This document shows positions 1 to 64,000 of a stretch of DNA of 64,000 bases, piece by piece (position 1 is the stretch's first letter; each line of letters starts with the position of its first letter). A program made the position numbers and the translations under genes. The DNA comes from Pseudomonas sp. BN411. Lineage in GTDB: Bacteria > Pseudomonadota > Gammaproteobacteria > Pseudomonadales > Pseudomonadaceae. The stretch spans positions 186,001 to 250,000 of the forward strand of contig NZ_SSOM01000067.1 of the NCBI RefSeq assembly GCF_029871235.1, given 5' to 3'. The notes under the pieces are model-generated. The model was given only the letters and a program-made list of their open reading frames with translations. It was not told where the DNA came from and did no database searches.

Positions 1-696
1 CACGCCGAGTACCGCGGCCAGTGCTGCGAGGTTCTGCAGGTACTCCGGCAGCCAGTGGCGGCGTAGCACCACGCCGAACAACCAGCCGCCGGCAGCGCCC
101 AACAGCGTCCCGCAGGCGATCACCGCGGCGAAGGTCGACAGGCTGGCGCTCCAGCCTCCGTTATCACGGCTGACGATGAAACTGAACACCACCACCGCCA
201 GCAGCGCACCGATCGGGTCGATGACGATGCCTTCCCAGCGCAGGATGTTGGCGATCGAGGCGCGCGGCCTCACCACACGCAGCATCGGCACGATCACCGT
301 GGGCCCCGTTACCAGGGTCAGGGTGCCAAACAGAAGTGACAGCTCCCAGGAGAAGCCCAGCAGCCAGTGGGTGGCGATCGCGATCACCGCCCAGGTGATC
401 AGCGCGCCCACGGTCACCATGCGTCGTACCACGCTGCCGATCTCGCGCCATTCGGAGAAATGCAGCGTCAGGCTGCCCTCGAACAGGATCAGCGCCACCG
501 ACAGGGAAATCAGTGGAAACAGCAGTGGCCCGAACAGCGCCTGCGGGTCCAGCAGGCCGGTCGCCGGGCCGGCGAGAATGCCGGCCAGCAAGAGGAAGAG
601 GATGGCCGGCAGGCGCAGGCGCCAGGCCAGCCACTGGCTGAACAGCGCAGCCGCGCCAATGCCGCCCAGACCCAGCAGGATATGGTGTTCGCTCAT
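1..696 (-). CDS. Cation:proton antiporter (CPA1/NhaP type), 3' part missing
   Basis: Inner-membrane Na+/H+ or K+/H+ exchanger. The reading frame begins with ATG at 696 (MSEHHILLGLGGIGAAALF...) and stays open to the window edge, giving 232 codons, so the C-terminal part lies outside. The visible part is a run of hydrophobic helices with features of the CPA1 exchanger core: an early LFEGSL segment (about residues 70-75), a VTGPTVIVPMLR segment and a VIDPIGALLAVVVFS segment holding the Asp expected in the ion-binding helix. It is divergent from xerD with 76 bp between the starts. I recall an antiporter at the same place beside xerD in P. aeruginosa. Ion specificity cannot be told from this part. 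Confidence 0.85.
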   Translation of the reverse strand, partial: MSEHHILLGLGGIGAAALFSQWLAWRLRLPAILFLLLAGILAGPATGLLDPQALFGPLLFPLISLSVALILFEGSLTLHFSEWREIGSVVRRMVTVGALITWAVIAIATHWLLGFSWELSLLFGTLTLVTGPTVIVPMLRVVRPRASIANILRWEGIVIDPIGALLAVVVFSFIVSRDNGGWSASLSTFAAVIACGTLLGAAGGWLFGVVLRRHWLPEYLQNLAALAAVLGV

Positions 697-772
697 CGGA
701 AGTCCCTATCGGAGATGAATCGGATACAGCGCTATGAAAGACTAGCGCCTTGCACAGTCAAGGCTGCCATTC

Positions 773-1669
773 ATGCTCGCGCTAGACCATCTCCTGATTG
801 ATCGCTTTCTCGACGCCCTCTGGCTGGAGAAGGGCCTGTCCGAACACACTCGCTCCGCATACCGCAGTGACCTTGCCCACTTCAATGGCTGGCTCGATGA
901 GCGGGGCATGGTCCTGGACAAGGCCGGGCGCGACCTCATCCTCGACCATCTCGCCTGGCGCCTGGAACAGGGCTACAAGGCGCGCTCCACGGCGCGGTTT
1001 CTCTCCGGCCTGCGTGGCTTCTACCGCTTCCTGCTGCGGGAAAACCTGATTCTCGAAGACCCGACCCTGCAGGTGGACCTGCCGCAACTCGGCCGCCCTT
1101 TGCCCAAATCGCTCTCCGAGGCGGATGTGGAAGCGTTGCTGGAGGCTCCGGACCTGGAAGACCCCATCGGCATGCGCGATCGCGCCATGCTCGAAGTGCT
1201 CTATGCCTGCGGCCTGCGGGTCACGGAGCTGGTGAGCCTGACCCTGGAACAGGTCAATCTGCGCCAGGGTGTGCTCAAGGTGTTCGGCAAGGGCAGCAAA
1301 GAGCGTCTGGTGCCCCTGGGCGAAGAAGCCATCGCCTGGATTGAGCGCTACCAGCGCGAGGCGCGGCCCTTCCTGCTGGACGGCAAACCCAGCGACGTGC
1401 TCTTCCCCAGCCTGCGCGGCGAGCAGATGACCCGTCAGACCTTCTGGCACCGCATCAAGCACCAGGCCCAGGTGGCCGGCATCAGCAAGTCCCTGTCGCC
1501 GCACACCTTGCGTCATGCCTTCGCCACGCATTTGCTCAACCACGGCGCAGACCTGCGCGTGGTGCAGATGCTGCTCGGCCATAGCGACTTGTCCACCACC
1601 CAGATCTACACCCACATCGCCCGCGCCCGCCTGCAGGAACTGCACGCCCGCCACCACCCGCGTGGGTGA
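773..1669 (+). CDS. xerD: Tyrosine recombinase XerD
   Basis: Site-specific tyrosine recombinase that, with XerC and FtsK, resolves chromosome dimers at dif. The 298-residue length is normal for XerD. A SAM-like core-binding domain occupies about residues 1-95. The catalytic domain carries R149 (ACGLRVTELV), K173 (GKGSKERL), H244 and R247 (SPHTLRHAFATHLL), H270 (LLGHSDLSTTQ) and nucleophile Y279 (QIYTH), so the full catalytic set is present. ATG at 773 matches the family N-terminus, although no strong ribosome-binding site precedes it. This is the housekeeping recombinase, not a phage integrase: there is no excisionase, tRNA attachment site or phage gene nearby. Confidence 0.97.
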   Translation: MLALDHLLIDRFLDALWLEKGLSEHTRSAYRSDLAHFNGWLDERGMVLDKAGRDLILDHLAWRLEQGYKARSTARFLSGLRGFYRFLLRENLILEDPTLQVDLPQLGRPLPKSLSEADVEALLEAPDLEDPIGMRDRAMLEVLYACGLRVTELVSLTLEQVNLRQGVLKVFGKGSKERLVPLGEEAIAWIERYQREARPFLLDGKPSDVLFPSLRGEQMTRQTFWHRIKHQAQVAGISKSLSPHTLRHAFATHLLNHGADLRVVQMLLGHSDLSTTQIYTHIARARLQELHARHHPRG

Positions 1670-1692
1670 GCCGGAAAGGCGACGCATGCGTT

Positions 1693-1824
1693 GCCCCGGC
1701 GAACGACCGGCCATGGATGGCCGGGCCGGGGTCGAACCCGGCACAGGGGCCGCGACAGGGATGTCATGCACGAGTCTCGACCTTCGCGCTGCGTCGCCCC
1801 GGCGAACGACCGGCCATGGATGGC
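1693..1824. repeat. 29-nt direct repeat, two identical copies, between xerD and dsbC
   Basis: Positions 1693-1721 and 1796-1824 are identical over 29 nt, with starts 103 bp apart. Each copy contains the near-palindrome GGCCATGGATGGC after GCCCCGGCGAACGA. The same two modules recur in the other order at about 62646-62690. The 285 bp between xerD and dsbC hold no convincing gene. Two copies, without regular spacing or more units, do not make a CRISPR. Confidence 0.75.
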
Positions 1825-1954
1825 TGGGCCCTGTTCCTGCAAATACCCGACTGGCCTTCGGCAACGTCCGCCGGGCACCCGAAGTCTGCGCGCCAGAGCT
1901 TCTGTGTTAGGCTTGAACGGTTTCCCGAACGTCCGCCGCTCGACAGGAGTACCC

Positions 1955-2683
1955 ATGCGCGTGACTCGTCTTATCGCTGGCCTGGCTCTCGGCCTCGCCA
2001 GCACCATCAGCCTCGCCGACGACCCGGACCAGGCCATCCGCAAGACCCTCGACGCCCTGCAACTTGGCCTGCCCATCGAGTCCATCGGCGAAAGCCCGAT
2101 GACCGGCATCTACCAGGTCCAGCTCAAGGGCGGCCGCATGCTCTACACCAGCGCCGACGGCCAATACCTGATGCAGGGCTACCTCTACCACGTGCAGAAC
2201 GGTAAGCCGGTGAACCTCACCGAGCAGGCCGAGAGCCGCTCCATCGCCAAGGAAATCAACGCCATCCCCACCAGCGAGATGGTTGTGTTCTCGCCCAAGG
2301 AGCCGGCCAAGGCGCACATCACCGTGTTCACCGACACCGACTGTGGCTACTGCCAGAAGCTGCACAGCGAAGTGCCGGAACTGAACCGCCGTGGCATCGA
2401 AGTGCGCTATGTCGCCTTCCCGCGCCAGGGCATCGGCAGCCACGGCTACAACAGCCTGGTCAGCGTCTGGTGCAGCAAGGACCGTAAGGCTGCGATGAAC
2501 AAGGCCAAGTCCCGCGAGGAACTGCCGGCAGCGACCTGTGATAACCCGGTGGCCAAGCAGTTCGAGCTAGGCCAGCTGATAGGCGTCAACGGCACTCCGG
2601 CCATCGTGCTGGGCAATGGCCAGATGATTCCGGGCTACCAGCCGGCCCCGCAGCTGGCGAAACTTGCCCTGGAGGCCAAGTAA
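1955..2683 (+). CDS. dsbC: Periplasmic thiol:disulfide isomerase DsbC
   Basis: Periplasmic protein disulfide isomerase that reshuffles wrong disulfides and is kept reduced by DsbD. The 242-residue product starts with a signal peptide (MRVTRLIAGLALGLASTISLA, cleavage near residue 21), followed by the DsbC dimerisation domain (about 22-85) and a thioredoxin fold. The active site C130-G-Y-C133 lies in TDTDCGYCQKLH, and the cis-proline loop is in VNGTPAIV. Two later cysteines (in VWCSKDR and ATCDNP) fit the second, structural disulfide of the family. ATG 1955 is chosen over upstream in-frame starts because AGGAGT precedes it by a few bases and it gives a proper signal peptide. Confidence 0.96.
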   Translation: MRVTRLIAGLALGLASTISLADDPDQAIRKTLDALQLGLPIESIGESPMTGIYQVQLKGGRMLYTSADGQYLMQGYLYHVQNGKPVNLTEQAESRSIAKEINAIPTSEMVVFSPKEPAKAHITVFTDTDCGYCQKLHSEVPELNRRGIEVRYVAFPRQGIGSHGYNSLVSVWCSKDRKAAMNKAKSREELPAATCDNPVAKQFELGQLIGVNGTPAIVLGNGQMIPGYQPAPQLAKLALEAK

Positions 2684-2714
2684 TCCGGGCGCTTGCCTCG
2701 ATTGACCAATATTC

Positions 2715-2769
2715 AGCCGCTTCGTAAAGTGCGGCTCTTTTCCTCGGCCGGGACTCACCCGGCCGTTTT
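2715..2769 (+). terminator. Tandem hairpins between dsbC and hom
   Basis: Hairpin 1 pairs AGCCGC (2715-2720) with GCGGCT (2731-2736) and is followed by CTTTT. Hairpin 2 pairs CGGCCGGG (2745-2752) with CCCGGCCG (2758-2765) around ACTCA and is followed by TTTT. Both look like intrinsic terminators. They should separate dsbC from hom, whose start is only 24 bp after the second T run. Confidence 0.65.
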
Positions 2770-2793
2770 CGCAGTGATGATGGGGAGTTCAGC

Positions 2794-4098
2794 GTGAAGC
2801 CGGTAAAAGTAGGCATCTGTGGCCTTGGGACCGTCGGTGGCGGCACCTTCAACGTACTCAAACGCAACGCCGAGGAGATTGCCCGCCGTGCCGGGCGTGG
2901 AATCGAAGTTGCCCAGATTGCCGCTCGTCGTCCCAACCCGAAGTGTGAAACCGGCGCTACCCCCATCACCGCCGACATCTTCGACGTGGCCAACAACCCG
3001 GAAATCGACATCGTCATCGAGCTGATCGGTGGCTACACGCTGGCCCGTGAGCTGGTCATGAAGGCCATCGAGAACGGCAAGCACGTGGTCACCGCCAACA
3101 AGGCGCTGATCGCCGTGCACGGCAATGAAATCTTCGCCAAGGCCCGCGAGAAGGGCGTCATGGTCGCCTTCGAAGCGGCCGTCGCCGGTGGCATCCCGGT
3201 GATCAAGGCGATCCGCGAAGGCCTCGCCGCCAACCGCATCAACTGGCTGGCCGGCATCATCAATGGCACCGGCAACTTTATCCTCACCGAAATGCGTGAG
3301 AAGGGCCGCGCCTTCGAGGACGTGCTGAAGGAAGCCCAGGCACTGGGCTACGCCGAAGCCGACCCGACCTTCGACGTCGAAGGCATCGACGCCGCCCACA
3401 AGCTGACCATCCTCGCGTCCATCGCCTTCGGCATCCCGCTGCAGTTCGACAAGGCCTACACCGAGGGCATCTCGAAACTCACCAGCGCCGACGTCAACTA
3501 CGCCGAAGCCCTGGGCTACCGCATCAAGCATCTGGGTGTGGCGCGCCGTACCGACAGCGGCTTCGAACTGCGCGTTCACCCGACCCTGATCCCGGCCGAC
3601 CGCCTGATCGCCAACGTCAACGGCGTGATGAACGCCGTGATGGTCAACGGCGACGCCGCCGGCAGCACCCTCTACTACGGCGCTGGCGCCGGCATGGAGG
3701 CCACCGCTTCTGCCGTGGTCGCCGACATCGTGGACGTGGTCCGTGCCCTGACCACCGATCCGGAAAACCATGTGCCGCACCTGGCCTTCCAGCCGGATTC
3801 CCTGTCCGACCACCCGATCCTGCCGATCGAAGCCTGCGAAAGCGCCTACTACCTGCGCATCCAGGCCAAGGATCACCCGGGCGTGCTGGCGCAGGTCGCG
3901 ACCATCCTGTCGGAACGCGGCATCAACATCGAATCCATCATGCAGAAAGAAGTCGAAGAGCAGGACGGCCTGGTGCCGATGATCCTGGTTACCCACCGGG
4001 TCGTCGAGGCGCGCGTCAACGACGCCATCGCCGCGCTGGAAGCTCTGGAAGACGTGGTAGGCAGCGTAGTGCGCATCCGCGTCGAGCAACTGAACTAA
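2794..4098 (+). CDS. hom: Homoserine dehydrogenase
   Basis: Reduces aspartate semialdehyde to homoserine with NAD(P)H, at the branch point to threonine and methionine. The 434-residue protein has an N-terminal Rossmann fold (GICGLGTVGGGTF, about 8-20), the central catalytic domain (NGTGNFILTEM; GYAEADPTFDVEGIDAAHK) and a C-terminal ACT domain (about 350-430; YYLRIQAKDHPGVLAQVAT) typical of feedback-regulated monofunctional enzymes. The start is GTG at 2794, preceded by GGGGAG. thrC follows after 89 bp in the same direction, so the two probably form a threonine operon. Immediately upstream are two terminator-like hairpins. Confidence 0.97.
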   Translation: MKPVKVGICGLGTVGGGTFNVLKRNAEEIARRAGRGIEVAQIAARRPNPKCETGATPITADIFDVANNPEIDIVIELIGGYTLARELVMKAIENGKHVVTANKALIAVHGNEIFAKAREKGVMVAFEAAVAGGIPVIKAIREGLAANRINWLAGIINGTGNFILTEMREKGRAFEDVLKEAQALGYAEADPTFDVEGIDAAHKLTILASIAFGIPLQFDKAYTEGISKLTSADVNYAEALGYRIKHLGVARRTDSGFELRVHPTLIPADRLIANVNGVMNAVMVNGDAAGSTLYYGAGAGMEATASAVVADIVDVVRALTTDPENHVPHLAFQPDSLSDHPILPIEACESAYYLRIQAKDHPGVLAQVATILSERGINIESIMQKEVEEQDGLVPMILVTHRVVEARVNDAIAALEALEDVVGSVVRIRVEQLN

Positions 4099-4187
4099 GC
4101 AGCCGCAAGGTACGGGCGCGGCCGCGGAGGGGCGATCCCCCGGAGCGGCGCGCCGGTGCCTTCAGCTCGAAACCAAGGTTTTAAGAC

Positions 4188-5597
4188 ATGCGCTATATCA
4201 GTACCCGCGGCCAGGCACCGGCCCTGAACTTCGAAGACGTGCTGCTGGCTGGCCTGGCCAGTGACGGCGGCCTCTACGTCCCGGAAAACCTGCCGCGCTT
4301 CACCCAGGAAGAAATCGCCTCCTGGGCTGGCCTGCCCTACCACGAACTGGCTTTCCGCGTGATGCGCCCCTTCGTGACCGGCAGCATCGCCGATGCCGAT
4401 TTCAAGAAGATCCTCGAAGAGACCTATGGCGCCTTCGCCCACAACGCCGTGGCGCCGCTGCGTCAGCTGAACGGCAATGAGTGGGTGCTGGAGCTGTTCC
4501 ACGGCCCGACCCTGGCATTCAAGGACTTCGCCCTGCAGCTGCTGGGCCGTCTGCTCGACCACGTGCTGAGCAAGCGCGGCGAGCGCGTGGTGATCATGGG
4601 CGCGACCTCCGGTGACACCGGCTCGGCCGCCATCGAAGGCTGCAAGGCCTGCGAGCACGTCGACATCTTCATCATGCACCCGCACAACCGCGTGTCTGAA
4701 GTGCAGCGCCGCCAGATGACCACCATCCTCGGCGAGAACATCCACAACATCGCGGTCGAGGGCAACTTCGACGACTGCCAGGAGATGGTCAAGGCGAGCT
4801 TCGCCGACCAGGGCTTCCTCAAGGGCACCCGCCTGGTGGCAGTGAACTCGATCAACTGGGCGCGGATCATGGCCCAGATCGTCTACTACTTCCACGCGGC
4901 CCTGCAGCTGGGCGCTCCGGCCCGTTCCGTGGCCTTCTCCGTGCCCACCGGCAACTTCGGCGACATCTTCGCCGGCTACCTGGCGCGCAACATGGGCCTG
5001 CCGATCAGCCAACTGATCGTCGCCACCAACCGCAACGACATCCTGCACCGCTTCATGAGCGGCAACCAGTACGTCAAGGACACCCTGCACCCGACCCTGT
5101 CGCCGTCGATGGACATCATGGTTTCGTCCAACTTCGAGCGCCTGCTGTTCGACCTGCACGGTCGCAATGGCGCTGCCATCGCCAGCCTGATGGATACCTT
5201 CAAGCAGGGCGGCGGTTTCAGCGTCGAGGAAGACCGCTGGACCGAAGCGCGCAAGCTGTTCGACTCCCTGGCCGTGGATGACGTAGCCACCTGCGAAACC
5301 ATCGCCGAGGTGTACAAGGAGTGCGGCGAGCTGCTGGACCCGCACACTGCGATCGGCGTACGCGCTGCCCGTGAGTGCCGCCGCAGCCTGGCCACCCCGA
5401 TGGTCACCCTGGGCACTGCCCACCCGGTGAAGTTCCCCGAGGCCGTGGAGAAGGCTGGCGTTGGCCAGGCCCCGGCACTGCCGCCGCACCTCGCCGACCT
5501 GTTCCAGCGCGAAGAGCGTTGCACCGTGCTGCCTAACGACCTGAAGCAGATCCAGGCCTTCGTCAGCCAGCATGGCAACCGCGGCAAGCCGCTGTAA
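4188..5597 (+). CDS. thrC: Threonine synthase
   Basis: PLP enzyme that converts O-phosphohomoserine to threonine, the last step of the pathway. At 469 residues it is of the longer bacterial/yeast class. The N-terminus MRYISTRGQAPALNFEDVLL is typical, and the PLP lysine lies in GPTLAFKDFALQLLG. A phosphate-binding loop is seen in GATSGDTGSAAIEGC, and SVPTGNFGDIFAGY is conserved. It lies downstream of hom. A strong terminator hairpin closes the unit directly after the stop. Confidence 0.97.
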   Translation: MRYISTRGQAPALNFEDVLLAGLASDGGLYVPENLPRFTQEEIASWAGLPYHELAFRVMRPFVTGSIADADFKKILEETYGAFAHNAVAPLRQLNGNEWVLELFHGPTLAFKDFALQLLGRLLDHVLSKRGERVVIMGATSGDTGSAAIEGCKACEHVDIFIMHPHNRVSEVQRRQMTTILGENIHNIAVEGNFDDCQEMVKASFADQGFLKGTRLVAVNSINWARIMAQIVYYFHAALQLGAPARSVAFSVPTGNFGDIFAGYLARNMGLPISQLIVATNRNDILHRFMSGNQYVKDTLHPTLSPSMDIMVSSNFERLLFDLHGRNGAAIASLMDTFKQGGGFSVEEDRWTEARKLFDSLAVDDVATCETIAEVYKECGELLDPHTAIGVRAARECRRSLATPMVTLGTAHPVKFPEAVEKAGVGQAPALPPHLADLFQREERCTVLPNDLKQIQAFVSQHGNRGKPL

Positions 5598-5615
5598 GCC
5601 ATAGCGCCTGAAACA

Positions 5616-5650
5616 AAAAGGCCGGCTCCCGAAAGGGGCCGGCCTTTTTA
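5616..5650 (+). terminator. Rho-independent terminator after thrC
   Basis: GGCCGG (5620-5625) pairs with CCGGCC (5639-5644), extended inside by CTCCC/GGGG. It is flanked by an A run before and TTTTTA after. Placed 19 bp after the thrC stop. Confidence 0.9.
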
Positions 5651-5676
5651 TTGCCTCATGGAATGGGAGGGAAAAC

Positions 5677-5928
5677 CTGTGGGGGCGAATTCATTCGCTA
5701 AGGGCAGCGCAGCTGCCCCCTGAATATCCAAATGGCAGGCCATCGGCCTGCTCAGCGAATGAATTCGCCCCCACAGTCACAGCGTCCGCTCGGCCCACCA
5801 CCGGAGGTGGGCTCTGCTCCGAATGGTGGAAGTTAAAGGCGACTTCCACCCTACAAATTGCGGGTGATTGACTGCGAAAACTTTGTAGGGGCGAATTCAT
5901 TCGCCAAGGGATGCGCAGCATCCCCGCG
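5677..5928. repeat. Repeat cluster between thrC and the CoA-transferase gene
   Basis: The 332 bp between the converging genes are almost all repeats. A perfect 23-nt inverted repeat (arms 5677-5699 and 5754-5776; core GGGGGCGAATTCATTCGCT) encloses a smaller hairpin (GGGCAG/CTGCCC near 5702-5718). It is followed by GCCCACC/GGTGGGC (5793-5799 / 5806-5812), GGTGGAAGT/ACTTCCACC (5825-5833 / 5842-5850) and a half element at about 5882-5928. No coding sequence is seen. Confidence 0.85.
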
Positions 5929-5929
5929 A

Positions 5930-7129
5930 TCAAATCGCCCCATCCCCCTTCAGCGCCGCTATCTGCTCGGTGCTGTAGCCCAACCCCGAGAGCACTTCGG
6001 CGTTGTGCTCGCCCAGCTCCGGGCCGATCCATTCGGTCGAGCCGGGCGTGTCGGAGAGCTTGGGCACAATGCCCGGCATCTTGAACGGCTTGCCATCCGG
6101 CAGCTTCGCCGAGAGGAACATCTCGCGGGCGAGGAATTGCGGGTCGGCGAACATGTCCTCGGCGGAGAAAATTCGGCTGGCCGGTACTTCGGCGCGGTTC
6201 AGCACGGCCAGCACTTCGTCCAGCGGCAGTGAGCCGACCCAGCGGTCGATCACGCCGTAGAGTTCATCGCGGCGGGCGTCGCGGCCATCGTTGCTGGCCA
6301 GGGTCGGATCGTTGGCCAGGTCCTCGCGGCCGATGCCCAGCATGAAGCGCTTGAAGATGGCATCGCCGTTGGCGCCGATCTGCACATGGCGGCCATCGGC
6401 GGCGGTGTGGATGGAGGAGGGAGTGATGCCGGGCATGATGTTGCCGGTGCGTTCGCGGATGAAACCGAACACATCGAACTCCGGCACCATGCTTTCCATC
6501 ATGGCGAACACCGCTTCGTAGAGCGCCACGTCCACCACCTGGCCCTGGCCGCCGTTCACCTCGCGGTGACGCAGGGCCATGAGCGCGCCGATCACGCCCC
6601 AGAGCGCGGCGATGGAGTCGCCGATGGAAATGCCCGTGCGTACTGGCGGGCGGTCCTCGAAACCAGTGATGTAGCGCAGCCCGCCCATGGACTCGCCAAC
6701 CGCACCGAAGCCCGGTTGGTCCTTGTACGGGCCGCTCTGGCCGAAGCCGGACAGCCGCACCATCACCAGCTTCGGGTTGAGCGCATGGATCACGTCCCAG
6801 CCCAGCCCCAGCTTTTCCAGCACGCCAGGGCGGAAGTTCTCGATGAGGATGTCCGCCTCGGCCAGCAGTTTCTTGAGGATCTCCTGGCCTTCCGGGTGCT
6901 TGAGATTCAGCGTCAGCGACTTCTTGTTGCGTGCCTGCACGAACCACCAGAGCGACGTGCCTTCATACAGCTTGCGCCACTTGCGCAGCGGGTCGCCGCC
7001 GTCGGGTGATTCGATCTTGATGACTTCAGCGCCGAACTCCGCGCACAGGCGCGAGGCGAAGGGACCGGCGATCAGCGTGCCGAGCTCGATCACTTTGAGG
7101 CCGGCGAGGGGTTTTGCAGCGACGTTCAT
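5930..7129 (-). CDS. CaiB/BaiF (family III) CoA-transferase
   Basis: Moves CoA between carboxylic acids. At 399 residues it has the usual family length. The N-terminus LKVIELGTLIAGPFASRLCAEF is the classic CaiB/BaiF start. IKIESPDGGDPLR binds CoA in the family, and GISIGDSIAAL holds the likely catalytic Asp (D171). ENFRPGVLEKLGLGW and LSGFGQSGPYKDQPGF are also family signatures. It stands alone and is divergent from the diguanylate cyclase with 201 bp between starts, so context does not reveal the acid. Formyl-CoA:oxalate-type, succinyl-CoA:acid-type and racemase members cannot be told apart here. Confidence 0.9.
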   Translation of the reverse strand: MNVAAKPLAGLKVIELGTLIAGPFASRLCAEFGAEVIKIESPDGGDPLRKWRKLYEGTSLWWFVQARNKKSLTLNLKHPEGQEILKKLLAEADILIENFRPGVLEKLGLGWDVIHALNPKLVMVRLSGFGQSGPYKDQPGFGAVGESMGGLRYITGFEDRPPVRTGISIGDSIAALWGVIGALMALRHREVNGGQGQVVDVALYEAVFAMMESMVPEFDVFGFIRERTGNIMPGITPSSIHTAADGRHVQIGANGDAIFKRFMLGIGREDLANDPTLASNDGRDARRDELYGVIDRWVGSLPLDEVLAVLNRAEVPASRIFSAEDMFADPQFLAREMFLSAKLPDGKPFKMPGIVPKLSDTPGSTEWIGPELGEHNAEVLSGLGYSTEQIAALKGDGAI

Positions 7130-7330
7130 CGGGATATCCAGGGTCCAGGCGATGGCGGCGACTCTACTCCGCGGGGCCAGCCGCGAACAGTCCGGTTTAC
7201 CGCTGGCGCCCCTGTGCAGGGCGACTTAAAGTGCTTGGCAGGACCCCGATTCGCACACGCCGAACGCCATGCCAACACGTGCTGCCACCCTCTGCCGCTT
7301 GTCGCCCAGTACGCGCCGGGAGGAGGGACC

Positions 7331-8485
7331 ATGCAACTGAATGTGCCTACCCTGGTGCTTGTGGATATCTACATCCTCGCGCTGGTGGGCATTCTCATGC
7401 TCCACGCCTGGCGCCGTGGCCGTCGCGAGCCGACCCTGGGCTACCTGTCCGCCGCGCTGCTGCTCGGCGTGCTGGGCACCATCCTGGGCAGCCTGCGCGG
7501 CATGGGGGTGGATTACCTGCCGCTGGTGTTCGGCAACGTGGTGCTGCACATCAGCGCGGCCATGACCTGGACCACCATGCGCGTATTCGCCGGGCGCTCG
7601 CCGCATGTGCCGGGCATCTGCGCCGGCGCGGTGATCTGGACGGTGCTCTGCCTCAATCCGGCGTTCTACGAATCCCTCACGGTGCGCATCGCGGTCGGTT
7701 CGCTGATCACCGTCTGCTACACCGGCCTCAGTGCCTACGAGCTGTGGCGCAGCCGCCAGAGCCTGGAGGTCGCCTACCTGCCGGCCCTGGCCCTGACCCT
7801 CTTCCACATGGGCTTTTACTGCGTGCGTATCATCGTCGACCGCGGCATGCCCTTCGACGCGGCGGTGGCCAGCAGCGGGCAGAGCGCCAACTTCTTCTCC
7901 CTGCTGGTGTTCGAGACCCTGCTCTACGCCATCGGCATCTCCTTCGTCACCCTGTCCATGGTCAAGGAACGCGCCGAGCTGAAGTTCCGCGCCGCCGCCT
8001 ACTGCGACCCCCTCACCGGCGTCGGCAACCGCCGCGCCTTCATGACCACCGGCGAATACCTGCTGGAAAGCTGCGAGCATCGGGGAGAGCCTGTGGCCCT
8101 ACTGCTGTGCGACCTCGACCACTTCAAGCGCCTCAACGACAACTATGGGCATGCCACCGGCGATGAGGCCCTGGTGGCCTTCACCCGGATCGCCGTGGGC
8201 AGCATGCGCAAGCAGGATGTGTTCGGCCGCATCGGCGGGGAGGAGTTCGCCTGCCTGCTGGCCGACGCCGACGACGAAGCGGGCGCCCAGGTGGCCGAGC
8301 GCATCCGCCGCGAATTCGCCGAACTGCCGTTCCAGGAGCCGGGCGAGCTCAGCGTCAGCATCGGCATCGTCAGCTCCAAAGAAGCCGGCTACGACCTGTT
8401 CCGCCTGCTTTCCCTGGCCGACGACGCGCTCTATGCCGCCAAGGACAAGGGCCGCAACCGCATCCAGCGCTATCCCGCCGATTAG
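7331..8485 (+). CDS. Membrane diguanylate cyclase (GGDEF)
   Basis: Makes cyclic di-GMP from two GTP. The 384-residue protein has about six hydrophobic helices in residues 1-215 (for example TLVLVDIYILALVGILML and GYLSAALLLGVLG) as a membrane sensor of unknown ligand. A GGDEF domain follows: DPLTGVGNRRAFM, DLDHFKRLNDNYGHATGDEAL, then GRIGGEEFACLL. The signature is GGEEF, an active form, and RKQD lies five residues before it as an RxxD inhibitory site, so product inhibition is likely. ATG 7331 follows AGGAGGG at the right distance; the in-frame upstream extension lacks such a site. Confidence 0.93.
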   Translation: MQLNVPTLVLVDIYILALVGILMLHAWRRGRREPTLGYLSAALLLGVLGTILGSLRGMGVDYLPLVFGNVVLHISAAMTWTTMRVFAGRSPHVPGICAGAVIWTVLCLNPAFYESLTVRIAVGSLITVCYTGLSAYELWRSRQSLEVAYLPALALTLFHMGFYCVRIIVDRGMPFDAAVASSGQSANFFSLLVFETLLYAIGISFVTLSMVKERAELKFRAAAYCDPLTGVGNRRAFMTTGEYLLESCEHRGEPVALLLCDLDHFKRLNDNYGHATGDEALVAFTRIAVGSMRKQDVFGRIGGEEFACLLADADDEAGAQVAERIRREFAELPFQEPGELSVSIGIVSSKEAGYDLFRLLSLADDALYAAKDKGRNRIQRYPAD

Positions 8486-8557
8486 CCGGAAGGCCCAGCC
8501 ATGGCCGCGGAATCAGGGTAGACTTGCCGCCCTCCGCGAATAACCAAGAAGCCCGCC

Positions 8558-9097
8558 ATGGCCCTCCAAGCGACCCCTTACAAAGTCGAGCTCAACCTCA
8601 CGGACCTGGACCGCAGCGTCTACGAGAACCTGCGCTTCACCGTTGCCAAGCACCCCTCGGAAACCGAAGAACGCCTGGCCGTGCGCCTGATCGCCTATGC
8701 CCTCTGGTACCACGAGCAGCTGTCCTTCGGCCGTGGCCTGTCGGACGTGGATGAGCCCGCGCTGTGGGAAAAGAGCCTGGATGACCGCGTCCTGCACTGG
8801 ATCGAAGTGGGCCAGCCGGATGCCGAGCGCATCACCTGGTGCTCGCGCCGCACCGAGCGCTTCAGCCTGGTGGCCTACGGCAACCTGCGCGTGTGGCAGA
8901 CCAAGGTCCTGGACGGTGTGCGCAACCTGAAAAACATCAACGTTGTCGGCGTCAACCAGGAAGCCCTGGAAGAACTGGCCCGCGACCTGCCGCGTTCGGT
9001 GAGCTGGAGCGTGATGATCAGCGACGGTGAGCTGTTCATCACCGATGAGCGCGGCCAGCACGAGATCCCGCTGGAGTGGCTCGCCGGCGAGCGTTGA
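8558..9097 (+). CDS. yaeQ: YaeQ family protein
   Basis: A 179-residue YaeQ family protein. YaeQ is a compact fold with a PD-(D/E)XK nuclease-like core; its cellular role is not settled, and the old link to RfaH replacement has not held up as far as I know. The start MALQATPYKVELNLTDLDR and the segments ETEERLAVRLIAYALWYHE and WIEVGQPDAERI are typical of the family. It lies 72 bp after the diguanylate cyclase and 101 bp before recJ in the same direction, and the recJ neighbour matches what I recall from P. aeruginosa. Confidence 0.9.
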   Translation: MALQATPYKVELNLTDLDRSVYENLRFTVAKHPSETEERLAVRLIAYALWYHEQLSFGRGLSDVDEPALWEKSLDDRVLHWIEVGQPDAERITWCSRRTERFSLVAYGNLRVWQTKVLDGVRNLKNINVVGVNQEALEELARDLPRSVSWSVMISDGELFITDERGQHEIPLEWLAGER

Positions 9098-9198
9098 TCG
9101 GAAATCCGGAGGATTTCCGGGGGTAGGGCGCCAAGCCCTCGCCCCAAGGCCCTTTCCCGGGAGGGAGAGGGGAAGTCGATTCAAAGATTGGACCTGCC

Positions 9199-10914
9199 AT
9201 GCGTATCGAACACCGCGCCCTGCCTGATGTCCTGCCCGACCTGGGCGACCTGCCACCGCTGTTGACCCGCCTCTATGCGTCCCGTGGCGTGCAATCGGTG
9301 GCCGAGCTGGACAAGAGCCTGGCGCGGTTGATCCCCTATCAGCAGCTCAAGGGCATCGATGCGGCTGTGGCTCTGCTGGTGGAAGCGCTGGAAAAGCGCC
9401 AGCGCATCCTCTACGTCGGCGACTTCGATGCCGATGGGGCCACCGCCAGCAGCGTCGGCGTACTTGGCCTGCGCATGCTCGGCGCCTTCCATGTCGACTA
9501 CCTGGTCCCCAACCGCTTCGAATACGGCTACGGCCTGACCCCGGAAATCGTCGCCGTGGCCCTGGAGCGTCGTCCCGACCTGCTGGTGACCGTGGATAAC
9601 GGCATTTCCAGCGTCGAAGGTGTGGCCGCCGCCAAGGCTGCCGGGCTCAAGGTGCTGGTCACCGACCACCACCTGCCGGGGCCGGAACTGCCGGTGGCGG
9701 ACGCCATCGTCAATCCCAACCAGCCTGGTTGTGATTTCCCGAGCAAGTCCCTGGCCGGTGTCGGCGTCATCTTCTACGTGCTGATGGCGCTGCGCGCACG
9801 CCTGCGCGAGCTGGACTGGTTCGCCCGCGCCGGCCTCAAGGAACCCAACCTCGGCGACCTGCTCGACCTGGTGGCCCTGGGCAGCGTGGCCGACGTGGTG
9901 CCCCTGGATGCCAACAACCGCATCCTGGTTCACCAGGGCCTGGCGCGCATCCGCGCCGGTCGTGCCCGTGCCGGCCTCAAGGCGATCCTCGAAGTTGCCG
10001 GGCGGCCGGCAGGACGTATCACCTCCACCGACCTCGGCTTCATCCTCGGCCCGCGCCTGAACGCCGCCGGCCGCCTGGACGACATGAGCCTGGGCATCGA
10101 ATGCCTGCTCTGCGAAGACGAGGCCCTGGCCCGTGACATGGCCGTGCAACTGGACCAGCTCAACCAGGACCGCAAGGCCATCGAACAGGGCATGCAGCGC
10201 GAGGCACTGGCCCAGCTGAAGAACCTGCCCATCGAAGACATGCCCTTCGGCCTCTGCATCTTCGAGCCGGACTGGCACCAGGGCGTGATCGGCATCCTCG
10301 CCTCGCGCCTGAAAGAGCGTTACCACCGCCCGACCATCGCCTTCGCCGACGCGGGTGATGGCCTGCTCAAGGGCTCGGCGCGTTCGGTGCCGGGCTTCCA
10401 CATCCGCGATGCGCTGGATGCGGTCGCCGCCCGCCATCCGGGACTGATCAGCAAATTCGGCGGTCACGCCATGGCGGCCGGCTTGTCCCTGCCTGTGGAA
10501 AACTTCGGCGCCTTCGCTGCTGCCTTCGACGCCGAGACCCGTCGCCAGCTCGATGAAGATGACCTCACCGGCCGCCTGCTCTCCGACGGTCAACTGAGCA
10601 TCGAGGAATTCCACCTGGAACTGGCCCGCGCCCTGCGCCTGGCCGGCCCCTGGGGTCAGCACTTCCCCGAGCCGGTGTTCCACGGCGTGTTCCAGATCGT
10701 CCAGCAGCGCCTGGTCGGCGAGCGCCACCTGAAATTGGTGCTGAAGAGCGAATGCGGCTCGGTACAACTGGACGGCATCGCCTTCAACATCGACCGCGAG
10801 CAATGGCCCAACGCCAGCGTCCGCTGGGCCGAACTGGCCTACAAGCTGGACGTGAACGAATTCCGCGGCCAGGAAAGCGTGCAGCTGATGGTCGCCCACA
10901 TCGCGCCGCGCTGA
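9199..10914 (+). CDS. recJ: Single-stranded-DNA-specific exonuclease RecJ
   Basis: 5'-3' single-strand exonuclease of the DHH superfamily, used in RecF-pathway recombination, mismatch repair and base excision repair. The 571-residue length is normal. DHH motifs run in order: YVGDFDADGATASSVGV (about 71-87), VTVDNGISS, VTDHHLPGPELP and LVALGSVADVVPL. The DHHA1 domain carries the GGHAMAAGL motif near residue 420. The C-terminal OB domain completes the protein. ATG 9199 gives the normal N-terminus MRIEHRALPDVLPDL. A GC-rich hairpin (CCCGGGAGGG) lies just upstream, after yaeQ. Confidence 0.97.
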   Translation: MRIEHRALPDVLPDLGDLPPLLTRLYASRGVQSVAELDKSLARLIPYQQLKGIDAAVALLVEALEKRQRILYVGDFDADGATASSVGVLGLRMLGAFHVDYLVPNRFEYGYGLTPEIVAVALERRPDLLVTVDNGISSVEGVAAAKAAGLKVLVTDHHLPGPELPVADAIVNPNQPGCDFPSKSLAGVGVIFYVLMALRARLRELDWFARAGLKEPNLGDLLDLVALGSVADVVPLDANNRILVHQGLARIRAGRARAGLKAILEVAGRPAGRITSTDLGFILGPRLNAAGRLDDMSLGIECLLCEDEALARDMAVQLDQLNQDRKAIEQGMQREALAQLKNLPIEDMPFGLCIFEPDWHQGVIGILASRLKERYHRPTIAFADAGDGLLKGSARSVPGFHIRDALDAVAARHPGLISKFGGHAMAAGLSLPVENFGAFAAAFDAETRRQLDEDDLTGRLLSDGQLSIEEFHLELARALRLAGPWGQHFPEPVFHGVFQIVQQRLVGERHLKLVLKSECGSVQLDGIAFNIDREQWPNASVRWAELAYKLDVNEFRGQESVQLMVAHIAPR

Positions 10915-11325
10915 CGCCAATGGCGGCTTCTGCCGCCGACGGTGGATCGATGAAGCGTGATCCACCCTACAAAAGCGCACCTCCCCTGTAGGTTGGTGCA
11001 GAGCGAAGCGAAGCCCAACAAGGCGCGCGTAGCGTGCCCGGATCGCTGCGCCAACCCCAGAAATAGGCGCCTTGTAGGAGCTAGCTTGCTAGCGAAAAGG
11101 GGCCATTCGCTGGCAAGCCAGCTCCTACCGCCAATGCAGCTACTCGCTCACCCGTCACCCCATCCGCGCAACTTCTCCATCCAGGGCTACGCTGTTCCAG
11201 TCCTGCGCCCTCGAAAAATATTCTCGGCCTGTTGTCGATCTCGTCGTTTCCCCTTCGACCAATTAGCACAGTCAGCAGGCAGCGGCCGCAGGCTGGCGTT
11301 CATGCCACCCAACAGGAGAACAACA
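10915..11325. repeat. Intergenic repeats between recJ and the YciI-like gene
   Basis: The 411 bp hold no convincing gene. Seen are a hairpin GGTGGATC/GATCCACC near 10940-10968, a half copy of the GTAGGTTGG...AAGCCCAAC element at about 10988-11020, and a full inverted element with arms GTAGGAGCT (11074-11082) and AGCTCCTAC (11120-11128). The last is nearly identical to the element at 43562-43616. The promoter of the next gene should lie in 11130-11310, but I see no clear -35/-10 pair. Confidence 0.75.
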
Positions 11326-11748
11326 ATGCGCTTCATGGTGATAGTCAAAGCAACCAAGGAATCGGAAGCCGGCATCATGCCCAGCACGGAGCTGCTCACG
11401 GCCATGGGCCAGTACAACGAAGAGCTGGTCAATGCCGGCATCCTGCTCGCCGGTGAGGGCCTGCACCCCAGCTCCAAAGGCGCGCGCGTGCAGTTCAAGG
11501 GCAAGGATCGCGCCGTCGTCGACGGCCCCTTCGCGGAAACCAAGGAACTGATCGCCGGTTTCTGGCTGTTCAAGGTCAATTCCCTGGAAGAGTGCATCGA
11601 GTGGGTCAAGCGTTGCCCCAACCCGATGCTGTCCGATTCCGAAATCGAGATCCGCCAGGTGTTCGAGGCCGAGGACTTCGGCGCTGAGTTCACCCCCGAA
11701 TTGCGCGAGCAGGAACAACGCGTCTTCGAGAAAGCCAAACAGCAGTGA
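11326..11748 (+). CDS. YciI-like protein (YCII/DGPF domain)
   Basis: A 140-residue YCII-domain protein with a ferredoxin-like fold. The family motif VDGPFAETKELIAGFWLF is clear at about residues 65-82, and the N-terminus MRFMVIVKATKESEAG is typical of DGPF proteins. Biochemical function is unknown for most members. ATG 11326 is chosen because AACAGGAGAACAACA supplies a good ribosome-binding site. A PhnB-like VOC protein follows after 29 bp, a pairing seen often in proteobacteria, commonly with an ECF sigma factor; no sigma factor gene is present here. Confidence 0.88.
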   Translation: MRFMVIVKATKESEAGIMPSTELLTAMGQYNEELVNAGILLAGEGLHPSSKGARVQFKGKDRAVVDGPFAETKELIAGFWLFKVNSLEECIEWVKRCPNPMLSDSEIEIRQVFEAEDFGAEFTPELREQEQRVFEKAKQQ

Positions 11749-11777
11749 TCGCTGAAAAGCACGGACAGGAGACCATC

Positions 11778-12191
11778 ATGAAAATCGACCCCTACCTCAC
11801 GTTCGATGGCCAGTGCGGCCCTGCCTTCCAGTTCTACGCCAAGGTGCTCAACGGCACCCTCGAAGCTTTCCTGACCTTCGCCGAGAGCCCCGCCTGCGGC
11901 GATGTGCCGGAGAACTTCCGCGACAAGATCATGCATGCCCGCCTGGCCGTGGGTGACCAGGTGATCATGGGCTCGGACTGCCCGCCCCAGGCACCTTTCC
12001 AGGGCATCAGCGGCATCAGCGTTTCGATCAACGTCGACCGAATCGTCGAGGCCGAGCGGGTGTTCAATGCCCTGGCCGAGGGCGGTCAGGTGCAGATGCC
12101 TCTGGCGCAGACCTTCTGGGCTGCGCGCTTCGGCATGCTGGTGGACCGCTTTGGCGTGCCCTGGATGATCAACTGTGAGAAGGATCAATAA
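11778..12191 (+). CDS. PhnB-like VOC (glyoxalase/bleomycin-resistance fold) protein
   Basis: A 137-residue VOC-superfamily protein of the PhnB subgroup. The start MKIDPYLTFDGQCGPAFQFY and the end FWAARFGMLVDRFGVPWMIN are typical. Members of this fold bind a metal and small electrophiles or antibiotics; the substrate here is unknown. ATG 11778 follows ACAGGAGACCATC. It is 29 bp after the YciI-like gene, so both are probably one transcript. Names such as 3-demethylubiquinone methyltransferase sometimes given to this subgroup are not supported by the sequence. Confidence 0.87.
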   Translation: MKIDPYLTFDGQCGPAFQFYAKVLNGTLEAFLTFAESPACGDVPENFRDKIMHARLAVGDQVIMGSDCPPQAPFQGISGISVSINVDRIVEAERVFNALAEGGQVQMPLAQTFWAARFGMLVDRFGVPWMINCEKDQ

Positions 12192-12272
12192 TTCTCAAAA
12201 GTGACGCGGCGCCGGGGCTTCCCCGGCGTTGTGGGCCTAAGCTTCTGGAGTTATCTCAAGCGGACGGCTCCA

Positions 12273-13979
12273 ATGTTGCTTATCCACAGGCTGCGTGATC
12301 GCGTCAGTCGTTTCCACTATCGCCGCGAATGGCTGCGACCGGACCTCATGGCGGGCCTGTCAGTAGCCGCGGTACAGATACCTACCGCCATCGCCTACGC
12401 GCAGATCATCGGCTTCCCCGCCCAGGTGGGGCTCTATGCCTGCATCCTGCCGATGCTGATCTATGCCCTGGTGGGTGGCTCCCGGCAGCTGATGGTCGGC
12501 CCCGACGCCGCCACCGCCGCCATGGTGGCCGCCGCCATCACGCCGCTGGCGGCCGGCGATCCGCAGCGGCTGATCCACCTGTCGATGATCGTCGCGGTGA
12601 TGGTGGGCCTGCTGTCCATCGTCGCCGGCTTCATTCGTGCCGGCTTCATCGCCAGCTTCCTTTCGCGGCCCATCCTCGTCGGCTACCTGAACGGCATCGG
12701 CCTCAGCCTGCTGGCCGGACAGCTCGGCAAACTGCTGGGCTACCAGGCGGAAACCAGCGGCTTTATCGCCGGCTTGCTGGCGATGATCCGCAACCTGGCC
12801 GACACCCACCTGCCGACCCTGGCATTGGGGGCGGCGACCCTGCTCGTGCTGATCCTCCTGCCTCGGCGCTGGCCACGGCTGCCGGTGGCCCTGGTGGCGA
12901 TCGTGCTGGCTTCGCTGGCGGCCGCCGTCCTGGGGCTGGACCGCTATGGCGTGGAACTGCTGGGCGCGGTTCCAGCGGGGCTGCCGGAGCTGAGCTGGCC
13001 GCGTGCCAGTTACCCCGAGTTGCTCAGCCTGCTGCGGGATGCCACGGGTATCACCATCGTCAGCTTCTGCAGCGCCATGCTCACGGCCCGCAGCTTTGCC
13101 GCCCGGCACGGCTACGCCATCGACGCCAACCATGAGTTCATCGCCCTGGGCCTGGCCAACGTCGGCGCCGGGGTGTCCCAGGCCTTCGTCATCAGCGGCG
13201 CGGACTCGCGTACAGCCGTGAATGACCTGGTCGGCGGCAAGACCCAGATGGTCAGCGTGGTCGTGGCCCTGGTGATAGTCGTCGTACTGGTATTTCTCCA
13301 CGGGCCGCTGGCCTGGGTGCCCATCGCTGCCCTGGGCGCGGTGTTGATGCTGGCCGGCTGGGGGCTGATCGACTTTCGCGCACTCAAGGTGTTCTGGCGC
13401 CTCAGCCGCTTCGAGTGCGGGCTGTGCCTGCTGACCACGGTAGGTGTACTGGGCGTCGGTGTGCTACCGGGCATCTTCGTCGCCATAAGCCTGGCCCTGC
13501 TGCGCCTGCTGTACCTCACTTACCGTCCCACCGATGCGGTGCTGGGCTGGATGGAAGGCGTCGACGGCCAGGTGGAACTGAGTCGTTATCCACAGGCGAG
13601 CACCTTGCCGGGCCTGATGATCTACCGCTTCGATGCGCCCCTGCTGTTCTTCAACGCCGACTATTTCAAGCAGCGCCTGCTGCACCTGGTGGATCAGGCG
13701 GACCATCCCCGCGCAGTGCTGCTCAACGCCGAAACCATGATCAACCTCGACCTCACCGGCCTCGCCACCCTGCGCGAAGTGAAACAGACACTCGCTGCCA
13801 GAGGCGTCCACTTCGGTTTCGCCCGCCTGTTCGGCCCGGCCTACGAGCTATTGCAGCGCTCCGGCGAGCTGGGCGAGCTGAAGCCGCCGATGGTGTTCAG
13901 CTCGGTGCGGGCGGGGATCAACGCCTATCGCGTCTGGTTGGCGAAGCAGGACTTGCAGGACCCGCAGCCGGGCGGGTAA
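12273..13979 (+). CDS. SulP family anion transporter with STAS domain
   Basis: Inner-membrane SLC26/SulP transporter, either proton-coupled sulfate or bicarbonate/dicarboxylate type. From ATG 12273 it has 568 residues: about 10-14 hydrophobic helices (starting GLSVAAVQIPTAIAYAQIIG, the family signature region) and a C-terminal STAS domain of about 110 residues (LDLTGLATLREVKQTLAARG). A GTG at 12201 would add 24 residues, and neither start has a clear ribosome-binding site; 12273 is chosen because the N-terminus then resembles relatives. Substrate cannot be assigned; no carbonic anhydrase or sulfate-assimilation gene is adjacent. Confidence 0.88.
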   Translation: MLLIHRLRDRVSRFHYRREWLRPDLMAGLSVAAVQIPTAIAYAQIIGFPAQVGLYACILPMLIYALVGGSRQLMVGPDAATAAMVAAAITPLAAGDPQRLIHLSMIVAVMVGLLSIVAGFIRAGFIASFLSRPILVGYLNGIGLSLLAGQLGKLLGYQAETSGFIAGLLAMIRNLADTHLPTLALGAATLLVLILLPRRWPRLPVALVAIVLASLAAAVLGLDRYGVELLGAVPAGLPELSWPRASYPELLSLLRDATGITIVSFCSAMLTARSFAARHGYAIDANHEFIALGLANVGAGVSQAFVISGADSRTAVNDLVGGKTQMVSVVVALVIVVVLVFLHGPLAWVPIAALGAVLMLAGWGLIDFRALKVFWRLSRFECGLCLLTTVGVLGVGVLPGIFVAISLALLRLLYLTYRPTDAVLGWMEGVDGQVELSRYPQASTLPGLMIYRFDAPLLFFNADYFKQRLLHLVDQADHPRAVLLNAETMINLDLTGLATLREVKQTLAARGVHFGFARLFGPAYELLQRSGELGELKPPMVFSSVRAGINAYRVWLAKQDLQDPQPGG

Positions 13980-14016
13980 ACCAGTGGCTCAATCCACGGG
14001 AACACAAGGAACGAAC

Positions 14017-14454
14017 ATGGATCCCTTTATGCAAGCCGCCATCGAAGAAGCCCGCCAGGGACTGGCCGAGGGTGGGATTCCCATTGGCTCGGTGATCGTC
14101 CACAAGGGCCGTATCATCGGCCGTGGCCACAATCGTCGCATCCAGGAAGGCAGCGCCATCAAGCACGGCGAGATGGACGCGTTCGAGAACGCCGGCCGTC
14201 AGCCCGCCAGCGTCTACCGCGAGTCGGTGCTCTACACCACGCTTTCGCCCTGTTCCATGTGCAGCGGGGCGATCCTGCTCTATGGGATTCCCAAGGTGAT
14301 CATCGGCGAGAACCGCACCTTCCAGGGGGAGGAGGAGCTGCTGCGTTCCCGGGGCGTGACGCTGGAGGTACTGCAGGACGCCGAGTGCGTGAAGCTGATG
14401 GAAGACTTCATCGAGGCCCGTCCCGAGCTGTGGAACGAAGACATAGGCGAATGA
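14017..14454 (+). CDS. Cytosine deaminase, yeast Fcy1 type (nucleoside deaminase family)
   Basis: Zinc hydrolase of the CDA fold, predicted to deaminate cytosine to uracil or a related base. The 145-residue product has H50-G-E52 (KHGEMDAFENAG) and P78-C79-S-M-C82 (LSPCSMCSGAILLYG), the complete zinc and catalytic set. The ending ELWNEDIGE closely recalls the C-terminus of yeast cytosine deaminase, unlike the amidohydrolase CodA of E. coli. ATG 14017 follows AAGGAACGAAC. It is 37 bp after the SulP gene and 53 bp before the cysteine-synthase paralogue. Guanine or creatinine-type deaminases are alternatives. Confidence 0.82.
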   Translation: MDPFMQAAIEEARQGLAEGGIPIGSVIVHKGRIIGRGHNRRIQEGSAIKHGEMDAFENAGRQPASVYRESVLYTTLSPCSMCSGAILLYGIPKVIIGENRTFQGEEELLRSRGVTLEVLQDAECVKLMEDFIEARPELWNEDIGE

Positions 14455-14507
14455 CCGTGCGGCTAGACTGAAACTGTTCGTCCCCATGCTCCTCGAGGAG
14501 GTGCAGC

Positions 14508-15491
14508 ATGGCGATCCGCGAAGGTTTCATCGGCACCATCGGTAATACGCCCCTGCTGCGTCTCGACAGCCTCAGCGCCGAGACTGGCTGCGACATCCTG
14601 GCCAAGGCCGAATTCCTCAACCCCGGCGGCTCGGTCAAGGACCGCGCCGCCCGCTACATCATCGACGACGCCGAGCGCGAGGGACGTCTGTTCCCCGGCG
14701 GCACGGTGGTGGAGGGCACCGCCGGCAATACCGGCATCGGCCTGGCACACATCTGCGCGGCGCGCGGGTATCGCTGCATCATCGTGATACCGGACAACCA
14801 GTCCCCGGAAAAGCTCGACCTGCTGCGTACCCTCGGCGCAGAAGTCCGCCCGGTGCCGCCCAAGCCCTACAAGGACCCGGACAACTACCAGAAGATCGCC
14901 GGCCGCCTGGCTGCCGAGCTGCCCGGCGCCATCTGGGCCAACCAGTTCGACAACACCGCCAACCGCCAGGCCCACTTCGAGACCACCGGTCCGGAAGTCT
15001 GGGCCGATACCGAGGGCCGGCTGGATGCCTTTGTCTGCGCCACCGGCACCGGCGGCACCCTGGCCGGGGTGGCGCGATACCTCAAGGCGCGTGATGCCAA
15101 CATCCGCATCGTCCTCGCCGACCCCATGGGCAGCGCCCTGTACAACTGGGTGAAGCGCGGCGAGTTGGTGGCCGAGGGCAGCTCCATCACCGAAGGCATT
15201 GGCACCACGCGCGTTACCGCCAATCTCGAAGGCACGCCCATTGACGACGCTGTGCAAGTGGACGACCCGGCCTGCGTGGCGATGGTCTATCACCTGCTGC
15301 GGGAGGAGGGGCTGTTCGTTGGCGGATCGTCCGGCATCAACCTCGCTGCCGCGGTGCAGGTGGCGCGCGAGCTGGGGCCGGGGCATCGCGTGGTGACGCT
15401 GCTCTGTGACCGCGGAGGGTTGTATGCGGGGCGGCTGTTCAATCCGGCGTGGCTGGCGGAGAAGGGGCTGGCGGGGGCGGCTGGGGTGTAG
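14508..15491 (+). CDS. PLP-dependent cysteine synthase family protein
   Basis: Fold-type II PLP enzyme of the O-acetylserine sulfhydrylase/cystathionine beta-synthase family, 327 residues. The PLP lysine is K44 in NPGGSVKDRAA, and the phosphate loop is in CATGTGGTLAGVA. EGTAGNTGIGLAHICAARG is the substrate loop; canonical CysK has a TSGNTG loop, so this is a divergent paralogue. GGSSGINLAAA near the C-terminus is conserved. ATG 14508 has GAGGAGGTG ahead of it. No cys gene is adjacent, so the true substrate (O-acetylserine, cysteine breakdown or another beta-substituted alanine) is open. Confidence 0.85.
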   Translation: MAIREGFIGTIGNTPLLRLDSLSAETGCDILAKAEFLNPGGSVKDRAARYIIDDAEREGRLFPGGTVVEGTAGNTGIGLAHICAARGYRCIIVIPDNQSPEKLDLLRTLGAEVRPVPPKPYKDPDNYQKIAGRLAAELPGAIWANQFDNTANRQAHFETTGPEVWADTEGRLDAFVCATGTGGTLAGVARYLKARDANIRIVLADPMGSALYNWVKRGELVAEGSSITEGIGTTRVTANLEGTPIDDAVQVDDPACVAMVYHLLREEGLFVGGSSGINLAAAVQVARELGPGHRVVTLLCDRGGLYAGRLFNPAWLAEKGLAGAAGV

Positions 15492-15799
15492 GCCGCTTAT
15501 GTGTTGAGGCTTTCAGATCAGCCTTGGCACATGCCTGAGATTTTTCCCCCTCACCCCGGCCCTCTCCCTCAGGGAGAGGGGGTTACTCGTGCAGAACTGC
15601 TGTTGAGTGCCAGGCGCGAGTCACCCCTCTACCTCTGGGGTGAAGAGGCACGCTTTCGGAAGCACCGCTTCCGGTGCCGATGAACGACTGAGCGCGAAGC
15701 GATCAGGCTGGGGCGCAGAGCGGGGGCTGGGGGAGAGGGTTGTGTCAGGTCGGCTCGCTGCAATTCCATTTCGCGAATGAATTCGCTCTTACAGAAGAA
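15492..15799. repeat. Intergenic repeats between converging genes
   Basis: These 308 bp lie between the converging cysteine-synthase paralogue and chemoreceptor genes. They contain CCTCTCCCT (15561-15569) paired with AGGGAGAGG (15571-15579), one member of a family that recurs at 21089-21184, 24084-24269 and 62473-62490, and a fragment of the GCGAATGAATTCGC element near 15773-15786. No gene is supported. Confidence 0.7.
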
Positions 15800-16945
15800 T
15801 TAGCCACCCTGCTCAGGATCGAACTGCAACAACAACGACCAGGGCGCGTTGCAGTTGCCGACGAAGATCGGATGCAGCAGGCAGATGGCGTTGCCGGTGC
15901 CCTTGAAGCGCAACGGCCGGCCATCACGAATGGCGCTGCGTGCATCGCTCGGTAGTTCGTTGGCCGGGGTGCCCAGTCGTTTTCCATCCGGGTGGGTCAC
16001 GAAGTGGGCGGCATTGGACAGCAGCGCGTAATGGCCATTGCCGAACGGCTTCAGCTGGCTCAGGCGCTCCTGAAGCTGCTGCAGGCTGTAGTCGGCACCC
16101 AGGATGCCGAGGAAGCGTCCGCCAGCCAGCATCGGGGTCATGAAGGAGGTCATCAGCACCGTGTTGCCGGCCACGGTGTATTCGTAGGGCTCCATGAACA
16201 GGTCGCGGCCCTTGCGCCTTGGCAGTTCGTACCAGTCGCCGTCATAGCCCACCAGGCACTCGCGCTGGATGGCGCCGGCGCCCCGGTTCCAGTAGGCCAT
16301 GATGCGGCCGGTATGGTCGTAGCCTGGTTGGTCGGCGAATTCGGCGTCGCGGCCGTCCAGGGCGTTCGGCTCGCTGGCGCAGGCGAAGGCCAGCAGGCCG
16401 GGGTTCTGCAGCAGGCATTGCTGCATCACGGCGTCGATCTGCTCGCGCTGCGGGCCAAAGCCCTGGGCATGCAGGCCGAGGATGAAATGCTTGAGGCCAT
16501 AGAGTGCCGTCGCCATCACCGCGAACTGGCTCTGTAACTGCTGCGCCTCGCGGGCCAGCAGGACCTCGGCGGTTTCTTCCTTCGAGGCGCTTTCCGCCCG
16601 CTGCACCTGCTCCAGTGCTTTCTCGCTCTCCTGGCGGATGGTAGCGACCACGCTGCCAATGTCGGCGGTGGCGTTGGCCGATTGGGTGGCCAGGCGCCGA
16701 ACCTCGTCCGCGACCACGGCGAAGCCGCGTCCGAGTTCGCCGGCACGGGCCGCCTCGATGGCAGCGTTGAGCGCAACCAGGTTGGTGTTCCTGGCAATCT
16801 GGCGGATCACGTCGGAAACCTTGCTGATCTCGTTCCAGCGGTTGTTCAGGCCGTCGATCAGCAGCTTGACCTGGTCGAGTGTGGAGTTGCCCTGGGCGCC
16901 GCCTTCCGGCGTGGGTGCCTGGGTCTGTCGGGGACTGCTCTGCAT
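15800..16945 (-). CDS. Soluble chemoreceptor: MCP signalling hairpin followed by dCache domain
   Basis: A 381-residue chemoreceptor-like protein with domains in reversed order. Residues about 25-130 are the MCP signalling hairpin with its tip ([20 protein letters not shown], then [20 protein letters not shown]). Residues about 135-381 form a dCache_1-type double sensor domain ([46 protein letters not shown]). There is no signal peptide and no membrane helix, so the sensor should face the cytoplasm, whereas Cache domains are normally extracytoplasmic. The hairpin is short, leaving little room for adaptation helices. It starts 89 bp after the spdH stop on the same strand and may be the last gene of the polyamine locus. 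The ribosome-binding site at ATG 16945 is weak. Confidence 0.85.
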
Positions 16946-17034
16946 GGTGCGTTACCGAAACGGGTTGGGACAGGAAGGCGCCGCAAGTGGCGGCGCGAAA
17001 CCGTGGCCCGGCGGTCCGGGCCACGGAAGGTCGG

Positions 17035-18897
17035 TCAGGCGAGCTCGCCCACCGCGCGATGGGCTTCTTCTATCGCCGAATGGGCATAGGCACTCCACGC
17101 CGCGTCGGAGTTGGCGATGGTCACGTTGCCCACCGGTTTGCGCGCCAGCAGCATGGTCTTTTCGCTCTCTTGCTCATCGTCGAACAGCGAGTTGGAGAAG
17201 CACGCGTAGCCGTGGGACCAGCGGTTCACGGTGATCGCCAGGATGTCCTTCTGGTGGTCGAAGCCGCCTGGGCCGAGCATGCGCTGGAGCTGGTCGCGCA
17301 GTTGCGCTTCGAGCTGCTCGAAGGTCGCGGCGTAGAGCTTGGCGCGGCCGGTGCGGGCCTGGGTGCGGGCGTCCATGCCGGCGTTCGGCGAGGTGGGCAC
17401 ATAGACCATGTGCAGGCCGATGGGCTGCTTCGGATCGCGCGGGTGCTGGTAACCGCCGAGGTCCACCGGATAGTCCAGCTTGATCCGGCTGTAGGGCTGG
17501 GTGGTGGCGTAGATCTCATGCACGCCGAGTTTCTGGAAGCTCTCCCAGTTGCGGATCACCACCTTGGTGTACACCAGCGGGAACTTCACGTTCTGGGCGA
17601 GGGCATTGGCCTGCTCGGGCGAGAGGTCGCGCAGCAGGTACGGGATCATCATGTTGTAGCAGGCCAGCACGCAGTGCTTGCTGCGCACGTTCGCCAGTTG
17701 GCCGCCACGGCTGTAGCCGACGTCGACGCCACCCTCGCGGTTCTTCACGCTCACCGCCGTGCTGTTCAGGCGCAGGCGTACCGGGCTGCCGGCGACGTCC
17801 AGTTTGCTGTAGTCGAACTGCGCCAGGACGATGTCGTCCATGCCCTTGCCGGGCGCCACCGCCGGGATCAGGTCGCGCACCAGCAGGCGCGCTACCGAGG
17901 CGTTGCCATCGGGGAAGTGGTAGATGTACGGCTCTTCCATCTCGGCCTTGGCTTCCTCGCCAATGGGCGGCAATTGCATCGCTGCGAAGCCGGGGAATCC
18001 GACGTAGTAGGCGTCGTAGGCGGCCACGGCGTCGATGCTGAGGGCGGAGAAGTCGTTGGTGCGGCTCTGGAAGTACTTCACGGCGCGTTCGGACAGGCCC
18101 ACGTCCTTGAGCAGGAAGTCGCGGTAACTGGTCTTGGCCAGGTGAGCTTCCTTCTCCTCGGTGCTCTTGCCAGCGAGGTAGTCGCGGGGCGCCTCGTAGA
18201 GGTCGATCAGCGCCTGGCGGTCGGCGTCGGGCAGCGGGAAGTCGCTGATGAAGGCGCGCCAGGAGCGGGCATTGAGTTTTTCCGGGGCGATGTCGTCGGC
18301 CACCATGGGCGTCGGGTCGCCGCTCACCAGCTTGTCCACGCCGAAGTTCTCCTTGTCGAAGAACACCCCGCGGGACAGCCCGAGGTTGGGGTAGAAGTCG
18401 CGGTCGAAGGCGGTCTCGAAGCGCTTGATATCGACGCCGAGCTTCGTCAGCAGGCTATTCACGGTGCCGCTGTAGAGGTGGTTGGGCGACTGGAAGGACT
18501 CACTGCCGCCATAGCCGAGGATCATCCGGCCACCGGCCTCGAATTCGTTGCGTTTGGCGTGACCGCCGAAATCGTCGTGGTTCTCGATGATCAGGATGCG
18601 CGCGTTCGGCTGCTTCTCGCGGTAGAACCAGGCCGCAGCCAGGCCGCTGATGCCACCGCCGACCACCACCAGGTCGTACTCCTCGCTCACCGGCAGGCCG
18701 TCGGTGTCGAACTTCTTCTTCTCCCAACCCATCTGGTGCGCTACCTCGAAGGCGCCAGGGTGGCTGCCGCGCAGGCCGGTGAGGGCGGGCGGGTAGTAGC
18801 GGCTGGCGGGAGCGGCGCGCAGCAGTTGCATGGGTGTCAGGCCGGCGGCAATGGTGAGGGCGACACCGTTGAGGAAGTCACGGCGGGTGATGGTCAT
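17035..18897 (-). CDS. spdH: Spermidine dehydrogenase SpdH, Tat-exported flavoprotein
   Basis: FAD (with heme in the P. aeruginosa enzyme) amine dehydrogenase that cleaves spermidine to an aminoaldehyde and a diamine. The 620-residue length equals the P. aeruginosa protein as I recall it. The N-terminus MTITRRDFLNGVALTIAAG is a twin-arginine signal, so export to the periplasm is predicted. The Rossmann motif GGGISG sits at residues 80-85 within DLVVVGGGISGLAAAW, followed by IIENHDDFGGHAKRNEF. ATG 18897 is preferred to 18912 because AAGGA lies six bases before it. It is near the end of the minus-strand polyamine locus, 90 bp after the SnoaL-like gene. Confidence 0.9.
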   Translation of the reverse strand: MTITRRDFLNGVALTIAAGLTPMQLLRAAPASRYYPPALTGLRGSHPGAFEVAHQMGWEKKKFDTDGLPVSEEYDLVVVGGGISGLAAAWFYREKQPNARILIIENHDDFGGHAKRNEFEAGGRMILGYGGSESFQSPNHLYSGTVNSLLTKLGVDIKRFETAFDRDFYPNLGLSRGVFFDKENFGVDKLVSGDPTPMVADDIAPEKLNARSWRAFISDFPLPDADRQALIDLYEAPRDYLAGKSTEEKEAHLAKTSYRDFLLKDVGLSERAVKYFQSRTNDFSALSIDAVAAYDAYYVGFPGFAAMQLPPIGEEAKAEMEEPYIYHFPDGNASVARLLVRDLIPAVAPGKGMDDIVLAQFDYSKLDVAGSPVRLRLNSTAVSVKNREGGVDVGYSRGGQLANVRSKHCVLACYNMMIPYLLRDLSPEQANALAQNVKFPLVYTKVVIRNWESFQKLGVHEIYATTQPYSRIKLDYPVDLGGYQHPRDPKQPIGLHMVYVPTSPNAGMDARTQARTGRAKLYAATFEQLEAQLRDQLQRMLGPGGFDHQKDILAITVNRWSHGYACFSNSLFDDEQESEKTMLLARKPVGNVTIANSDAAWSAYAHSAIEEAHRAVGELA

Positions 18898-18987
18898 GGC
18901 GAATCCTTGCAAGGCAGTTGTTATCGATCGTGGAGCGGGGTGGAGCGGGGGAGGGCCGGCGCCCCGGAGCGGGCGCCGGCGAGGGGC

Positions 18988-19464
18988 TTACCAGCCGAGT
19001 TGCTTGTTGAATCCGAGGGCGTCGTAGTAGTCGCCCTGGTAGGTGATCTTGCCGTTCTTGACGCGGATGAAGCTCACGCCTTCGAACTTCAGCGGCTTGT
19101 TGGTGGCCGGGGTTTCGGCACTCCAGGCACCGCTGTTGGTACCGGCGAACTCCCACTGGAAGGCGATGCCGTCCGCGCTGACGATGGGCTCGCTGGTCAT
19201 CTTCCATTTCAGGTCGGGTACGGCACCGACGAAGACTTTGATCACATTGTCGCGAGCCGCCGAACGACCTTTCTGCGGCGTGCCGACGGTGGCATCGAAG
19301 TATTCCGCGTCCTCGGCCAGGAAGCTGGCGGCCTTGTCGGCGTCGTGGGCGTTCCAGGCAGCCATGTAGCCATCGACTATGGCCTTGGCATCGTCAGCCG
19401 CCTGGGCCATGCCGGCCATGGCGCAAAACAGGATGAAGCTGAAATTACGCAAGGTGTTACGCAT
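18988..19464 (-). CDS. Secreted SnoaL-like (NTF2-fold) protein
   Basis: A 158-residue protein with a signal peptide (MRNTLRNFSFILFCAMAGMAQA) and a SnoaL/NTF2-like domain. Typical segments are AIVDGYMAAWNAHDADKAAS, FLAEDAEYFD, GRSAARDNVIKVFVGAVPDL and VKNGKITYQGDYYDALGF. Members of this fold are cyclases, isomerases or small-ligand binders; none of the SnoaL catalytic residues can be claimed with certainty. ATG 19464 follows CAGGAGAACAAGCA, whereas the longer frame has no such site. It lies between the aldehyde dehydrogenase and spdH, and both it and SpdH are predicted to be periplasmic, so they may act together. Confidence 0.83.
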   Translation of the reverse strand: MRNTLRNFSFILFCAMAGMAQAADDAKAIVDGYMAAWNAHDADKAASFLAEDAEYFDATVGTPQKGRSAARDNVIKVFVGAVPDLKWKMTSEPIVSADGIAFQWEFAGTNSGAWSAETPATNKPLKFEGVSFIRVKNGKITYQGDYYDALGFNKQLGW

Positions 19465-19524
19465 TGCTTGTTCTCCTGGTGGTTTTCGCGGGTACTGCCT
19501 GTGGAGCATTTTTGCTTGGCTTTT

Positions 19525-19622
19525 CTGTGGGGGCGATTTCAATCGCTAAGGGCGGCGTAGCTGCCCCGAGGTTTCCCAGGGCAGGCCTGCGACCTGCATA
19601 GCGACTGAAGTCGCTCCCACAG
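19525..19622. repeat. Inverted repeat between SnoaL-like gene and aldehyde dehydrogenase
   Basis: Arms at 19525-19547 (CTGTGGGGGCGATTTCAATC...) and 19600-19622 (...GAAGTCGCTCCCACAG) form a long imperfect inverted repeat of the same family as 5677-5776. It fills most of the 175 bp between two genes of the polyamine locus and could weaken read-through or stabilise mRNA. Confidence 0.8.
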
Positions 19623-19639
19623 GAGGAGCGAACAGCTGG

Positions 19640-21064
19640 TTAATGCTTGAACATCACATGGCGAATGGCGGTGTAGTCCTCCAGCCCGTACATGGACATG
19701 TCCTTGCCGTAGCCGGAGTGCTTCACGCCGCCGTGGGGCATTTCGCTGACCAGCATGAAATGAGTGTTGACCCAGGTGCAGCCGTACTGCAGGCGCGCGG
19801 ACAGGCGGTGGGCGCGGCCTACATCAGCGGTCCAGAGGGAGGAGGCCAGGCCGTAGTCGGAATCGTTGGCCCACTCCAGCACCTGTTCCTCATCGTCGAA
19901 GGCGGTGACCGACACCACCGGGCCGAACACTTCGCGGCGGACGATCTCGTCGTCCTGGCGGGCGCCGGCGAGCACGGTGGGCTGGAAGAAGAAGCCCGGG
20001 CCATCGACGCGTTTTCCACCGGTGACGACAGTGATGTGCGGCACGGCGCTGGCGCGCTGGACGAAGCCTTCGACGCGCTCCAGGTGCTGCTCGGTGATCA
20101 GCGGGCCGAGTTCGGTGTCCGGGTCGTCCTGCAGGCCGGTCTTGATGCTGCCGACGGCCTCGCCGAGCTTGGCCACGAACTTCTCGTAGATGCCTTTCTG
20201 CGCATAGATGCGGCAGGCGGCGGTGCAGTCCTGGCCGGCGTTGTAGAAGCCGAAGGTGCGGATGCCTTCGACGGCGGCGTCGATGTCGGCGTCGTCGAAG
20301 ATGATCACCGGGGCCTTGCCGCCCAGTTCCATGTGCATACGTTTCACGCTGTCGGCGGTGCCGGCGATGATCCGGCTGCCAGTGGCGACCGAGCCGGTGA
20401 GCGAAACCATGCGCACCTTCGGGTGGGTGGTCAGCGGTTCACCGACGCTCGGGCCACGGCCGAAGACCATGTTCACCACGCCGGCGGGGAAGATTTCGGC
20501 TATGAATTCAGCCAGCTTGAGGGCGGTCAGCGGGGTCTGCTCGGAAGGCTTGAGGACCACGGTGTTGCCGGCGGCGAGCGCCGGGCCGAGTTTCCAGGCG
20601 GCCATCATCAGCGGGTAGTTCCACGGCGCAATGGAGGCGACCACGCCTACCGGGTCGCGACGGATCATCGAGGTATGGCCGGGCAGGTATTCGCCGGCAG
20701 CGGAGCCGCTCATGCAACGGCTGGCACCGGCGAAGAAGCGGAACACGTCGGCGATGGCCGGCAGTTCGTCATTCAGCGCGGCGGTGAAAGGCTTGCCGCA
20801 GTTCTGCGACTCCAGGCGGGCCAGTTCGTCGGCATGGGCGTCGATGCGGTCGGCGAGTTTCAGCAGCAGGGTGGCGCGGTCCTTGGGCGAGGTCTGCGAC
20901 CAGGCAGGGAAGGCGGCGTCGGCGGCGCGCACGGCGGCATCGACCTGGGCCGGGCTGGCCTCGGCGATTTCCACCAGGGCGGTGCCCAGGGACGGGTTGA
21001 GCACGGCGAGGCTGGGGCCTTCACCGGCGACGAGCTGGCCGTTGATCAGGAGTTTGGTTTGCAT
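19640..21064 (-). CDS. Gamma-aminobutyraldehyde dehydrogenase-like enzyme (ALDH-B)
   Basis: NAD-dependent aldehyde dehydrogenase, 474 residues, resembling E. coli PatD/YdcW, which oxidises 4-aminobutyraldehyde to GABA. Catalytic residues are N149 ([11 protein letters not shown]), E246 ([10 protein letters not shown]) and nucleophile C280 ([13 protein letters not shown]). [11 protein letters not shown] binds the cofactor. ATG 21064 follows GAGGACTTAG. In E. coli patD is the last gene of ydcSTUVW, and here too it follows the importer genes directly. That position, with spdH just downstream, supports a role in clearing the aminoaldehyde made from spermidine. Confidence 0.88.
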
Positions 21065-21088
21065 GGGCTAAGTCCTCGTTCGGTCTAG

Positions 21089-21184
21089 CCCCTCTCCCGC
21101 TGGGAGAGGGGTTGGGGTGAGGGAAATTCGGTGTGGCTCGGACTGCCCTCTCCCCCGGCCCCTCTCCCGCAAGCGGTAGAGGGG
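21089..21184. repeat. Two CTCTCCC-type hairpins inside the polyamine locus
   Basis: CCCCTCTCCC (21089-21098) pairs with GGGAGAGGGG (21102-21111). A second, imperfect hairpin pairs CCCCTCTCCCGC (21159-21170) with GCGGTAGAGGGG (21173-21184). They fill the 150 bp between the second permease gene and the aldehyde dehydrogenase gene. Confidence 0.8.
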
Positions 21185-21214
21185 AGAAAAGCCGGAGAGA
21201 GGGCGTGCATGGGG

Positions 21215-22021
21215 TTACTTCCCGCTACCCGCCACGCTCTCGCCACCCTTGGTCAGGTAGTAGGCGGCGAGGATGGGCAGCATGGTCACCAGCATCACCA
21301 GCATGGCTACCACGTTGGTCACGGGGACGTCGCGCGGGCGGCTGAGTTGGTTGAGCAGCCAGATCGGCAGGGTGCGTTCGTGGCCGGCGGTGAAGGTGGT
21401 GACGATGATCTCGTCGAACGACAACGCGAACGCCAGCATGCCGCCCGCCAGCAGGGCCGAGCCGAGGTTCGGCAGGATGATGTGGCGGAAGGTCTGCCAG
21501 CCGTCGGCGCCCAGGTCCATCGAGGCTTCGATGAGGCTGTGGGAGGTGCGGCGGAAGCGCGCGATCACGTTGTTGTGGACGATCACCACGCAGAAGGTGG
21601 CGTGACCGATGACGATGGTCAGCAACCCCGGCTCGATGCCCAGCCCCTTGAACGCCGAGAGCAGGGCGATGCCGGTGATGATGCCGGGCAGGGCGATCGG
21701 CAGGATCAGCATCAGCGAGATGCCTTCCTTGCCGAAGAAGCTGCGGCGGTACAGCGCGGCCGCCGCCAGGGTGCCGAGCACCGTGGCGATCAGCGTGGCG
21801 ATGACCGCCACCTGCAGCGACAGCTTGATCGCTTCCACCACGTCGGCGCGGCCGAAGGCGACGCTGAACCAGTGCAGGGTGAAGCCCTGCGGCGGGAAGC
21901 TGAAGGCAGCGTCTTCGGTGTTGAAGGCGTACAGGAAGATGATCAGGATCGGGATGTGCAGGAATGCCAGCCCGCCCCAGGCGGCCGCTTTCAGGCCCCA
22001 GGACGCTTTCTCAGAGTGCAT
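21215..22021 (-). CDS. Polyamine-type ABC transporter permease (YdcV/PotC-like)
   Basis: Second inner-membrane permease of the importer, 268 residues with six predicted helices. The N-terminus ([20 protein letters not shown]) and the EAA loop region ([20 protein letters not shown]) are typical of PotC/YdcV. Its ATG at 22021 lies inside the end of the upstream permease gene (11-bp overlap), pointing to translational coupling. It pairs with the 22011-22961 permease, the ATPase and the binding protein encoded upstream. Confidence 0.9.
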
Positions 22022-22961
22022 CGAAGGCCCCCAGACGTTTGACGATGGACAGGTAAACGGCGATCAGCACGATCGGCACCAGGGTGAAGGCGGCGGCCAT
22101 GGGCATGTTGCCGATGGCGCCCTGCTGGGCGTAGACCATGCTGCCGATGAAGTAGCCGGGCGGGCCTACCAGCTGCGGCACGATGAAGTCGCCCAGGGTC
22201 AGGCTGAAGGTGAAGATCGAGCCGGCGGCGATACCCGGAATGGACAGCGGCAGGATCACCTGCATGAAGGTCTGGCGCGGGTGCGCACCGAGGTCGGCCG
22301 AGGCTTGCAGCAGCGACGGCGGCAGGCGCTCGAGGGACGCCTGGATCGGCAGGATCATGAACGGCAGCCAGATGTACACGAACACCAGGAAGCGCCCGAG
22401 GTGCGAGGTGGACAGGGTGCTGCCGCCGACGCCGGGCACGCCCAGCAGCAGCTCCAGCACGGGCTGCAGGTGCAGCGCCTGGACGAACCACATCACCACG
22501 CCGCCCTTGGCCAGCAGCAGGGTCCAGGCGTAGGCCTTGACGATGTAGCTGGCCCACATGGGCATCATCACCGCGATGTAGAAGAACGCCTTGGTCTTGC
22601 CCGTGGTGTAGCGCGCCATGTAGTAGGCGATGGGGAAGGCCAGGGCGGCGCTGGCGATGGACACGGCGACGGCCATGCTCAGCGTGCGCACGATGATGTC
22701 GAAGTTGGCGGCCTGGAACAGTGCGCCGAAGTTCACCAGGGTCAGGTCCGTCGACACCGACATGGTGAAGTCGTCAAAGGTGTAGAAACCCTGCCAGAGC
22801 AGCGTCAGCAGCGAGCCCAGGTAGATGGCGCCGAACCACAGCAGCGGCGGCACCAGCAGCAGCGAGAGGTACAGGGTCGGCCGGCGATAGAGCAGGCCCG
22901 AGAACCTGCGCATCAGGCCATTGGCGGCGCGTGGCCGCTCGGCGTTGAGGGTCAGTTCCAT
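22011..22961 (-). CDS. Polyamine-type ABC transporter permease (YdcU/PotB-like)
   Basis: First inner-membrane permease of the importer, 316 residues. It has a cytoplasmic N-terminus, a first helix in [20 protein letters not shown] and an EAA loop in [40 protein letters not shown] is the PotB-like hallmark. Start ATG 22961 is one base after the stop of the ATPase gene (TGACATG), and its end overlaps the next permease by 11 bp, so three transporter genes are tightly coupled. Confidence 0.9.
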
Positions 22962-22962
22962 G

Positions 22963-23988
22963 TCACGCGCCCTCGGTCAGCTGGACCATGGCATCGCGCG
23001 CCCAGCGGGCGGTGACCACCTGGCCCTGCTGGTGCAGCGGCGCGGCGTCCTGCCACTGGCTGTTGGGCAGGCTGATGCAGAGGTTCTGGCCGTTATCCAG
23101 GCGGATTTCGTAGCGGGTGGCGGCGCCCTGGTACTGGATGTCGTGAAGCAGGCCGCTGATTTCCACATCGCTGCCGTTGCGCTCGCCATGGGCGAAGCGG
23201 ATGTGCTCGGGGCGAATGGAGAAGGGCTGCTCGACACCGGTGAGCTGACGCGCGACGTCGCCGCGCAGCACGTTGGAGGTACCGACGAACTCGGCGACGA
23301 AGGGCGTGGCCGGTTTCATGTAGAGGTTGCGCGGGGTGTCCACCTGCTCGATGCGGCCCTTGTTGAATACGGCCACGCGGTCGGACATGGACAGCGCCTC
23401 ACCCTGGTCGTGGGTGACGAAGATGAAAGTGATGCCGAGCTGGCGCTGCAGCTTCTTCAGCTCGCTCTGCATTTGCTCGCGCAGCTTGAGGTCCAGGGCA
23501 CCGAGGGGTTCGTCCAGCAGCAGCACACGCGGGCGGTTGACCAGGGCGCGGGCTAGGGCCACGCGCTGGCGCTGGCCACCGGACAGCTGCGCCGGCTTGC
23601 GGTCGCCGTAGCCGGCCAGGGCAACCATACCGAGGGCTTCCTCGGCGCGGGCCAGGCGCTCGGCCTTCGCCACGCCCTTCACCTTGAGGCCGTAGGCGAC
23701 GTTCTCGCGCACGTTCATGTGGGGGAACAGGGCGTAGTCCTGGAACACGGTGTTCACGTCGCGCTCGTAGGGCGGCAGGCCAGCGGCTTCTTCACCGTGG
23801 ATGCGGATGGAACCCGAGGTGGGCTGCTCGAAACCGGCGATCAGGCGCAGGCAGGTGGTCTTGCCCGAGCCGGATGGGCCGAGCATGGAGAAGAACTCGC
23901 CGTCCTTGATATCGATGGATACCCGGTCGACGGCCTTGACCTCGCCGAACTGGCGGGAAACCTGAGTGAACTGGACAGCAAGTGTCAT
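22963..23988 (-). CDS. Polyamine-type ABC transporter ATPase (YdcT/PotA-like)
   Basis: ATP-binding subunit of the importer, 341 residues. Walker A is GPSGSGKT (37-44), the ABC signature LSGGQ (135-139) and Walker B LLLDEP (156-161), with the switch His in FVTHDQGEALSMSDR. A TOBE-type regulatory domain follows to the C-terminus (PFSIRPEHIRFAHGE). The order ATPase-permease-permease after the binding protein matches E. coli ydcSTUV. A 286-bp repeat-rich gap separates it from the binding-protein gene. Confidence 0.93.
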   Translation of the reverse strand: MTLAVQFTQVSRQFGEVKAVDRVSIDIKDGEFFSMLGPSGSGKTTCLRLIAGFEQPTSGSIRIHGEEAAGLPPYERDVNTVFQDYALFPHMNVRENVAYGLKVKGVAKAERLARAEEALGMVALAGYGDRKPAQLSGGQRQRVALARALVNRPRVLLLDEPLGALDLKLREQMQSELKKLQRQLGITFIFVTHDQGEALSMSDRVAVFNKGRIEQVDTPRNLYMKPATPFVAEFVGTSNVLRGDVARQLTGVEQPFSIRPEHIRFAHGERNGSDVEISGLLHDIQYQGAATRYEIRLDNGQNLCISLPNSQWQDAAPLHQQGQVVTARWARDAMVQLTEGA

Positions 23989-24083
23989 GGTGTGGTGCTC
24001 CGGTGACGCGAAAAAAAAGACATGACTTGGGCGGGGCCTCGCGGTGGAGACCCTGCGGGAATTTCAGGTGGCTCGGACAAACT

Positions 24084-24269
24084 CCCTCTCGCTCTGGGAG
24101 AGGGCTAGGCGGGCCGCGTGCGGATGAGGGTTATGTCAGCCGCTCGGTGTTTCCAGGCGAGTACGAACAAACTCCTTCTCCCTTCAGGGAGAGGGCTGGG
24201 GAGAGGGCAATACCGAGCGATGCCTGGCTACCCTCACCCCCAGCCCCTCTCCCGCAAGCGGGAGAGGGG
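24084..24269. repeat. Three CTCTCCC-type hairpins between binding-protein and ATPase genes
   Basis: The 286 bp between the two genes contain imperfect copies at about 24084-24105 and 24173-24196, and a perfect one: CCCCTCTCCCGC (24244-24255) with GCGGGAGAGGGG (24258-24269). The last lies immediately after the binding-protein stop and could limit transcription into the ATPase gene, giving more binding protein than transporter, as is common in ABC operons. Confidence 0.8.
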
Positions 24270-24274
24270 AGCTA

Positions 24275-25426
24275 TCAGCGACCGCCCATAATGGCGATGT
24301 AGTCCTGGGTCCAGCGGCTATACGGGACGAACTTGCCGCCCTCGGCCTGCGGGGTTTTCCAGAAGGCGATCTTGTCGAACTGATCGAAGCCGTTGGTGGT
24401 GCGGCCTTCGGCGCCGAGCAGGGCGCTGGCCTTGCAGCCTTCCGGGGCGGCGGGCAGGGAACCGAACCAGGCGGCGACGTCGCCCTGGACCTTGGGCTCC
24501 AGCGACCAGTTCATCCACTTGTAGGCGCAGCTCGGGTGCTTGGCATCGACGTGCAGCATGGTGGTGTCGGCCCAGCCGGTGACGCCTTCCTTCGGCACGA
24601 CGGTGGCCACAGGCTGACCTTCGGCTTTCAGGGTGTTGGCCATGTAGCCCCAGGTGCTGGAGGCAGCCACGCCTTCGTTCTTGAAGTCGCTCATCTGCAC
24701 GGTCGCGTCGTGCCAGTAGCGGTGCACCAGACCATGTTGCTTGCGCAGCAGGTCGAGCACGGCGGTGTACTGCTCTTCGGTCAGCTGGTACGGGTCCTGG
24801 ATGCCCAGTTCCGGCTTGGCGGACTTCAGGTAGAGCGCGGCGTCGGCGATGTAGATCGGGCCGTCGTAGGCCTGCACGCGGCCCTTGTTGGCCTTGCCGT
24901 CGGCCAGTTGCTGCGGCTCGAACACCGCGCTCCAGCTGTCCGGGGCCGTGGTGAAGGCCTTGGTGTTGTACATCAGCAGGTTCGGGCCCCACTGGTAGGG
25001 GGTGCCGTAGGACTTGCCGTCGACGGTGAACCAGGGCGCGTCCTTCAGGCGCGGGTCGAGGTTCTTCAGGTTGGGGATCAGCTCCGGATTGATCGGCTGT
25101 ACGCGCTTGCCGTAGATCAGGCGCAGGGAGGCGTCGCCGGAGGCTGTAACCAGGTCATAGCCGCCCTTGGCCATCAGGCTGACCATCTCGTCGGAGGTGG
25201 CAGCGGTCTTCACGTTGACCTTGCAACCGCTGTCTTTCTCGAACTGGGTGACCCAGTCGTAGTTCTTGTCCGACTCGCCGCGCTCGATGTAGCCGGGCCA
25301 GGCAATGATGTCGAGCTGGCCTTCGCCGGCGCCGACTTGTTTCAGGGCTTCGGCGGCCTGCAGGCTGCCGCTGGCGAGGATGGCGGTGGCCACTGCGCTG
25401 AGCAGGGCGGTTTTGCGCACGGACAT
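24275..25426 (-). CDS. Polyamine-type periplasmic binding protein (YdcS/PotD-like)
   Basis: Extracytoplasmic solute-binding protein of the importer, 383 residues. The signal peptide MSVRKTALLSAVATAILASG is cleaved near residue 24 (LQA-AEAL). GQLDIIAWPGYIERGESD and YDLVTASGDASLRLIYGKRV are typical of the YdcS group of spermidine/putrescine-binding proteins. ATG 25426 follows GAGGGAACAAC. Which polyamine it binds is not readable by eye, but the flanking spdH and aminoaldehyde dehydrogenases favour spermidine, putrescine or a product of SpdH. Confidence 0.9.
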   Translation of the reverse strand: MSVRKTALLSAVATAILASGSLQAAEALKQVGAGEGQLDIIAWPGYIERGESDKNYDWVTQFEKDSGCKVNVKTAATSDEMVSLMAKGGYDLVTASGDASLRLIYGKRVQPINPELIPNLKNLDPRLKDAPWFTVDGKSYGTPYQWGPNLLMYNTKAFTTAPDSWSAVFEPQQLADGKANKGRVQAYDGPIYIADAALYLKSAKPELGIQDPYQLTEEQYTAVLDLLRKQHGLVHRYWHDATVQMSDFKNEGVAASSTWGYMANTLKAEGQPVATVVPKEGVTGWADTTMLHVDAKHPSCAYKWMNWSLEPKVQGDVAAWFGSLPAAPEGCKASALLGAEGRTTNGFDQFDKIAFWKTPQAEGGKFVPYSRWTQDYIAIMGGR

Positions 25427-25649
25427 GTTGTTCCCTCTTTTTCGTTATTGGTCGGGGCAGATGAAGCGGGTACAGCCGGCCTCAGAGGCCTTTGTTCCTT
25501 CTAATTTTCCAAGCCTGTTCATGGCCTTGCGAGCTAGAGCGAGACGAGGAAAGAACTGTCGAGAAAGCGGAGTTTGCTGTTGCAAATGAGCATTTCGAGG
25601 CTGTTCTTGACGCTGTATCGCCGACGCGCAGCTGGCCATGGGCAGGCAC

Positions 25650-27155
25650 TCAGAGGTCCGTGCCGTGGCGGGCCATAATGTGGCGCACCACGCTGTAGTC
25701 CTGCAGCGAGTCGCTGGACAGGTCCTTGCCATAGCCGGAGCGCTTGAGCCCGCCGTGGGGCATCTCGCTGGCCAGCATGAAATGGGTGTTGATCCAGGTG
25801 CAGCCGTACTGCAGCCGTGCAGCTACTTGCATGGCCTTGTCCAGGTTCTGCGTCCAGACGGAGGACGCCAGGCCGTACTCGGAGTCGTTGGCCCAATCCA
25901 CGGCCTGGGCCAGGTCGTCGAAGCGGGTGACGGTGACCACCGGGCCGAAGACTTCGCGCTGGACGATCTCGTCCTGCTGCTTGCAGCCGGCCAGCAGGGT
26001 GGGCTGGTAGTAGAAGCCCGCACCGGAGTGCACGGCGGCGCCGGTGACGCGTTCGATGTGGGGCTGGCCCAGGGCGCGCTCGACGAAGCTGGCCACGCGG
26101 TCGCGCTGGCGCGAGCTGATCAGCGGGGGCATTTCGTTGTCCAGGTCACGCTTGCGGGCAAAGCGCAGGCTGGCCACGGCCTCGCCCAGTTCGCTCACCA
26201 GGCGGTCGTGGATGCCGGCCTGGGCGTAGATGCGGCAGGCGGCGGTGCAGTCCTGCCCGGCGTTGTAGTAGCCGTGGGTGCGCACGCCCTGGACCACGGC
26301 ATCGATGTCGGCGTCATTACAGACGATCACGGGAGCCTTGCCGCCCAGTTCCAGGTGGGTGCGCTTCAGGGTGCGCGCGGCGGTCTGGAGAATCTTCTGG
26401 CCGGTGACGATGTCGCCAGTCAGCGACACCATACGCACGCGCGGGTGGCCCACTAACTGGCTGCCGACACTGTCGCCGCCGCCACAGAGGATGTTGATCA
26501 CCCCCGGCGGGAGTATTTCCGCCAGCGCCGGCGCGAGGGCCAGAATGGACAGCGGTGTGTGCTCTGAGGGCTTGAAGATCAGCGTATTGCCGGCAGCCAG
26601 CGCCGGGGCGATCTTCCAGGCCGCCATCATCAGCGGGTAGTTCCAGGGGGCGATGGACGCCACAACGCCCACCGGGTCGCGGCGCACCAGGCTGGTGTGG
26701 CCGGGCACGTACTCACCGGCGAGCTGGCCCTGCTGGCAGCGCACGGCGCCGGCGAAGAAGCGGAATACGTCGGCGGTGGCGGGGATGTCGTCCTGGCGCG
26801 CCAGGTGCAGAGGCTTGCCGCAGTTCAGGGCTTCCAGGCGGGAAAGCTGATCGGCGCGTTTCTCGATGGCGTCGGCAATGGCCAGCAGGGCGGTGGCGCG
26901 TTGCGCGGGCGTGGTACGCGACCAGCTGGTGAAGGCGCGATGGGCGGCGGCGACGGCGACTTCCACCTGCTCGATGGAGGCTTCGGCGATGGCCACCAGG
27001 GTTTCGCCGCTGGCGGGGTTGATGATCGGCTCGGCCAACCCTTCGCCGATGACGAGCTGGCCGTCGATCAGCAGTTCGGTGTGCAGGGTCGGGGTGCTGG
27101 TGGCGCCGGTCATCTTACTGGCTCTTTTCTTCTCGGACTTTTGTTCTGTGGTCAT
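25650..27155 (-). CDS. Gamma-aminobutyraldehyde dehydrogenase-like enzyme (ALDH-A)
   Basis: NAD-dependent aldehyde dehydrogenase, 501 residues, a close paralogue of the 19640-21064 enzyme but with about 25 extra N-terminal residues rich in Lys and Thr. Catalytic residues are N172 ([11 protein letters not shown]), E269 (THLELGGKAP) and C303 ([13 protein letters not shown]). Three in-frame starts exist; ATG 27155 is chosen because AAGGAG lies seven bases before it. It is the first enzyme gene after the LysR regulator. Having two such enzymes may reflect the two aldehydes that spermidine cleavage can give (4-aminobutyraldehyde and 3-aminopropanal), but this is inference. Confidence 0.88.
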   Translation of the reverse strand: MTTEQKSEKKRASKMTGATSTPTLHTELLIDGQLVIGEGLAEPIINPASGETLVAIAEASIEQVEVAVAAAHRAFTSWSRTTPAQRATALLAIADAIEKRADQLSRLEALNCGKPLHLARQDDIPATADVFRFFAGAVRCQQGQLAGEYVPGHTSLVRRDPVGVVASIAPWNYPLMMAAWKIAPALAAGNTLIFKPSEHTPLSILALAPALAEILPPGVINILCGGGDSVGSQLVGHPRVRMVSLTGDIVTGQKILQTAARTLKRTHLELGGKAPVIVCNDADIDAVVQGVRTHGYYNAGQDCTAACRIYAQAGIHDRLVSELGEAVASLRFARKRDLDNEMPPLISSRQRDRVASFVERALGQPHIERVTGAAVHSGAGFYYQPTLLAGCKQQDEIVQREVFGPVVTVTRFDDLAQAVDWANDSEYGLASSVWTQNLDKAMQVAARLQYGCTWINTHFMLASEMPHGGLKRSGYGKDLSSDSLQDYSVVRHIMARHGTDL

Positions 27156-27251
27156 CCCGTGCTCCTTGGAGCCCGACATGCCTCTGCTTATGGGAAGGAG
27201 AGACTAGAGGCCGGGCTGGAGGTCGACAAATTCTAAATATTGAAAGTAGCG

Positions 27252-27266
27252 TTCGATTAAATCGAA
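27252..27266. promoter_or_regulatory. Candidate LysR-type operator upstream of ALDH-A
   Basis: TTCGATTAAATCGAA is a perfect 15-nt palindrome with T-N11-A spacing, the shape of LysR-family sites. It overlaps the stop codon of the lysR gene and lies about 97 bp before the ALDH-A start. A related half site (TTTATCGAAAT) occurs at about 28208-28218, upstream of lysR. Confidence 0.45.
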
Positions 27267-28168
27267 AGCCTGCGGTTGTTCGGCTGTTCCCGCGCCACGG
27301 TGATGAAGGGGTCCACCAGGGCCGGGCGCGCGGTGCCCCGTCGCCAGGCGAGGCCCACGTCCAGTGGGGCGCCCAGGTCCACCAGCGGGCGGGCCTCGAT
27401 GATGTCGCCCTCCAGTGACCAGGGGCGGTAGGTCATGTCCGGCTGGATCGACAGGCCGAGGCCCGCCGCCACCAGGCTTCGCACCGCTTCCACCGAGGCG
27501 GTGCGCAGGGTGACCTGGGGCGTGAGCCCGGCGCGGGACCAGATGCGCTGGGTGTGCAGGCCCATCTCGTCGGCGTTGAGCTGGATCAGCGGCTCACCGG
27601 CCACATCCGCCAGGGCGATGCTGTCGCGCTCCAGCAGCGGGTGCTGGGCCGGCAGCCAGAGGCGGTGGGGGGAGTGGGTCAGCACTTCGGTCTGCAGCGC
27701 GTGGCGGTCTTCCAGATTGGAGAGGATCAGCACGCCCACATCGATCTCACCGCTGACCAGCAGGTGCTCGATGTACGGGCGCTCGTCCTCCACCACGCGG
27801 GTCTTCACGTTGGGGTAAGCGCGTTGGAAGCGGGTGATGAGGTCGGCCAGGTAGTAGCCGGCCACCAGGCTGGTCACGCCGATGGTGAGGCTGCCGGCGA
27901 CCTGGTCGGTACTCTGCTGCAGGCTGCGCTTGGCGTTTTCCACTGTGGCGAGGATCAGGTGTGCCTGGCGCAGGAACTGGTGGCCCTGGTGGGTCAGCGA
28001 CATGCCCTTGGCGTGACGGTTGAACAGGCTGACGCCGATCTCTTCTTCCAATTGCTGGATGGCCAGCGTCAGGGTGGACTGGGAAATGAACACCGCCTGG
28101 GCCGCGGCGGAGATGGAGCCGGTTTCGGCTACGGCGATGAAGTGGCGGATCTGGCGGAGGGTCATCAT
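27257..28168 (-). CDS. LysR family transcriptional regulator
   Basis: A 303-residue LysR regulator. The N-terminal winged helix-turn-helix (TLRQIRHFIAVAETGSISAA, AQAVFISQSTLTLAIQQLEE) is followed by the co-inducer-binding domain (SLTIGVTSLVAGYYLADLIT). ATG 28168 (next ATG 28165) matches the family start; a GTG at 28297 would add 43 unlikely residues. It lies upstream of and in the same direction as the polyamine locus, 101 bp before ALDH-A, and probably controls it in response to a polyamine or breakdown product. This arrangement is less usual than the divergent one. Confidence 0.88.
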   Translation of the reverse strand: MMTLRQIRHFIAVAETGSISAAAQAVFISQSTLTLAIQQLEEEIGVSLFNRHAKGMSLTHQGHQFLRQAHLILATVENAKRSLQQSTDQVAGSLTIGVTSLVAGYYLADLITRFQRAYPNVKTRVVEDERPYIEHLLVSGEIDVGVLILSNLEDRHALQTEVLTHSPHRLWLPAQHPLLERDSIALADVAGEPLIQLNADEMGLHTQRIWSRAGLTPQVTLRTASVEAVRSLVAAGLGLSIQPDMTYRPWSLEGDIIEARPLVDLGAPLDVGLAWRRGTARPALVDPFITVAREQPNNRRLSI

Positions 28169-28372
28169 GGGCGTGGTTCGCGTCTGGATGGCGGCCGAAG
28201 AATAGGGTTTATCGAAATCTGAACGAGCGTTTCGCTTTTTTAGATGGTTATGCAGAATCTCGCCACCCCGCGGACCCGCAGCAATATCTCGAAGCACTCT
28301 GCGAACTGCCGCCAGGAATCCCTGCGGCTAGAGTCGGTCGATCTGTGAAATTGGAATGACCTGGAGGCATCG

Positions 28373-29062
28373 ATGATTACCCGCGGACTGCTCGACCAAC
28401 TGCTCAAATCCGGCCAGGACCTGCTGCAACAGAAGGCGGCCGGCAAATCCGCCAGCAAATCCGGCAATGGAAGCGACCTCGGCAACCTGCTCCAAGGCGC
28501 AGGCGGCGGTGCCCTGGCGGCGGGAGCCCTGGGCCTGCTGCTGGGCAACAAGAGCGCGCGCAAGCTGGGCGGCAAGGCGCTGACCTATGGCGGCCTGGCG
28601 GCGCTTGGTGTGCTGGCCTACAAGGCCTACGGCAACTGGCAGGCCCAGCAGGCGACGGCTCCGCAGAACGAGCCCCGCACCCTCGACCGCCTGCCCGCGC
28701 CCCAGGCCGAGCAGCACAGCCAGGCCATCCTCAAAGCGCTGGTGGCGGCGGCCAAGGCCGATGGCCATGTGGATGCCCGCGAACGCCAGTTGATAGAGGA
28801 AGAGCTGGCCAAACTGACCCAGGACGCCGAACTGCGCTACTGGCTGGACGCCGAACTGAACAAGCCGCTGGACCCCGCCGAGGTGGCCCGCGCCGCCACC
28901 ACGCCGGAAATGGCCGCCGAGATGTACCTGGCCAGCGTGCTGATGGTGGACGAGGAACACTTCATGGAGCGCGCCTACCTCGAAGAGCTGGCCCGCCAGC
29001 TGCGTCTCGATCCGGGGCTCAAGGTCGAGCTTGAGCGTCAGGTTCGGCAGGAGCTGGCCTGA
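28373..29062 (+). CDS. YebE-like protein (DUF533, TerB-like fold)
   Basis: A 229-residue DUF533 protein like E. coli YebE. It has a Gly/Ala-rich hydrophobic segment (about residues 42-87, GGALAAGALGLLLG and GGLAALGVLAYKA) that may insert in the inner membrane. A C-terminal TerB-like helical domain follows (ILKALVAAAKADGHVDARER). Function is unknown; E. coli yebE is an envelope-stress gene. It is divergent from lysR with 204 bp between the starts and precedes the wsp operon by over 300 bp. Confidence 0.87.
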   Translation: MITRGLLDQLLKSGQDLLQQKAAGKSASKSGNGSDLGNLLQGAGGGALAAGALGLLLGNKSARKLGGKALTYGGLAALGVLAYKAYGNWQAQQATAPQNEPRTLDRLPAPQAEQHSQAILKALVAAAKADGHVDARERQLIEEELAKLTQDAELRYWLDAELNKPLDPAEVARAATTPEMAAEMYLASVLMVDEEHFMERAYLEELARQLRLDPGLKVELERQVRQELA

Positions 29063-29378
29063 CCGGCCGCCGGCACGTTCCTCTGTAGGAGCGAGCTTGC
29101 TCGCGAAGGATTCGTGCTCGCGACTGTTCGCGAGCAAGAACTCGGCGTCCCCCTCGCTCCTACCTATGCTGAATTCGCTCCCCACGCGCTCACCCTTCCA
29201 ATCCCCTCCTGCAAATCGGCAACTTTCTGCCAAACTCCCCAAGTGCCGCGGACCGGCAGCTTTCTGGCGACATAAATGTGCCTAATCCTTGCGCTTGCTA
29301 GCGCATGGCCTTGCCACTAGAGTCGCCGCCATTGGCCGCAGGCCAGCAAGAATCCAGGCACTGGTAACGGGGAAGAAT
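29063..29378. repeat. REP-type inverted element upstream of wspA
   Basis: This 316-bp gap holds an inverted repeat with arms GTAGGAGCGAG (29085-29095) and CTCGCTCCTAC (29153-29163), containing GCTTGCTCGCGAA, the common Pseudomonas REP sequence. The remaining 215 bp before wspA should contain the wsp promoter; I cannot assign -35/-10 boxes with confidence. No gene is seen. Confidence 0.85.
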
Positions 29379-31007
29379 GTGAAGAACTGGACTGTTCGCT
29401 TGCGTATCCAGGCAAGTTTCGCGGTGATCATCGCCATCATGCTGTTGATGGCCGGCATGTCCTACATGCAGCTGAGGAATATCGAGCATGAGGGTGATCG
29501 GGTCCTGACCGATTCCGTACCCGGCATGTACTACATCAGCAAGATTCGCAGTGGCTGGACCGACAACCTCCTGCGTACCCAGGCCCTGCTGCACCGCGAC
29601 GGCGATTCGGGCAGCACCATCTATCACACCGGCCGCAAGGACCTGGATGAGAGCAACGTCCAGCTCGATGAGATGATCGAGGCCTACGACCGCACCATTA
29701 CCGCCGATGCCGATCGCGAACAGTTCAAGAAGTTCACCGACATCCGCAAGGTGTATGGGGCGCATCAGGCCCAGGCGCTGGCAGATCTTAAAGAAGGCAA
29801 GCTCGACACGGCCCGTGCCACGTTCGAAGGCGTTCTGGTGGAGCGGTGGGGCGAAGGCCGTCAGCACCTCAACGAACTGATCGAAATTAACCGCGAGATG
29901 AGCGAGGCGTCGATCACCGAGATCATCACCTCGGTGCGCAATGCCGAGCGCAGCATGCTGCTTGCCATGATTCTGGCGATCGCCGCGGCGGCTGTTTGCG
30001 GCTTGCTGCTGATGCGCGCGATCACCCGCCCGGTGGGCGGCATCGTCGATACCTTGCGGGTCATGGGTGGCGGCGACCTGTCCACCCGCCTGGACCTCAA
30101 GCGCCAGGACGAATTCAACGCCATCGAGACCGGCTTCAACAGCATGGCCGAAGAGCTCAAGACCCTGGTGTCCCAGGCGCAGCGCTCTGCCGTGCAGGTG
30201 ACCACCTCGGTTACCGAGATCGCCGCGACGTCCAAGCAGCAGCAGGCAACCGCCACCGAAACCGCTGCCACCACCACTGAGATTGGCGCCACTTCGCGGG
30301 AAATCGCCGCCACCTCCCGCGACCTGGTGCGCACCATGGCCGAGGTGTCCGGCACCGCCGAGCAGACCTCCATCCTCGCCGGTTCCGGCCAGCTTGGCTT
30401 GGCGCGCATGGAAGACACCATGCACCAGGTGATGGGCGCCGCCGAGCTGGTGAACGCCAAGCTGGCGATCCTCAATGAGAAGGCCGGCAACATCAATCAG
30501 GTGGTCACCACCATCGTCAAGGTGGCCGACCAGACCAACCTGCTGTCCCTGAACGCTGCCATCGAGGCGGAAAAGGCCGGCGAGTACGGCCGTGGCTTTG
30601 CCGTGGTGGCGACCGAAGTGCGCCGTCTGGCCGACCAGACCGCCGTGGCCACCTACGACATCGAGCAGATGGTGCGCGAGATCCAGTCGGCGGTGTCCGC
30701 CGGGGTCATGGGCATGGACAAGTTCTCCGAGGAAGTCCGTCGCGGCATCGCCGAAGTAGGGCAGGTGGGCGAGCAGCTGTCGCAGATCATCCAGCAGGTG
30801 CAGGCGCTGGCACCGCGTGTGCAGATGGTCAACGAGGGCATGCAGGCCCAGGCCACCGGCGCCGAGCAGATCAACCAGGCCCTGGTGCAACTGGGCGAGG
30901 CCACCGGGCAGACGGTGGAATCCCTGCGCCAGGCCAGCTCCGCCATCGACGAACTGAACCTGGTGGCCAACGGCCTGCGAACCGGCGTCAGCCGCTTCAA
31001 GGTCTGA
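29379..31007 (+). CDS. wspA: Surface-sensing chemoreceptor WspA
   Basis: Membrane receptor of the Wsp system, which responds to surface contact and raises c-di-GMP. From GTG 29379 it has 542 residues: a helix at about 12-32 ([16 protein letters not shown]), a periplasmic four-helix-bundle region to about 190, a second helix ([20 protein letters not shown]), HAMP, then a long signalling domain with tip [20 protein letters not shown] and [23 protein letters not shown] 29379 is chosen because GGGGAAGA precedes it. First gene of seven, with wspB starting 9 bp after the stop. Confidence 0.95.
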
Positions 31008-31016
31008 GTCGGCGCC

Positions 31017-31523
31017 ATGGGCCCGAGTCGAACCCGAGCGCCGGCCCGCACCGTCAGGGGCCGGCTCTACCTGCAATTCCGCATGGGCGGCGATCGCTAT
31101 GCGCTGGACGTCCATGAAGTGGTGGAGGTCCTGCCGCTGCGCCAGTTGAAACAGGTGCCTGAGGCGCCCGAGTGGGTCGCCGGGGTGTTTTCCCACCGTG
31201 GCGCGCTGGTGCCAGTGCTGGACCTGGGAATACTCGCCTTCGGCCAGCCGGCCCAGGCTCGCACCAGTACCCGGCTGGTGCTGGTGGATTACCCGCTGGA
31301 GGGGCAGAGCCGCTGGCTCGGGCTCATCCTGGAGCAGGCCACCGATACCCTGCGCTGCCGTCCGGAAGAGTTCCGCGACTACGGCCTGGAACAGGGTGGC
31401 GCGCGCTACCTGGGGCCGGTCTACCAGGCCGCCGATGGCCTTGTGCAGCGCATTCGCGTTGCCGACCTGCTGCCGGACGAGGTGCGCGCCTTGCTGTTCC
31501 CGGCCACGGAGGGCGCGGCATGA
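31017..31523 (+). CDS. wspB: CheW-like adaptor WspB
   Basis: A 168-residue CheW-fold adaptor that links WspA to the kinase WspE. A CheW core runs from LYLQFRMGGDRYALDVHEVV to the end; GVFSHRGALVPVLDLG is the family core motif. Its stop overlaps the wspC start (ATGA at 31520-31523), indicating translational coupling. Confidence 0.95.
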   Translation: MGPSRTRAPARTVRGRLYLQFRMGGDRYALDVHEVVEVLPLRQLKQVPEAPEWVAGVFSHRGALVPVLDLGILAFGQPAQARTSTRLVLVDYPLEGQSRWLGLILEQATDTLRCRPEEFRDYGLEQGGARYLGPVYQAADGLVQRIRVADLLPDEVRALLFPATEGAA

Positions 31524-32770
31524 TCGAGCGCTTCGAAACCCTGCTGAAGAACCGCATCGGCCTGGAGGCGGAGTCCGTCGGCCGGGTGGTGATCGAGCGT
31601 GCCGTGCGCCAGCGCATGCACGCCTGTGACAGCCGTGACGAGGACGCCTACTGGACCACCTTGAATGCTTCGCCCGCCGAACAGCAGGCGCTGGTGGAAG
31701 CAGTGGTGGTGCCGGAAACCTGGTTCTTCCGCTATCCCGAATCCTTCGCCGCCCTCGGCCGCCTGGCCTTTGAGCGGCTGCCGGCGCTGGCGGGTGGCCG
31801 CCCGTTGCGCATCCTCAGCCTGCCCTGTTCCACGGGGGAGGAACCGTTTTCCATCGTCATGGCGCTGCTCGACGCCGGTCTGGCTCCGGGGCTGTTCCAG
31901 GTGGACGCGATGGATATCAGCGAGCGGGTGCTGGAGCGGGCGCGCCAGGGCGTGTACGGGCGCAACTCGTTCAGGGGCGAGGACCTGGGCTTTCGCGACC
32001 GCTACTTCCTGCCTTCGGGCGAGGGCCACGCCGTGGCCCAGCAGGTGGCGTCCAAGGTGCGTTTCCTGCGTGGCAACCTGCTGGAGCCCGGGCTGCTCGC
32101 CGGGGAGCAGCCCTACGATTTCGTGTTCTGCCGCAATCTGCTGATCTACTTCGACCGGCCGACCCAGAGCGCCGTGCTGGAGGTGCTGAAACGCCTGATG
32201 CAGCGCGACGGTGCGATGTTCATCGGCCCCGCCGAGGCCAGCCTGCTCAGCCAACAGGGCATGCAGCCGCTGGGTTATCCACAGGCCTTCGTGTTCCGCA
32301 ATGCGCCGCCGCAGGTCGCCGCCAAACCGGCCAAGGTCCGCATCCCGGCACCCGCTCCTGTCGTCGCCGCGCCAGTGCCCAGCCGGGCGCCGGCCAGGCC
32401 GCGTGCGCCACTGCCGAAGCCCGAGCTGCCCAAGGCCAAGGCCGATGGCGCAGGGCCTGAAGCCGCCCTCGCGACGATTGCCAGCCTGGCCAACAGCGGC
32501 CGCAGCGAGGAAGCGCGCAGTGCCTGCGAAGCCTTCCTCGCCGCCCATGGCCCCTCGGCGGACGTCTTCTACTGGCTCGGGCTGCTCAGCGACGTGGCCG
32601 GCAAGGTGGATGAGGCGCAGGACTATTATCGCAAGGCGCTTTACCTCGCGCCGCAGCACGCCGAAGCACTGGCCCATCTGGCGGCACTGCTCGCCGCCCG
32701 GGGTGACCGGGCCGGCGCACAGCGCTTGCAACAGCGTGCCAGCCGGGGAGTGAACAACCATGGCCGATAA
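31520..32770 (+). CDS. wspC: CheR-type methyltransferase with TPR, WspC
   Basis: SAM-dependent methyltransferase that methylates WspA, 416 residues. The CheR domain spans about 1-260 with VVPETWFFRYPESFAALGRL, the SAM motif LSLPCSTGEEPFSIVMAL and CRNLLIYFDRPTQ. A Pro/Ala/Lys linker (about 275-320) leads to tetratricopeptide-like helices (DVFYWLGLLSDVAGKVDEAQ). ATG 31520 lies within the wspB end; the stop overlaps wspD by 11 bp. Confidence 0.95.
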   Translation: MIERFETLLKNRIGLEAESVGRVVIERAVRQRMHACDSRDEDAYWTTLNASPAEQQALVEAVVVPETWFFRYPESFAALGRLAFERLPALAGGRPLRILSLPCSTGEEPFSIVMALLDAGLAPGLFQVDAMDISERVLERARQGVYGRNSFRGEDLGFRDRYFLPSGEGHAVAQQVASKVRFLRGNLLEPGLLAGEQPYDFVFCRNLLIYFDRPTQSAVLEVLKRLMQRDGAMFIGPAEASLLSQQGMQPLGYPQAFVFRNAPPQVAAKPAKVRIPAPAPVVAAPVPSRAPARPRAPLPKPELPKAKADGAGPEAALATIASLANSGRSEEARSACEAFLAAHGPSADVFYWLGLLSDVAGKVDEAQDYYRKALYLAPQHAEALAHLAALLAARGDRAGAQRLQQRASRGVNNHGR

Positions 32771-33446
32771 CCGCTTGCCCCTGATTGCCGGCGACCAGTT
32801 GCCGGCGGTGGACGACTGCTGGAATCGCATCGGCATCCATGGCGACAAATCCTGTGAGCGCCTGGCCGCTCATGTGCATTGCCGCAATTGCGAGGTGCAT
32901 GCTGCAGCCGCCACCTTGTTGCTCGACCGCTATGCGCTGATTCGCGAAGACATCACCGGCGTCGTTGATGATGCCGAAGAGGATGGCCGTGAACGCCGTT
33001 CCACCCTGGTGTTCCGCCTGGGTGAACAATGGCTGGGAATCGCCACCCGCAGCCTGGTGGAGGTGGCGGCGCTCAACCCCATCCATTCCCTGCCGCACCA
33101 GCGCGCCTTGGCCCTGCTGGGGGTGACCAACGTACGCGGTGCCCTGGTGGCCTGTCTGTCCCTGGTGGAGCTGCTGGGGTTGGAGAAGGGCTCCGAGGTG
33201 AATGGCGAGCGCCGTGTGGTGCCGCGAATGCTGATTTTCGCCAGCCAGGGTGGACCGCTGGTGGCGCCGGTGGATGAAGTGGATGGTATCCACGGCATTC
33301 CCCTGGATGCAGTGGTCGACCCCGGCCGCGCGCCGGACCTGGCCGCCCGCCAGTTCGCCTCGGGCGTCGTGCAGTGGCGCGAGCGCAGTATCACGCTGCT
33401 GGATGAGGGCCTGCTGCTGCAGGCCATGGCAAGGAGCCTGGCATGA
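32760..33446 (+). CDS. wspD: CheW-like adaptor WspD with Cys-rich N-terminus
   Basis: Second CheW-type adaptor, 228 residues. The CheW domain (about 80-225; LVFRLGEQWLGIATRSLVEV, GVTNVRGALVACLSLVELLG) follows an N-terminal stretch with a cysteine pattern: C20WNRIGIHGDKSC33, then HVHCRNC (two Cys, about 42-45). Such a motif is seen in CheW proteins of alternative chemosensory systems; metal or thiol chemistry is possible but unproven. The start overlaps wspC by 11 bp and the end overlaps wspE by 4 bp. Confidence 0.94.
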   Translation: MADNRLPLIAGDQLPAVDDCWNRIGIHGDKSCERLAAHVHCRNCEVHAAAATLLLDRYALIREDITGVVDDAEEDGRERRSTLVFRLGEQWLGIATRSLVEVAALNPIHSLPHQRALALLGVTNVRGALVACLSLVELLGLEKGSEVNGERRVVPRMLIFASQGGPLVAPVDEVDGIHGIPLDAVVDPGRAPDLAARQFASGVVQWRERSITLLDEGLLLQAMARSLA

Positions 33447-35728
33447 CCCCGGACCAGATGCGCGATGCGTCCCTGCTGGAACTGTTCCGGCTGGAGGCGG
33501 AAGCCCAGACCCAGGTGCTCAACGCCGGGCTGCTGGTGCTCGAACGCAATCCAGCCCAGGCCGACCAGTTGGAAGCCTGCATGCGTGCGGCCCACTCCCT
33601 GAAGGGCGCGGCGAGGATCGTCGGGCTGGATGCCGGGGTAAGGGTCGCCCACGTGATGGAAGACCTGCTGGAGGCCGCCCGCCAGGGCCATGTGCGCTTG
33701 CAGCCGGACAATATCGACGCGCTGTTGCAGGGCTCCGACCTGCTGCTGCGCGTCGGCGCTGAGGCCGGTTGGGCGGAGAGCGCCGGGCGCGATGCCATCG
33801 AAGCGCTGATTACCCGGTTGCAGGGGCGGTCCGTGGAGGAGTCGCCGCCGACCCAGCAACTCATCGAGCCGGTCATTCCCCCAGCACCGGTTCCCGAACC
33901 GCCCCCGCCGCCTCCTCCAGCGGAGCCTGTGCAGCGTGAGGTGGAGGCACCCGCGCCCGCCGAGACGGCCAGCGAGGCCCGCGACCGCGTGCTGCGGGTC
34001 AGCGCGGAGCGCCTCGATCACCTGCTGGATATCTCCAGCAAATCGCTGGTGGAATTCCAGCGCATCAAGCCGCTGAACGACGCCCTGCATCGCCTCAAAC
34101 GCCTCCAGGCCAGCGCCAGCCGGGCGCTGGACGTGGCCCGCGAATCGGTGCTGGACGGCTCCCTGGACCCGCAGGCCCAGGCCATGCTGGGCGAGGCGCG
34201 GCAACTGCTTGGCGAATGCCAGCAGATGCTCGCCGGCTACATGACCGATTTCGACGAGTTCGGTTGGCAGGGCGGCCAGCGCGCCCAGTTGCTCTACGAC
34301 GCCGCCCTGGCTTCGCGCATGCGGCCCTTCGCTGACGTGCTGGCGGGGCAGGCGCGGATGGTCCGTGACCTTGGCCGCTCCCTGGGCAAACCGGTGCGGC
34401 TGGACGTGAGTGGCGAAACCACCCAGGTCGATCGCGACGTACTGGAGCGCCTGGAAGCGCCCCTGACGCACCTGCTGCGCAATGCCGTCGACCACGGCAT
34501 CGAGAGCCCGCAGGTACGCGTGCGCCTGGGCAAGCCGGAGGAGGGCGTGATCCGCCTGCATGCCCGTCACCACGCCGGGATGCTCTTGCTGGAACTGGTC
34601 GACGATGGCGCTGGGGTCGACCTGGAGCGCCTGCGCGACGCGGTGGTCGCGCGTCAGTTCGCCAACCTCGAAACCGCGATGCGGATGACCGAGGAGGAGC
34701 TGCTGGCTTTCCTCTTCCTGCCGGGTTTCAGCATGCGCGACCAGGTCACCGAAGTGTCCGGGCGCGGCGTCGGCCTGGACGCGGTGCAGCACATGGTGCG
34801 CCAGTTGCGTGGCAGCGTGCGCATGGAGCAGCGCAGCGGACAGGGCGCCACCTTCCATATCGAAGTGCCGCTGACCCTGTCGGTGGTGCGCAGCCTGGTG
34901 GTGGAGGTGGGTGGCGAGGCCTATGCCTTCCCGCTGGCCCATATCGAACGCATGACCCGGCTGCAGCACGAGGACATTGTCCAGCTCGAAGGCCGCCAGC
35001 ATTTCTGGCACGAGGGCCGGCACGTGGGGCTGGTTTCGGCCAGCCAGATTCTCCAGTGCAGCGAAGGCAAGCGCGACGAGCACGGCATCCCGGTGGTGCT
35101 GATCCGTGAGCGCGACACTTGCTACGGCGTGGCCGTGGAACGCTTCCTCGGCGAGCGCACGCTGGTGGTGATGCCGCTGGACCCGCGCCTGGGCAAGGTC
35201 CAGGACCTGTCTGCCGGGGCGCTGCTGGACGATGGCCGGCCGGTGCTGATCCTCGACGTCGAGGACCTGCTGAAGTCCGTCGGCAAGCTGCTCGGCAGCG
35301 GCCGTCTGGAGCGGGTCGACCGCAGCGGGCGCCAGGGCGCGGGGGCCCAGCGCAAGCGCGTGTTGGTGGTGGACGACTCCCTCACCGTGCGCGAGCTGGA
35401 ACGCAAGCTGCTGGCGGGGCGCGGCTACGACGTGGCCGTGGCGGTGGATGGCATGGACGGCTGGAACGCTTTGCGTTCCGAGCATTTCGACCTGCTCATC
35501 ACCGATATCGACATGCCGCGCATGGACGGCATCGAGCTGGTCACCCTGGTGCGTCGCGACAATCGCCTGCAGTCCCTGCCGGTGATGGTGGTGTCCTACA
35601 AGGATCGTGAAGAGGACCGTCGTCGCGGCCTGGATGCCGGCGCCGACTATTATCTGGCCAAGGCCAGCTTCCATGACGAAGCGTTGCTGGATGCGGTGGT
35701 CATGCTGATCGGGGAGGCGCAAGGGTGA
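33443..35728 (+). CDS. wspE: CheA-receiver hybrid histidine kinase WspE
   Basis: Kinase of the Wsp system, 761 residues, that phosphorylates WspR and WspF. Order: HPt domain with H51 (CMRAAHSLKGAARIVG), Pro-rich linker (about 142-175), dimerisation helices, HATPase (LLRNAVDHGIESPQVR; LVDDGAGVDLERL; SGRGVGLDAVQHMVRQLRGS), CheW-like domain (VRSLVVEVGGEAYAFPLAHI), and a C-terminal receiver (RVLVVDDSLTVREL; LLITDIDMPRMDG). All catalytic boxes look intact. It is coupled by 4-bp overlaps to wspD and wspF. Confidence 0.96.
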   Translation: MTPDQMRDASLLELFRLEAEAQTQVLNAGLLVLERNPAQADQLEACMRAAHSLKGAARIVGLDAGVRVAHVMEDLLEAARQGHVRLQPDNIDALLQGSDLLLRVGAEAGWAESAGRDAIEALITRLQGRSVEESPPTQQLIEPVIPPAPVPEPPPPPPPAEPVQREVEAPAPAETASEARDRVLRVSAERLDHLLDISSKSLVEFQRIKPLNDALHRLKRLQASASRALDVARESVLDGSLDPQAQAMLGEARQLLGECQQMLAGYMTDFDEFGWQGGQRAQLLYDAALASRMRPFADVLAGQARMVRDLGRSLGKPVRLDVSGETTQVDRDVLERLEAPLTHLLRNAVDHGIESPQVRVRLGKPEEGVIRLHARHHAGMLLLELVDDGAGVDLERLRDAVVARQFANLETAMRMTEEELLAFLFLPGFSMRDQVTEVSGRGVGLDAVQHMVRQLRGSVRMEQRSGQGATFHIEVPLTLSVVRSLVVEVGGEAYAFPLAHIERMTRLQHEDIVQLEGRQHFWHEGRHVGLVSASQILQCSEGKRDEHGIPVVLIRERDTCYGVAVERFLGERTLVVMPLDPRLGKVQDLSAGALLDDGRPVLILDVEDLLKSVGKLLGSGRLERVDRSGRQGAGAQRKRVLVVDDSLTVRELERKLLAGRGYDVAVAVDGMDGWNALRSEHFDLLITDIDMPRMDGIELVTLVRRDNRLQSLPVMVVSYKDREEDRRRGLDAGADYYLAKASFHDEALLDAVVMLIGEAQG

Positions 35729-36729
35729 GGATAGGGATAGTCAACGACATGCCCCTGGCGGTGGAAGCGCTGCGCCGGGCCCTTGCCCTGGAGCCGGCGC
35801 ACCAGATCGCCTGGGTCGCGGTCAACGGCGCCGAAGCGGTGGAATGCTGCTGCCGGGACGTGCCGGACGTCGTGCTGATGGACCTGCTGATGCCGGTGAT
35901 GGACGGGGTCGAGGCGACCCGCCAGATCATGGCCCGCAGCCCCTGCGCCATCCTCATCGTCACCGTGGACATCGAGCAGAATGTGCACCGGGTGTTCGAA
36001 GCCATGGGCTACGGTGCCCTGGACGCAGTGAACACCCCGGGGCTTGGTAGCGGCCAGGCCCAGGAAGCCGCGCAGTTGCTGCGCAAGATCCAGAACATCA
36101 GCTGGCTGATGGGGCAGCGCGATATCCGTGGCCGTGGCGCCGCCGAGCCCATAGCCCAGTACCGCGGCGGTCAACGCCTGGTGGCGATCGGCGCCTCCGC
36201 CGGCGGTCCGGCGTCCCTGGCGCAATTGCTCAAGCAGTTGCCGGCGGATTTCTCGGCCTCCGTGGTACTGGTCCAGCACGTGGACGAGGTCTTCGCCGCC
36301 GGCATGGCCGACTGGCTGGCCAGTGAGTCCAGGCTCCCCGTCCGCCTGGCGCGGGAGGGTGAGCCGCCGCAGCCGGGGACTGTTCTCCTGGCCGGCACCA
36401 ACAATCACCTGCGGCTGCTGAAGAATGGCACCTTGGCCTATACCGCCGAGCCCACCAGCCATGTATACCGTCCATCCATCGACGTCTTCTTCGACAGCCT
36501 GGTGGAGCACTGGACGGGCGAGGCCATTGGCGTGCTGCTCACCGGCATGGGCCGTGATGGCGCGGAAGGCCTCAAGCGCATGCGCGACAAGGGGTTCCTG
36601 ACCATCGCCCAGGACCAGGCCAGTTGCGCCGTCTATGGCATGCCCAAGGCTGCCGCAGCCATCGGCGCGGCGGTGGAAATACTCGCCCTGGAGCGCATCG
36701 CGCCCCGGCTGGTCGAGGCGATCGGTTGA
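35725..36729 (+). CDS. wspF: CheB-type methylesterase WspF
   Basis: Receiver plus methylesterase, 334 residues; it demethylates WspA and turns signalling down. Loss-of-function alleles of wspF lock WspR on and give wrinkly colonies in P. aeruginosa. The receiver has D53 (VVLMDLLMPVMDG). The esterase triad is visible in VAIGASAGGPASLAQL, SVVLVQHVDEVFAAGM and LLTGMGRDGAEGLKRM. The start is GTG 35725 overlapping the wspE stop. The frame is intact, so no obvious hyperactive variant is present. Confidence 0.95.
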   Translation: MRIGIVNDMPLAVEALRRALALEPAHQIAWVAVNGAEAVECCCRDVPDVVLMDLLMPVMDGVEATRQIMARSPCAILIVTVDIEQNVHRVFEAMGYGALDAVNTPGLGSGQAQEAAQLLRKIQNISWLMGQRDIRGRGAAEPIAQYRGGQRLVAIGASAGGPASLAQLLKQLPADFSASVVLVQHVDEVFAAGMADWLASESRLPVRLAREGEPPQPGTVLLAGTNNHLRLLKNGTLAYTAEPTSHVYRPSIDVFFDSLVEHWTGEAIGVLLTGMGRDGAEGLKRMRDKGFLTIAQDQASCAVYGMPKAAAAIGAAVEILALERIAPRLVEAIG

Positions 36730-36771
36730 ATTCGAAGCATCAAGCTTGGCCCGACGGGCCCGGAGAGTCAT

Positions 36772-37800
36772 ATGCAATACCCTTATCGCAGTCAGATGGA
36801 TGAGACCTCCCCAGGCGGTAGCGGGGTGATGGTCCTCCTGGTGGACGACCAGGCGATGATCGGCGAGGCCGTGCGCCGCGCGCTGGTCGGCGAGCCGGAA
36901 ATCGACTTCCATTTCTGCGCCGATCCCCTGCAGGCCATCGCCACGGCCCAGCAGATCAAGCCGACGGTGATCCTCCTCGACCTGGTGATGCCCGGCGTCG
37001 ACGGCCTCAGCCTGCTGGCCGAATTCCGTGGCGTGCCGGCCCTGCGCGATGTGCCGATCATCGTCCTCTCGACCAAGGAAGAGCCCACCGTGAAGAGCGC
37101 GGCCTTTGCCGCCGGGGCCAACGATTACCTGGTCAAGCTGCCCGACGCCATCGAGCTGGTGGCGCGTATCCGCTACCACTCCCGCTCCTTCGTCACCCTG
37201 CTGCAGCGCGACGAGGCCTACCGCGCCTTGCGGGAAAGCCAGCAGCAGTTGCTGGAAACCAACCTGGTGCTGCAGCGGCTGATGAACTCCGACGGCCTCA
37301 CCGGCCTGTCCAACCGCCGCCACTTCGACGAGTACCTGGACATGGAGTGGCGCCGCGCGCTGCGCGAGCAGAGCGAACTGTCGCTGATGATGATCGACGT
37401 CGACCACTTCAAGGCCTTCAACGACAACTTCGGCCATGTGGCCGGCGACGATGCCCTGCGCCGGGTCGCCGAAGCGATCCGCGCCTGCTGCAGCCGTGCC
37501 ACGGACATGGCCGCGCGCTATGGCGGCGAAGAGTTCTCCATGGTCCTGCCGGGCACCGCCGCTGGCGGCGCGCGCCTGCTGGCGGAGAAGGTGCGGCGCA
37601 CGGTGGAGGCCTTGGGCATCCACCACGACATGCCGGCGCCGGGTTCGGTGCTGAGCGTCAGCATCGGCGTCGCCACGCTGACGCCGAAGACCGGCCAGGC
37701 TTCCCTGGTACTGGTGGACATGGCCGACCAGGGGCTGTACCAGGCCAAGAACAACGGCCGCAACCAGGTGGGCATGGTGGTGGCTGACGCCAGGCCCTGA
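36772..37800 (+). CDS. wspR: Response-regulator diguanylate cyclase WspR
   Basis: Output enzyme of the Wsp pathway, 342 residues; phosphorylation by WspE drives clustering and c-di-GMP synthesis. The receiver carries D70 ([15 protein letters not shown]) and the conserved Lys in [14 protein letters not shown] coiled linker (about 145-175) leads to the GGDEF domain with [17 protein letters not shown], five residues upstream, is an RxxD product-inhibition site. The start ATG 36772 follows CGGAGAGTCAT, and 42 bp separate it from wspF. Confidence 0.96.
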
Positions 37801-37934
37801 CGGGGGAGGCGACGCCGGGCGGGCCCGTGCGTCGCCGGATCGGCGCAATTCGTGGCCGGTATGCTGCCGGCATTCGGTGACTCGGGTATACTCGCCGGCT
37901 TTTCCGAAAGTTTTGCCAGCGAGAGCTTCCAGCC

Positions 37935-39030
37935 ATGGAAATCAACCCGATCCTGAACAGCATCAAGGACCTCTCCGATCGCACCCTCTCTATTCGGGGG
38001 TATCTTTGACTACGATCAGAAGCATGATCGTCTCGTCGAAGTAAACCGCGAACTCGAAGACCCCAACGTCTGGAACAATCCCGAATACGCCCAGAACCTC
38101 GGCCGTGAGCGCGCCCAACTGGCGCAGATCGTCGAAACTCTGGACGACCTCACCGGCGGCCTGTCCGATTCCCGCGACCTGCTGGACATGGCGGTCGAAG
38201 AGGACGACGAAAGCGCGGTCAACGACGTCGCCACCGAAGTCGAGCGCTTGCGCGAGATCCTCGAGAAGCTGGAATTCCGCCGCATGTTCAGCGGCGAGAT
38301 GGACATGAACAACGCCTACCTGGACATCCAGGCCGGCTCCGGCGGCACCGAAGCCCAGGACTGGGCCAACATGCTGCTGCGCATGTATCTGCGCTGGGCC
38401 GACAAGCGCGGCTTCGACGCCACCATCATCGAACTGTCCGCAGGCGAAGTCGCCGGCATCAAGGGCGCCACCGTGCATATCAAGGGCGAGTACGCCTTCG
38501 GTTGGCTGCGCACTGAGATCGGCGTGCACCGCCTGGTGCGCAAGAGCCCGTTCGACTCCGGCAACCGTCGCCACACCTCGTTCACTGCGGTGTTCGTCTC
38601 GCCGGAAATCGACGACAACATCGAGATCGAGATCAACCCGTCCGACCTGCGCATCGACACCTACCGCTCCTCCGGCGCGGGCGGTCAGCACGTGAACACC
38701 ACCGACTCCGCGGTGCGTATCACCCACGTACCGACCAACACCGTGGTGGCGTGCCAGAACGAACGCTCCCAGCACGCCAACAAGGACACCGCCATGAAAA
38801 TGCTGCGGGCCAAGTTGTACGAGCAGGAAATGCAGAAGCGCACCGCCGCGTCCCAGGCCCTGGAAGACACCAAGTCCGACATCGGCTGGGGCCACCAGAT
38901 TCGCTCCTACGTACTCGACCAGTCGCGGATCAAGGACCTGCGCACCGGCGTCGAGCGCAGCGACTGCGACAAGGTGCTGGACGGCGATCTGGACGAATAC
39001 CTCGAGGCCAGCCTCAAACAAGGGCTCTGA
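37935..39030 (+). CDS. prfB: Peptide chain release factor 2 with programmed +1 frameshift
   Basis: RF2 recognises UGA and UAA stop codons. The gene begins at ATG 37935, and codon 25 is an in-frame TGA (38007-38009). Shifting +1 at CTT-TGAC resumes in frame from GAC at 38008, giving about 364 residues in all, the normal RF2 length. Function motifs are SPF ([12 protein letters not shown]) for stop recognition and GGQ ([20 protein letters not shown]) for hydrolysis. The join is 37935..38006 plus 38008..39030. lysS follows, as in many gammaproteobacteria. Confidence 0.97.
37995..38010 (+). promoter_or_regulatory. prfB autoregulatory frameshift site
   Basis: CGGGGGTATCTTTGAC combines an internal Shine-Dalgarno-like stretch (GGGGG), the slippery CTT and the stop TGA followed by C. 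It differs from the E. coli site only at the first base here. Low RF2 levels favour slippage and thus RF2 synthesis. Confidence 0.96.
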
Positions 39031-39045
39031 CGCGGAGCCGCTTTT

Positions 39046-39112
39046 GTAGGAGCGAGGGGGACGCCTAGTTCTTGCTCGCGTCGAAGAGCTTCGCGAGCAA
39101 GCTCGCTCCTAC
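39046..39112. repeat. REP-type inverted element between prfB and lysS
   Basis: Arms GTAGGAGCGAG (39046-39056) and CTCGCTCCTAC (39102-39112) enclose GCTCGCG/CGCGAGC. Same family as the element at 29085-29163. It lies 16 bp after prfB and 43 bp before lysS. Confidence 0.88.
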
Positions 39113-39154
39113 GGTTACCTTCTTTTGAAATTGACGCCAGGCAGATAGACGACC

Positions 39155-40660
39155 ATGAGCGACCAACAACTCGACCAGCACGAACTGCAACAGGAAGAAA
39201 ACAAGCTGATCGCCCAGCGCAAGGAAAAACTTGCCGCTGTGCGCGAAGCCAAGGCCATCGCCTTCCCCAATGACTTCCGCCGCGCCGACTATTTCGCGGA
39301 CCTGCAGAAACAGTATGCCGACAAGACCAAGGAAGAGCTGGAAGCCGCAGCCATCCCGGTCAAGGTCGCCGGTCGCATCATGCTCAACCGCGGCTCCTTC
39401 ATCGTTCTGCAGGACAGCAGCGGCCGTCTGCAGGCATACGTGAACCGCAAGACCCTGCCGGAAGAGACCCTGGCCGAGATCAAGACCTGGGACCTGGGCG
39501 ACATCATCGGCGCCGAAGGCACCCTGGCCCGTTCCGGCAAGGGCGACCTGTACGTCGAAATGACCAGCGTGCGCCTGCTGACCAAGTCCCTGCGCCCGCT
39601 GCCGGACAAGCACCACGGCCTGACCGACACCGAGCAGCGCTATCGCCAGCGCTACGTCGACCTGATCGTCAACGAGGAAACCCGCAACACCTTCCGCGTG
39701 CGTTCCCAGGTCATCGCCCACATCCGCCGCTTCCTGTCCGACCGTGGTTTCCTCGAAGTGGAAACCCCGATGCTGCAGACCATCCCCGGCGGCGCCGCGG
39801 CCAAGCCGTTCGCCACCCACCACAACGCCCTGGACATGGCCATGTTCCTGCGTATCGCGCCGGAGCTGTACCTCAAGCGCCTGGTAGTCGGTGGCTTCGA
39901 GAAGGTCTTCGAGATCAACCGCAACTTCCGTAACGAAGGCGTTTCGACCCGGCACAACCCCGAGTTCACCATGCTCGAGTTCTACCAGGCGTACGCCGAC
40001 TACGAAGACAACATGGACCTGACCGAGGAACTGTTCCGCGAGCTGGCCCAGGCCGTGCTCGGCAGCACCGACGTGCCCTACGGCGACAAGGTCTTCCACT
40101 TCGGCGAGCCGTTCGCCCGCCTGTCCGTGTTCGACGCCATCCTCAAGTACAACCCGGAGCTCACCGCGGCCGACCTGAACGATGTCGAGAAGGCCCGCGC
40201 CATCGCCAAGAAAGCCGGTGCCAAGGTCCTCGGCCACGAAGGCCTGGGCAAGCTGCAGGTGATGATTTTCGAGGAACTGGTGGAGCACAAGCTGGAGCAG
40301 CCGCACTTCATCACCCAGTACCCGTTCGAAGTCTCCCCGCTGGCGCGCCGCAACGACCAGGACCCGAGCGTCACCGACCGCTTCGAGCTGTTCATTGGTG
40401 GCCGCGAGATCGCCAACGCCTACTCCGAGCTGAACGACGCCGAAGACCAGGCCGAGCGCTTCATGCTGCAGGTCAAGGAGAAGGACGCCGGTGACGACGA
40501 AGCGATGCACTACGACGCCGACTTCGTCAACGCGCTCGAATACGGCATGCCGCCCACCGCTGGTGAAGGCATCGGTATCGACCGCCTTGTGATGTTGCTG
40601 ACCAATTCGCCGTCTATTCGTGACGTCATCCTGTTCCCGCACATGCGCCCGCAGGCTTGA
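39155..40660 (+). CDS. lysS: Lysyl-tRNA synthetase, class II
   Basis: Charges tRNA-Lys. The 501-residue protein has an N-terminal OB-fold anticodon domain (about 60-150; [20 protein letters not shown]) and a class II catalytic domain with motif 2 ([20 protein letters not shown]) and motif 3 ([20 protein letters not shown]). [17 protein letters not shown] lies in the substrate region. It is followed by a strong terminator. Confidence 0.97.
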
Positions 40661-40673
40661 CCCTGGAGTAACA

Positions 40674-40703
40674 AGAAAAACCGCCTTCGGGCGGTTTTTT
40701 CTT
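40674..40703 (+). terminator. Rho-independent terminator after lysS
   Basis: AAAAACCGCC pairs with GGCGGTTTTT around TTCG (about 40676-40699), followed by more T residues. Starts 14 bp after the lysS stop. Confidence 0.93.
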
Positions 40704-40858
40704 GGCTGGCGTCCGGCACGCGAACCTTTTGCCCCCGGTGCTGCTCCTACAAGGCGCTCGTCAGGGTCGACAGAGCCACAATCTCGCCAGATCCCGCATT
40801 GATTAGCCGGATAAATGGTCAACACTTCACTTTGAGTGAGTTCGGAGGGTTTCCTGTC

Positions 40859-41572
40859 TTGAACCAGTCGTCGCGCAGTGACAGTGCCGCCCGCGTAGCC
40901 AGCGCGGTCGCCGAAAGCGTGAAATACCAGGGTCGAAAGGCCAGTCGCCAGGGCAGCGAGCAGCGGCGCCAGGCGATCCTCGATGCCGCCATGCGCATCA
41001 TCGTCCGCGACGGCGTGAGGGCGGTGCGCCATCGGGCCGTTGCCGCAGAGGCCCAGGTGCCGCTCTCGGCCACCACCTATTACTTCAAGGACATCAATGA
41101 CCTGATCACCGACACCTTCGCCCAGTTCGTGGAGCGCAGTTCGGCGGTGATGGCGGCTTTCTGGGCCAACGTGGAGGACGACCTCCAGGCCATGGCCGCG
41201 GCGCTCACTCGCGACGGCGACTCGCGTCGTGCGATGACCGACCAGATCGTCGAACTGGCCATCCAGTACGTGCGCAGCCAACTCGAAGAGAACCGCGACC
41301 AGCTCCTGGCCGAGCATGCCTTCCGCCAGGAAGCGTTGCTCAATGCGGGGCTTCGTAATCTTGCTGACGCACATCGCAAGATACTCTCGCAGGGCGCGGA
41401 GCATTTCTTCCAGGTATTGGGCTCGGCCGAACCCACTGAAGACGCCAAGGTGTTGACGGCTGTCATTCTGCGGATGGAATATCAGGGCCTTCTCGATGGG
41501 GTGGAAAACCTCGACATCGACGAGATGCGAGCCGTCCTGAAACGCTACCTGTATCTGGTGATGGGACTCTAG
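40859..41572 (+). CDS. TetR family transcriptional regulator
   Basis: A 237-residue TetR regulator. The helix-turn-helix spans about 35-80 (RRQAILDAAMRIIVRDGVRA, then HRAVAAEAQVPLSATTYYFK), and the ligand domain follows. The start is probably TTG 40859, preceded by CGGAGGG; it gives the N-terminus (M)NQSSRSDSAARVASAV. An earlier TTG at 40799 lacks a ribosome-binding site. The ligand and targets are unknown; it stands alone between two terminators. Confidence 0.88.
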   Translation: MNQSSRSDSAARVASAVAESVKYQGRKASRQGSEQRRQAILDAAMRIIVRDGVRAVRHRAVAAEAQVPLSATTYYFKDINDLITDTFAQFVERSSAVMAAFWANVEDDLQAMAAALTRDGDSRRAMTDQIVELAIQYVRSQLEENRDQLLAEHAFRQEALLNAGLRNLADAHRKILSQGAEHFFQVLGSAEPTEDAKVLTAVILRMEYQGLLDGVENLDIDEMRAVLKRYLYLVMGL

Positions 41573-41582
41573 GCGCGTAGAT

Positions 41583-41610
41583 CGAACCCCGCTGAGGCGG
41601 GGTTTTTCGT
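41583..41610 (+). terminator. Rho-independent terminator after the TetR gene
   Basis: AACCCCGC (41585-41592) pairs with GCGGGGTT (41597-41604) around TGAG, followed by TTTCG with a short T run. Lies 12 bp after the tetR stop. Confidence 0.9.
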
Positions 41611-41628
41611 TATCACAAGGAGAGCGAG

Positions 41629-42183
41629 ATGAACGTCTGGCGTGCCGTGGTTGCCCTGTCATTCCTGCTGTTGGGCGGCTGCCTGGTCACCTTCAAGGAT
41701 CCCATCCCGGCCAACGAGCCGGCCCCCATTCCCCTTCTCGGGGATTGGACCCGCAAGGATGAGTGGGGCGAGCGTCAATACCTGGAGATCAGCCGCGCTG
41801 GCTCCAACCTGTACAAGGCACGCAGCTTCGACGGCAGCAAGGACAACCTGGAAGGCATGGAGGAGTTCGGCTTCACCGTTGCCCACCATGGTCGCCGCTG
41901 GTACCTCTCCGCCGGCGTACCGAAGAAGTTCGGCGCCAATTTCGCCATCGCCGGTTTCGAGCTGACCACCGACAACGAGCTGGTGGTCTACAACCTGGAT
42001 GTCGAGCGCATCGAGCAGGAAATGCAGGAAGGCAAGTTCCAGGGCCAGCCCGTGGAAATGCCGGATGGCGACGGCGTGCTCATCACCAGCCCGCTGGACG
42101 TCGTCTTCGGCTGGCTGGATGACCCGGCTAACTCCGACGTCTTCGTTGAAGTGGCGCGCTACCAGCGCGCTGCCGAGGAGTAA
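41629..42183 (+). CDS. Outer-membrane-type lipoprotein, conserved hypothetical
   Basis: A 184-residue lipoprotein. The signal MNVWRAVVALSFLLLGGC ends in lipobox LLGGC with Cys18, and Leu follows the Cys, so outer-membrane sorting is expected. The rest is a mixed, soluble domain with no motif I recognise (LLGDWTRKDEWGERQYLEIS; DGVLITSPLDVVFGWLDDPA). ATG 41629 follows AAGGAGAGCGAG. The QEGLA-motif protein begins 7 bp after its stop, so the two are probably co-transcribed. Confidence 0.85.
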   Translation: MNVWRAVVALSFLLLGGCLVTFKDPIPANEPAPIPLLGDWTRKDEWGERQYLEISRAGSNLYKARSFDGSKDNLEGMEEFGFTVAHHGRRWYLSAGVPKKFGANFAIAGFELTTDNELVVYNLDVERIEQEMQEGKFQGQPVEMPDGDGVLITSPLDVVFGWLDDPANSDVFVEVARYQRAAEE

Positions 42184-42190
42184 GCCGCCG

Positions 42191-43480
42191 ATGTCCCGTC
42201 GCAAGCTGCCCGACGACTACCAGAAAACCATTCGCGCGCTGTCCGACCGCATCGTCCAGGCGCAGACGCCGATCCGCGTGCTGGATGCCGTGAAATGGGA
42301 CGACAGCGTCCGTCAGGGCTTCCTCAAGCACAAGGGCAAGTCCATGCCTGCGGTGGACCGCGCCTACTACGAGAGCCGTCCGCTGGCCTTCGACTCGACG
42401 GAAAAGAAGCTGGAATTCCAGAACATCGAGCGCGACATCACCCGCCACCTGGGCCAGTTCAACCCGGTGGGCCAGATCATGCGACGCATGTGCAAGGAAT
42501 ACCGCATGGTGATCCGCATGCTCGAAGCGCGTGGCACTGCGGATTTCGGCCTGATTTCCCAGGAACTCTACGGCGCCGCCTCCGATGCCTTCCACGCCGG
42601 GGACCCGACCCTGGCCGACCTCGGCCTGATGCTCTCGGACTACCTGAACAACATCGCTGATCGCGGCGACCTCAAGGACGAGGCCAAGACCCTCACCGCC
42701 AAGGACGCTGTGGACTTGTTGCAGAGCCGGCTGGGGCCGGTGTTCGGCGATGACACCATCCGCGTGTTCGAGTCCGATGGCATCGTCGCCGACGCGGCGG
42801 CGGGTGCCGACTACATCAAGATCCGCGCCGACGCGATGTTCAACGAGCGCGATGTACGCGCCCTGGAAGTCCACGAAGGGCTGGTGCACGTGGGCACCAC
42901 CCTGAACGGTCAGAACCAGCCGATCTGCACCTTCCTCTCCAAGGGCCCGCCGTCCTCCACCGTGACCCAGGAAGGCCTGGCGATCCTGATGGAGGTGATC
43001 GCCTTCGCCTCCTATCCAACGCGCCTGCGCCGGCTGACCAACCGCACCCGCGCCATCCACATGGCGGAGGAGGGCGCCGATTTCCTCGACGTCTACCACT
43101 TCTATCGCGAGCAGGGTTACAGCACGGAAGAAAGCTACGGCAGCGCCAGCCGCGCCTTCCGTGGTTCATTGCCGGGCGGCTTGCCCTTCACCAAGGACCT
43201 GTCGTACCTGAAGGGCTTCATCCTGATCTACAACTACATCCAGCTCGCGGTGCGCAAGGGCAAGCTGGAACAGATCCCGCTGCTGTTCTGCGGCAAGACC
43301 ACCCTGGAAGACACCCGCACCCTGCGCCAGCTGGTGGACGAAGGGCTGGTGGTGCCGCCGAAGTACCTGCCGCCACAGTTCCGCGACCTCAACGCACTGT
43401 CGGCCTGGATGTGCTTCTCCAACTTCCTCAACCACCTGAGCCTGGAGCGCATCGAGGCGGACTACGCCAATATCCTCTAA
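42191..43480 (+). CDS. DUF1704 / QEGLA-motif protein (flavohemoglobin expression-modulating family)
   Basis: A 429-residue DUF1704 protein with the metallopeptidase-like motif HEGLVH (ALEVHEGLVHVGTTLNG) and the name-giving QEGLA (VTQEGLAILMEVIAF), which together resemble the zinc site of a gluzincin-type hydrolase. Relatives are annotated as modulating flavohemoglobin expression, a label of uncertain basis. Recent work places similar catalytic domains among tyrosine carboxypeptidases (MATCAP-like); whether this bacterial branch shares that activity is not shown. The upstream lipoprotein gene ends 7 bp before ATG 42191. Confidence 0.85.
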   Translation: MSRRKLPDDYQKTIRALSDRIVQAQTPIRVLDAVKWDDSVRQGFLKHKGKSMPAVDRAYYESRPLAFDSTEKKLEFQNIERDITRHLGQFNPVGQIMRRMCKEYRMVIRMLEARGTADFGLISQELYGAASDAFHAGDPTLADLGLMLSDYLNNIADRGDLKDEAKTLTAKDAVDLLQSRLGPVFGDDTIRVFESDGIVADAAAGADYIKIRADAMFNERDVRALEVHEGLVHVGTTLNGQNQPICTFLSKGPPSSTVTQEGLAILMEVIAFASYPTRLRRLTNRTRAIHMAEEGADFLDVYHFYREQGYSTEESYGSASRAFRGSLPGGLPFTKDLSYLKGFILIYNYIQLAVRKGKLEQIPLLFCGKTTLEDTRTLRQLVDEGLVVPPKYLPPQFRDLNALSAWMCFSNFLNHLSLERIEADYANIL

Positions 43481-43561
43481 CCACCCTGAAGGGGCGGCCT
43501 GTAGGAGCGCATTCGTTGGTTAGGTCTGCTGCCAGAGATCGACCGTCGGCCCAAGAGCCTT

Positions 43562-43616
43562 GTAGGAGCTAGCTTGCTAGCGAAAAGGAGCCATTCGCTG
43601 GCAAGCCAGCTCCTAC
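43562..43616. repeat. Inverted element before the alpha/beta hydrolase gene
   Basis: Arms GTAGGAGCT (43562-43570) and AGCTCCTAC (43608-43616) enclose AGCTTGCTAGCG and CGCTGGCAAGCC. Nearly identical to 11074-11128. A partial copy (TGTAGGAGCGCATTCG) precedes it at about 43500. Confidence 0.85.
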
Positions 43617-43698
43617 GGGCAATGCAGTTACTTGCAACACTCGATTTCGCCAACCAGCCCGCAGGGCTGGCCTGTGATGTTTCAGGAAGGAAATACAC

Positions 43699-44586
43699 AT
43701 GCCCGCTTCCCGCACTCTGCTGATCCTCCTTGCCCTGCTCCTGCAAGGTTGCAGCTCGCTGCTGTTCTACCCGGACAAACACCTGCCCTTCACGCCGGAG
43801 AAGGCCAAGCTGGAATATCGCGACATCCAGCTCACCGCCGCCGACGGCACGCGCCTGCATGCCTGGTGGCTGCCGGCCAAACCGGGCGTTGAAGTGAAGG
43901 GAACGGTGCTGCACCTGCATGGCAACGGCGGCAATGTCGCCAGCCATCTGGGCGGTAGCTGGTGGCTGCCGGCCCAGGGCTACCAGGTGTTGTTGCTGGA
44001 CTATCGGGGTTACGGCCGCTCCGAGGGATCGCCGAGCCTGCCGGCGATCTACCAGGATATCGACGCAGCCTTTGCCTGGCTCGACCAGGCGCCGGAAGTG
44101 CAGGGCAAGCCGCAGGTGCTGCTCGGTCAGAGCATCGGCGGCGCCCTGGCGGTGCACTACCTTGCCGAACGCCCCGCGCGCCGGGACAAGCTCAAGGCCC
44201 TGGTGCTGGACGGGGTGCCCGCCAGCTACCGCGAAGTGGCCCAATACAGCCTTTCCAACGCCTGGCCACTCTGGCCATTGCAGGTCCCCCTGTCCTGGCT
44301 GGTGCCCGATGGCGACAGCGCCATTCGTGCCATCGGCGGGTTGCAGGGCCTGCCCATGCTGATCTACCACAGCATCGATGATCCGGTAGTCCCCCTTTCC
44401 AACGGCGTGCGCTTGTATCAAGCTGCGCCCCCGCCGCGGGTGTTCCAGCCGGTCCGCGGTGGCCATGTGCAGACTTTCGCCGATCCCACCTGGCGAACGG
44501 TGATGCTGCTTTACCTCGAAGACCCGAAAGGCTTCGTCGGACTGCGCCGGCTGGCTGAAGTCCCGAATACAGAGAGTCCCCAATGA
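43699..44586 (+). CDS. Alpha/beta hydrolase lipoprotein
   Basis: A 295-residue alpha/beta hydrolase anchored as a lipoprotein: the signal MPASRTLLILLALLLQGC ends in lipobox LLQGC. The oxyanion region is TVLHLHGNGGNVASHLG, the nucleophile elbow GQSIGG, and the acid/His region SIDDPVVPLSNG and GGHVQTF. YRGYGRSEGSPSLPAIYQD is typical of the YfhR/BEM46-like group. The substrate (ester or thioester) is unknown. The start ATG 43699 follows AGGAAGG. The next gene overlaps its stop by 4 bp. Confidence 0.88.
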   Translation: MPASRTLLILLALLLQGCSSLLFYPDKHLPFTPEKAKLEYRDIQLTAADGTRLHAWWLPAKPGVEVKGTVLHLHGNGGNVASHLGGSWWLPAQGYQVLLLDYRGYGRSEGSPSLPAIYQDIDAAFAWLDQAPEVQGKPQVLLGQSIGGALAVHYLAERPARRDKLKALVLDGVPASYREVAQYSLSNAWPLWPLQVPLSWLVPDGDSAIRAIGGLQGLPMLIYHSIDDPVVPLSNGVRLYQAAPPPRVFQPVRGGHVQTFADPTWRTVMLLYLEDPKGFVGLRRLAEVPNTESPQ

Positions 44587-44906
44587 GCGAACGCAACCCC
44601 ATCCCACTGATCCTCACCGGCATCGGCAGCATTGTCGGCACCGTGATGGTGCTCTGGTACTACGGCTACCTGCACTTCGCCAAACCCGAGGACGCGCTGC
44701 TGCTGTCCGACTTCACCATGCTCAAGACCGTCCCCGGCGAGGACTACAAGGTTTCCCTGGAGCCCGCTGCCCAGGTCGCCCAGTGCGTCGATGGCGTGCT
44801 GGTGCTGTTCGATACCCAGCAGAAAGGCCTGACCGGCGTGCTGGTGGACAACAAGAGGAAGGCCGTGCGCTGCATGGGCCAGGAGACCCCGCAAGAGGTC
44901 AAATAA
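44583..44906 (+). CDS. Small membrane-anchored hypothetical protein
   Basis: A 107-residue protein with one N-terminal membrane segment (PLILTGIGSIVGTVMVLWYY, about 8-27) and a short soluble tail with two cysteines (AAQVAQCVDGV and AVRCMGQE). No family is recognised. Its ATG overlaps the stop of the hydrolase gene (ATGA), so it is translated with it and may work with that lipoprotein at the membrane. Confidence 0.8.
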   Translation: MSERNPIPLILTGIGSIVGTVMVLWYYGYLHFAKPEDALLLSDFTMLKTVPGEDYKVSLEPAAQVAQCVDGVLVLFDTQQKGLTGVLVDNKRKAVRCMGQETPQEVK

Positions 44907-44936
44907 GGGGCTAGCCTCCCAATGGAGGTGACCCCA

Positions 44937-45437
44937 ATGGACACACGCATCTGGCAAGGCGACATCACCACCCTGGAGGTGGACGCCATCGTCAATGCCG
45001 CCAACTCCTCGCTGCTCGGCGGCGGGGGCGTTGACGGCGCCATCCACCGCGCCGCCGGCCCCGAACTCCTCGCCCATTGCCGCACCCTTGGCGGCTGCCC
45101 CACGGGTGAGGCGAGGATCACCCCTGGCTTCCGGCTGCCGGCGCGCTTCGTGATACACACCGTCGGGCCGGTCTGGCACGGCGGTAATCACCGCGAACCC
45201 GAACTGCTCGCCAACTGCTACCGCAACAGCCTGGCCCTGGCCGAAGCCGAAGGGCTGGCCAGCATCGCCTTTCCGGCGATCAGCTGCGGGGTGTATGGCT
45301 ATCCGTTGCAGGAGGCGGCGCGGGTCGCAGTGGCTGAGCTAAAGCGGCCGAGGCCGGCGGGCAGCAGCCTGCGTGAGGCGCTGTTGGTGGCGTTTGGTGC
45401 GGATCAGGTGAAGATTTACCAGAACGCGCTGGCGTAG
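44937..45437 (+). CDS. Macrodomain ADP-ribose hydrolase (YmdB/MacroD type)
   Basis: Predicted O-acetyl-ADP-ribose deacetylase or ADP-ribosyl hydrolase, 166 residues. Signature motifs are [20 protein letters not shown] (about 16-35) and the second phosphate loop in [17 protein letters not shown]. The start ATG 44937 is chosen because GGAGGTG lies seven bases upstream, whereas ATG 44922 contains that site. It sits 30 bp after the small membrane protein gene and converges on cadA. Confidence 0.92.
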
Positions 45438-45517
45438 GTTGTGGCTGAGCTAAGCAAAGCCCAACGGCGGAGCCGAACCGGGCAACGTTGGGCTTCGCTG
45501 CGCTCAGCCCAACCTAC
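45434..45517. repeat. Inverted element between convergent macrodomain and cadA genes
   Basis: Arms GTAGGTTGTGGCTGAGC (45434-45450) and GCTCAGCCCAACCTAC (45502-45517), with inner GCCCAACG/CGTTGGGC. It overlaps the macrodomain stop and lies just before the cadA stop, so it may act as a two-way terminator. A half copy lies at about 10988-11020. Confidence 0.8.
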
Positions 45518-45523
45518 GTTCCG

Positions 45524-47710
45524 TTAGCCCAACGACTTCGGCGACAACAGGCGTAAGCCGTTGAACACCACCAGCAGGCTGGCGCCCATATCGGCGAACA
45601 CCGCCATCCACAGGGTGCCTTCACCCATCAGCGTGAGGGCCAGGAACACCACCTTGATCCCCAGGGCCAGGCTGATGTTCTGCATCAGCACGGCGTGAGT
45701 GCGGCGGGACAGGCGGATGAACTGCGGCAGCTTGCGCAGGTCGTCGTCCATCAGCGCCACACCAGCGGTTTCGATGGCGGTATCGGTGCCGGCGGCGCCC
45801 ATGGCGAAGCCGATGTCGGCGCGGGCCAGGGCGGGGGCGTCGTTGATGCCGTCACCCACCATGCCCACTGGCACGCCACCGGACTGGCGCCGACCGATTT
45901 CCGCCAGCTTGTCCTCGGGCAGCAGGTTGCCACGGGCGTCGTCCATGCCGACCTGGCTGGCGATGGTCCGGACGGTGTGCGGGTTGTCACCGGAGAGCAT
46001 CAGCGTCTTCACCCCCAGTGCATGGAGCTGGCCGATGGCTTCGCGGCTGCTGTCGCGCACGGTGTCGGCGACGGCGAACAGCGCCAGCACGGCCTGCTCG
46101 CTGCACAGGGCCACTACCGTCTTGCCCTGTGCTTCCAGGGCGTCCAGGCGGGTTTCCAGCTCGCTGGAGCACAGGCCGAGTTCCTCCACCAGGCGGTGAT
46201 TGCCCAAGTGATAGCTACGCCCTTCGATCAGACCGGTGACGCCGCGGCCGGGCAGGGCGGCCAGGCGGTCCACGGCGTAGAGCGCGATGCCGTCGGCCTC
46301 GGCGGCACGGGCCACGGCCTGGGACACCGGGTGGTCCGAGCGGGCGGCCAGGCTGGCGGCCAGGGCGCGGGGATCCTGTTCGTGCGCCTGCAACAGTTCG
46401 ATATCGGTCTGGCGCGGGCGGCCTTCGGTCAGGGTGCCGGTCTTGTCCAGGGCCACCCAGGCCAGCTTGCGGCCAAGTTCGAGGAACACCCCGCCCTTGA
46501 CCAGGATGCCGCCACGGGCAGCCGCGGCCAGGCCGCTGACGATGGTCACCGGGGTGGAAATCACCAAGGCGCAGGGGCAGGCGATCACCAGCAGCACCAG
46601 GGCACGGTACAGCCAGTCCAGCCAGACGCCGTCGAACAGCAGTGGCGGCAGCAGGGCGGTGAGCACGGCAATGAGGATCACCACTGGCGTGTAGATGCGG
46701 GAGAACTGGTCGACGAAACGCTGGGTCGGCGCACGCGAGCCCTGGGCCGCTTCCACGGCGTGGATGATGCGCGCCAGGGTGCTGTCGTTAGCGGCGCGAG
46801 TGGCACGGTATTCCAGTTCGCCTTCGCCGTTGATGGTGCCGGCGAACAGCGGATCGCCCAGGTCTTTCTCCACCGGCAGACTCTCGCCGGTGATGGGCGC
46901 CTGGTTGACACTGGAGCGACCGCCCAGCACTTCGCCGTCCAGGGCGATGCGCTCACCAGGGCGGACCCGCAGGCGGGCACCGGGCTGCACCTCGCGGGCC
47001 GGGCGCTCGCGCCACTCGCCGTCCTCGAACACCGTGGCCTGTTCCGGGGCCAGTTGCAGCAGGCCGCGAATGGCATCCCGCGCCCGCTCCAGGGAGCGCG
47101 CCTCGATCAGTTCGGCAATGGCGAACAGCACGCTGACCATGGCCGCTTCCGGCCACTGGCCGATCAGAAGGGCACCGGTCACGGCAATGCTCATCAGTGC
47201 ATTGATGTTCAGGTTGCGGTTCTTCAGGGCGATCCAGCCCTTCTTGTAGGTGGGCAGGCCAGCACCGAGGATGGCGAGGATCGCCAATCCCGCTGTCAGC
47301 CATTCCGGCCCGACTCCGAACCATTCGCAGGCTTCCGCCGCCAGTGCGGCCAGACCGGCCAGGGCCAGCGGCCACCAGAGCTTCTTCGCCTCTGCCGGGG
47401 CGGTGGCCGGAGCGCCTTCAGCGAGGGGCACGGCCTGCATGCCCAGGCTCTCGATCAGGCGTTGCAGGGGTTCCACGTCTTCGAAGCGATGGCGCACGCG
47501 CAGCAGGCGCTGCATCAGGTTGAATTCCAGTGCTTCGATGGCCTGGACCTTGCCCAGTGCATCGCGGATCAGGCGTTCCTCGGTGGGGCAGTCCATGGCG
47601 TCGATGCGCAGGCTGCTCCAGCGCGGCTCTGCGGTGGCGGCGATTCCCGCCAGTTCCGGCGTGGTGGAACGGGGCGCATGGTCATGGTCGTGGCAGCAAT
47701 GTTGGCTCAT
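45524..47710 (-). CDS. cadA: Zn/Cd/Pb-exporting P1B-type ATPase CadA
   Basis: Inner-membrane pump exporting Cd2+, Zn2+ and Pb2+, 728 residues. The N-terminus is His/Cys-rich (MSQHCCHDHDHAP). The following heavy-metal domain has DCPTEE instead of the usual CxxC, a form I recall from Pseudomonas CadA proteins. Core motifs are TGES (PITGESLPVEK), CPC in the transport helix (VIACPCALVISTPVTIV), DKTGTLTEG for phosphorylation, SDHPVSQAV and GDGINDAPALARADIG. Start ATG 47710 follows AGGAATTGACCCC. It is divergent from cadR, which should induce it through the shared promoter. Confidence 0.95.
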   Translation of the reverse strand: MSQHCCHDHDHAPRSTTPELAGIAATAEPRWSSLRIDAMDCPTEERLIRDALGKVQAIEALEFNLMQRLLRVRHRFEDVEPLQRLIESLGMQAVPLAEGAPATAPAEAKKLWWPLALAGLAALAAEACEWFGVGPEWLTAGLAILAILGAGLPTYKKGWIALKNRNLNINALMSIAVTGALLIGQWPEAAMVSVLFAIAELIEARSLERARDAIRGLLQLAPEQATVFEDGEWRERPAREVQPGARLRVRPGERIALDGEVLGGRSSVNQAPITGESLPVEKDLGDPLFAGTINGEGELEYRATRAANDSTLARIIHAVEAAQGSRAPTQRFVDQFSRIYTPVVILIAVLTALLPPLLFDGVWLDWLYRALVLLVIACPCALVISTPVTIVSGLAAAARGGILVKGGVFLELGRKLAWVALDKTGTLTEGRPRQTDIELLQAHEQDPRALAASLAARSDHPVSQAVARAAEADGIALYAVDRLAALPGRGVTGLIEGRSYHLGNHRLVEELGLCSSELETRLDALEAQGKTVVALCSEQAVLALFAVADTVRDSSREAIGQLHALGVKTLMLSGDNPHTVRTIASQVGMDDARGNLLPEDKLAEIGRRQSGGVPVGMVGDGINDAPALARADIGFAMGAAGTDTAIETAGVALMDDDLRKLPQFIRLSRRTHAVLMQNISLALGIKVVFLALTLMGEGTLWMAVFADMGASLLVVFNGLRLLSPKSLG

Positions 47711-47742
47711 GGGGTCAATTCCTGTTTGACGCTTCGAGTGGC

Positions 47743-47773
47743 ATTGCACACCCTGTAGCAACTACAGAGTCAA
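47743..47773 (-). promoter_or_regulatory. MerR-type cadA promoter and CadR operator
   Basis: On the minus strand: -35 TTGACT (47773-47768), a 19-bp spacer, and -10-like TGCAAT (47748-47743). The spacer contains the perfect dyad CTGTAG-TTG-CTACAG (47753-47767). The over-long 19-bp spacer with a central dyad is the hallmark of MerR-family promoters, which the metal-bound regulator untwists. Confidence 0.85.
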
Positions 47774-47786
47774 GCGGAGTCAGGCA

Positions 47787-48254
47787 ATGAAGATCGGCGA
47801 ACTGGCCACCCTCACCGGATGCCCGGTGGAAACCATCCGCTACTACGAGCGCGAAGGCCTGCTGCCGGCACCCTCACGCAGCGCCGGCAACTACCGGCAA
47901 TACGACACGGCCCATGTGGAGCGTCTGTCGTTCATTCGCCACTGCCGCTCACTGGACATGACCCAGGAGGAAATCCGCGCGCTACTGGCCCTGCGTGATC
48001 GTCCCGAAGCCGATTGCGGCACCGCCAACCGGCTGATCGAGGAACACCTGCACCACGTCGAGGTGCGCATCGCCGAGCTGCAGTCCCTGCGCGACCAACT
48101 CAAGGACCTGCAGGCGCGCTGCAACGGCGACGGCGCCAGCCAGGCCTGCGCCATCCTCCGCGAACTGGAACAGCTCGGCCAGCCGCCGGTGACCAGCGAA
48201 GACTGCGCGCACGCCGGGCACCTGCACGTACCCGGCGTGCATCGGCGGGGTTAA
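47787..48254 (+). CDS. cadR: MerR family metal regulator CadR
   Basis: Cd2+/Pb2+/Zn2+-responsive activator of cadA, 155 residues. The MerR helix-turn-helix is MKIGELATLTGCPVETIRYY, followed by YEREGLLPAP and the long dimer helix. Metal-binding cysteines are C77 (ADCGTANRL), C112 (ARCNGDG) and C121. The His/Cys-rich tail (CAHAGHLHVPGVH) fits CadR rather than ZntR or PbrR. It is divergent from cadA with 76 bp between the starts. Confidence 0.93.
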   Translation: MKIGELATLTGCPVETIRYYEREGLLPAPSRSAGNYRQYDTAHVERLSFIRHCRSLDMTQEEIRALLALRDRPEADCGTANRLIEEHLHHVEVRIAELQSLRDQLKDLQARCNGDGASQACAILRELEQLGQPPVTSEDCAHAGHLHVPGVHRRG

Positions 48255-48270
48255 CGACTAACGCGCCCGG

Positions 48271-48615
48271 TCAGTGATTGGCGGCGTCGCGCTGATCGTT
48301 GAGCTGCTGCAGGTAACGGCGTGAAAGGGCCAGGAAACGTGGCGTCGGCCCAATGTCTTCGTAGAGCGGGTCGCCCTGTTCATCGGTGGCGACCACCTGG
48401 CTGCCCCTGACGTAGGGGAAGCTGGCCTCCAGCTCCTCCAGGGCGGCGCCCACCAGTTCACCGATCAGTTCCTCGACGCTGCGCTTGGGGTACATCTCGG
48501 CCAGCGCCGCGAGTCGGGCGGCGGACTCCAGATCCAGGTGAATGCTGTACTCGCTGCGGGTCAGGCGACCTTTAGCGTTCTGCTCCCAATGGCGGACCAA
48601 TTCTCGGATCTTCAT
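48271..48615 (-). CDS. Conserved hypothetical protein, about 114 residues
   Basis: The frame [20 protein letters not shown]... is soluble, helical and acidic, with no motif I recognise. The first half ([40 protein letters not shown]) resembles a small helical DNA- or protein-binding domain, but no function can be given. ATG 48615 follows GAGGTG at a short distance. It converges with cadR (16 bp between stops) and is divergent from ppc. Confidence 0.75.
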
Positions 48616-48817
48616 AGACACCTCATCCTCTTCCCACATGGTGGTGGGTGTTTTCGAGCTCCGGGCGATCTCGGCCGCCCGGGAGTCGTCATTCGTGATG
48701 GCGGCTATGGTTCAGACTAGCTCGCGGGAGCGTCCGGATATGCCGTTCGTCGCGCCCTTGTATCTGCATGGCGCTATCGGCAATCTGGAGGACGCACACA
48801 GCTACGGAGTGAAGGCA

Positions 48818-51454
48818 ATGGCCGAAATCGACGCGCGTCTGCGTGAGGATGTCCACCTGCTCGGCGAGCTGCTCGGTGACACGATCCGTGCCCAGCTGGG
48901 GGACGCTTTCCTCGACAAGATCGAACGCATCCGCAAGGGCGCCAAGGCTGGGCGCAAGGGATCGGCCCAGGGCGAACGGCAGCTCAACGAGACCCTCGAC
49001 GGCCTCACCGATGACGAACTCCTGCCGGTGGCCCGTGCGTTCAACCAGTTCCTCAACCTGGCCAATATCGCCGAGCAGTACCACCGCATCCGCCGGCGAG
49101 CCCCGGACGAGCCGCAGCCCTTCGAAGACCGCGTGCTGGGCGACCTGCTACAGCGCCTGCTCTCCGCCGGCCACGCCCCGGAACAATTGGCCCGGCAGCT
49201 GGCGCGCCTGGACATCGAACTGGTGCTGACTGCCCATCCCACCGAAGTCGCCCGCCGCACCCTGATCCAGAAGTACGACGCCATGGCTGCACAACTGGCG
49301 GCCCAGGACCACGCCGACCTCAGCGACGACGAGCGCGAACGTGTGCGCCTGCGTCTGTTGCGCCTGATCGCCGAGGCCTGGCACACCGAGGAGATCCGTC
49401 GCAGCCGGCCGACCCCGGTGGACGAGGCGAAGTGGGGCTTCGCGGTGATCGAGCATTCCCTCTGGCATGCGCTGCCCAAGGTGCTGCGCCACGTCGACCA
49501 GGTCCTGCATTCCACCACCGGGCTGCACCTGCCGCTGAGCGCCGCGCCGCTGCGCTTTGCCTCCTGGATGGGCGGCGACCGCGACGGCAATCCCAATGTC
49601 ACCGCCGCCATCAGTCGCCAGGTGCTGTTGCTGGCGCGCTGGATGGCTGCTGACCTGTACCTGCGCGACGTCGACCACCTGGCCGCTGAGCTGTCGATGC
49701 AGCAGGCCAGCGATGAACTGCGGGTGCACGTGGGCGTGCATCCCGAACCCTATCGTGCGGTGCTCAAGCAACTGCGCGATCGCCTGCGTGCGACCCGTGC
49801 CTGGGCCGAAGCGGCACTGGACCGGGACATCCCGCCTGGCCCCGAAGTGCTCCATGAAAACAGCCAACTGATGGAGCCCCTGGAAGTCTGTTACCACTCC
49901 CTGCACGCGTGCGGCATGGGTGTGATTGCCGACGGCGCGTTGCTCGACTGCCTGCGCCGTGCCGCCAGCTTCGGCCTGTTCCTGGTGCGCCTGGACATCC
50001 GCCAGGACTCCAGTCGCCACGCCGCTGCCCTGGGAGAAATCACCGATTACCTGGGCCTCGGCAACTACGCCGAGTGGAACGAGGAAGACCGCCTGGCCTT
50101 CCTTCAGCGTGAACTCGACAACCGCCGCCCGCTGCTGCCACCGAACTACCGGCCATCGGCCGACACCGCCGAAGTGCTCGCCACCTGCCGGGTCGTGGCC
50201 AACGCGCCAGCCGCTTCCCTGGGCTCCTATGTGATTTCCATGGCTGGTGCTCCCTCCGACGTGCTGGCGGTGCAACTGCTGCTCAAGGAGGCCGGGTTGC
50301 AACGGCCGATCCGCGTGGTGCCACTTTTCGAGACCCTGGCCGACCTGGACAACGCCGGCCCGGCCATCGAGCGCCTGCTGGGCCTTCCCGGCTATCGCGC
50401 GAGGCTGCACGGTCCGCAGGAGGTGATGATCGGTTACTCCGACTCAGCCAAGGACGCCGGCACCGTGGCGGCCGCCTGGGCGCAGTACCGTGCCCAGGAG
50501 CGCCTGGTGGAGATCTGCCGCGAGCATCAGGTGGAGCTGCTCCTGTTCCATGGTCGCGGTGGCACCGTGGGGCGCGGCGGTGGCCCTGCCCATGCGGCCA
50601 TCCTGTCGCAACCGCCAGGGTCGGTGGCGGGACGCTTCCGCACCACCGAACAGGGCGAAATGATCCGCTTCAAGTTCGGTCTGCCCGGCATCGCCGAGCA
50701 GAACCTCAATACCTACCTGTCCGCGGTGCTGGAGGCGACCCTGTTGCCGCCACCGGAGCCCGAGCCCGCCTGGCGCGCCGCCATGGACCGCCTGGCCGCC
50801 GATGGCGTGTCGGCCTACCGCGCGGTAGTGCGGGAGCATCCGCAGTTTGTCGAGTACTTCCGCCAGGCCACGCCGGAGCAGGAACTGGGCCGCCTGCCAC
50901 TGGGCAGCCGGCCGGCCAAGCGCCGCGCCGGAGGCGTGGAGAGCCTGCGGGCGATTCCGTGGATCTTCGCCTGGACCCAGACGCGCCTGATGCTGCCGGC
51001 CTGGCTGGGCTGGGAGGCGGCGCTGGGCAACGCCGGGCAACGCGGCGAAACCCCGCTGCTGGCGCGGATGCGCGAGCGCTGGCCGTTCTTCGCGACGCGC
51101 ATCGACATGCTGGAGATGGTCCTGGCCAAGGCGGACGTGAATATCGCTGCGCTGTACGACGAACGGCTGGTGCCGGAAGAGCTGAAACCACTGGGTGCGC
51201 AGTTGCGCGACCTATTGTCGCAGGCGCGTACTTCGGTACTGGCCCTGACCGGCCAGTCCGAGCTTCTGGCGCAGAGCCTGGAGACCCGCGAAGCCATCAG
51301 TGTGCGCAACACCTACCTGGACCCGCTGCACCTGCTCCAGACCGAGCTCCTGGCCCGTTCCAGACGCTGCGAGCAGCATGTCGAAGGCCCTCTGGAGCAG
51401 GCCCTTCTGGTCAGCGTGGCGGGTATCGCGGCGGGGTTGCGAAACACCGGTTGA
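48818..51454 (+). CDS. ppc: Phosphoenolpyruvate carboxylase
   Basis: Carboxylates PEP to oxaloacetate, refilling the TCA cycle. The 878-residue length is normal for Pseudomonas. Catalytic motifs are [15 protein letters not shown] (His near residue 140) and [14 protein letters not shown], with [14 protein letters not shown] and [10 protein letters not shown] also conserved. The C-terminus RNTG is the usual end that binds aspartate-type effectors. ATG 48818 has GGAGTGAAGG before it; the frame extends upstream without a proper start. Confidence 0.96.
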
Positions 51455-51556
51455 GGCCGTTTTCGCCCCTACTTCCGGCGTCTTGTGCGCTATAGGGGCG
51501 CTGTGTATCTTGAACGTCCTTTTGGCCCGACAGCGACGCCGAAATACCCATTCTGA

Positions 51557-52264
<708 letters not shown>

Positions 52265-52282
52265 GACGCAGCTCGTATCTGA

Positions 52283-52308
52283 CCAACGGCCCGCTTGCGG
52301 GCCGTTGG
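52283..52308 (+). terminator. Hairpin after adk
   Basis: CCAACGGCCCGC (52283-52294) pairs perfectly with GCGGGCCGTTGG (52297-52308). Only a short T stretch follows (CGTTTATAAT), so termination may be partial. Confidence 0.7.
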
Positions 52309-52350
52309 CGTTTATAATGCCCGCCTTTTTTCCTGCGTCTGGACTGATCG

Positions 52351-53031
52351 ATGACCACTCTGCTGGCCCTGGATACCGCCACCGAAGCCTGCTCCGTTGC
52401 CCTGCTGCATGACGGCAAGGTGCTCAGCCATTACGAGGTGATCCCGCGCCTGCATGCCCAACGTCTGCTGCCGATGATCCAGACCCTCCTGGGTGAAGCG
52501 GGTCTGCCGCTGGCCGCAGTGGATGCCATCGCCTTCGGTCGCGGCCCCGGTGCCTTCACCGGTGTGCGCATCGCCATCGGCGTCGTCCAGGGGTTGGCGT
52601 TTGCACTCGATCGTCCGGTGCTGCCGGTGTCCGACCTTGCCGTGCTGGCCCAGCGCGCCCATCGCGAGCAGGGCGTGGAGCAGGTTGCTGCCGCCATCGA
52701 CGCGCGCATGGATGAGGTCTACTGGGGCTGCTACCGCCTGGAAGCCGGCGAAATGCGCCTGGCGGGCGTGGAAGCGGTGCTGCCGCCCGAACAGGCCCTG
52801 CTGCCACGCGATGCCAGCGGCAACTGGTACGGCGCCGGCACCGGCTGGGGCACCTTCTCTGCGCGGATTCCGGTGCAGGTCAGCGGCCAGTCGCCGGACC
52901 TGCTGCCCCATGCCGAAGACCTGCTGACGCTGGCTCGCTTCGCCTGGGCTCGGGGGGAAGGCCTGCCCGCCGATCAGGCGCAGCCGGTCTACCTGCGCGA
53001 CAACGTCGCCACGCCCAAGGCGCCGAACTAG
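52351..53031 (+). CDS. tsaB: tRNA threonylcarbamoyladenosine biosynthesis protein TsaB
   Basis: Non-catalytic partner of TsaD in making t6A37 in ANN-decoding tRNAs, 226 residues. N-terminus TTLLALDTATEACSVALLHD and AFGRGPGAFTGVRIAIGVVQ are typical ASKHA-fold segments. No signal or membrane segment. It follows the adk hairpin by 42 bp. Confidence 0.94.
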   Translation: MTTLLALDTATEACSVALLHDGKVLSHYEVIPRLHAQRLLPMIQTLLGEAGLPLAAVDAIAFGRGPGAFTGVRIAIGVVQGLAFALDRPVLPVSDLAVLAQRAHREQGVEQVAAAIDARMDEVYWGCYRLEAGEMRLAGVEAVLPPEQALLPRDASGNWYGAGTGWGTFSARIPVQVSGQSPDLLPHAEDLLTLARFAWARGEGLPADQAQPVYLRDNVATPKAPN

Positions 53032-53134
53032 AATCAATTCATGCCGTCTCCGCCGCGGATTGCCAACGCCGGGGCGGACGGCTAGAGTCCTCCCGCATTC
53101 ATTTCGAAACGCCAGCATTGCCGAGCAGTAACCG

Positions 53135-53476
53135 ATGCGTATCGACGGCTTCAACTCTTCCTATCCGCTGGAGCGCAGCCCTCGCCAGGGCAGCGCGGTC
53201 ACGCCTTTCCGCGAGATCCAGCGTGAGGAGGAGGCTCGTCGTGAGCAGCCGAGTACGCCGTCCTCGACCCAGGGTTACGAGCAGGCTCCGCAGTCCCGTC
53301 GCGTGCAGGCCAGCAATGGTTCGACCGACAGCCTCCCGGTGCGTCCGCAAGACCTGATCCAGCAGCGCAACATGAGCAACCGCGCCGCCCAGGCCATCGC
53401 CAGCTACAGCACCACCGCCCGTATGACCGCCGAATACGACGCCCCCGAAGTCCTCGGCCTCGACTTTTACGCCTGA
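53135..53476 (+). CDS. Hypothetical, low-complexity polar protein
   Basis: A 113-residue protein rich in Arg, Gln, Ser and Pro, probably disordered in the middle (REIQREEEARREQPSTPSST). The C-terminus is more ordered (MSNRAAQAIASYSTTARMTA, then YDAPEVLGLDFYA). No family is recognised. The ATG at 53135 has only a weak ribosome-binding site (GAGCAGTAACCG). Its stop overlaps the start of the DUF72 gene by one base (TGATG), which supports it being real and coupled. Confidence 0.7.
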   Translation: MRIDGFNSSYPLERSPRQGSAVTPFREIQREEEARREQPSTPSSTQGYEQAPQSRRVQASNGSTDSLPVRPQDLIQQRNMSNRAAQAIASYSTTARMTAEYDAPEVLGLDFYA

Positions 53477-54330
53477 TGCTGCCTTATCACCTGGGCTGCC
53501 CGTCGTGGAACGAGCCAGCCTGGCGCGGCAGTTTCTATCCCGCTGACCTGCGTCCCGCCGAAACCCTTGGCCATTACTGCCAGGTGTTCAACGCCGTGGA
53601 AGGCAATACCACCTTCTACGCCCGGCCATCTGCCGAGACTATTCAGCGCTGGGCGCAAACCATGCCGGAGGGGTTCCGCTTCTGCGCCAAGGTGCCCCGC
53701 GACATCAGCCACGAAGGCGATCTGCGCGACCAGTTCACCGCCACCCAGGACTTTCTCCAGCTGCTGTCACCCCTCGGGCCGCGTCTGGCGCCGCTCTGGC
53801 TGCAGTTGCCGGCGGCCTTCGGGCCTAACCGGCTCGGCGAGCTGGCTTGCTGGCTGGACGAGTTCAGTCACCAGTCCATTGCGGTGGAAGTGCGCAATCC
53901 GGCCTTCTTCGACAAGGGCGACGCCGAGCGGGTGCTCAATCGCCTGCTGCACGAGCGCGGCGTAGAGCGCATCTGCCTGGATTCGCGGGCCCTGTTCAGC
54001 GTCCGCTCCCAGGACCCGGCGGTGCTCCATGCGCAGTCGAAGAAACCGCGCGTGCCGGTTCGACCCACCGCCTTCAGCGCCAGTCCGCAGGTGCGTTTTA
54101 TCGGCGGGCCTGACCTGGACGCCAACCAGCCGTTCCTCGAGCCCTGGCTGGACAAGGTGGCAGGCTGGATCGAACAGGGCCTGACGCCCAACGTTTTCCT
54201 GCACACCCCGGACAATCACCTGGCGGCAGCCCAGGCCCTGCGCTTCCATGCAGCCCTTTGCGAGCGCCTGCCCGGACTGCCGGCCCTCGTGCTGCCGCAA
54301 CCGCCTGCCGAACAGCTCGGTCTCCTGTAA
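53476..54330 (+). CDS. DUF72 (YecE-like) protein
   Basis: A 284-residue DUF72 protein with a TIM-barrel-like fold. Typical are LGCPSWNEPAWRGSFYP at the N-terminus, YCQVFNAVEGNTTFYARPSA and FRFCAKVPRDISHEGDL. Function is unknown in the family. It starts within the stop of the preceding small gene. Confidence 0.9.
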   Translation: MLPYHLGCPSWNEPAWRGSFYPADLRPAETLGHYCQVFNAVEGNTTFYARPSAETIQRWAQTMPEGFRFCAKVPRDISHEGDLRDQFTATQDFLQLLSPLGPRLAPLWLQLPAAFGPNRLGELACWLDEFSHQSIAVEVRNPAFFDKGDAERVLNRLLHERGVERICLDSRALFSVRSQDPAVLHAQSKKPRVPVRPTAFSASPQVRFIGGPDLDANQPFLEPWLDKVAGWIEQGLTPNVFLHTPDNHLAAAQALRFHAALCERLPGLPALVLPQPPAEQLGLL

Positions 54331-54378
54331 ACCTTGGGCTAGGCTATCGGCCACTGTTCGCAGATTCCGGAGCCTGCC

Positions 54379-55206
54379 ATGACCACCCAAGCGCAACGCG
54401 GCGAAGCCTTTGCCGCCCTGCACCATGCCCCCGGCCTGTTCGTCCTGCCCAATCCCTGGGATGCAGGTTCCGCCAAGATGCTCGCCCACCTGGGGTTCTC
54501 CGCCCTGGCCACCACCAGCGCCGGCCTTGCCTTCGCCCTGGGCCGGAGTGATGCCGAAGGCAATGTCAGCCGCGAAGAAGCCCTGGCCAATGCCCGAGAC
54601 ATAGTCGAGGCGACGCCCTTGCCGGTAGTAGCGGACCTGGAGAACGGCTACGGCGATCGCCCCGAAGACTGTGCGCAGACCATCCGCGCGGCAGCTGCGG
54701 CAGGGCTGGTGGGCGGCTCCATCGAAGACGCCAGCGGCCGGGACGGGGACCCGATCTACCCGCTGGAACTTGCCGTGGAACGCATCCGCGCCGCAGTGGA
54801 AGCGGCCCGCAGTCTCGGGTTCGCCTTCACCCTGGCGGCACGGGCCGAGAACTTCCTGCATGGACGCCCTGACCTCGACGACACGCTGCGTCGGCTGGTG
54901 GCCTATGCAGAAGCTGGCGCCGATGTGCTTTACGCGCCTGGCCTGACCACCCGCGAACAGATCAGGGAAGTGGTTCATGCAGTGGCGCCAAGACCAGTGA
55001 ACGTGCTGGTGGGCTCGCCCAGCCTGAAACTGGGCCTGGACGAGCTGGCCGAGCTTGGAGTCAAGCGGGTCAGCGTTGGCTCGAATCTGGCCCGAGTCGC
55101 CCTGGGGGCGTTCTATCAGGCGGCCGAATCATTACGTCGAGGGGACCTCGAACCCATGGCGCGCGCGATGCCTTTCGACCGTATCAACGACCTGTTCAGG
55201 TCCTGA
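54379..55206 (+). CDS. Isocitrate lyase/PEP mutase family protein
   Basis: A 275-residue TIM barrel of the ICL/PEPM superfamily. [20 protein letters not shown] and the Mg-binding stretch [11 protein letters not shown] are clear, with [20 protein letters not shown] and [14 protein letters not shown]. It lacks the KKCGH loop of true isocitrate and methylisocitrate lyases, so the reaction is more likely a PEP-mutase-like, oxaloacetate-hydrolase-like or other C-C/C-P chemistry. No phosphonate genes are near. Confidence 0.85.
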
Positions 55207-55297
55207 GCGGCGGGTTCTTTCTCGCGCGCGCCGTTGGGACGCTGGCTACAGGCTCTGGCAGAATGCGCGGGTTTTTTCCGGTCAGGCGATTGCGTCC

Positions 55298-56071
55298 ATG
55301 AGTGAAGATTCCGTCAGGGTAAGGGCCGAAGCCCTGGAACCGGCGTATGCCGAAGCGCTGGATGCCTGGGCCGCACGCCTGGGGCTGCCGCGTGAAGGTG
55401 AGGCAGACTTCGCCCTGCAGCTGGGCGACGACGGCCTGCAATTGCTGCAACTCGGCCCCGATTCGCCGGGACCTGTCAGGGTGGATTTTGTCGAAGGTGC
55501 AGCGGCCCATCGGCGCAAGTTCGGCGGGGGCAGCGGGCAGATGATCGCCAAGGCGGTGGGCGTGCAGCCCGGCGTCCGTCCAACGGTGCTGGACGCCACG
55601 GCGGGGCTGGGGCGCGATGCCTTCGTCCTGGCGACCCTGGGCTGCGGCATGACCCTGATCGAACGCCAGCCGCTGATCGCCGCCTTGCTCGAAGACGGCC
55701 TGGCCCGAGCCGGTCGGGACCTGGACTCCGCCGCCATCGTTGCGCGTATGCAACTGCTGCAGGGCAATGCCATCGAGCTGATGCGCCATTGGCAGGGCGA
55801 AGCGCCCCAGGTGGTCTATCTCGACCCGATGTTCCCGCACCGCGACAAGAGCGCGCTGGTGAAAAAGGAAATGCGCCTGTTCCGCCCCCTGGTGGGCGAT
55901 GACCAGGACGCCCCGGCGCTGCTGGAGGCGGCCCTGGCCCTGGCCAGCCACCGCGTGGTGGTGAAGCGCCCGCGCAAGGCCCCGATCATTGAAGGCTCCA
56001 AGCCGGGCTACTCGCTAGAAGGCAAATCCAGCCGGTACGACATCTATCCGAAGAAGAAACTCGGAAACTGA
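55298..56071 (+). CDS. rsmJ: 16S rRNA m2G1516 methyltransferase RsmJ
   Basis: Methylates G1516 of 16S rRNA; 257 residues. SAM-binding motif [20 protein letters not shown], catalytic region [20 protein letters not shown] and C-terminal [12 protein letters not shown] are those of the family. ATG 55298 is chosen from family length; no strong ribosome-binding site is seen. It converges with mexL. Confidence 0.93.
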
Positions 56072-56131
56072 GCCGGCGCCACCCTCAGGTGGCGTCCAGC
56101 CGATTCCGCGATCGGACCTGCTGACGCTCGG

Positions 56132-56767
56132 TCAGGGCGCGTAGGCCCTGATGAACAGCTCCACCACTTCCCGCACATGCTGCTCGGCGTCTTCCCCTTC
56201 CAGGGCGGCGCCGCAGCCGATCAGCAGACGGAAGTTATGCCCGCCCTTGATCAGGCAGAAGAAATGCTCGGCGGCATTCTGCGCGTGCTCGATGCGCAGC
56301 TTGCCGGCCTGGTTGGCCTGGGCCAGCAGCCCCGTCATTTCCTGCAGGATCTGCAGCGGCCCCGCCTCGTAGAACATTCGTGACAGCTTCGCGTCCTGGT
56401 TGGCCATGGCCACCATCACGCGGTGCAGCTCCAGGGATTCGCGGCTGTTGATCAGCTGGTGAAAGCTGCGGCCGATGTTCAGCAGCACGCTCTCGATACT
56501 GGCGTCCGGCGGCAGCTCGAACAGCAGCTCCGGCAGCTGCTCCTCGCACTTGGCCTTCACCGCAGCGGAGAACAGCGTCTCCTTGTCGGTGAAATGGCTG
56601 TACACGGTCAGCTTGGACACTCCGGCCTCGGCGGCGATGGCGTCCATGCTGCTGCCGTCGTAGCCGTTTCGTAGGAAAAGATTCTTCGCGGCTTCGAGAA
56701 TTGCCTTTCTTTTAGCCGGATCTTTTGGGCGGCCTGGGCCGCTGGTCGGAAACGAATTGTCAGACAT
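56132..56767 (-). CDS. mexL: TetR family repressor MexL
   Basis: Repressor of mexJK and of itself in P. aeruginosa. The 211-residue product has the N-terminal helix-turn-helix (ILEAAKNLFLRNGYDGSSMD; IAAEAGVSKLTVYSHFTDKE) and a TetR C-terminal ligand domain. It is divergent from mexJ with 92 bp between starts containing a likely operator. Identification rests on sequence resemblance plus the mexJK neighbours. Confidence 0.88.
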   Translation of the reverse strand: MSDNSFPTSGPGRPKDPAKRKAILEAAKNLFLRNGYDGSSMDAIAAEAGVSKLTVYSHFTDKETLFSAAVKAKCEEQLPELLFELPPDASIESVLLNIGRSFHQLINSRESLELHRVMVAMANQDAKLSRMFYEAGPLQILQEMTGLLAQANQAGKLRIEHAQNAAEHFFCLIKGGHNFRLLIGCGAALEGEDAEQHVREVVELFIRAYAP

Positions 56768-56805
56768 TTCTTTCTAAATACTGGACTGGTGAGTTTGCTA
56801 TTTTT

Positions 56806-56824
56806 ACTATACCCAGCAGTATAA
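56806..56824. promoter_or_regulatory. Candidate MexL operator in the mexL-mexJ intergenic region
   Basis: TATAC (56808-56812) and GTATA (56819-56823) form an inverted repeat with a 6-nt spacer in an AT-rich stretch that must hold both divergent promoters. The AT content contrasts sharply with the surrounding GC-rich DNA. Confidence 0.6.
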
Positions 56825-56859
56825 ATATTCCAGCTGCTCTTCGCGAAAGGTCATTCATC

Positions 56860-57963
56860 ATGTTTCGCCATGCCTTGCCCCTCGCTCTGCCCCTTTCCCT
56901 CTCCTTGTTGATCACGGCCTGCGGCAATGGGGAGCCTGTGCAACAGGTGGTGCGTCCGGCCATGGTGGTGCAACCCGAGCCTGCTGCGGAGGCGGTGGAT
57001 ACCTTCCCCGGTGAGGTGCGCTCGCGCTACGAGCCCGATCTGGCCTTCCGCATCGGCGGCAAGATCGCCAAGCGTCTCGTGGAAGTGGGGCAGCGGGTGA
57101 AGAAGGACCAGTCCCTGGCCGAATTGGACCCGGAGGACGTGCGCCTGCAGCTGGAGGCCAGCCGGGCCCAGGTCGCCGCCGCCGAAGCCAACCTCAAGCT
57201 GGTGCGCGCCGAGCGTGATCGTTACCGCACCCTGCTGGACCGCCAGATGATCAGCCACTCCCAGTACGACAACGTGGAAAACCAGTACCGCGCGGGCGAG
57301 GCGCGGGTGAAGCAGATCAAGGCCGAGTTCAACGTCGCCAGCAACCAGGCTGCCTACACCGTGTTGCGCGCTTCCCAGGATGGCGTGATCGCCAGCCGTC
57401 GCGCGGAAGTGGGGCAGGTGGTGGCCGCCGGACAGACGGTCTTCACTCTGGCAGCGGACGGTGAGCGCGAAGTGCTGATCAGCCTGCCGGAACATGCCAT
57501 CGACCGCTTCAAGGTCGGCCAGGAGGTGGCGGTCGAGCTCTGGTCGCTGCCCGGCCAGCGCTTCCCGGCGCGTATCCGTGAGCTGGCGCCGGCTGCCGAT
57601 TCGCAGTCGCGCACCTTTGCCGCGCGTGTCGCCTTCGCCGATGGCAAGGTCCCGGCAGAGCTGGGGCAGAGCGCCCGCGTCTTCATCCGCAGCAACGGTT
57701 CCGTTCCCCTTTCCGTACCGCTCTCGGCGCTGACCGCCGAAGCGGGCCAGCCTTATGTCTGGGTAGTGGATCCCAAGGACTCCACCCTCAAGCGCCGCCT
57801 GGTGCGCGTCGGTCCTTACGGCGAGGACCGGGTGCCGGTTCTCGAAGGTCTGAAGCCCGACGATTGGGTCGTGGCCGCCGGCGTGCAGGTGCTGCGCGAA
57901 GGCCAACAGGTGCGGCCGGTGGACCGCGCCAATCGTTCGGTGAAGATGCTGGCCAAGGAGTAA
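56860..57963 (+). CDS. mexJ: RND efflux periplasmic adaptor MexJ
   Basis: Membrane-fusion lipoprotein of the MexJK pump, 367 residues. Signal peptide with lipobox LITAC. Lipoyl halves (DLAFRIGGKIAKRLVEVGQR; VLRASQDGVIASRRAEVGQV), helical hairpin (about 90-150) and beta-barrel (RTFAARVAFADGKVPAELGQ) are in the usual order. ATG 56860 follows CGAAAGG. mexK begins 6 bp after the stop. Confidence 0.93.
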   Translation: MFRHALPLALPLSLSLLITACGNGEPVQQVVRPAMVVQPEPAAEAVDTFPGEVRSRYEPDLAFRIGGKIAKRLVEVGQRVKKDQSLAELDPEDVRLQLEASRAQVAAAEANLKLVRAERDRYRTLLDRQMISHSQYDNVENQYRAGEARVKQIKAEFNVASNQAAYTVLRASQDGVIASRRAEVGQVVAAGQTVFTLAADGEREVLISLPEHAIDRFKVGQEVAVELWSLPGQRFPARIRELAPAADSQSRTFAARVAFADGKVPAELGQSARVFIRSNGSVPLSVPLSALTAEAGQPYVWVVDPKDSTLKRRLVRVGPYGEDRVPVLEGLKPDDWVVAAGVQVLREGQQVRPVDRANRSVKMLAKE

Positions 57964-57969
57964 GGCGCC

Positions 57970-60900
57970 GTGAACTTCAACCTTTCCGCCTGGGCGCTGA
58001 AAAACCGCCAGATCGTCCTCTACATCATGCTGCTGCTGGGCATAGTCGGGGCCATTTCCTACACCAAGCTGGGTCAGAGCGAAGACCCGCCCTTCACCTT
58101 CAAGGCCATGGTGGTCCGCACCAACTGGCCGGGCGCCAGTGCCGAGGAAGTGTCCCGCCAGGTCACCGAACGCATCGAGAAGAAGCTGATGGAGACCGGC
58201 GAGTACGACAAGATCATCTCGTTCTCCCGCCCCGGCGAATCGCAGGTGACCTTCATCGCCCGCGACTCCATGCACTCCAACGAGATTCCCGAGCTCTGGT
58301 ACCAGGTCCGCAAGAAGATCAGCGACATTCGCCATACCTTGCCGCCGGGTATCCAGGGACCGTTCTTCAATGACGAGTTCGGCACCACCTTCGGCAACAT
58401 CTATGCGCTGACCGGCGAGGGCTTCGACTACGCCGTGCTCAAGGACTACGCCGACCGTATCCAGCTGCAACTGCAGCGGGTCAAGGATGTGGGCAAGGTG
58501 GAACTGCTCGGCCTGCAGGACGAGAAGATCTGGATCGAACTGTCCAACGTGAAGCTGGCGACCCTGGGGCTGCCCCTCGCCGCCGTTCAGCAAGCCCTGG
58601 AAGAGCAGAACGCCGTGGCCGCCGCCGGTTTCTTCGAGACCGCCAGTGACCGTGTGCAGTTGCGGGTTTCCGGCCGCTTCGATTCGGTGAAGGAAATCCG
58701 CGATTTCCCCATCCGCGTGGGTGACCGTACCTTCCGCATCGGCGATGTCGCGGAAGTGCGTCGCGGCTTCAACGACCCGCCGGCGCCGCGCATGCGCTTC
58801 ATGGGCGAAGACGCCATTGGCCTGGCCGTATCCATGAAGCCCGGCGGCGACATCCTGGTGCTCGGCCAAGCGCTGGAGCAGGAGTTCGCCCGACTGCAGC
58901 AGAACCTGCCGGCCGGCATGCAGCTGCGCAAGGTGTCCGATCAGCCGGCGGCGGTGAAGACCGGGGTAGGGGAGTTCGTTCGCGTGCTCACCGAGGCCTT
59001 GGTCATCGTACTGCTGGTGAGCTTCTTCTCCCTGGGCCTGCGGACTGGCCTGGTGGTGGCGCTGTCCATCCCGCTGGTGCTGGCGATGACCTTCGCCACG
59101 ATGTACTACCTCGGCATCGGCCTACACAAGATTTCCCTCGGCGCGCTGGTACTTGCGCTGGGGCTCTTGGTGGACGACGCGATCATCGCGGTGGAAATGA
59201 TGGCCATCAAGATGGAGCAGGGCTATGACCGCCTAAAGGCGGCCAGCTATGCCTGGAGCAGCACGGCGTTCCCGATGCTCACCGGCACCCTGATCACCGC
59301 CGCCGGTTTCCTGCCCATCGCCACCGCGCAATCCGGTACCGGCGAGTACACCCGCTCGATCTTCCAGGTGGTGACCATCGCCCTTGTGGTGTCCTGGATT
59401 GCCGCGGTGATGTTCGTCCCCTATCTGGGCGACCGCCTGCTGCCCGATCTGGCCAAGCTGCACGCGAAGAAGCACGGCGGCAGCGACAAGGGCCACGATC
59501 CCTATGGCACTCCCTTCTACCAGCGTGTACGTCGCGTGGTGGAGTGGTGCGTACGCCGGCGCAAGACGGTGATCCTGCTGACCCTGGCCGCGTTCGTCGC
59601 CTCCATCGCGCTGTTCCGGTTCGTGCCCCAACAGTTCTTCCCGTCTTCCGGACGCCTGGAGCTGATGGTCGACCTCAAGCTGGGCGAGGGTTCGTCTCTG
59701 GCCAATACCGAGGTCGAGGTGAAGCGTCTGGAGCAGATGCTGCGCGACCACCCCGGTGTGGATAACTACGTTGCCTACGTCGGCACCGGCTCGCCGCGTT
59801 TCTACCTGCCGTTGGACCAGCAACTGCCTGCGGCGAGCTTCGCCCAGTTCGTGGTGCTGGCCAAATCCATCGAGTCCCGCGAGGAAATCCGCAGCTGGCT
59901 GATCCAGGTGCTGAACGATGATTTCCCGACCCTGCGCAGCCGTATCTCGCGTCTGGAGAACGGCCCGCCGGTGGGCTATCCAGTGCAGTTCCGCGTATCC
60001 GGCGAGCACATCGACGAAGTCCGCGCTCTGGCGCGCAAGGTGGCCGACAAGGTGCGCGAGAACCCGCACGTGGTGAACGTGCACCTGGATTGGGAAGAGC
60101 CGAGCAAGGTCGTGCGGCTGAACATCGACCAGGACCGCGCCCGCGCCATGGGGGTGAGCACTGCTGACCTGTCGAAGTTCCTGCAGAGCTCGCTGACCGG
60201 CGCGCCGGTGAGCCAGTACCGCGAAGACAACGAGCTGATCGAGATCCTCCTGCGCGGCACCGTGCGTGAACGCCAGGAACTGGCCCTGTTGCCGAGCCTG
60301 GCGGTGCCCACGGACAACGGCCACAGCGTGCCGCTGTCGCAGATCGCCACCCTGGAATACGGTTTCGAGGAAGGCATCATCTGGCACCGCAACCGCCTGC
60401 CCACCGTCACCGTGCGTGCCGACATCTACGACAAGTCGCTGCCGGCCAGCCTGGTCAAGGACATCTCGCCGACGCTGGACCCGATCCGCGCCGAGCTGCC
60501 GGACGGCTACCTGCTGGAGGTCGGCGGTACGGTGGAAGACTCCGCCCGTGGGCAGCGCTCGGTGAACGCCGGCATGCCGCTGTTCGTCGTGGTCGTGCTG
60601 ACCCTGCTGATGCTGCAGCTGAAGAGCTTCTCGCGCTCGGCCATGGTGTTCCTCACCGCGCCCCTGGGGCTGATCGGCGTGACCCTGTTCCTCCTGGTGT
60701 TCCGCCAGCCCTTCGGCTTCGTCGCCATGCTCGGCACCATCGCCCTGGCGGGGATGATCATGCGCAACTCGGTGATCCTCGTGGACCAGATCGAACAGGA
60801 CATCGCCCATGGCCTGGACCGCTGGCACGCCATCATCGAAGCCACGGTGCGGCGCTTCCGCCCCATCGTGCTCACCGCGCTGGCAGCGGTGCTGGCGATG

Positions 60901-61086
60901 ATCCCGCTGTCGCGCAGCGTGTTCTTCGGTCCCATGGCCGTGGCCATCATGGGCGGGCTGATCGTCGCCACGGCCCTGACCCTATTGTTCCTGCCGGCGC
61001 TCTACGCCGCCTGGTTCCGGGTCAAACCGGCGGAGGCGGAGCAGGCCCAGCCAGCAATGGCATCCGACCCGCAGCCCAGCCACTGA
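57970..61086 (+). CDS. mexK: RND efflux transporter MexK
   Basis: Proton-driven inner-membrane pump, 1038 residues, the AcrB/MexB type. Proton-relay Asp pair lies in ALGLLVDDAIIAVEMMAIKM, and a further conserved motif is in GYDRLKAASYAWSSTAFPML. Starts with GTG at 57970. In P. aeruginosa MexJK exports triclosan via OpmH and erythromycin via OprM; no outer-membrane channel gene is present here either. A terminator follows directly. Confidence 0.94.
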   Translation: MNFNLSAWALKNRQIVLYIMLLLGIVGAISYTKLGQSEDPPFTFKAMVVRTNWPGASAEEVSRQVTERIEKKLMETGEYDKIISFSRPGESQVTFIARDSMHSNEIPELWYQVRKKISDIRHTLPPGIQGPFFNDEFGTTFGNIYALTGEGFDYAVLKDYADRIQLQLQRVKDVGKVELLGLQDEKIWIELSNVKLATLGLPLAAVQQALEEQNAVAAAGFFETASDRVQLRVSGRFDSVKEIRDFPIRVGDRTFRIGDVAEVRRGFNDPPAPRMRFMGEDAIGLAVSMKPGGDILVLGQALEQEFARLQQNLPAGMQLRKVSDQPAAVKTGVGEFVRVLTEALVIVLLVSFFSLGLRTGLVVALSIPLVLAMTFATMYYLGIGLHKISLGALVLALGLLVDDAIIAVEMMAIKMEQGYDRLKAASYAWSSTAFPMLTGTLITAAGFLPIATAQSGTGEYTRSIFQVVTIALVVSWIAAVMFVPYLGDRLLPDLAKLHAKKHGGSDKGHDPYGTPFYQRVRRVVEWCVRRRKTVILLTLAAFVASIALFRFVPQQFFPSSGRLELMVDLKLGEGSSLANTEVEVKRLEQMLRDHPGVDNYVAYVGTGSPRFYLPLDQQLPAASFAQFVVLAKSIESREEIRSWLIQVLNDDFPTLRSRISRLENGPPVGYPVQFRVSGEHIDEVRALARKVADKVRENPHVVNVHLDWEEPSKVVRLNIDQDRARAMGVSTADLSKFLQSSLTGAPVSQYREDNELIEILLRGTVRERQELALLPSLAVPTDNGHSVPLSQIATLEYGFEEGIIWHRNRLPTVTVRADIYDKSLPASLVKDISPTLDPIRAELPDGYLLEVGGTVEDSARGQRSVNAGMPLFVVVVLTLLMLQLKSFSRSAMVFLTAPLGLIGVTLFLLVFRQPFGFVAMLGTIALAGMIMRNSVILVDQIEQDIAHGLDRWHAIIEATVRRFRPIVLTALAAVLAMIPLSRSVFFGPMAVAIMGGLIVATALTLLFLPALYAAWFRVKPAEAEQAQPAMASDPQPSH

Positions 61087-61088
61087 CG

Positions 61089-61115
61089 CAAAAGGCCCCT
61101 TCGGGGGCCTTTTTC
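61089..61115 (+). terminator. Rho-independent terminator after mexK
   Basis: AAAGGCCCC (61091-61099) and GGGGCCTTT (61104-61112) form a stem around TTCG, ending in TTTTT. Starts 3 bp after the mexK stop. Confidence 0.94.
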
Positions 61116-61238
61116 ATGGGCGCTCCGGCCATTTCTGCCAATCATCCGGCTGGTTCCTCCCCGGCCCTTGGCGCCGTGGGCATGCGCGCCGAGACTGACC
61201 GGGCTTGCCTCAGCCCATGATCACAAGACGAGGTACCC

Positions 61239-62396
61239 ATGCAGCACGCGACTCAGGTGGAATTGCTCAAGCGAACCCTGGCCCTGGTGGAGCAGGGCGT
61301 GTCCGAATGCGTCGAGTCGCCGTCGGCGCTGCCGGTGGACGTCTACCTCGACGAGCAGCGCTACCGCCGCGAACGGGACGAGATACTCCGTCGTGAACCG
61401 TTGCTGGTAGCCCGCTCAGGCGAAATTCCCACCGGCCACTTCATCACCCGCGACCTGCTGACACCGCTGCTGCTGACTCGTGACGAGCAGGGCCGACTGC
61501 GTGGCTTCCTCAACGTCTGCAAGCACCGTGGCACTCGATTGGTGGGCGATGCTGCCGGGCGTAACCGGGTCTTCGTCTGCCCTTACCATGCATGGGCTTA
61601 CAGCCCGGACGGGCAGCTTCGGGGCATTCCTCATGGGTACGGTTTCGAAGGCATCGATCGCGCGTGCCTGAACCTCACCGAGGTGCCGGTCGCCGAACGC
61701 TTCGGTGCCGTCTGGGCACGTCACTCTCCGGGGCCGGCGCTGGACATGAACGCCTTCTTCGGTGAGCAGATCCTGGCTGACTTCGACAGCTTCGCCCTAG
61801 ACGATCATGTGATCTTCGATCCCCAGGACGTTCGCCGGCCGGTGAACTGGAAGCTGACCATCGACACCTTCCTGGAGAATTACCACGTCACCAAGGCGCA
61901 CCAGGCCACCATCGACCATTTGTTCTGGCCCAACCTGGGATTGTTCGAGCGTTTCGGCCGGCATATCCGCAACTACTACGTGAAGCGCAACCTGCGGGAA
62001 ATCCTCGACCAGCCGGAGCAGGACTGGGACCTGCGGCGCCACGGCAATCTGCTGTACTTCCTCTGGCCCAACACGCTGGTGTTGGTGGAGCCGGACCACA
62101 TCGACTTCTCCACCGTGTTCCCCGACGGCCCGCTGGCGACCCGCGTACTCGGGCATACCTTGCTGCCGGAAGCGCCGGCGACGGAAAAGGCGCAGCGCTA
62201 TTTCGAGAAGAACAACGCCATTCTCTATTCGGCACTGGAGGAGGACTTCGCCATGGCGGCGCGGGTGCAGGCAGGGATCCAGGCCGGGGCCAGCGACAGG
62301 CTCTGGCATGGGCGTTTCGAGCAGGCGCTGAGGTGGTTCCATCAGGGGTTGGATGAAGTGCTGGGTGATGCGCGGGTGGAGGTTGTGGGAAGGTGA
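61239..62396 (+). CDS. Rieske non-heme iron oxygenase, alpha subunit type
   Basis: Aromatic-ring-hydroxylating-type oxygenase, 385 residues. The Rieske 2Fe-2S site is CKHRG (about 93-97) with CPYHAW (about 113-118). The mononuclear iron site is in IDTFLENYHVTKAHQATIDH (two His), and the final acidic ligand is probably in ALEEDFAMAARVQAG. The substrate is unknown. No beta subunit, ferredoxin or reductase gene is near, so electrons must come from elsewhere. ATG 61239 has only a weak site (GACGAGGTACCC). Confidence 0.87.
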   Translation: MQHATQVELLKRTLALVEQGVSECVESPSALPVDVYLDEQRYRRERDEILRREPLLVARSGEIPTGHFITRDLLTPLLLTRDEQGRLRGFLNVCKHRGTRLVGDAAGRNRVFVCPYHAWAYSPDGQLRGIPHGYGFEGIDRACLNLTEVPVAERFGAVWARHSPGPALDMNAFFGEQILADFDSFALDDHVIFDPQDVRRPVNWKLTIDTFLENYHVTKAHQATIDHLFWPNLGLFERFGRHIRNYYVKRNLREILDQPEQDWDLRRHGNLLYFLWPNTLVLVEPDHIDFSTVFPDGPLATRVLGHTLLPEAPATEKAQRYFEKNNAILYSALEEDFAMAARVQAGIQAGASDRLWHGRFEQALRWFHQGLDEVLGDARVEVVGR

Positions 62397-62472
62397 GGGC
62401 AGAACAGATTGGCAATCTTGTGTGATTGCTGCTGATCGGGGCCGTGCCGATGGACGTTACCCTCACCCCCAG

Positions 62473-62495
62473 CCCCTCTCCCAAAGGTAGAGGGG
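62473..62495. repeat. CTCTCCC-type repeat after the Rieske oxygenase gene
   Basis: CCCCTCTCCC (62473-62482) pairs with the GTAGAGGGG that follows, preceded by ACCCTCACCCCCAG. Same family as the copies in the polyamine locus. Confidence 0.7.
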
Positions 62496-62540
62496 TGACT
62501 CGCGTCGGCGAGGGACAAATCATCCTGAAGCAACCCGCGG

Positions 62541-62800
62541 CCTGAAGCCGTGCAGAAGCGGTGGGGCGGCGAGTTCGCCCCTTCAGGAGGCCGAGCGGAA
62601 TCGTTGCAGAGGGGACGAGCGGCATGGATGCCGCGAGAGGCGTGTGGGGCCATGGATGGCCCCTCTCGCCGTGCCCCGGCGCAACGATGGAGCGAGGGAA
62701 GTCCGGCGCAGCCGGACCCGGATGCAGGGGCAAGCCCTTTTGGTTTCTTTTGGGTGGTGCGGCATTCCGACGACTGCCAAAAGAGACTCGCCGGGAGGCG
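62541..62800. repeat. Structured multi-hairpin intergenic element
   Basis: The 534 bp between the Rieske oxygenase and DUF4197 genes hold no supported gene, but about 250 nt are densely paired. CCTGAA (62541-62546) pairs with TTCAGG (62582-62587); TCGTTGC (62601-62607) pairs over distance with GCAACGA (62681-62687) and encloses GCGAGA/TCTCGC (62633-62638 / 62664-62669) and GGGGCC/GGCCCC. GTCCGGC/GCCGGAC (62701-62707 / 62711-62717) is perfect, and GTTTCTTTTGG (62743-62753) pairs with CCAAAAGAGAC (62777-62787) with one mismatch. Parts match repeat segments near 1.7 kb. Confidence 0.7.
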
Positions 62801-62885
62801 AAACAGAAACCTGACGCCCACTCGGCAATGAACTGGACATCCATCTCCCAAATTGCCAATTCACCGGAACCAGCCGGATACCCAC

Positions 62886-62914
62886 AAAAAAGCCCGGCAT
62901 CAAGCCGGGCTTCT
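62886..62914 (-). terminator. Rho-independent terminator after the DUF4197 gene
   Basis: AGCCCGGC (62891-62898) pairs with GCCGGGCT (62904-62911). Read on the minus strand it ends in TTTTTT, 17 bp beyond the stop at 62931. Confidence 0.93.
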
Positions 62915-62930
62915 TCACTAGGCGTAACGC

Positions 62931-63608
62931 TTAAAGCGCCCCAAACACCTTCTTCGCCAAGCTGGTGGCTGCACCCGCCGGATTCTGGCGAATGCTGGCT
63001 TCCTGCTCGGCGATCATCTTGAACAGGCCGTCCAGCGCTTCTTCAGTCACGTAGTTCTCGACATTGGCGCTCTTGGCGTCCACCACGCCGAAGCTCGCGG
63101 CCTGGCCGGCGAAGCTGTTGTACTGCTGAGCCAGACCCACTTTGTCGGTGGCCTGCTTGACGATGGGCAGGAACTTCGCGCGCAGTTGGTCGCGGCTGGT
63201 CTTGTTCAGGTACTGGGTGGCGGCGTCGTCCGGGCCGCTGAGGATGCTCTTGGCATCCTGCACGGTCATTTTCTTGACCGCGTCCACCAGCAGCGCCTGG
63301 GCTTGCGGTACCGCAGCCTCGGCGGCCTTGTTCATGGTCGCTTCCAGCTGTTCCACCTGGGCCCCCATGCCCATCATCTTCATGGTCTTGGCGGCCTTGC
63401 CGAGGTTGCCTGGCAGCTCGATGCGCACGTCCGGGTTGCCGGAGAAGCCACCCGGCTTGCCGAGTTGCTGGACGGCAACCTTGGCACCCTGGGTCAGGGC
63501 ATCCTTGAGGCCGCCGCTGGCGTCCTGCTGGCTGAGGTCGGCGAGGGACAGGGCGAAGGCGCTGGCGGAGAGGGCGAGGCCGGCGCAGAGGGTAGCGAAG
63601 CGGATCAT
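62931..63608 (-). CDS. Secreted DUF4197 protein
   Basis: A 225-residue DUF4197 protein with a signal peptide (MIRFATLCAGLALSASAFAL). Mature part is helical: DASGGLKDALTQGAKVAVQQ, GKPGGFSGNPDVRIELPGNL, and YVTEEALDGLFKMIAEQEAS near the end. Function is unknown. ATG 63608 is preferred over the longer frame because AAGGATGCAGCC supplies a ribosome-binding site. It is 42 bp after the YbaY-like gene and likely co-transcribed. Confidence 0.9.
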   Translation of the reverse strand: MIRFATLCAGLALSASAFALSLADLSQQDASGGLKDALTQGAKVAVQQLGKPGGFSGNPDVRIELPGNLGKAAKTMKMMGMGAQVEQLEATMNKAAEAAVPQAQALLVDAVKKMTVQDAKSILSGPDDAATQYLNKTSRDQLRAKFLPIVKQATDKVGLAQQYNSFAGQAASFGVVDAKSANVENYVTEEALDGLFKMIAEQEASIRQNPAGAATSLAKKVFGAL

Positions 63609-63650
63609 GGCTGCATCCTTGTGGCGATGGAGGGGCGGTCTGCCCGGCAC

Positions 63651-64000
63651 TCAGCGGACCGGGTCGACCTTTATCCGCAGGGGCTGCGGATCAGAGCCGT
63701 CGAGTTTAACTGAGTGATGCTCGGTGTTGATGAACATCAGCCGGCCATCCAGCTCGATCCGTGCGCTCACGGCGTAGCGGTGGTTGGGCTGGACTTTGGC
63801 AGGGTCGTAGTCGAGGCGGAAGGCCAGGGGCACCTGGCCCTGGATCGGGCCATTCTGGCGGGCGAGTTCCACCGCTGGGGCATCGGCCAGGGAAACATCC
63901 TGAAGGCTGACACTGAGGGTGGCGGCGGGCGGGAGCGCCATGCGCTGCAGATAGAAGACCTCGCCTTCCAGGTGGCGGGTTTCGTCGGCGGGCTGGCCGG
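63651..64000 (-). CDS. YbaY-family lipoprotein, 5' part missing
   Basis: The frame stays open to the window edge, so the N-terminus, and with it any lipoprotein signal, is missing. About 115 residues are visible, including GEVFYLQRMALPPAATLSV, VSLADAPAVELARQNGPIQG, PLAFRLDYDPAKV and YAVSARIELDGRLMFINTEH, which are typical of the YbaY/META-adjacent lipoprotein family. Function is unknown. The internal ATG at 63941 is not the true start. Confidence 0.85.
   Translation of the reverse strand, partial: GQPADETRHLEGEVFYLQRMALPPAATLSVSLQDVSLADAPAVELARQNGPIQGQVPLAFRLDYDPAKVQPNHRYAVSARIELDGRLMFINTEHHSVKLDGSDPQPLRIKVDPVR

What the first reader, a model, noticed from the sequence alone, without database searches (positions are those of the whole stretch)
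15800..16945. Cytoplasmic chemoreceptor with reversed domain order behind the polyamine locus
The protein has the MCP signalling tip first (residues about 25-130) and a complete dCache-like sensor after it, with no membrane helix or signal peptide. Cache domains nearly always sit outside the membrane. dCache domains of the McpU and TlpQ type are known to bind polyamines and related amines. Because this gene follows spdH by 89 bp on the same strand, it may report intracellular polyamine or aminoaldehyde levels to the chemotaxis array. The link to polyamines is inference from position.
Basis: partly seen in the sequence, partly recalled or inferred. Interest (0 to 1): 0.7.

Follow-up and report, generated by a model that had tools for sequence, protein, structure and literature searches.

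The report
Inside-out amine-sensing bacterial chemoreceptor
A small soluble bacterial receptor carries its amine-sensing domain at the wrong end and apparently inside the cell, and it nearly always sits at the end of a cluster of genes for amine uptake and polyamine breakdown, so it may let a swimming bacterium steer by what it is digesting.

Summary
A 381-aa ORF at 15800-16945, minus strand, has an MCP signalling hairpin first (residues 17-128) and a dCache domain last (about 126-378), with no membrane segment. It is not a one-off: 26 of 398 family genomes carry a full-length homologue in the same order; none was seen outside the family in order, class and phylum samples. dN/dS is low. In 24 of 26 loci it is the last gene, same strand, of an amine locus: two aminobutyraldehyde-type dehydrogenases, a YdcSTUV/Pot-type ABC transporter, often a SnoaL-like gene; only 14 have spdH. 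The link is thus to the locus, not to spdH. The published dCache_1AM amine positions are kept (7 of 8 in 26 of 26). The McpU/TlpQ comparison is weakened: TlpQ's amine-binding Asp210 is Tyr in 26 of 26, as in PctD, PacA and 3LIB. Best reading: a cytosolic amine receptor that reports an intermediate of amine uptake or breakdown through the front helix of its dCache. Ligand, output and signal path are inferred. Both structure predictions failed. New variant of a known kind.

The parts
15800..16945 (-). MCPr: soluble reversed-order chemoreceptor, 381 aa
16562..16897 (-). MCP signalling hairpin (residues 17-128)
   Evidence: PF00015 E 3.8e-31; hairpin pattern in 30 of 30 rows, 4 of them duplicates
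15812..16570 (-). C-terminal dCache_1 domain with its long first helix (residues about 126-378)
   Evidence: PF02743 just above cut-off; homology to 9heh, 7psg, 3lib, 7prq
16091..16447 (-). dCache_1AM amine motif R167, D197, Y218, W238, Y239, M265, S267, D285
   Evidence: mapping to PctD; 26 of 26 (M265 25 of 26)
17035..18897 (-). spdH, spermidine dehydrogenase (ATG start; the listed ORF begins at TTG 18912)
   Evidence: phmmer to SpdH 7d9f over residues 1-619
18988..19542 (-). SnoaL-like protein, the commonest direct neighbour of MCPr (20 of 24 loci)
   Evidence: Pfam, synteny
19640..21064 (-). aminobutyraldehyde dehydrogenase (ABALDH)
   Evidence: PRK13473 834 bits, above cut-off 615; TIGR03374 878 bits, under its cut-off of 909
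21215..22021 (-). ABC permease, PotC/YdcV-like
   Evidence: best NCBIfam model PotC, under its cut-off
22011..22961 (-). ABC permease, PotB/YdcU-like
   Evidence: PF00528; the Pot/Ydc name is from position
22963..23988 (-). polyamine-type ABC ATPase, PotA/YdcT-like
   Evidence: TIGR01187 potA 373 bits, above cut-off 356
24275..25426 (-). ABC substrate-binding protein of the YdcS family
   Evidence: NF041888 798 bits, above cut-off 725; not PotD
25650..27179 (-). second aldehyde dehydrogenase of aminobutyraldehyde type
   Evidence: PRK13473 783 bits, above cut-off 615; conserved in position where in view
27257..28297 (-). LysR-type regulator
   Evidence: conserved in position where in view

Best explanation
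The gene encodes a soluble cytoplasmic chemoreceptor. Its C-terminal dCache_1AM domain binds a small amine inside the cell, most likely an intermediate or end product of the amine uptake and polyamine breakdown run by the genes it travels with. The bound state is passed through the first helix of the dCache, which in sequence follows directly on the descending arm of the MCP hairpin, to the hairpin that docks to CheA and CheW. The cell would thus steer by what it is metabolising, while a membrane-bound TlpQ-like receptor in the same genome can report polyamines outside. Shown by sequence: domain order, lack of membrane segments, intact hairpin, amine motif, conserved locus, purifying selection. 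Inferred: ligand, path of the signal, entry into the chemotaxis array.
For: MCPsignal then dCache. No membrane segment in any of 26 members, two in each of five ordinary relatives. PctD positions R103, D133, W155, F188, Y189, S217 and D235 (PMC10104139) correspond to R167, D197, Y218, W238, Y239, S267 and D285, in 26 of 26; M215 = M265 in 25 of 26. Position 155 is Tyr as in 3LIB, a domain the paper found to bind methylamines. Of 15 dCache_1 matches in the own genome only three align to the family profile over the whole pocket: MCPr with all eight letters or like residues, a PctD-like receptor with Ala for D133, and a TlpQ-like receptor with Phe for Y189 and Val for M215. 24 of 26 loci end the amine operon, in several arrangements (spdH before or after SnoaL, an amino-acid permease present, or none of these). 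The closest ordinary relatives with a full frame (L041-L043) have two membrane segments around the dCache and the hairpin at residues 511-535.
Against: No ligand was tested; the motif paper reports no binding for one predicted target and none for two single-mismatch controls, and I could not see which letters its motif figure allows. TlpQ's Asp210 is Tyr here. The binding protein is of the YdcS family, whose substrate is not settled by these tools. The wider neighbourhood (recJ, cysM-like gene) is also old, so part of the synteny may be descent alone. 13 of 18 genus genomes lack the gene, and 12 of those keep the ABALDH-SnoaL locus, four of them with spdH. Two members with the same motif sit by prfC, away from amine genes. 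Both structure predictions failed (mean pLDDT 42 and 40). The hairpin arms are short, and no strict methylation-site pattern is present in 26 of 26, though 4 of 5 ordinary relatives lack it too.
Confidence: 0.4

Rival explanations
1. It is an intracellular amine receptor, but its ligand is a small alkylamine or quaternary amine (methylamines, choline, betaine) unrelated to the neighbouring genes; the location is inherited.
For: The pocket segment EPYxY matches 3LIB, PacA and 9heh, not the PYxD of TlpQ/McpU. Two members sit beside prfC with the same motif. recJ also stays near the locus in many genomes.
Against: The gap from MCPr to its upstream operon neighbour stays at 87-336 bp between alignment ends, while the gap to recJ varies from about 0.9 to 8.9 kb where recJ is in view; the operon side is rearranged yet MCPr stays at its end.
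Confidence: 0.34
2. It does not steer swimming but feeds another chemosensory-like array (for example Wsp, whose operon begins 12 kb away in this window) or acts as a passive adaptor that dilutes receptor arrays.
For: Very short hairpin; a Wsp-type operon begins at 29289.
Against: The hairpin is nearer to other receptors of the genome (45-51% identity in the eight best hairpin hits after itself) than to the WspA-like one (41%). Proteins with PAS domains and a minimal hairpin in the same genome show that short soluble tips occur more than once.
Confidence: 0.15
3. It is a relic of a recombination between two receptor genes, without function.
For: Such a joint of two receptor halves could arise by rearrangement; the gene is missing from many relatives.
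Against: Whole-gene dN/dS 0.08-0.30 in ten pairs, pocket and hairpin residues kept in 26 members, no stops inside.
Confidence: 0.03

Closest known systems
dCache_1AM receptors (PctD, PacA, McpX, Methanosarcina 3LIB)
   Same: Same sensor family and amine motif positions
   Different: Membrane receptors with an outside sensor in front of the output domain; here the sensor comes last and no membrane segment exists
Stand-alone intracellular dCache_1AM proteins of Actinobacteria (PMC10104139)
   Same: Amine-type dCache working inside the cell
   Different: [quoted passage not shown] here the domain is fused to a chemotaxis hairpin
McpU and TlpQ
   Same: dCache chemoreceptors of Pseudomonas that bind amines
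   Different: Outside sensors; PYxD pocket for polyamines against PYxY here; lower sequence similarity
Soluble chemoreceptors with short hairpins (PAS-hairpin proteins of this genome; TlpD-type receptors with a C-terminal sensor, recalled)
   Same: No membrane segment; short hairpin, or sensor behind the hairpin
   Different: Other sensor domains

Membership tests
dCache_1 (PF02743) | Profile match above the curated cut-off | tested here: met
   47.2 bits against 45 for this protein; 4 of 4 other members scanned are under it, 31.6-38.6 bits
dCache_1 (PF02743) | dCache fold | tested here: inconclusive
   Homology to solved domains E 2.5e-35, but both AlphaFold models were unusable
dCache_1AM | Amine motif residues | tested here: met
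   7 of 8 positions in 26 of 26, M265 in 25 of 26; Tyr and Trp stand for PctD's W155 and F188, and the allowed letters of the published motif figure could not be seen
dCache_1AM | Binds amines | not testable with these tools
   Needs protein
McpU/TlpQ polyamine receptors | Asp equivalent to TlpQ Asp210 | tested here: not met
   Tyr256 in 26 of 26
Canonical membrane chemoreceptor | Sensor between two membrane helices, then HAMP and a long hairpin | tested here: not met
   No membrane segment, no HAMP match, order reversed
Cytoplasmic chemoreceptor | MCP hairpin without membrane helices | tested here: met
   location itself not tested
Chemoreceptor in general | Binds CheA/CheW and changes kinase activity | not testable with these tools
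   Hairpin sequence intact

The most novel reading that the evidence does not exclude
A dCache brought inside the cell and run backwards: the signal leaves through its first helix instead of its last and reports metabolic flux of amines from the cytosol to the chemotaxis kinase. If so, this is a metabolism-dependent taxis receptor with a defined sensor and a gene cluster that narrows its ligand class.
Probability: 0.32. Interest if true: 0.75.

Novelty: new variant of a known kind. Interest (0 to 1): 0.56.

Why it matters
dCache domains are known mainly as outside sensors, and a 2016 survey argued that an extracellular Cache can pass its signal only through the helix behind it (PMC4822843, passages). 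A natural receptor with nothing behind the domain would show that the fold can signal from its front helix and can work in the cytosol. It would also give a tractable case of taxis driven by an internal metabolite, with a short list of candidate ligands.

Tried and rejected
AlphaFold2 on the whole protein and on the dCache alone, each with 5 sequences, gave mean pLDDT 42 and 40; I ran no fold search on them and quote only the predicted helicity of the first, marked as weak. A link to spdH as such was tested and dropped. The Fisher p of 1.3e-7 for MCPr and spdH across 398 genomes ignores relatedness and is not used as evidence. Sigma-28 and sigma-54 promoter scans upstream gave nothing convincing in the main clade. 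Sigma-70 and terminator scans were below the shuffle means, and no terminator-like site lay on the minus strand. A chemoreceptor downstream of spdH in two genomes without MCPr (L083, L084) was considered as a substitute; that of L084 is an ordinary 4HB-HAMP receptor, so I dropped it. Methylation-site patterns do not discriminate. The yciI frame was taken in the wrong register and is ignored. Five of the 31 matches cover only the dCache part and were not counted as members.

Full report
What is there. The ORF at 15800-16945 is on the minus strand and encodes 381 aa. Its reading frame is open for 383 codons, so no hidden N-terminal membrane helix exists. Pfam finds MCPsignal at residues 17-128 and dCache_1 at 210-346; solved dCache domains align from residue 124 to 374. 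The order is the reverse of the usual one, and the protein ends where the dCache ends. Four further members show the same two domains in the same order, with dCache_1 scores of 31.6-38.6 bits, under Pfam's cut-off of 45.

Is it cytosolic? The highest 19-residue hydropathy mean among 30 family rows is 1.36. With the same scan, five ordinary receptors with related dCache domains (L041, L042, L043, L115, L116) each show two segments above 1.8, and their hairpin lies 511-594 residues in. No dedicated topology predictor was run.

How widespread? In the genus, 5 of 18 genomes carry it at E<=1e-40; in the family, 26 of 398, with 5 further genomes matching only over the dCache part in long frames. Samples of 244 (order), 274 (class) and 299 (phylum) genomes gave members only in the family at E<=1e-55 or 1e-60. 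A looser phylum scan (E<=1e-36) added five matches that start at profile position 117 or later inside frames of 651-905 aa, that is, no full-length reversed protein. In these searches only the best few candidates of each genome (up to 4, 6 or 7) were scored, so a divergent relative hidden behind ordinary receptors could be missed. Plasmid records gave 20 matches at E<=1e-25, none covering 80% of the query. One scan of the 84,980-species contig collection found four full-length relatives, all named Pseudomonas, and one partial Methylobacterium match. The family is taken to be Pseudomonadaceae from those names.

Locus. I read about 19 kb around each member, or all that the contig held. Of 26 loci, the window included, 22 show binding protein, ATPase, two permeases and ABALDH upstream on the same strand, with MCPr last. 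Two more are cut by contig ends and show the SnoaL gene next to MCPr. Two (G024, G158; 50% and 47% identity) lie instead beside prfC (confirmed as release factor 3). The direct neighbour is SnoaL in 20, SpdH in 3 and an amino-acid permease in 1 (PF13520 and PF00324 for the L057 copy). SpdH is in the locus in 14. SpdH is found in 50 of 398 genomes, 36 of them without MCPr. In the genus, SnoaL is present in 17 of 18, and ABALDH matches at E<=1e-230 in 18 of 18, though in G001 and G014 only the roughly 76% paralogue (the locus of G001 is cut by a contig end). Of the 13 genus genomes without MCPr, eight run straight from SnoaL to the cysM-like gene, with 69 to 898 bp between, and four have SnoaL then SpdH. 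So MCPr is an optional end cassette of this locus, not a partner of spdH.

What the locus does. SpdH matches the solved spermidine dehydrogenase 7d9f over its whole length. Two aldehyde dehydrogenases pass the cut-off of an aminobutyraldehyde dehydrogenase model. The ATPase passes the potA model, and the binding protein is a YdcS family member rather than PotD. From recall, E. coli has a ydcSTUV transporter next to its aminobutyraldehyde dehydrogenase YdcW; the substrate of that transporter is not settled by anything I ran. The locus is thus firmly amine and aminoaldehyde related; that it imports polyamines is likely, not shown.

Sensor class. The published motif (PMC10104139; I read the results section and passages) was mapped through the alignment of an own-genome PctD-like receptor to PctD and of a family member to 3LIB and PacA. 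R167, D197, Y218, W238, Y239, S267 and D285 are kept in 26 of 26, M265 in 25 of 26. Tyr stands where PctD has W155, as in 3LIB, which the paper tested and found to bind dimethylamine at 0.5 uM. The letters allowed by the published motif figure were not visible to me. As a control, the 15 dCache_1 matches of the own genome were aligned to the family profile: a whole-pocket alignment was obtained for MCPr, a PctD-like receptor (Ala at D133) and a TlpQ-like receptor (Phe at Y189, Val at M215; identified by phmmer to 9kp3 and 6fu4, about 1e-97); five loci gave only partial, weak alignments and seven none at E<=1. In TlpQ the primary amine is held by Tyr208, Asp210 and Asp239 (PMC6234866, passages). 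By counting along the alignment these correspond to Y254, Y256 and D285 here; Y256 is invariant. The own TlpQ-like receptor keeps EPYFD. The pocket is therefore of the type seen in small-amine and quaternary-amine receptors, and polyamine binding cannot be read off the sequence.

Signalling. The hairpin core is intact in all 30 rows. The arm before it is only about 45 residues long, and the arm behind it runs into the first dCache helix; an AlphaFold model shows one unbroken helix there, but at low confidence. In ordinary receptors the signal leaves a Cache through the helix behind it (PMC4822843, passages); here nothing follows the domain, so the first helix is the likely path. This is inference. 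Short soluble hairpins are not unusual in themselves: the same genome has two PAS proteins that end in a minimal hairpin.

Selection. Nei-Gojobori dN/dS over ten chosen pairs is 0.08-0.30 for the gene and 0.02-0.21 for the hairpin.

Known or new. [quoted passage not shown] A survey found 78% of Cache domains confidently extracellular and two small Cache families mainly intracellular, so intracellular Cache domains as such are known. Full-text searches listed no paper that by title or start of abstract describes a reversed hairpin-dCache receptor or one tied to a polyamine locus. The library lacks most subscription papers, and the supplementary dataset of the amine paper, which may list this protein, could not be read.

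Papers: PMC10104139, outline, results section and passages; PMC4822843, PMC6234866, PMC10613068 and PMC10904736, passages; all others, search listing only.

Noticed in passing
29289-37800 +: A Wsp-type operon: 4HB-HAMP-MCP receptor, CheW, CheA-REC hybrid and a REC-GGDEF protein, starting 12 kb from the receptor.
   Followed up: partly
L067 and L068, 61 and 56 bp before the start codon: Both prfC-linked members carry a sigma-54-like TGGCATG-N4-CTGC element (10 and 9 of 12 letters); the other loci score 7-9 of 12 without a shared position.
   Followed up: no
17035-18897 -: SpdH starts with a twin-arginine-like TRRDFLNG stretch, suggesting export; spermidine oxidation might then occur outside the compartment of the receptor. 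Motif recalled, not tested.
   Followed up: no
L049, L051, L057: Three MCPr loci without spdH hold a conserved amino-acid permease after ABALDH; its nearest NCBIfam model (urea carboxylase system permease) is far under its cut-off.
   Followed up: partly
24275-25426 -: The binding protein of the locus is of the YdcS family, so the locus resembles E. coli ydcSTUVW (recalled) with extra genes.
   Followed up: partly
L071 and L076 (own genome): PAS proteins of 323 and 443 aa that end in a minimal MCP hairpin.
   Followed up: partly
L069 and L070 (own genome): The same 337-aa receptor C-terminus lies at the end of one contig and the start of another, likely a shared repeat at a contig break.
   Followed up: no
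L052 and L055, upstream of the receptor: REP-like GTAGGAGCG repeats lie in the gap between SnoaL and the receptor.
   Followed up: no
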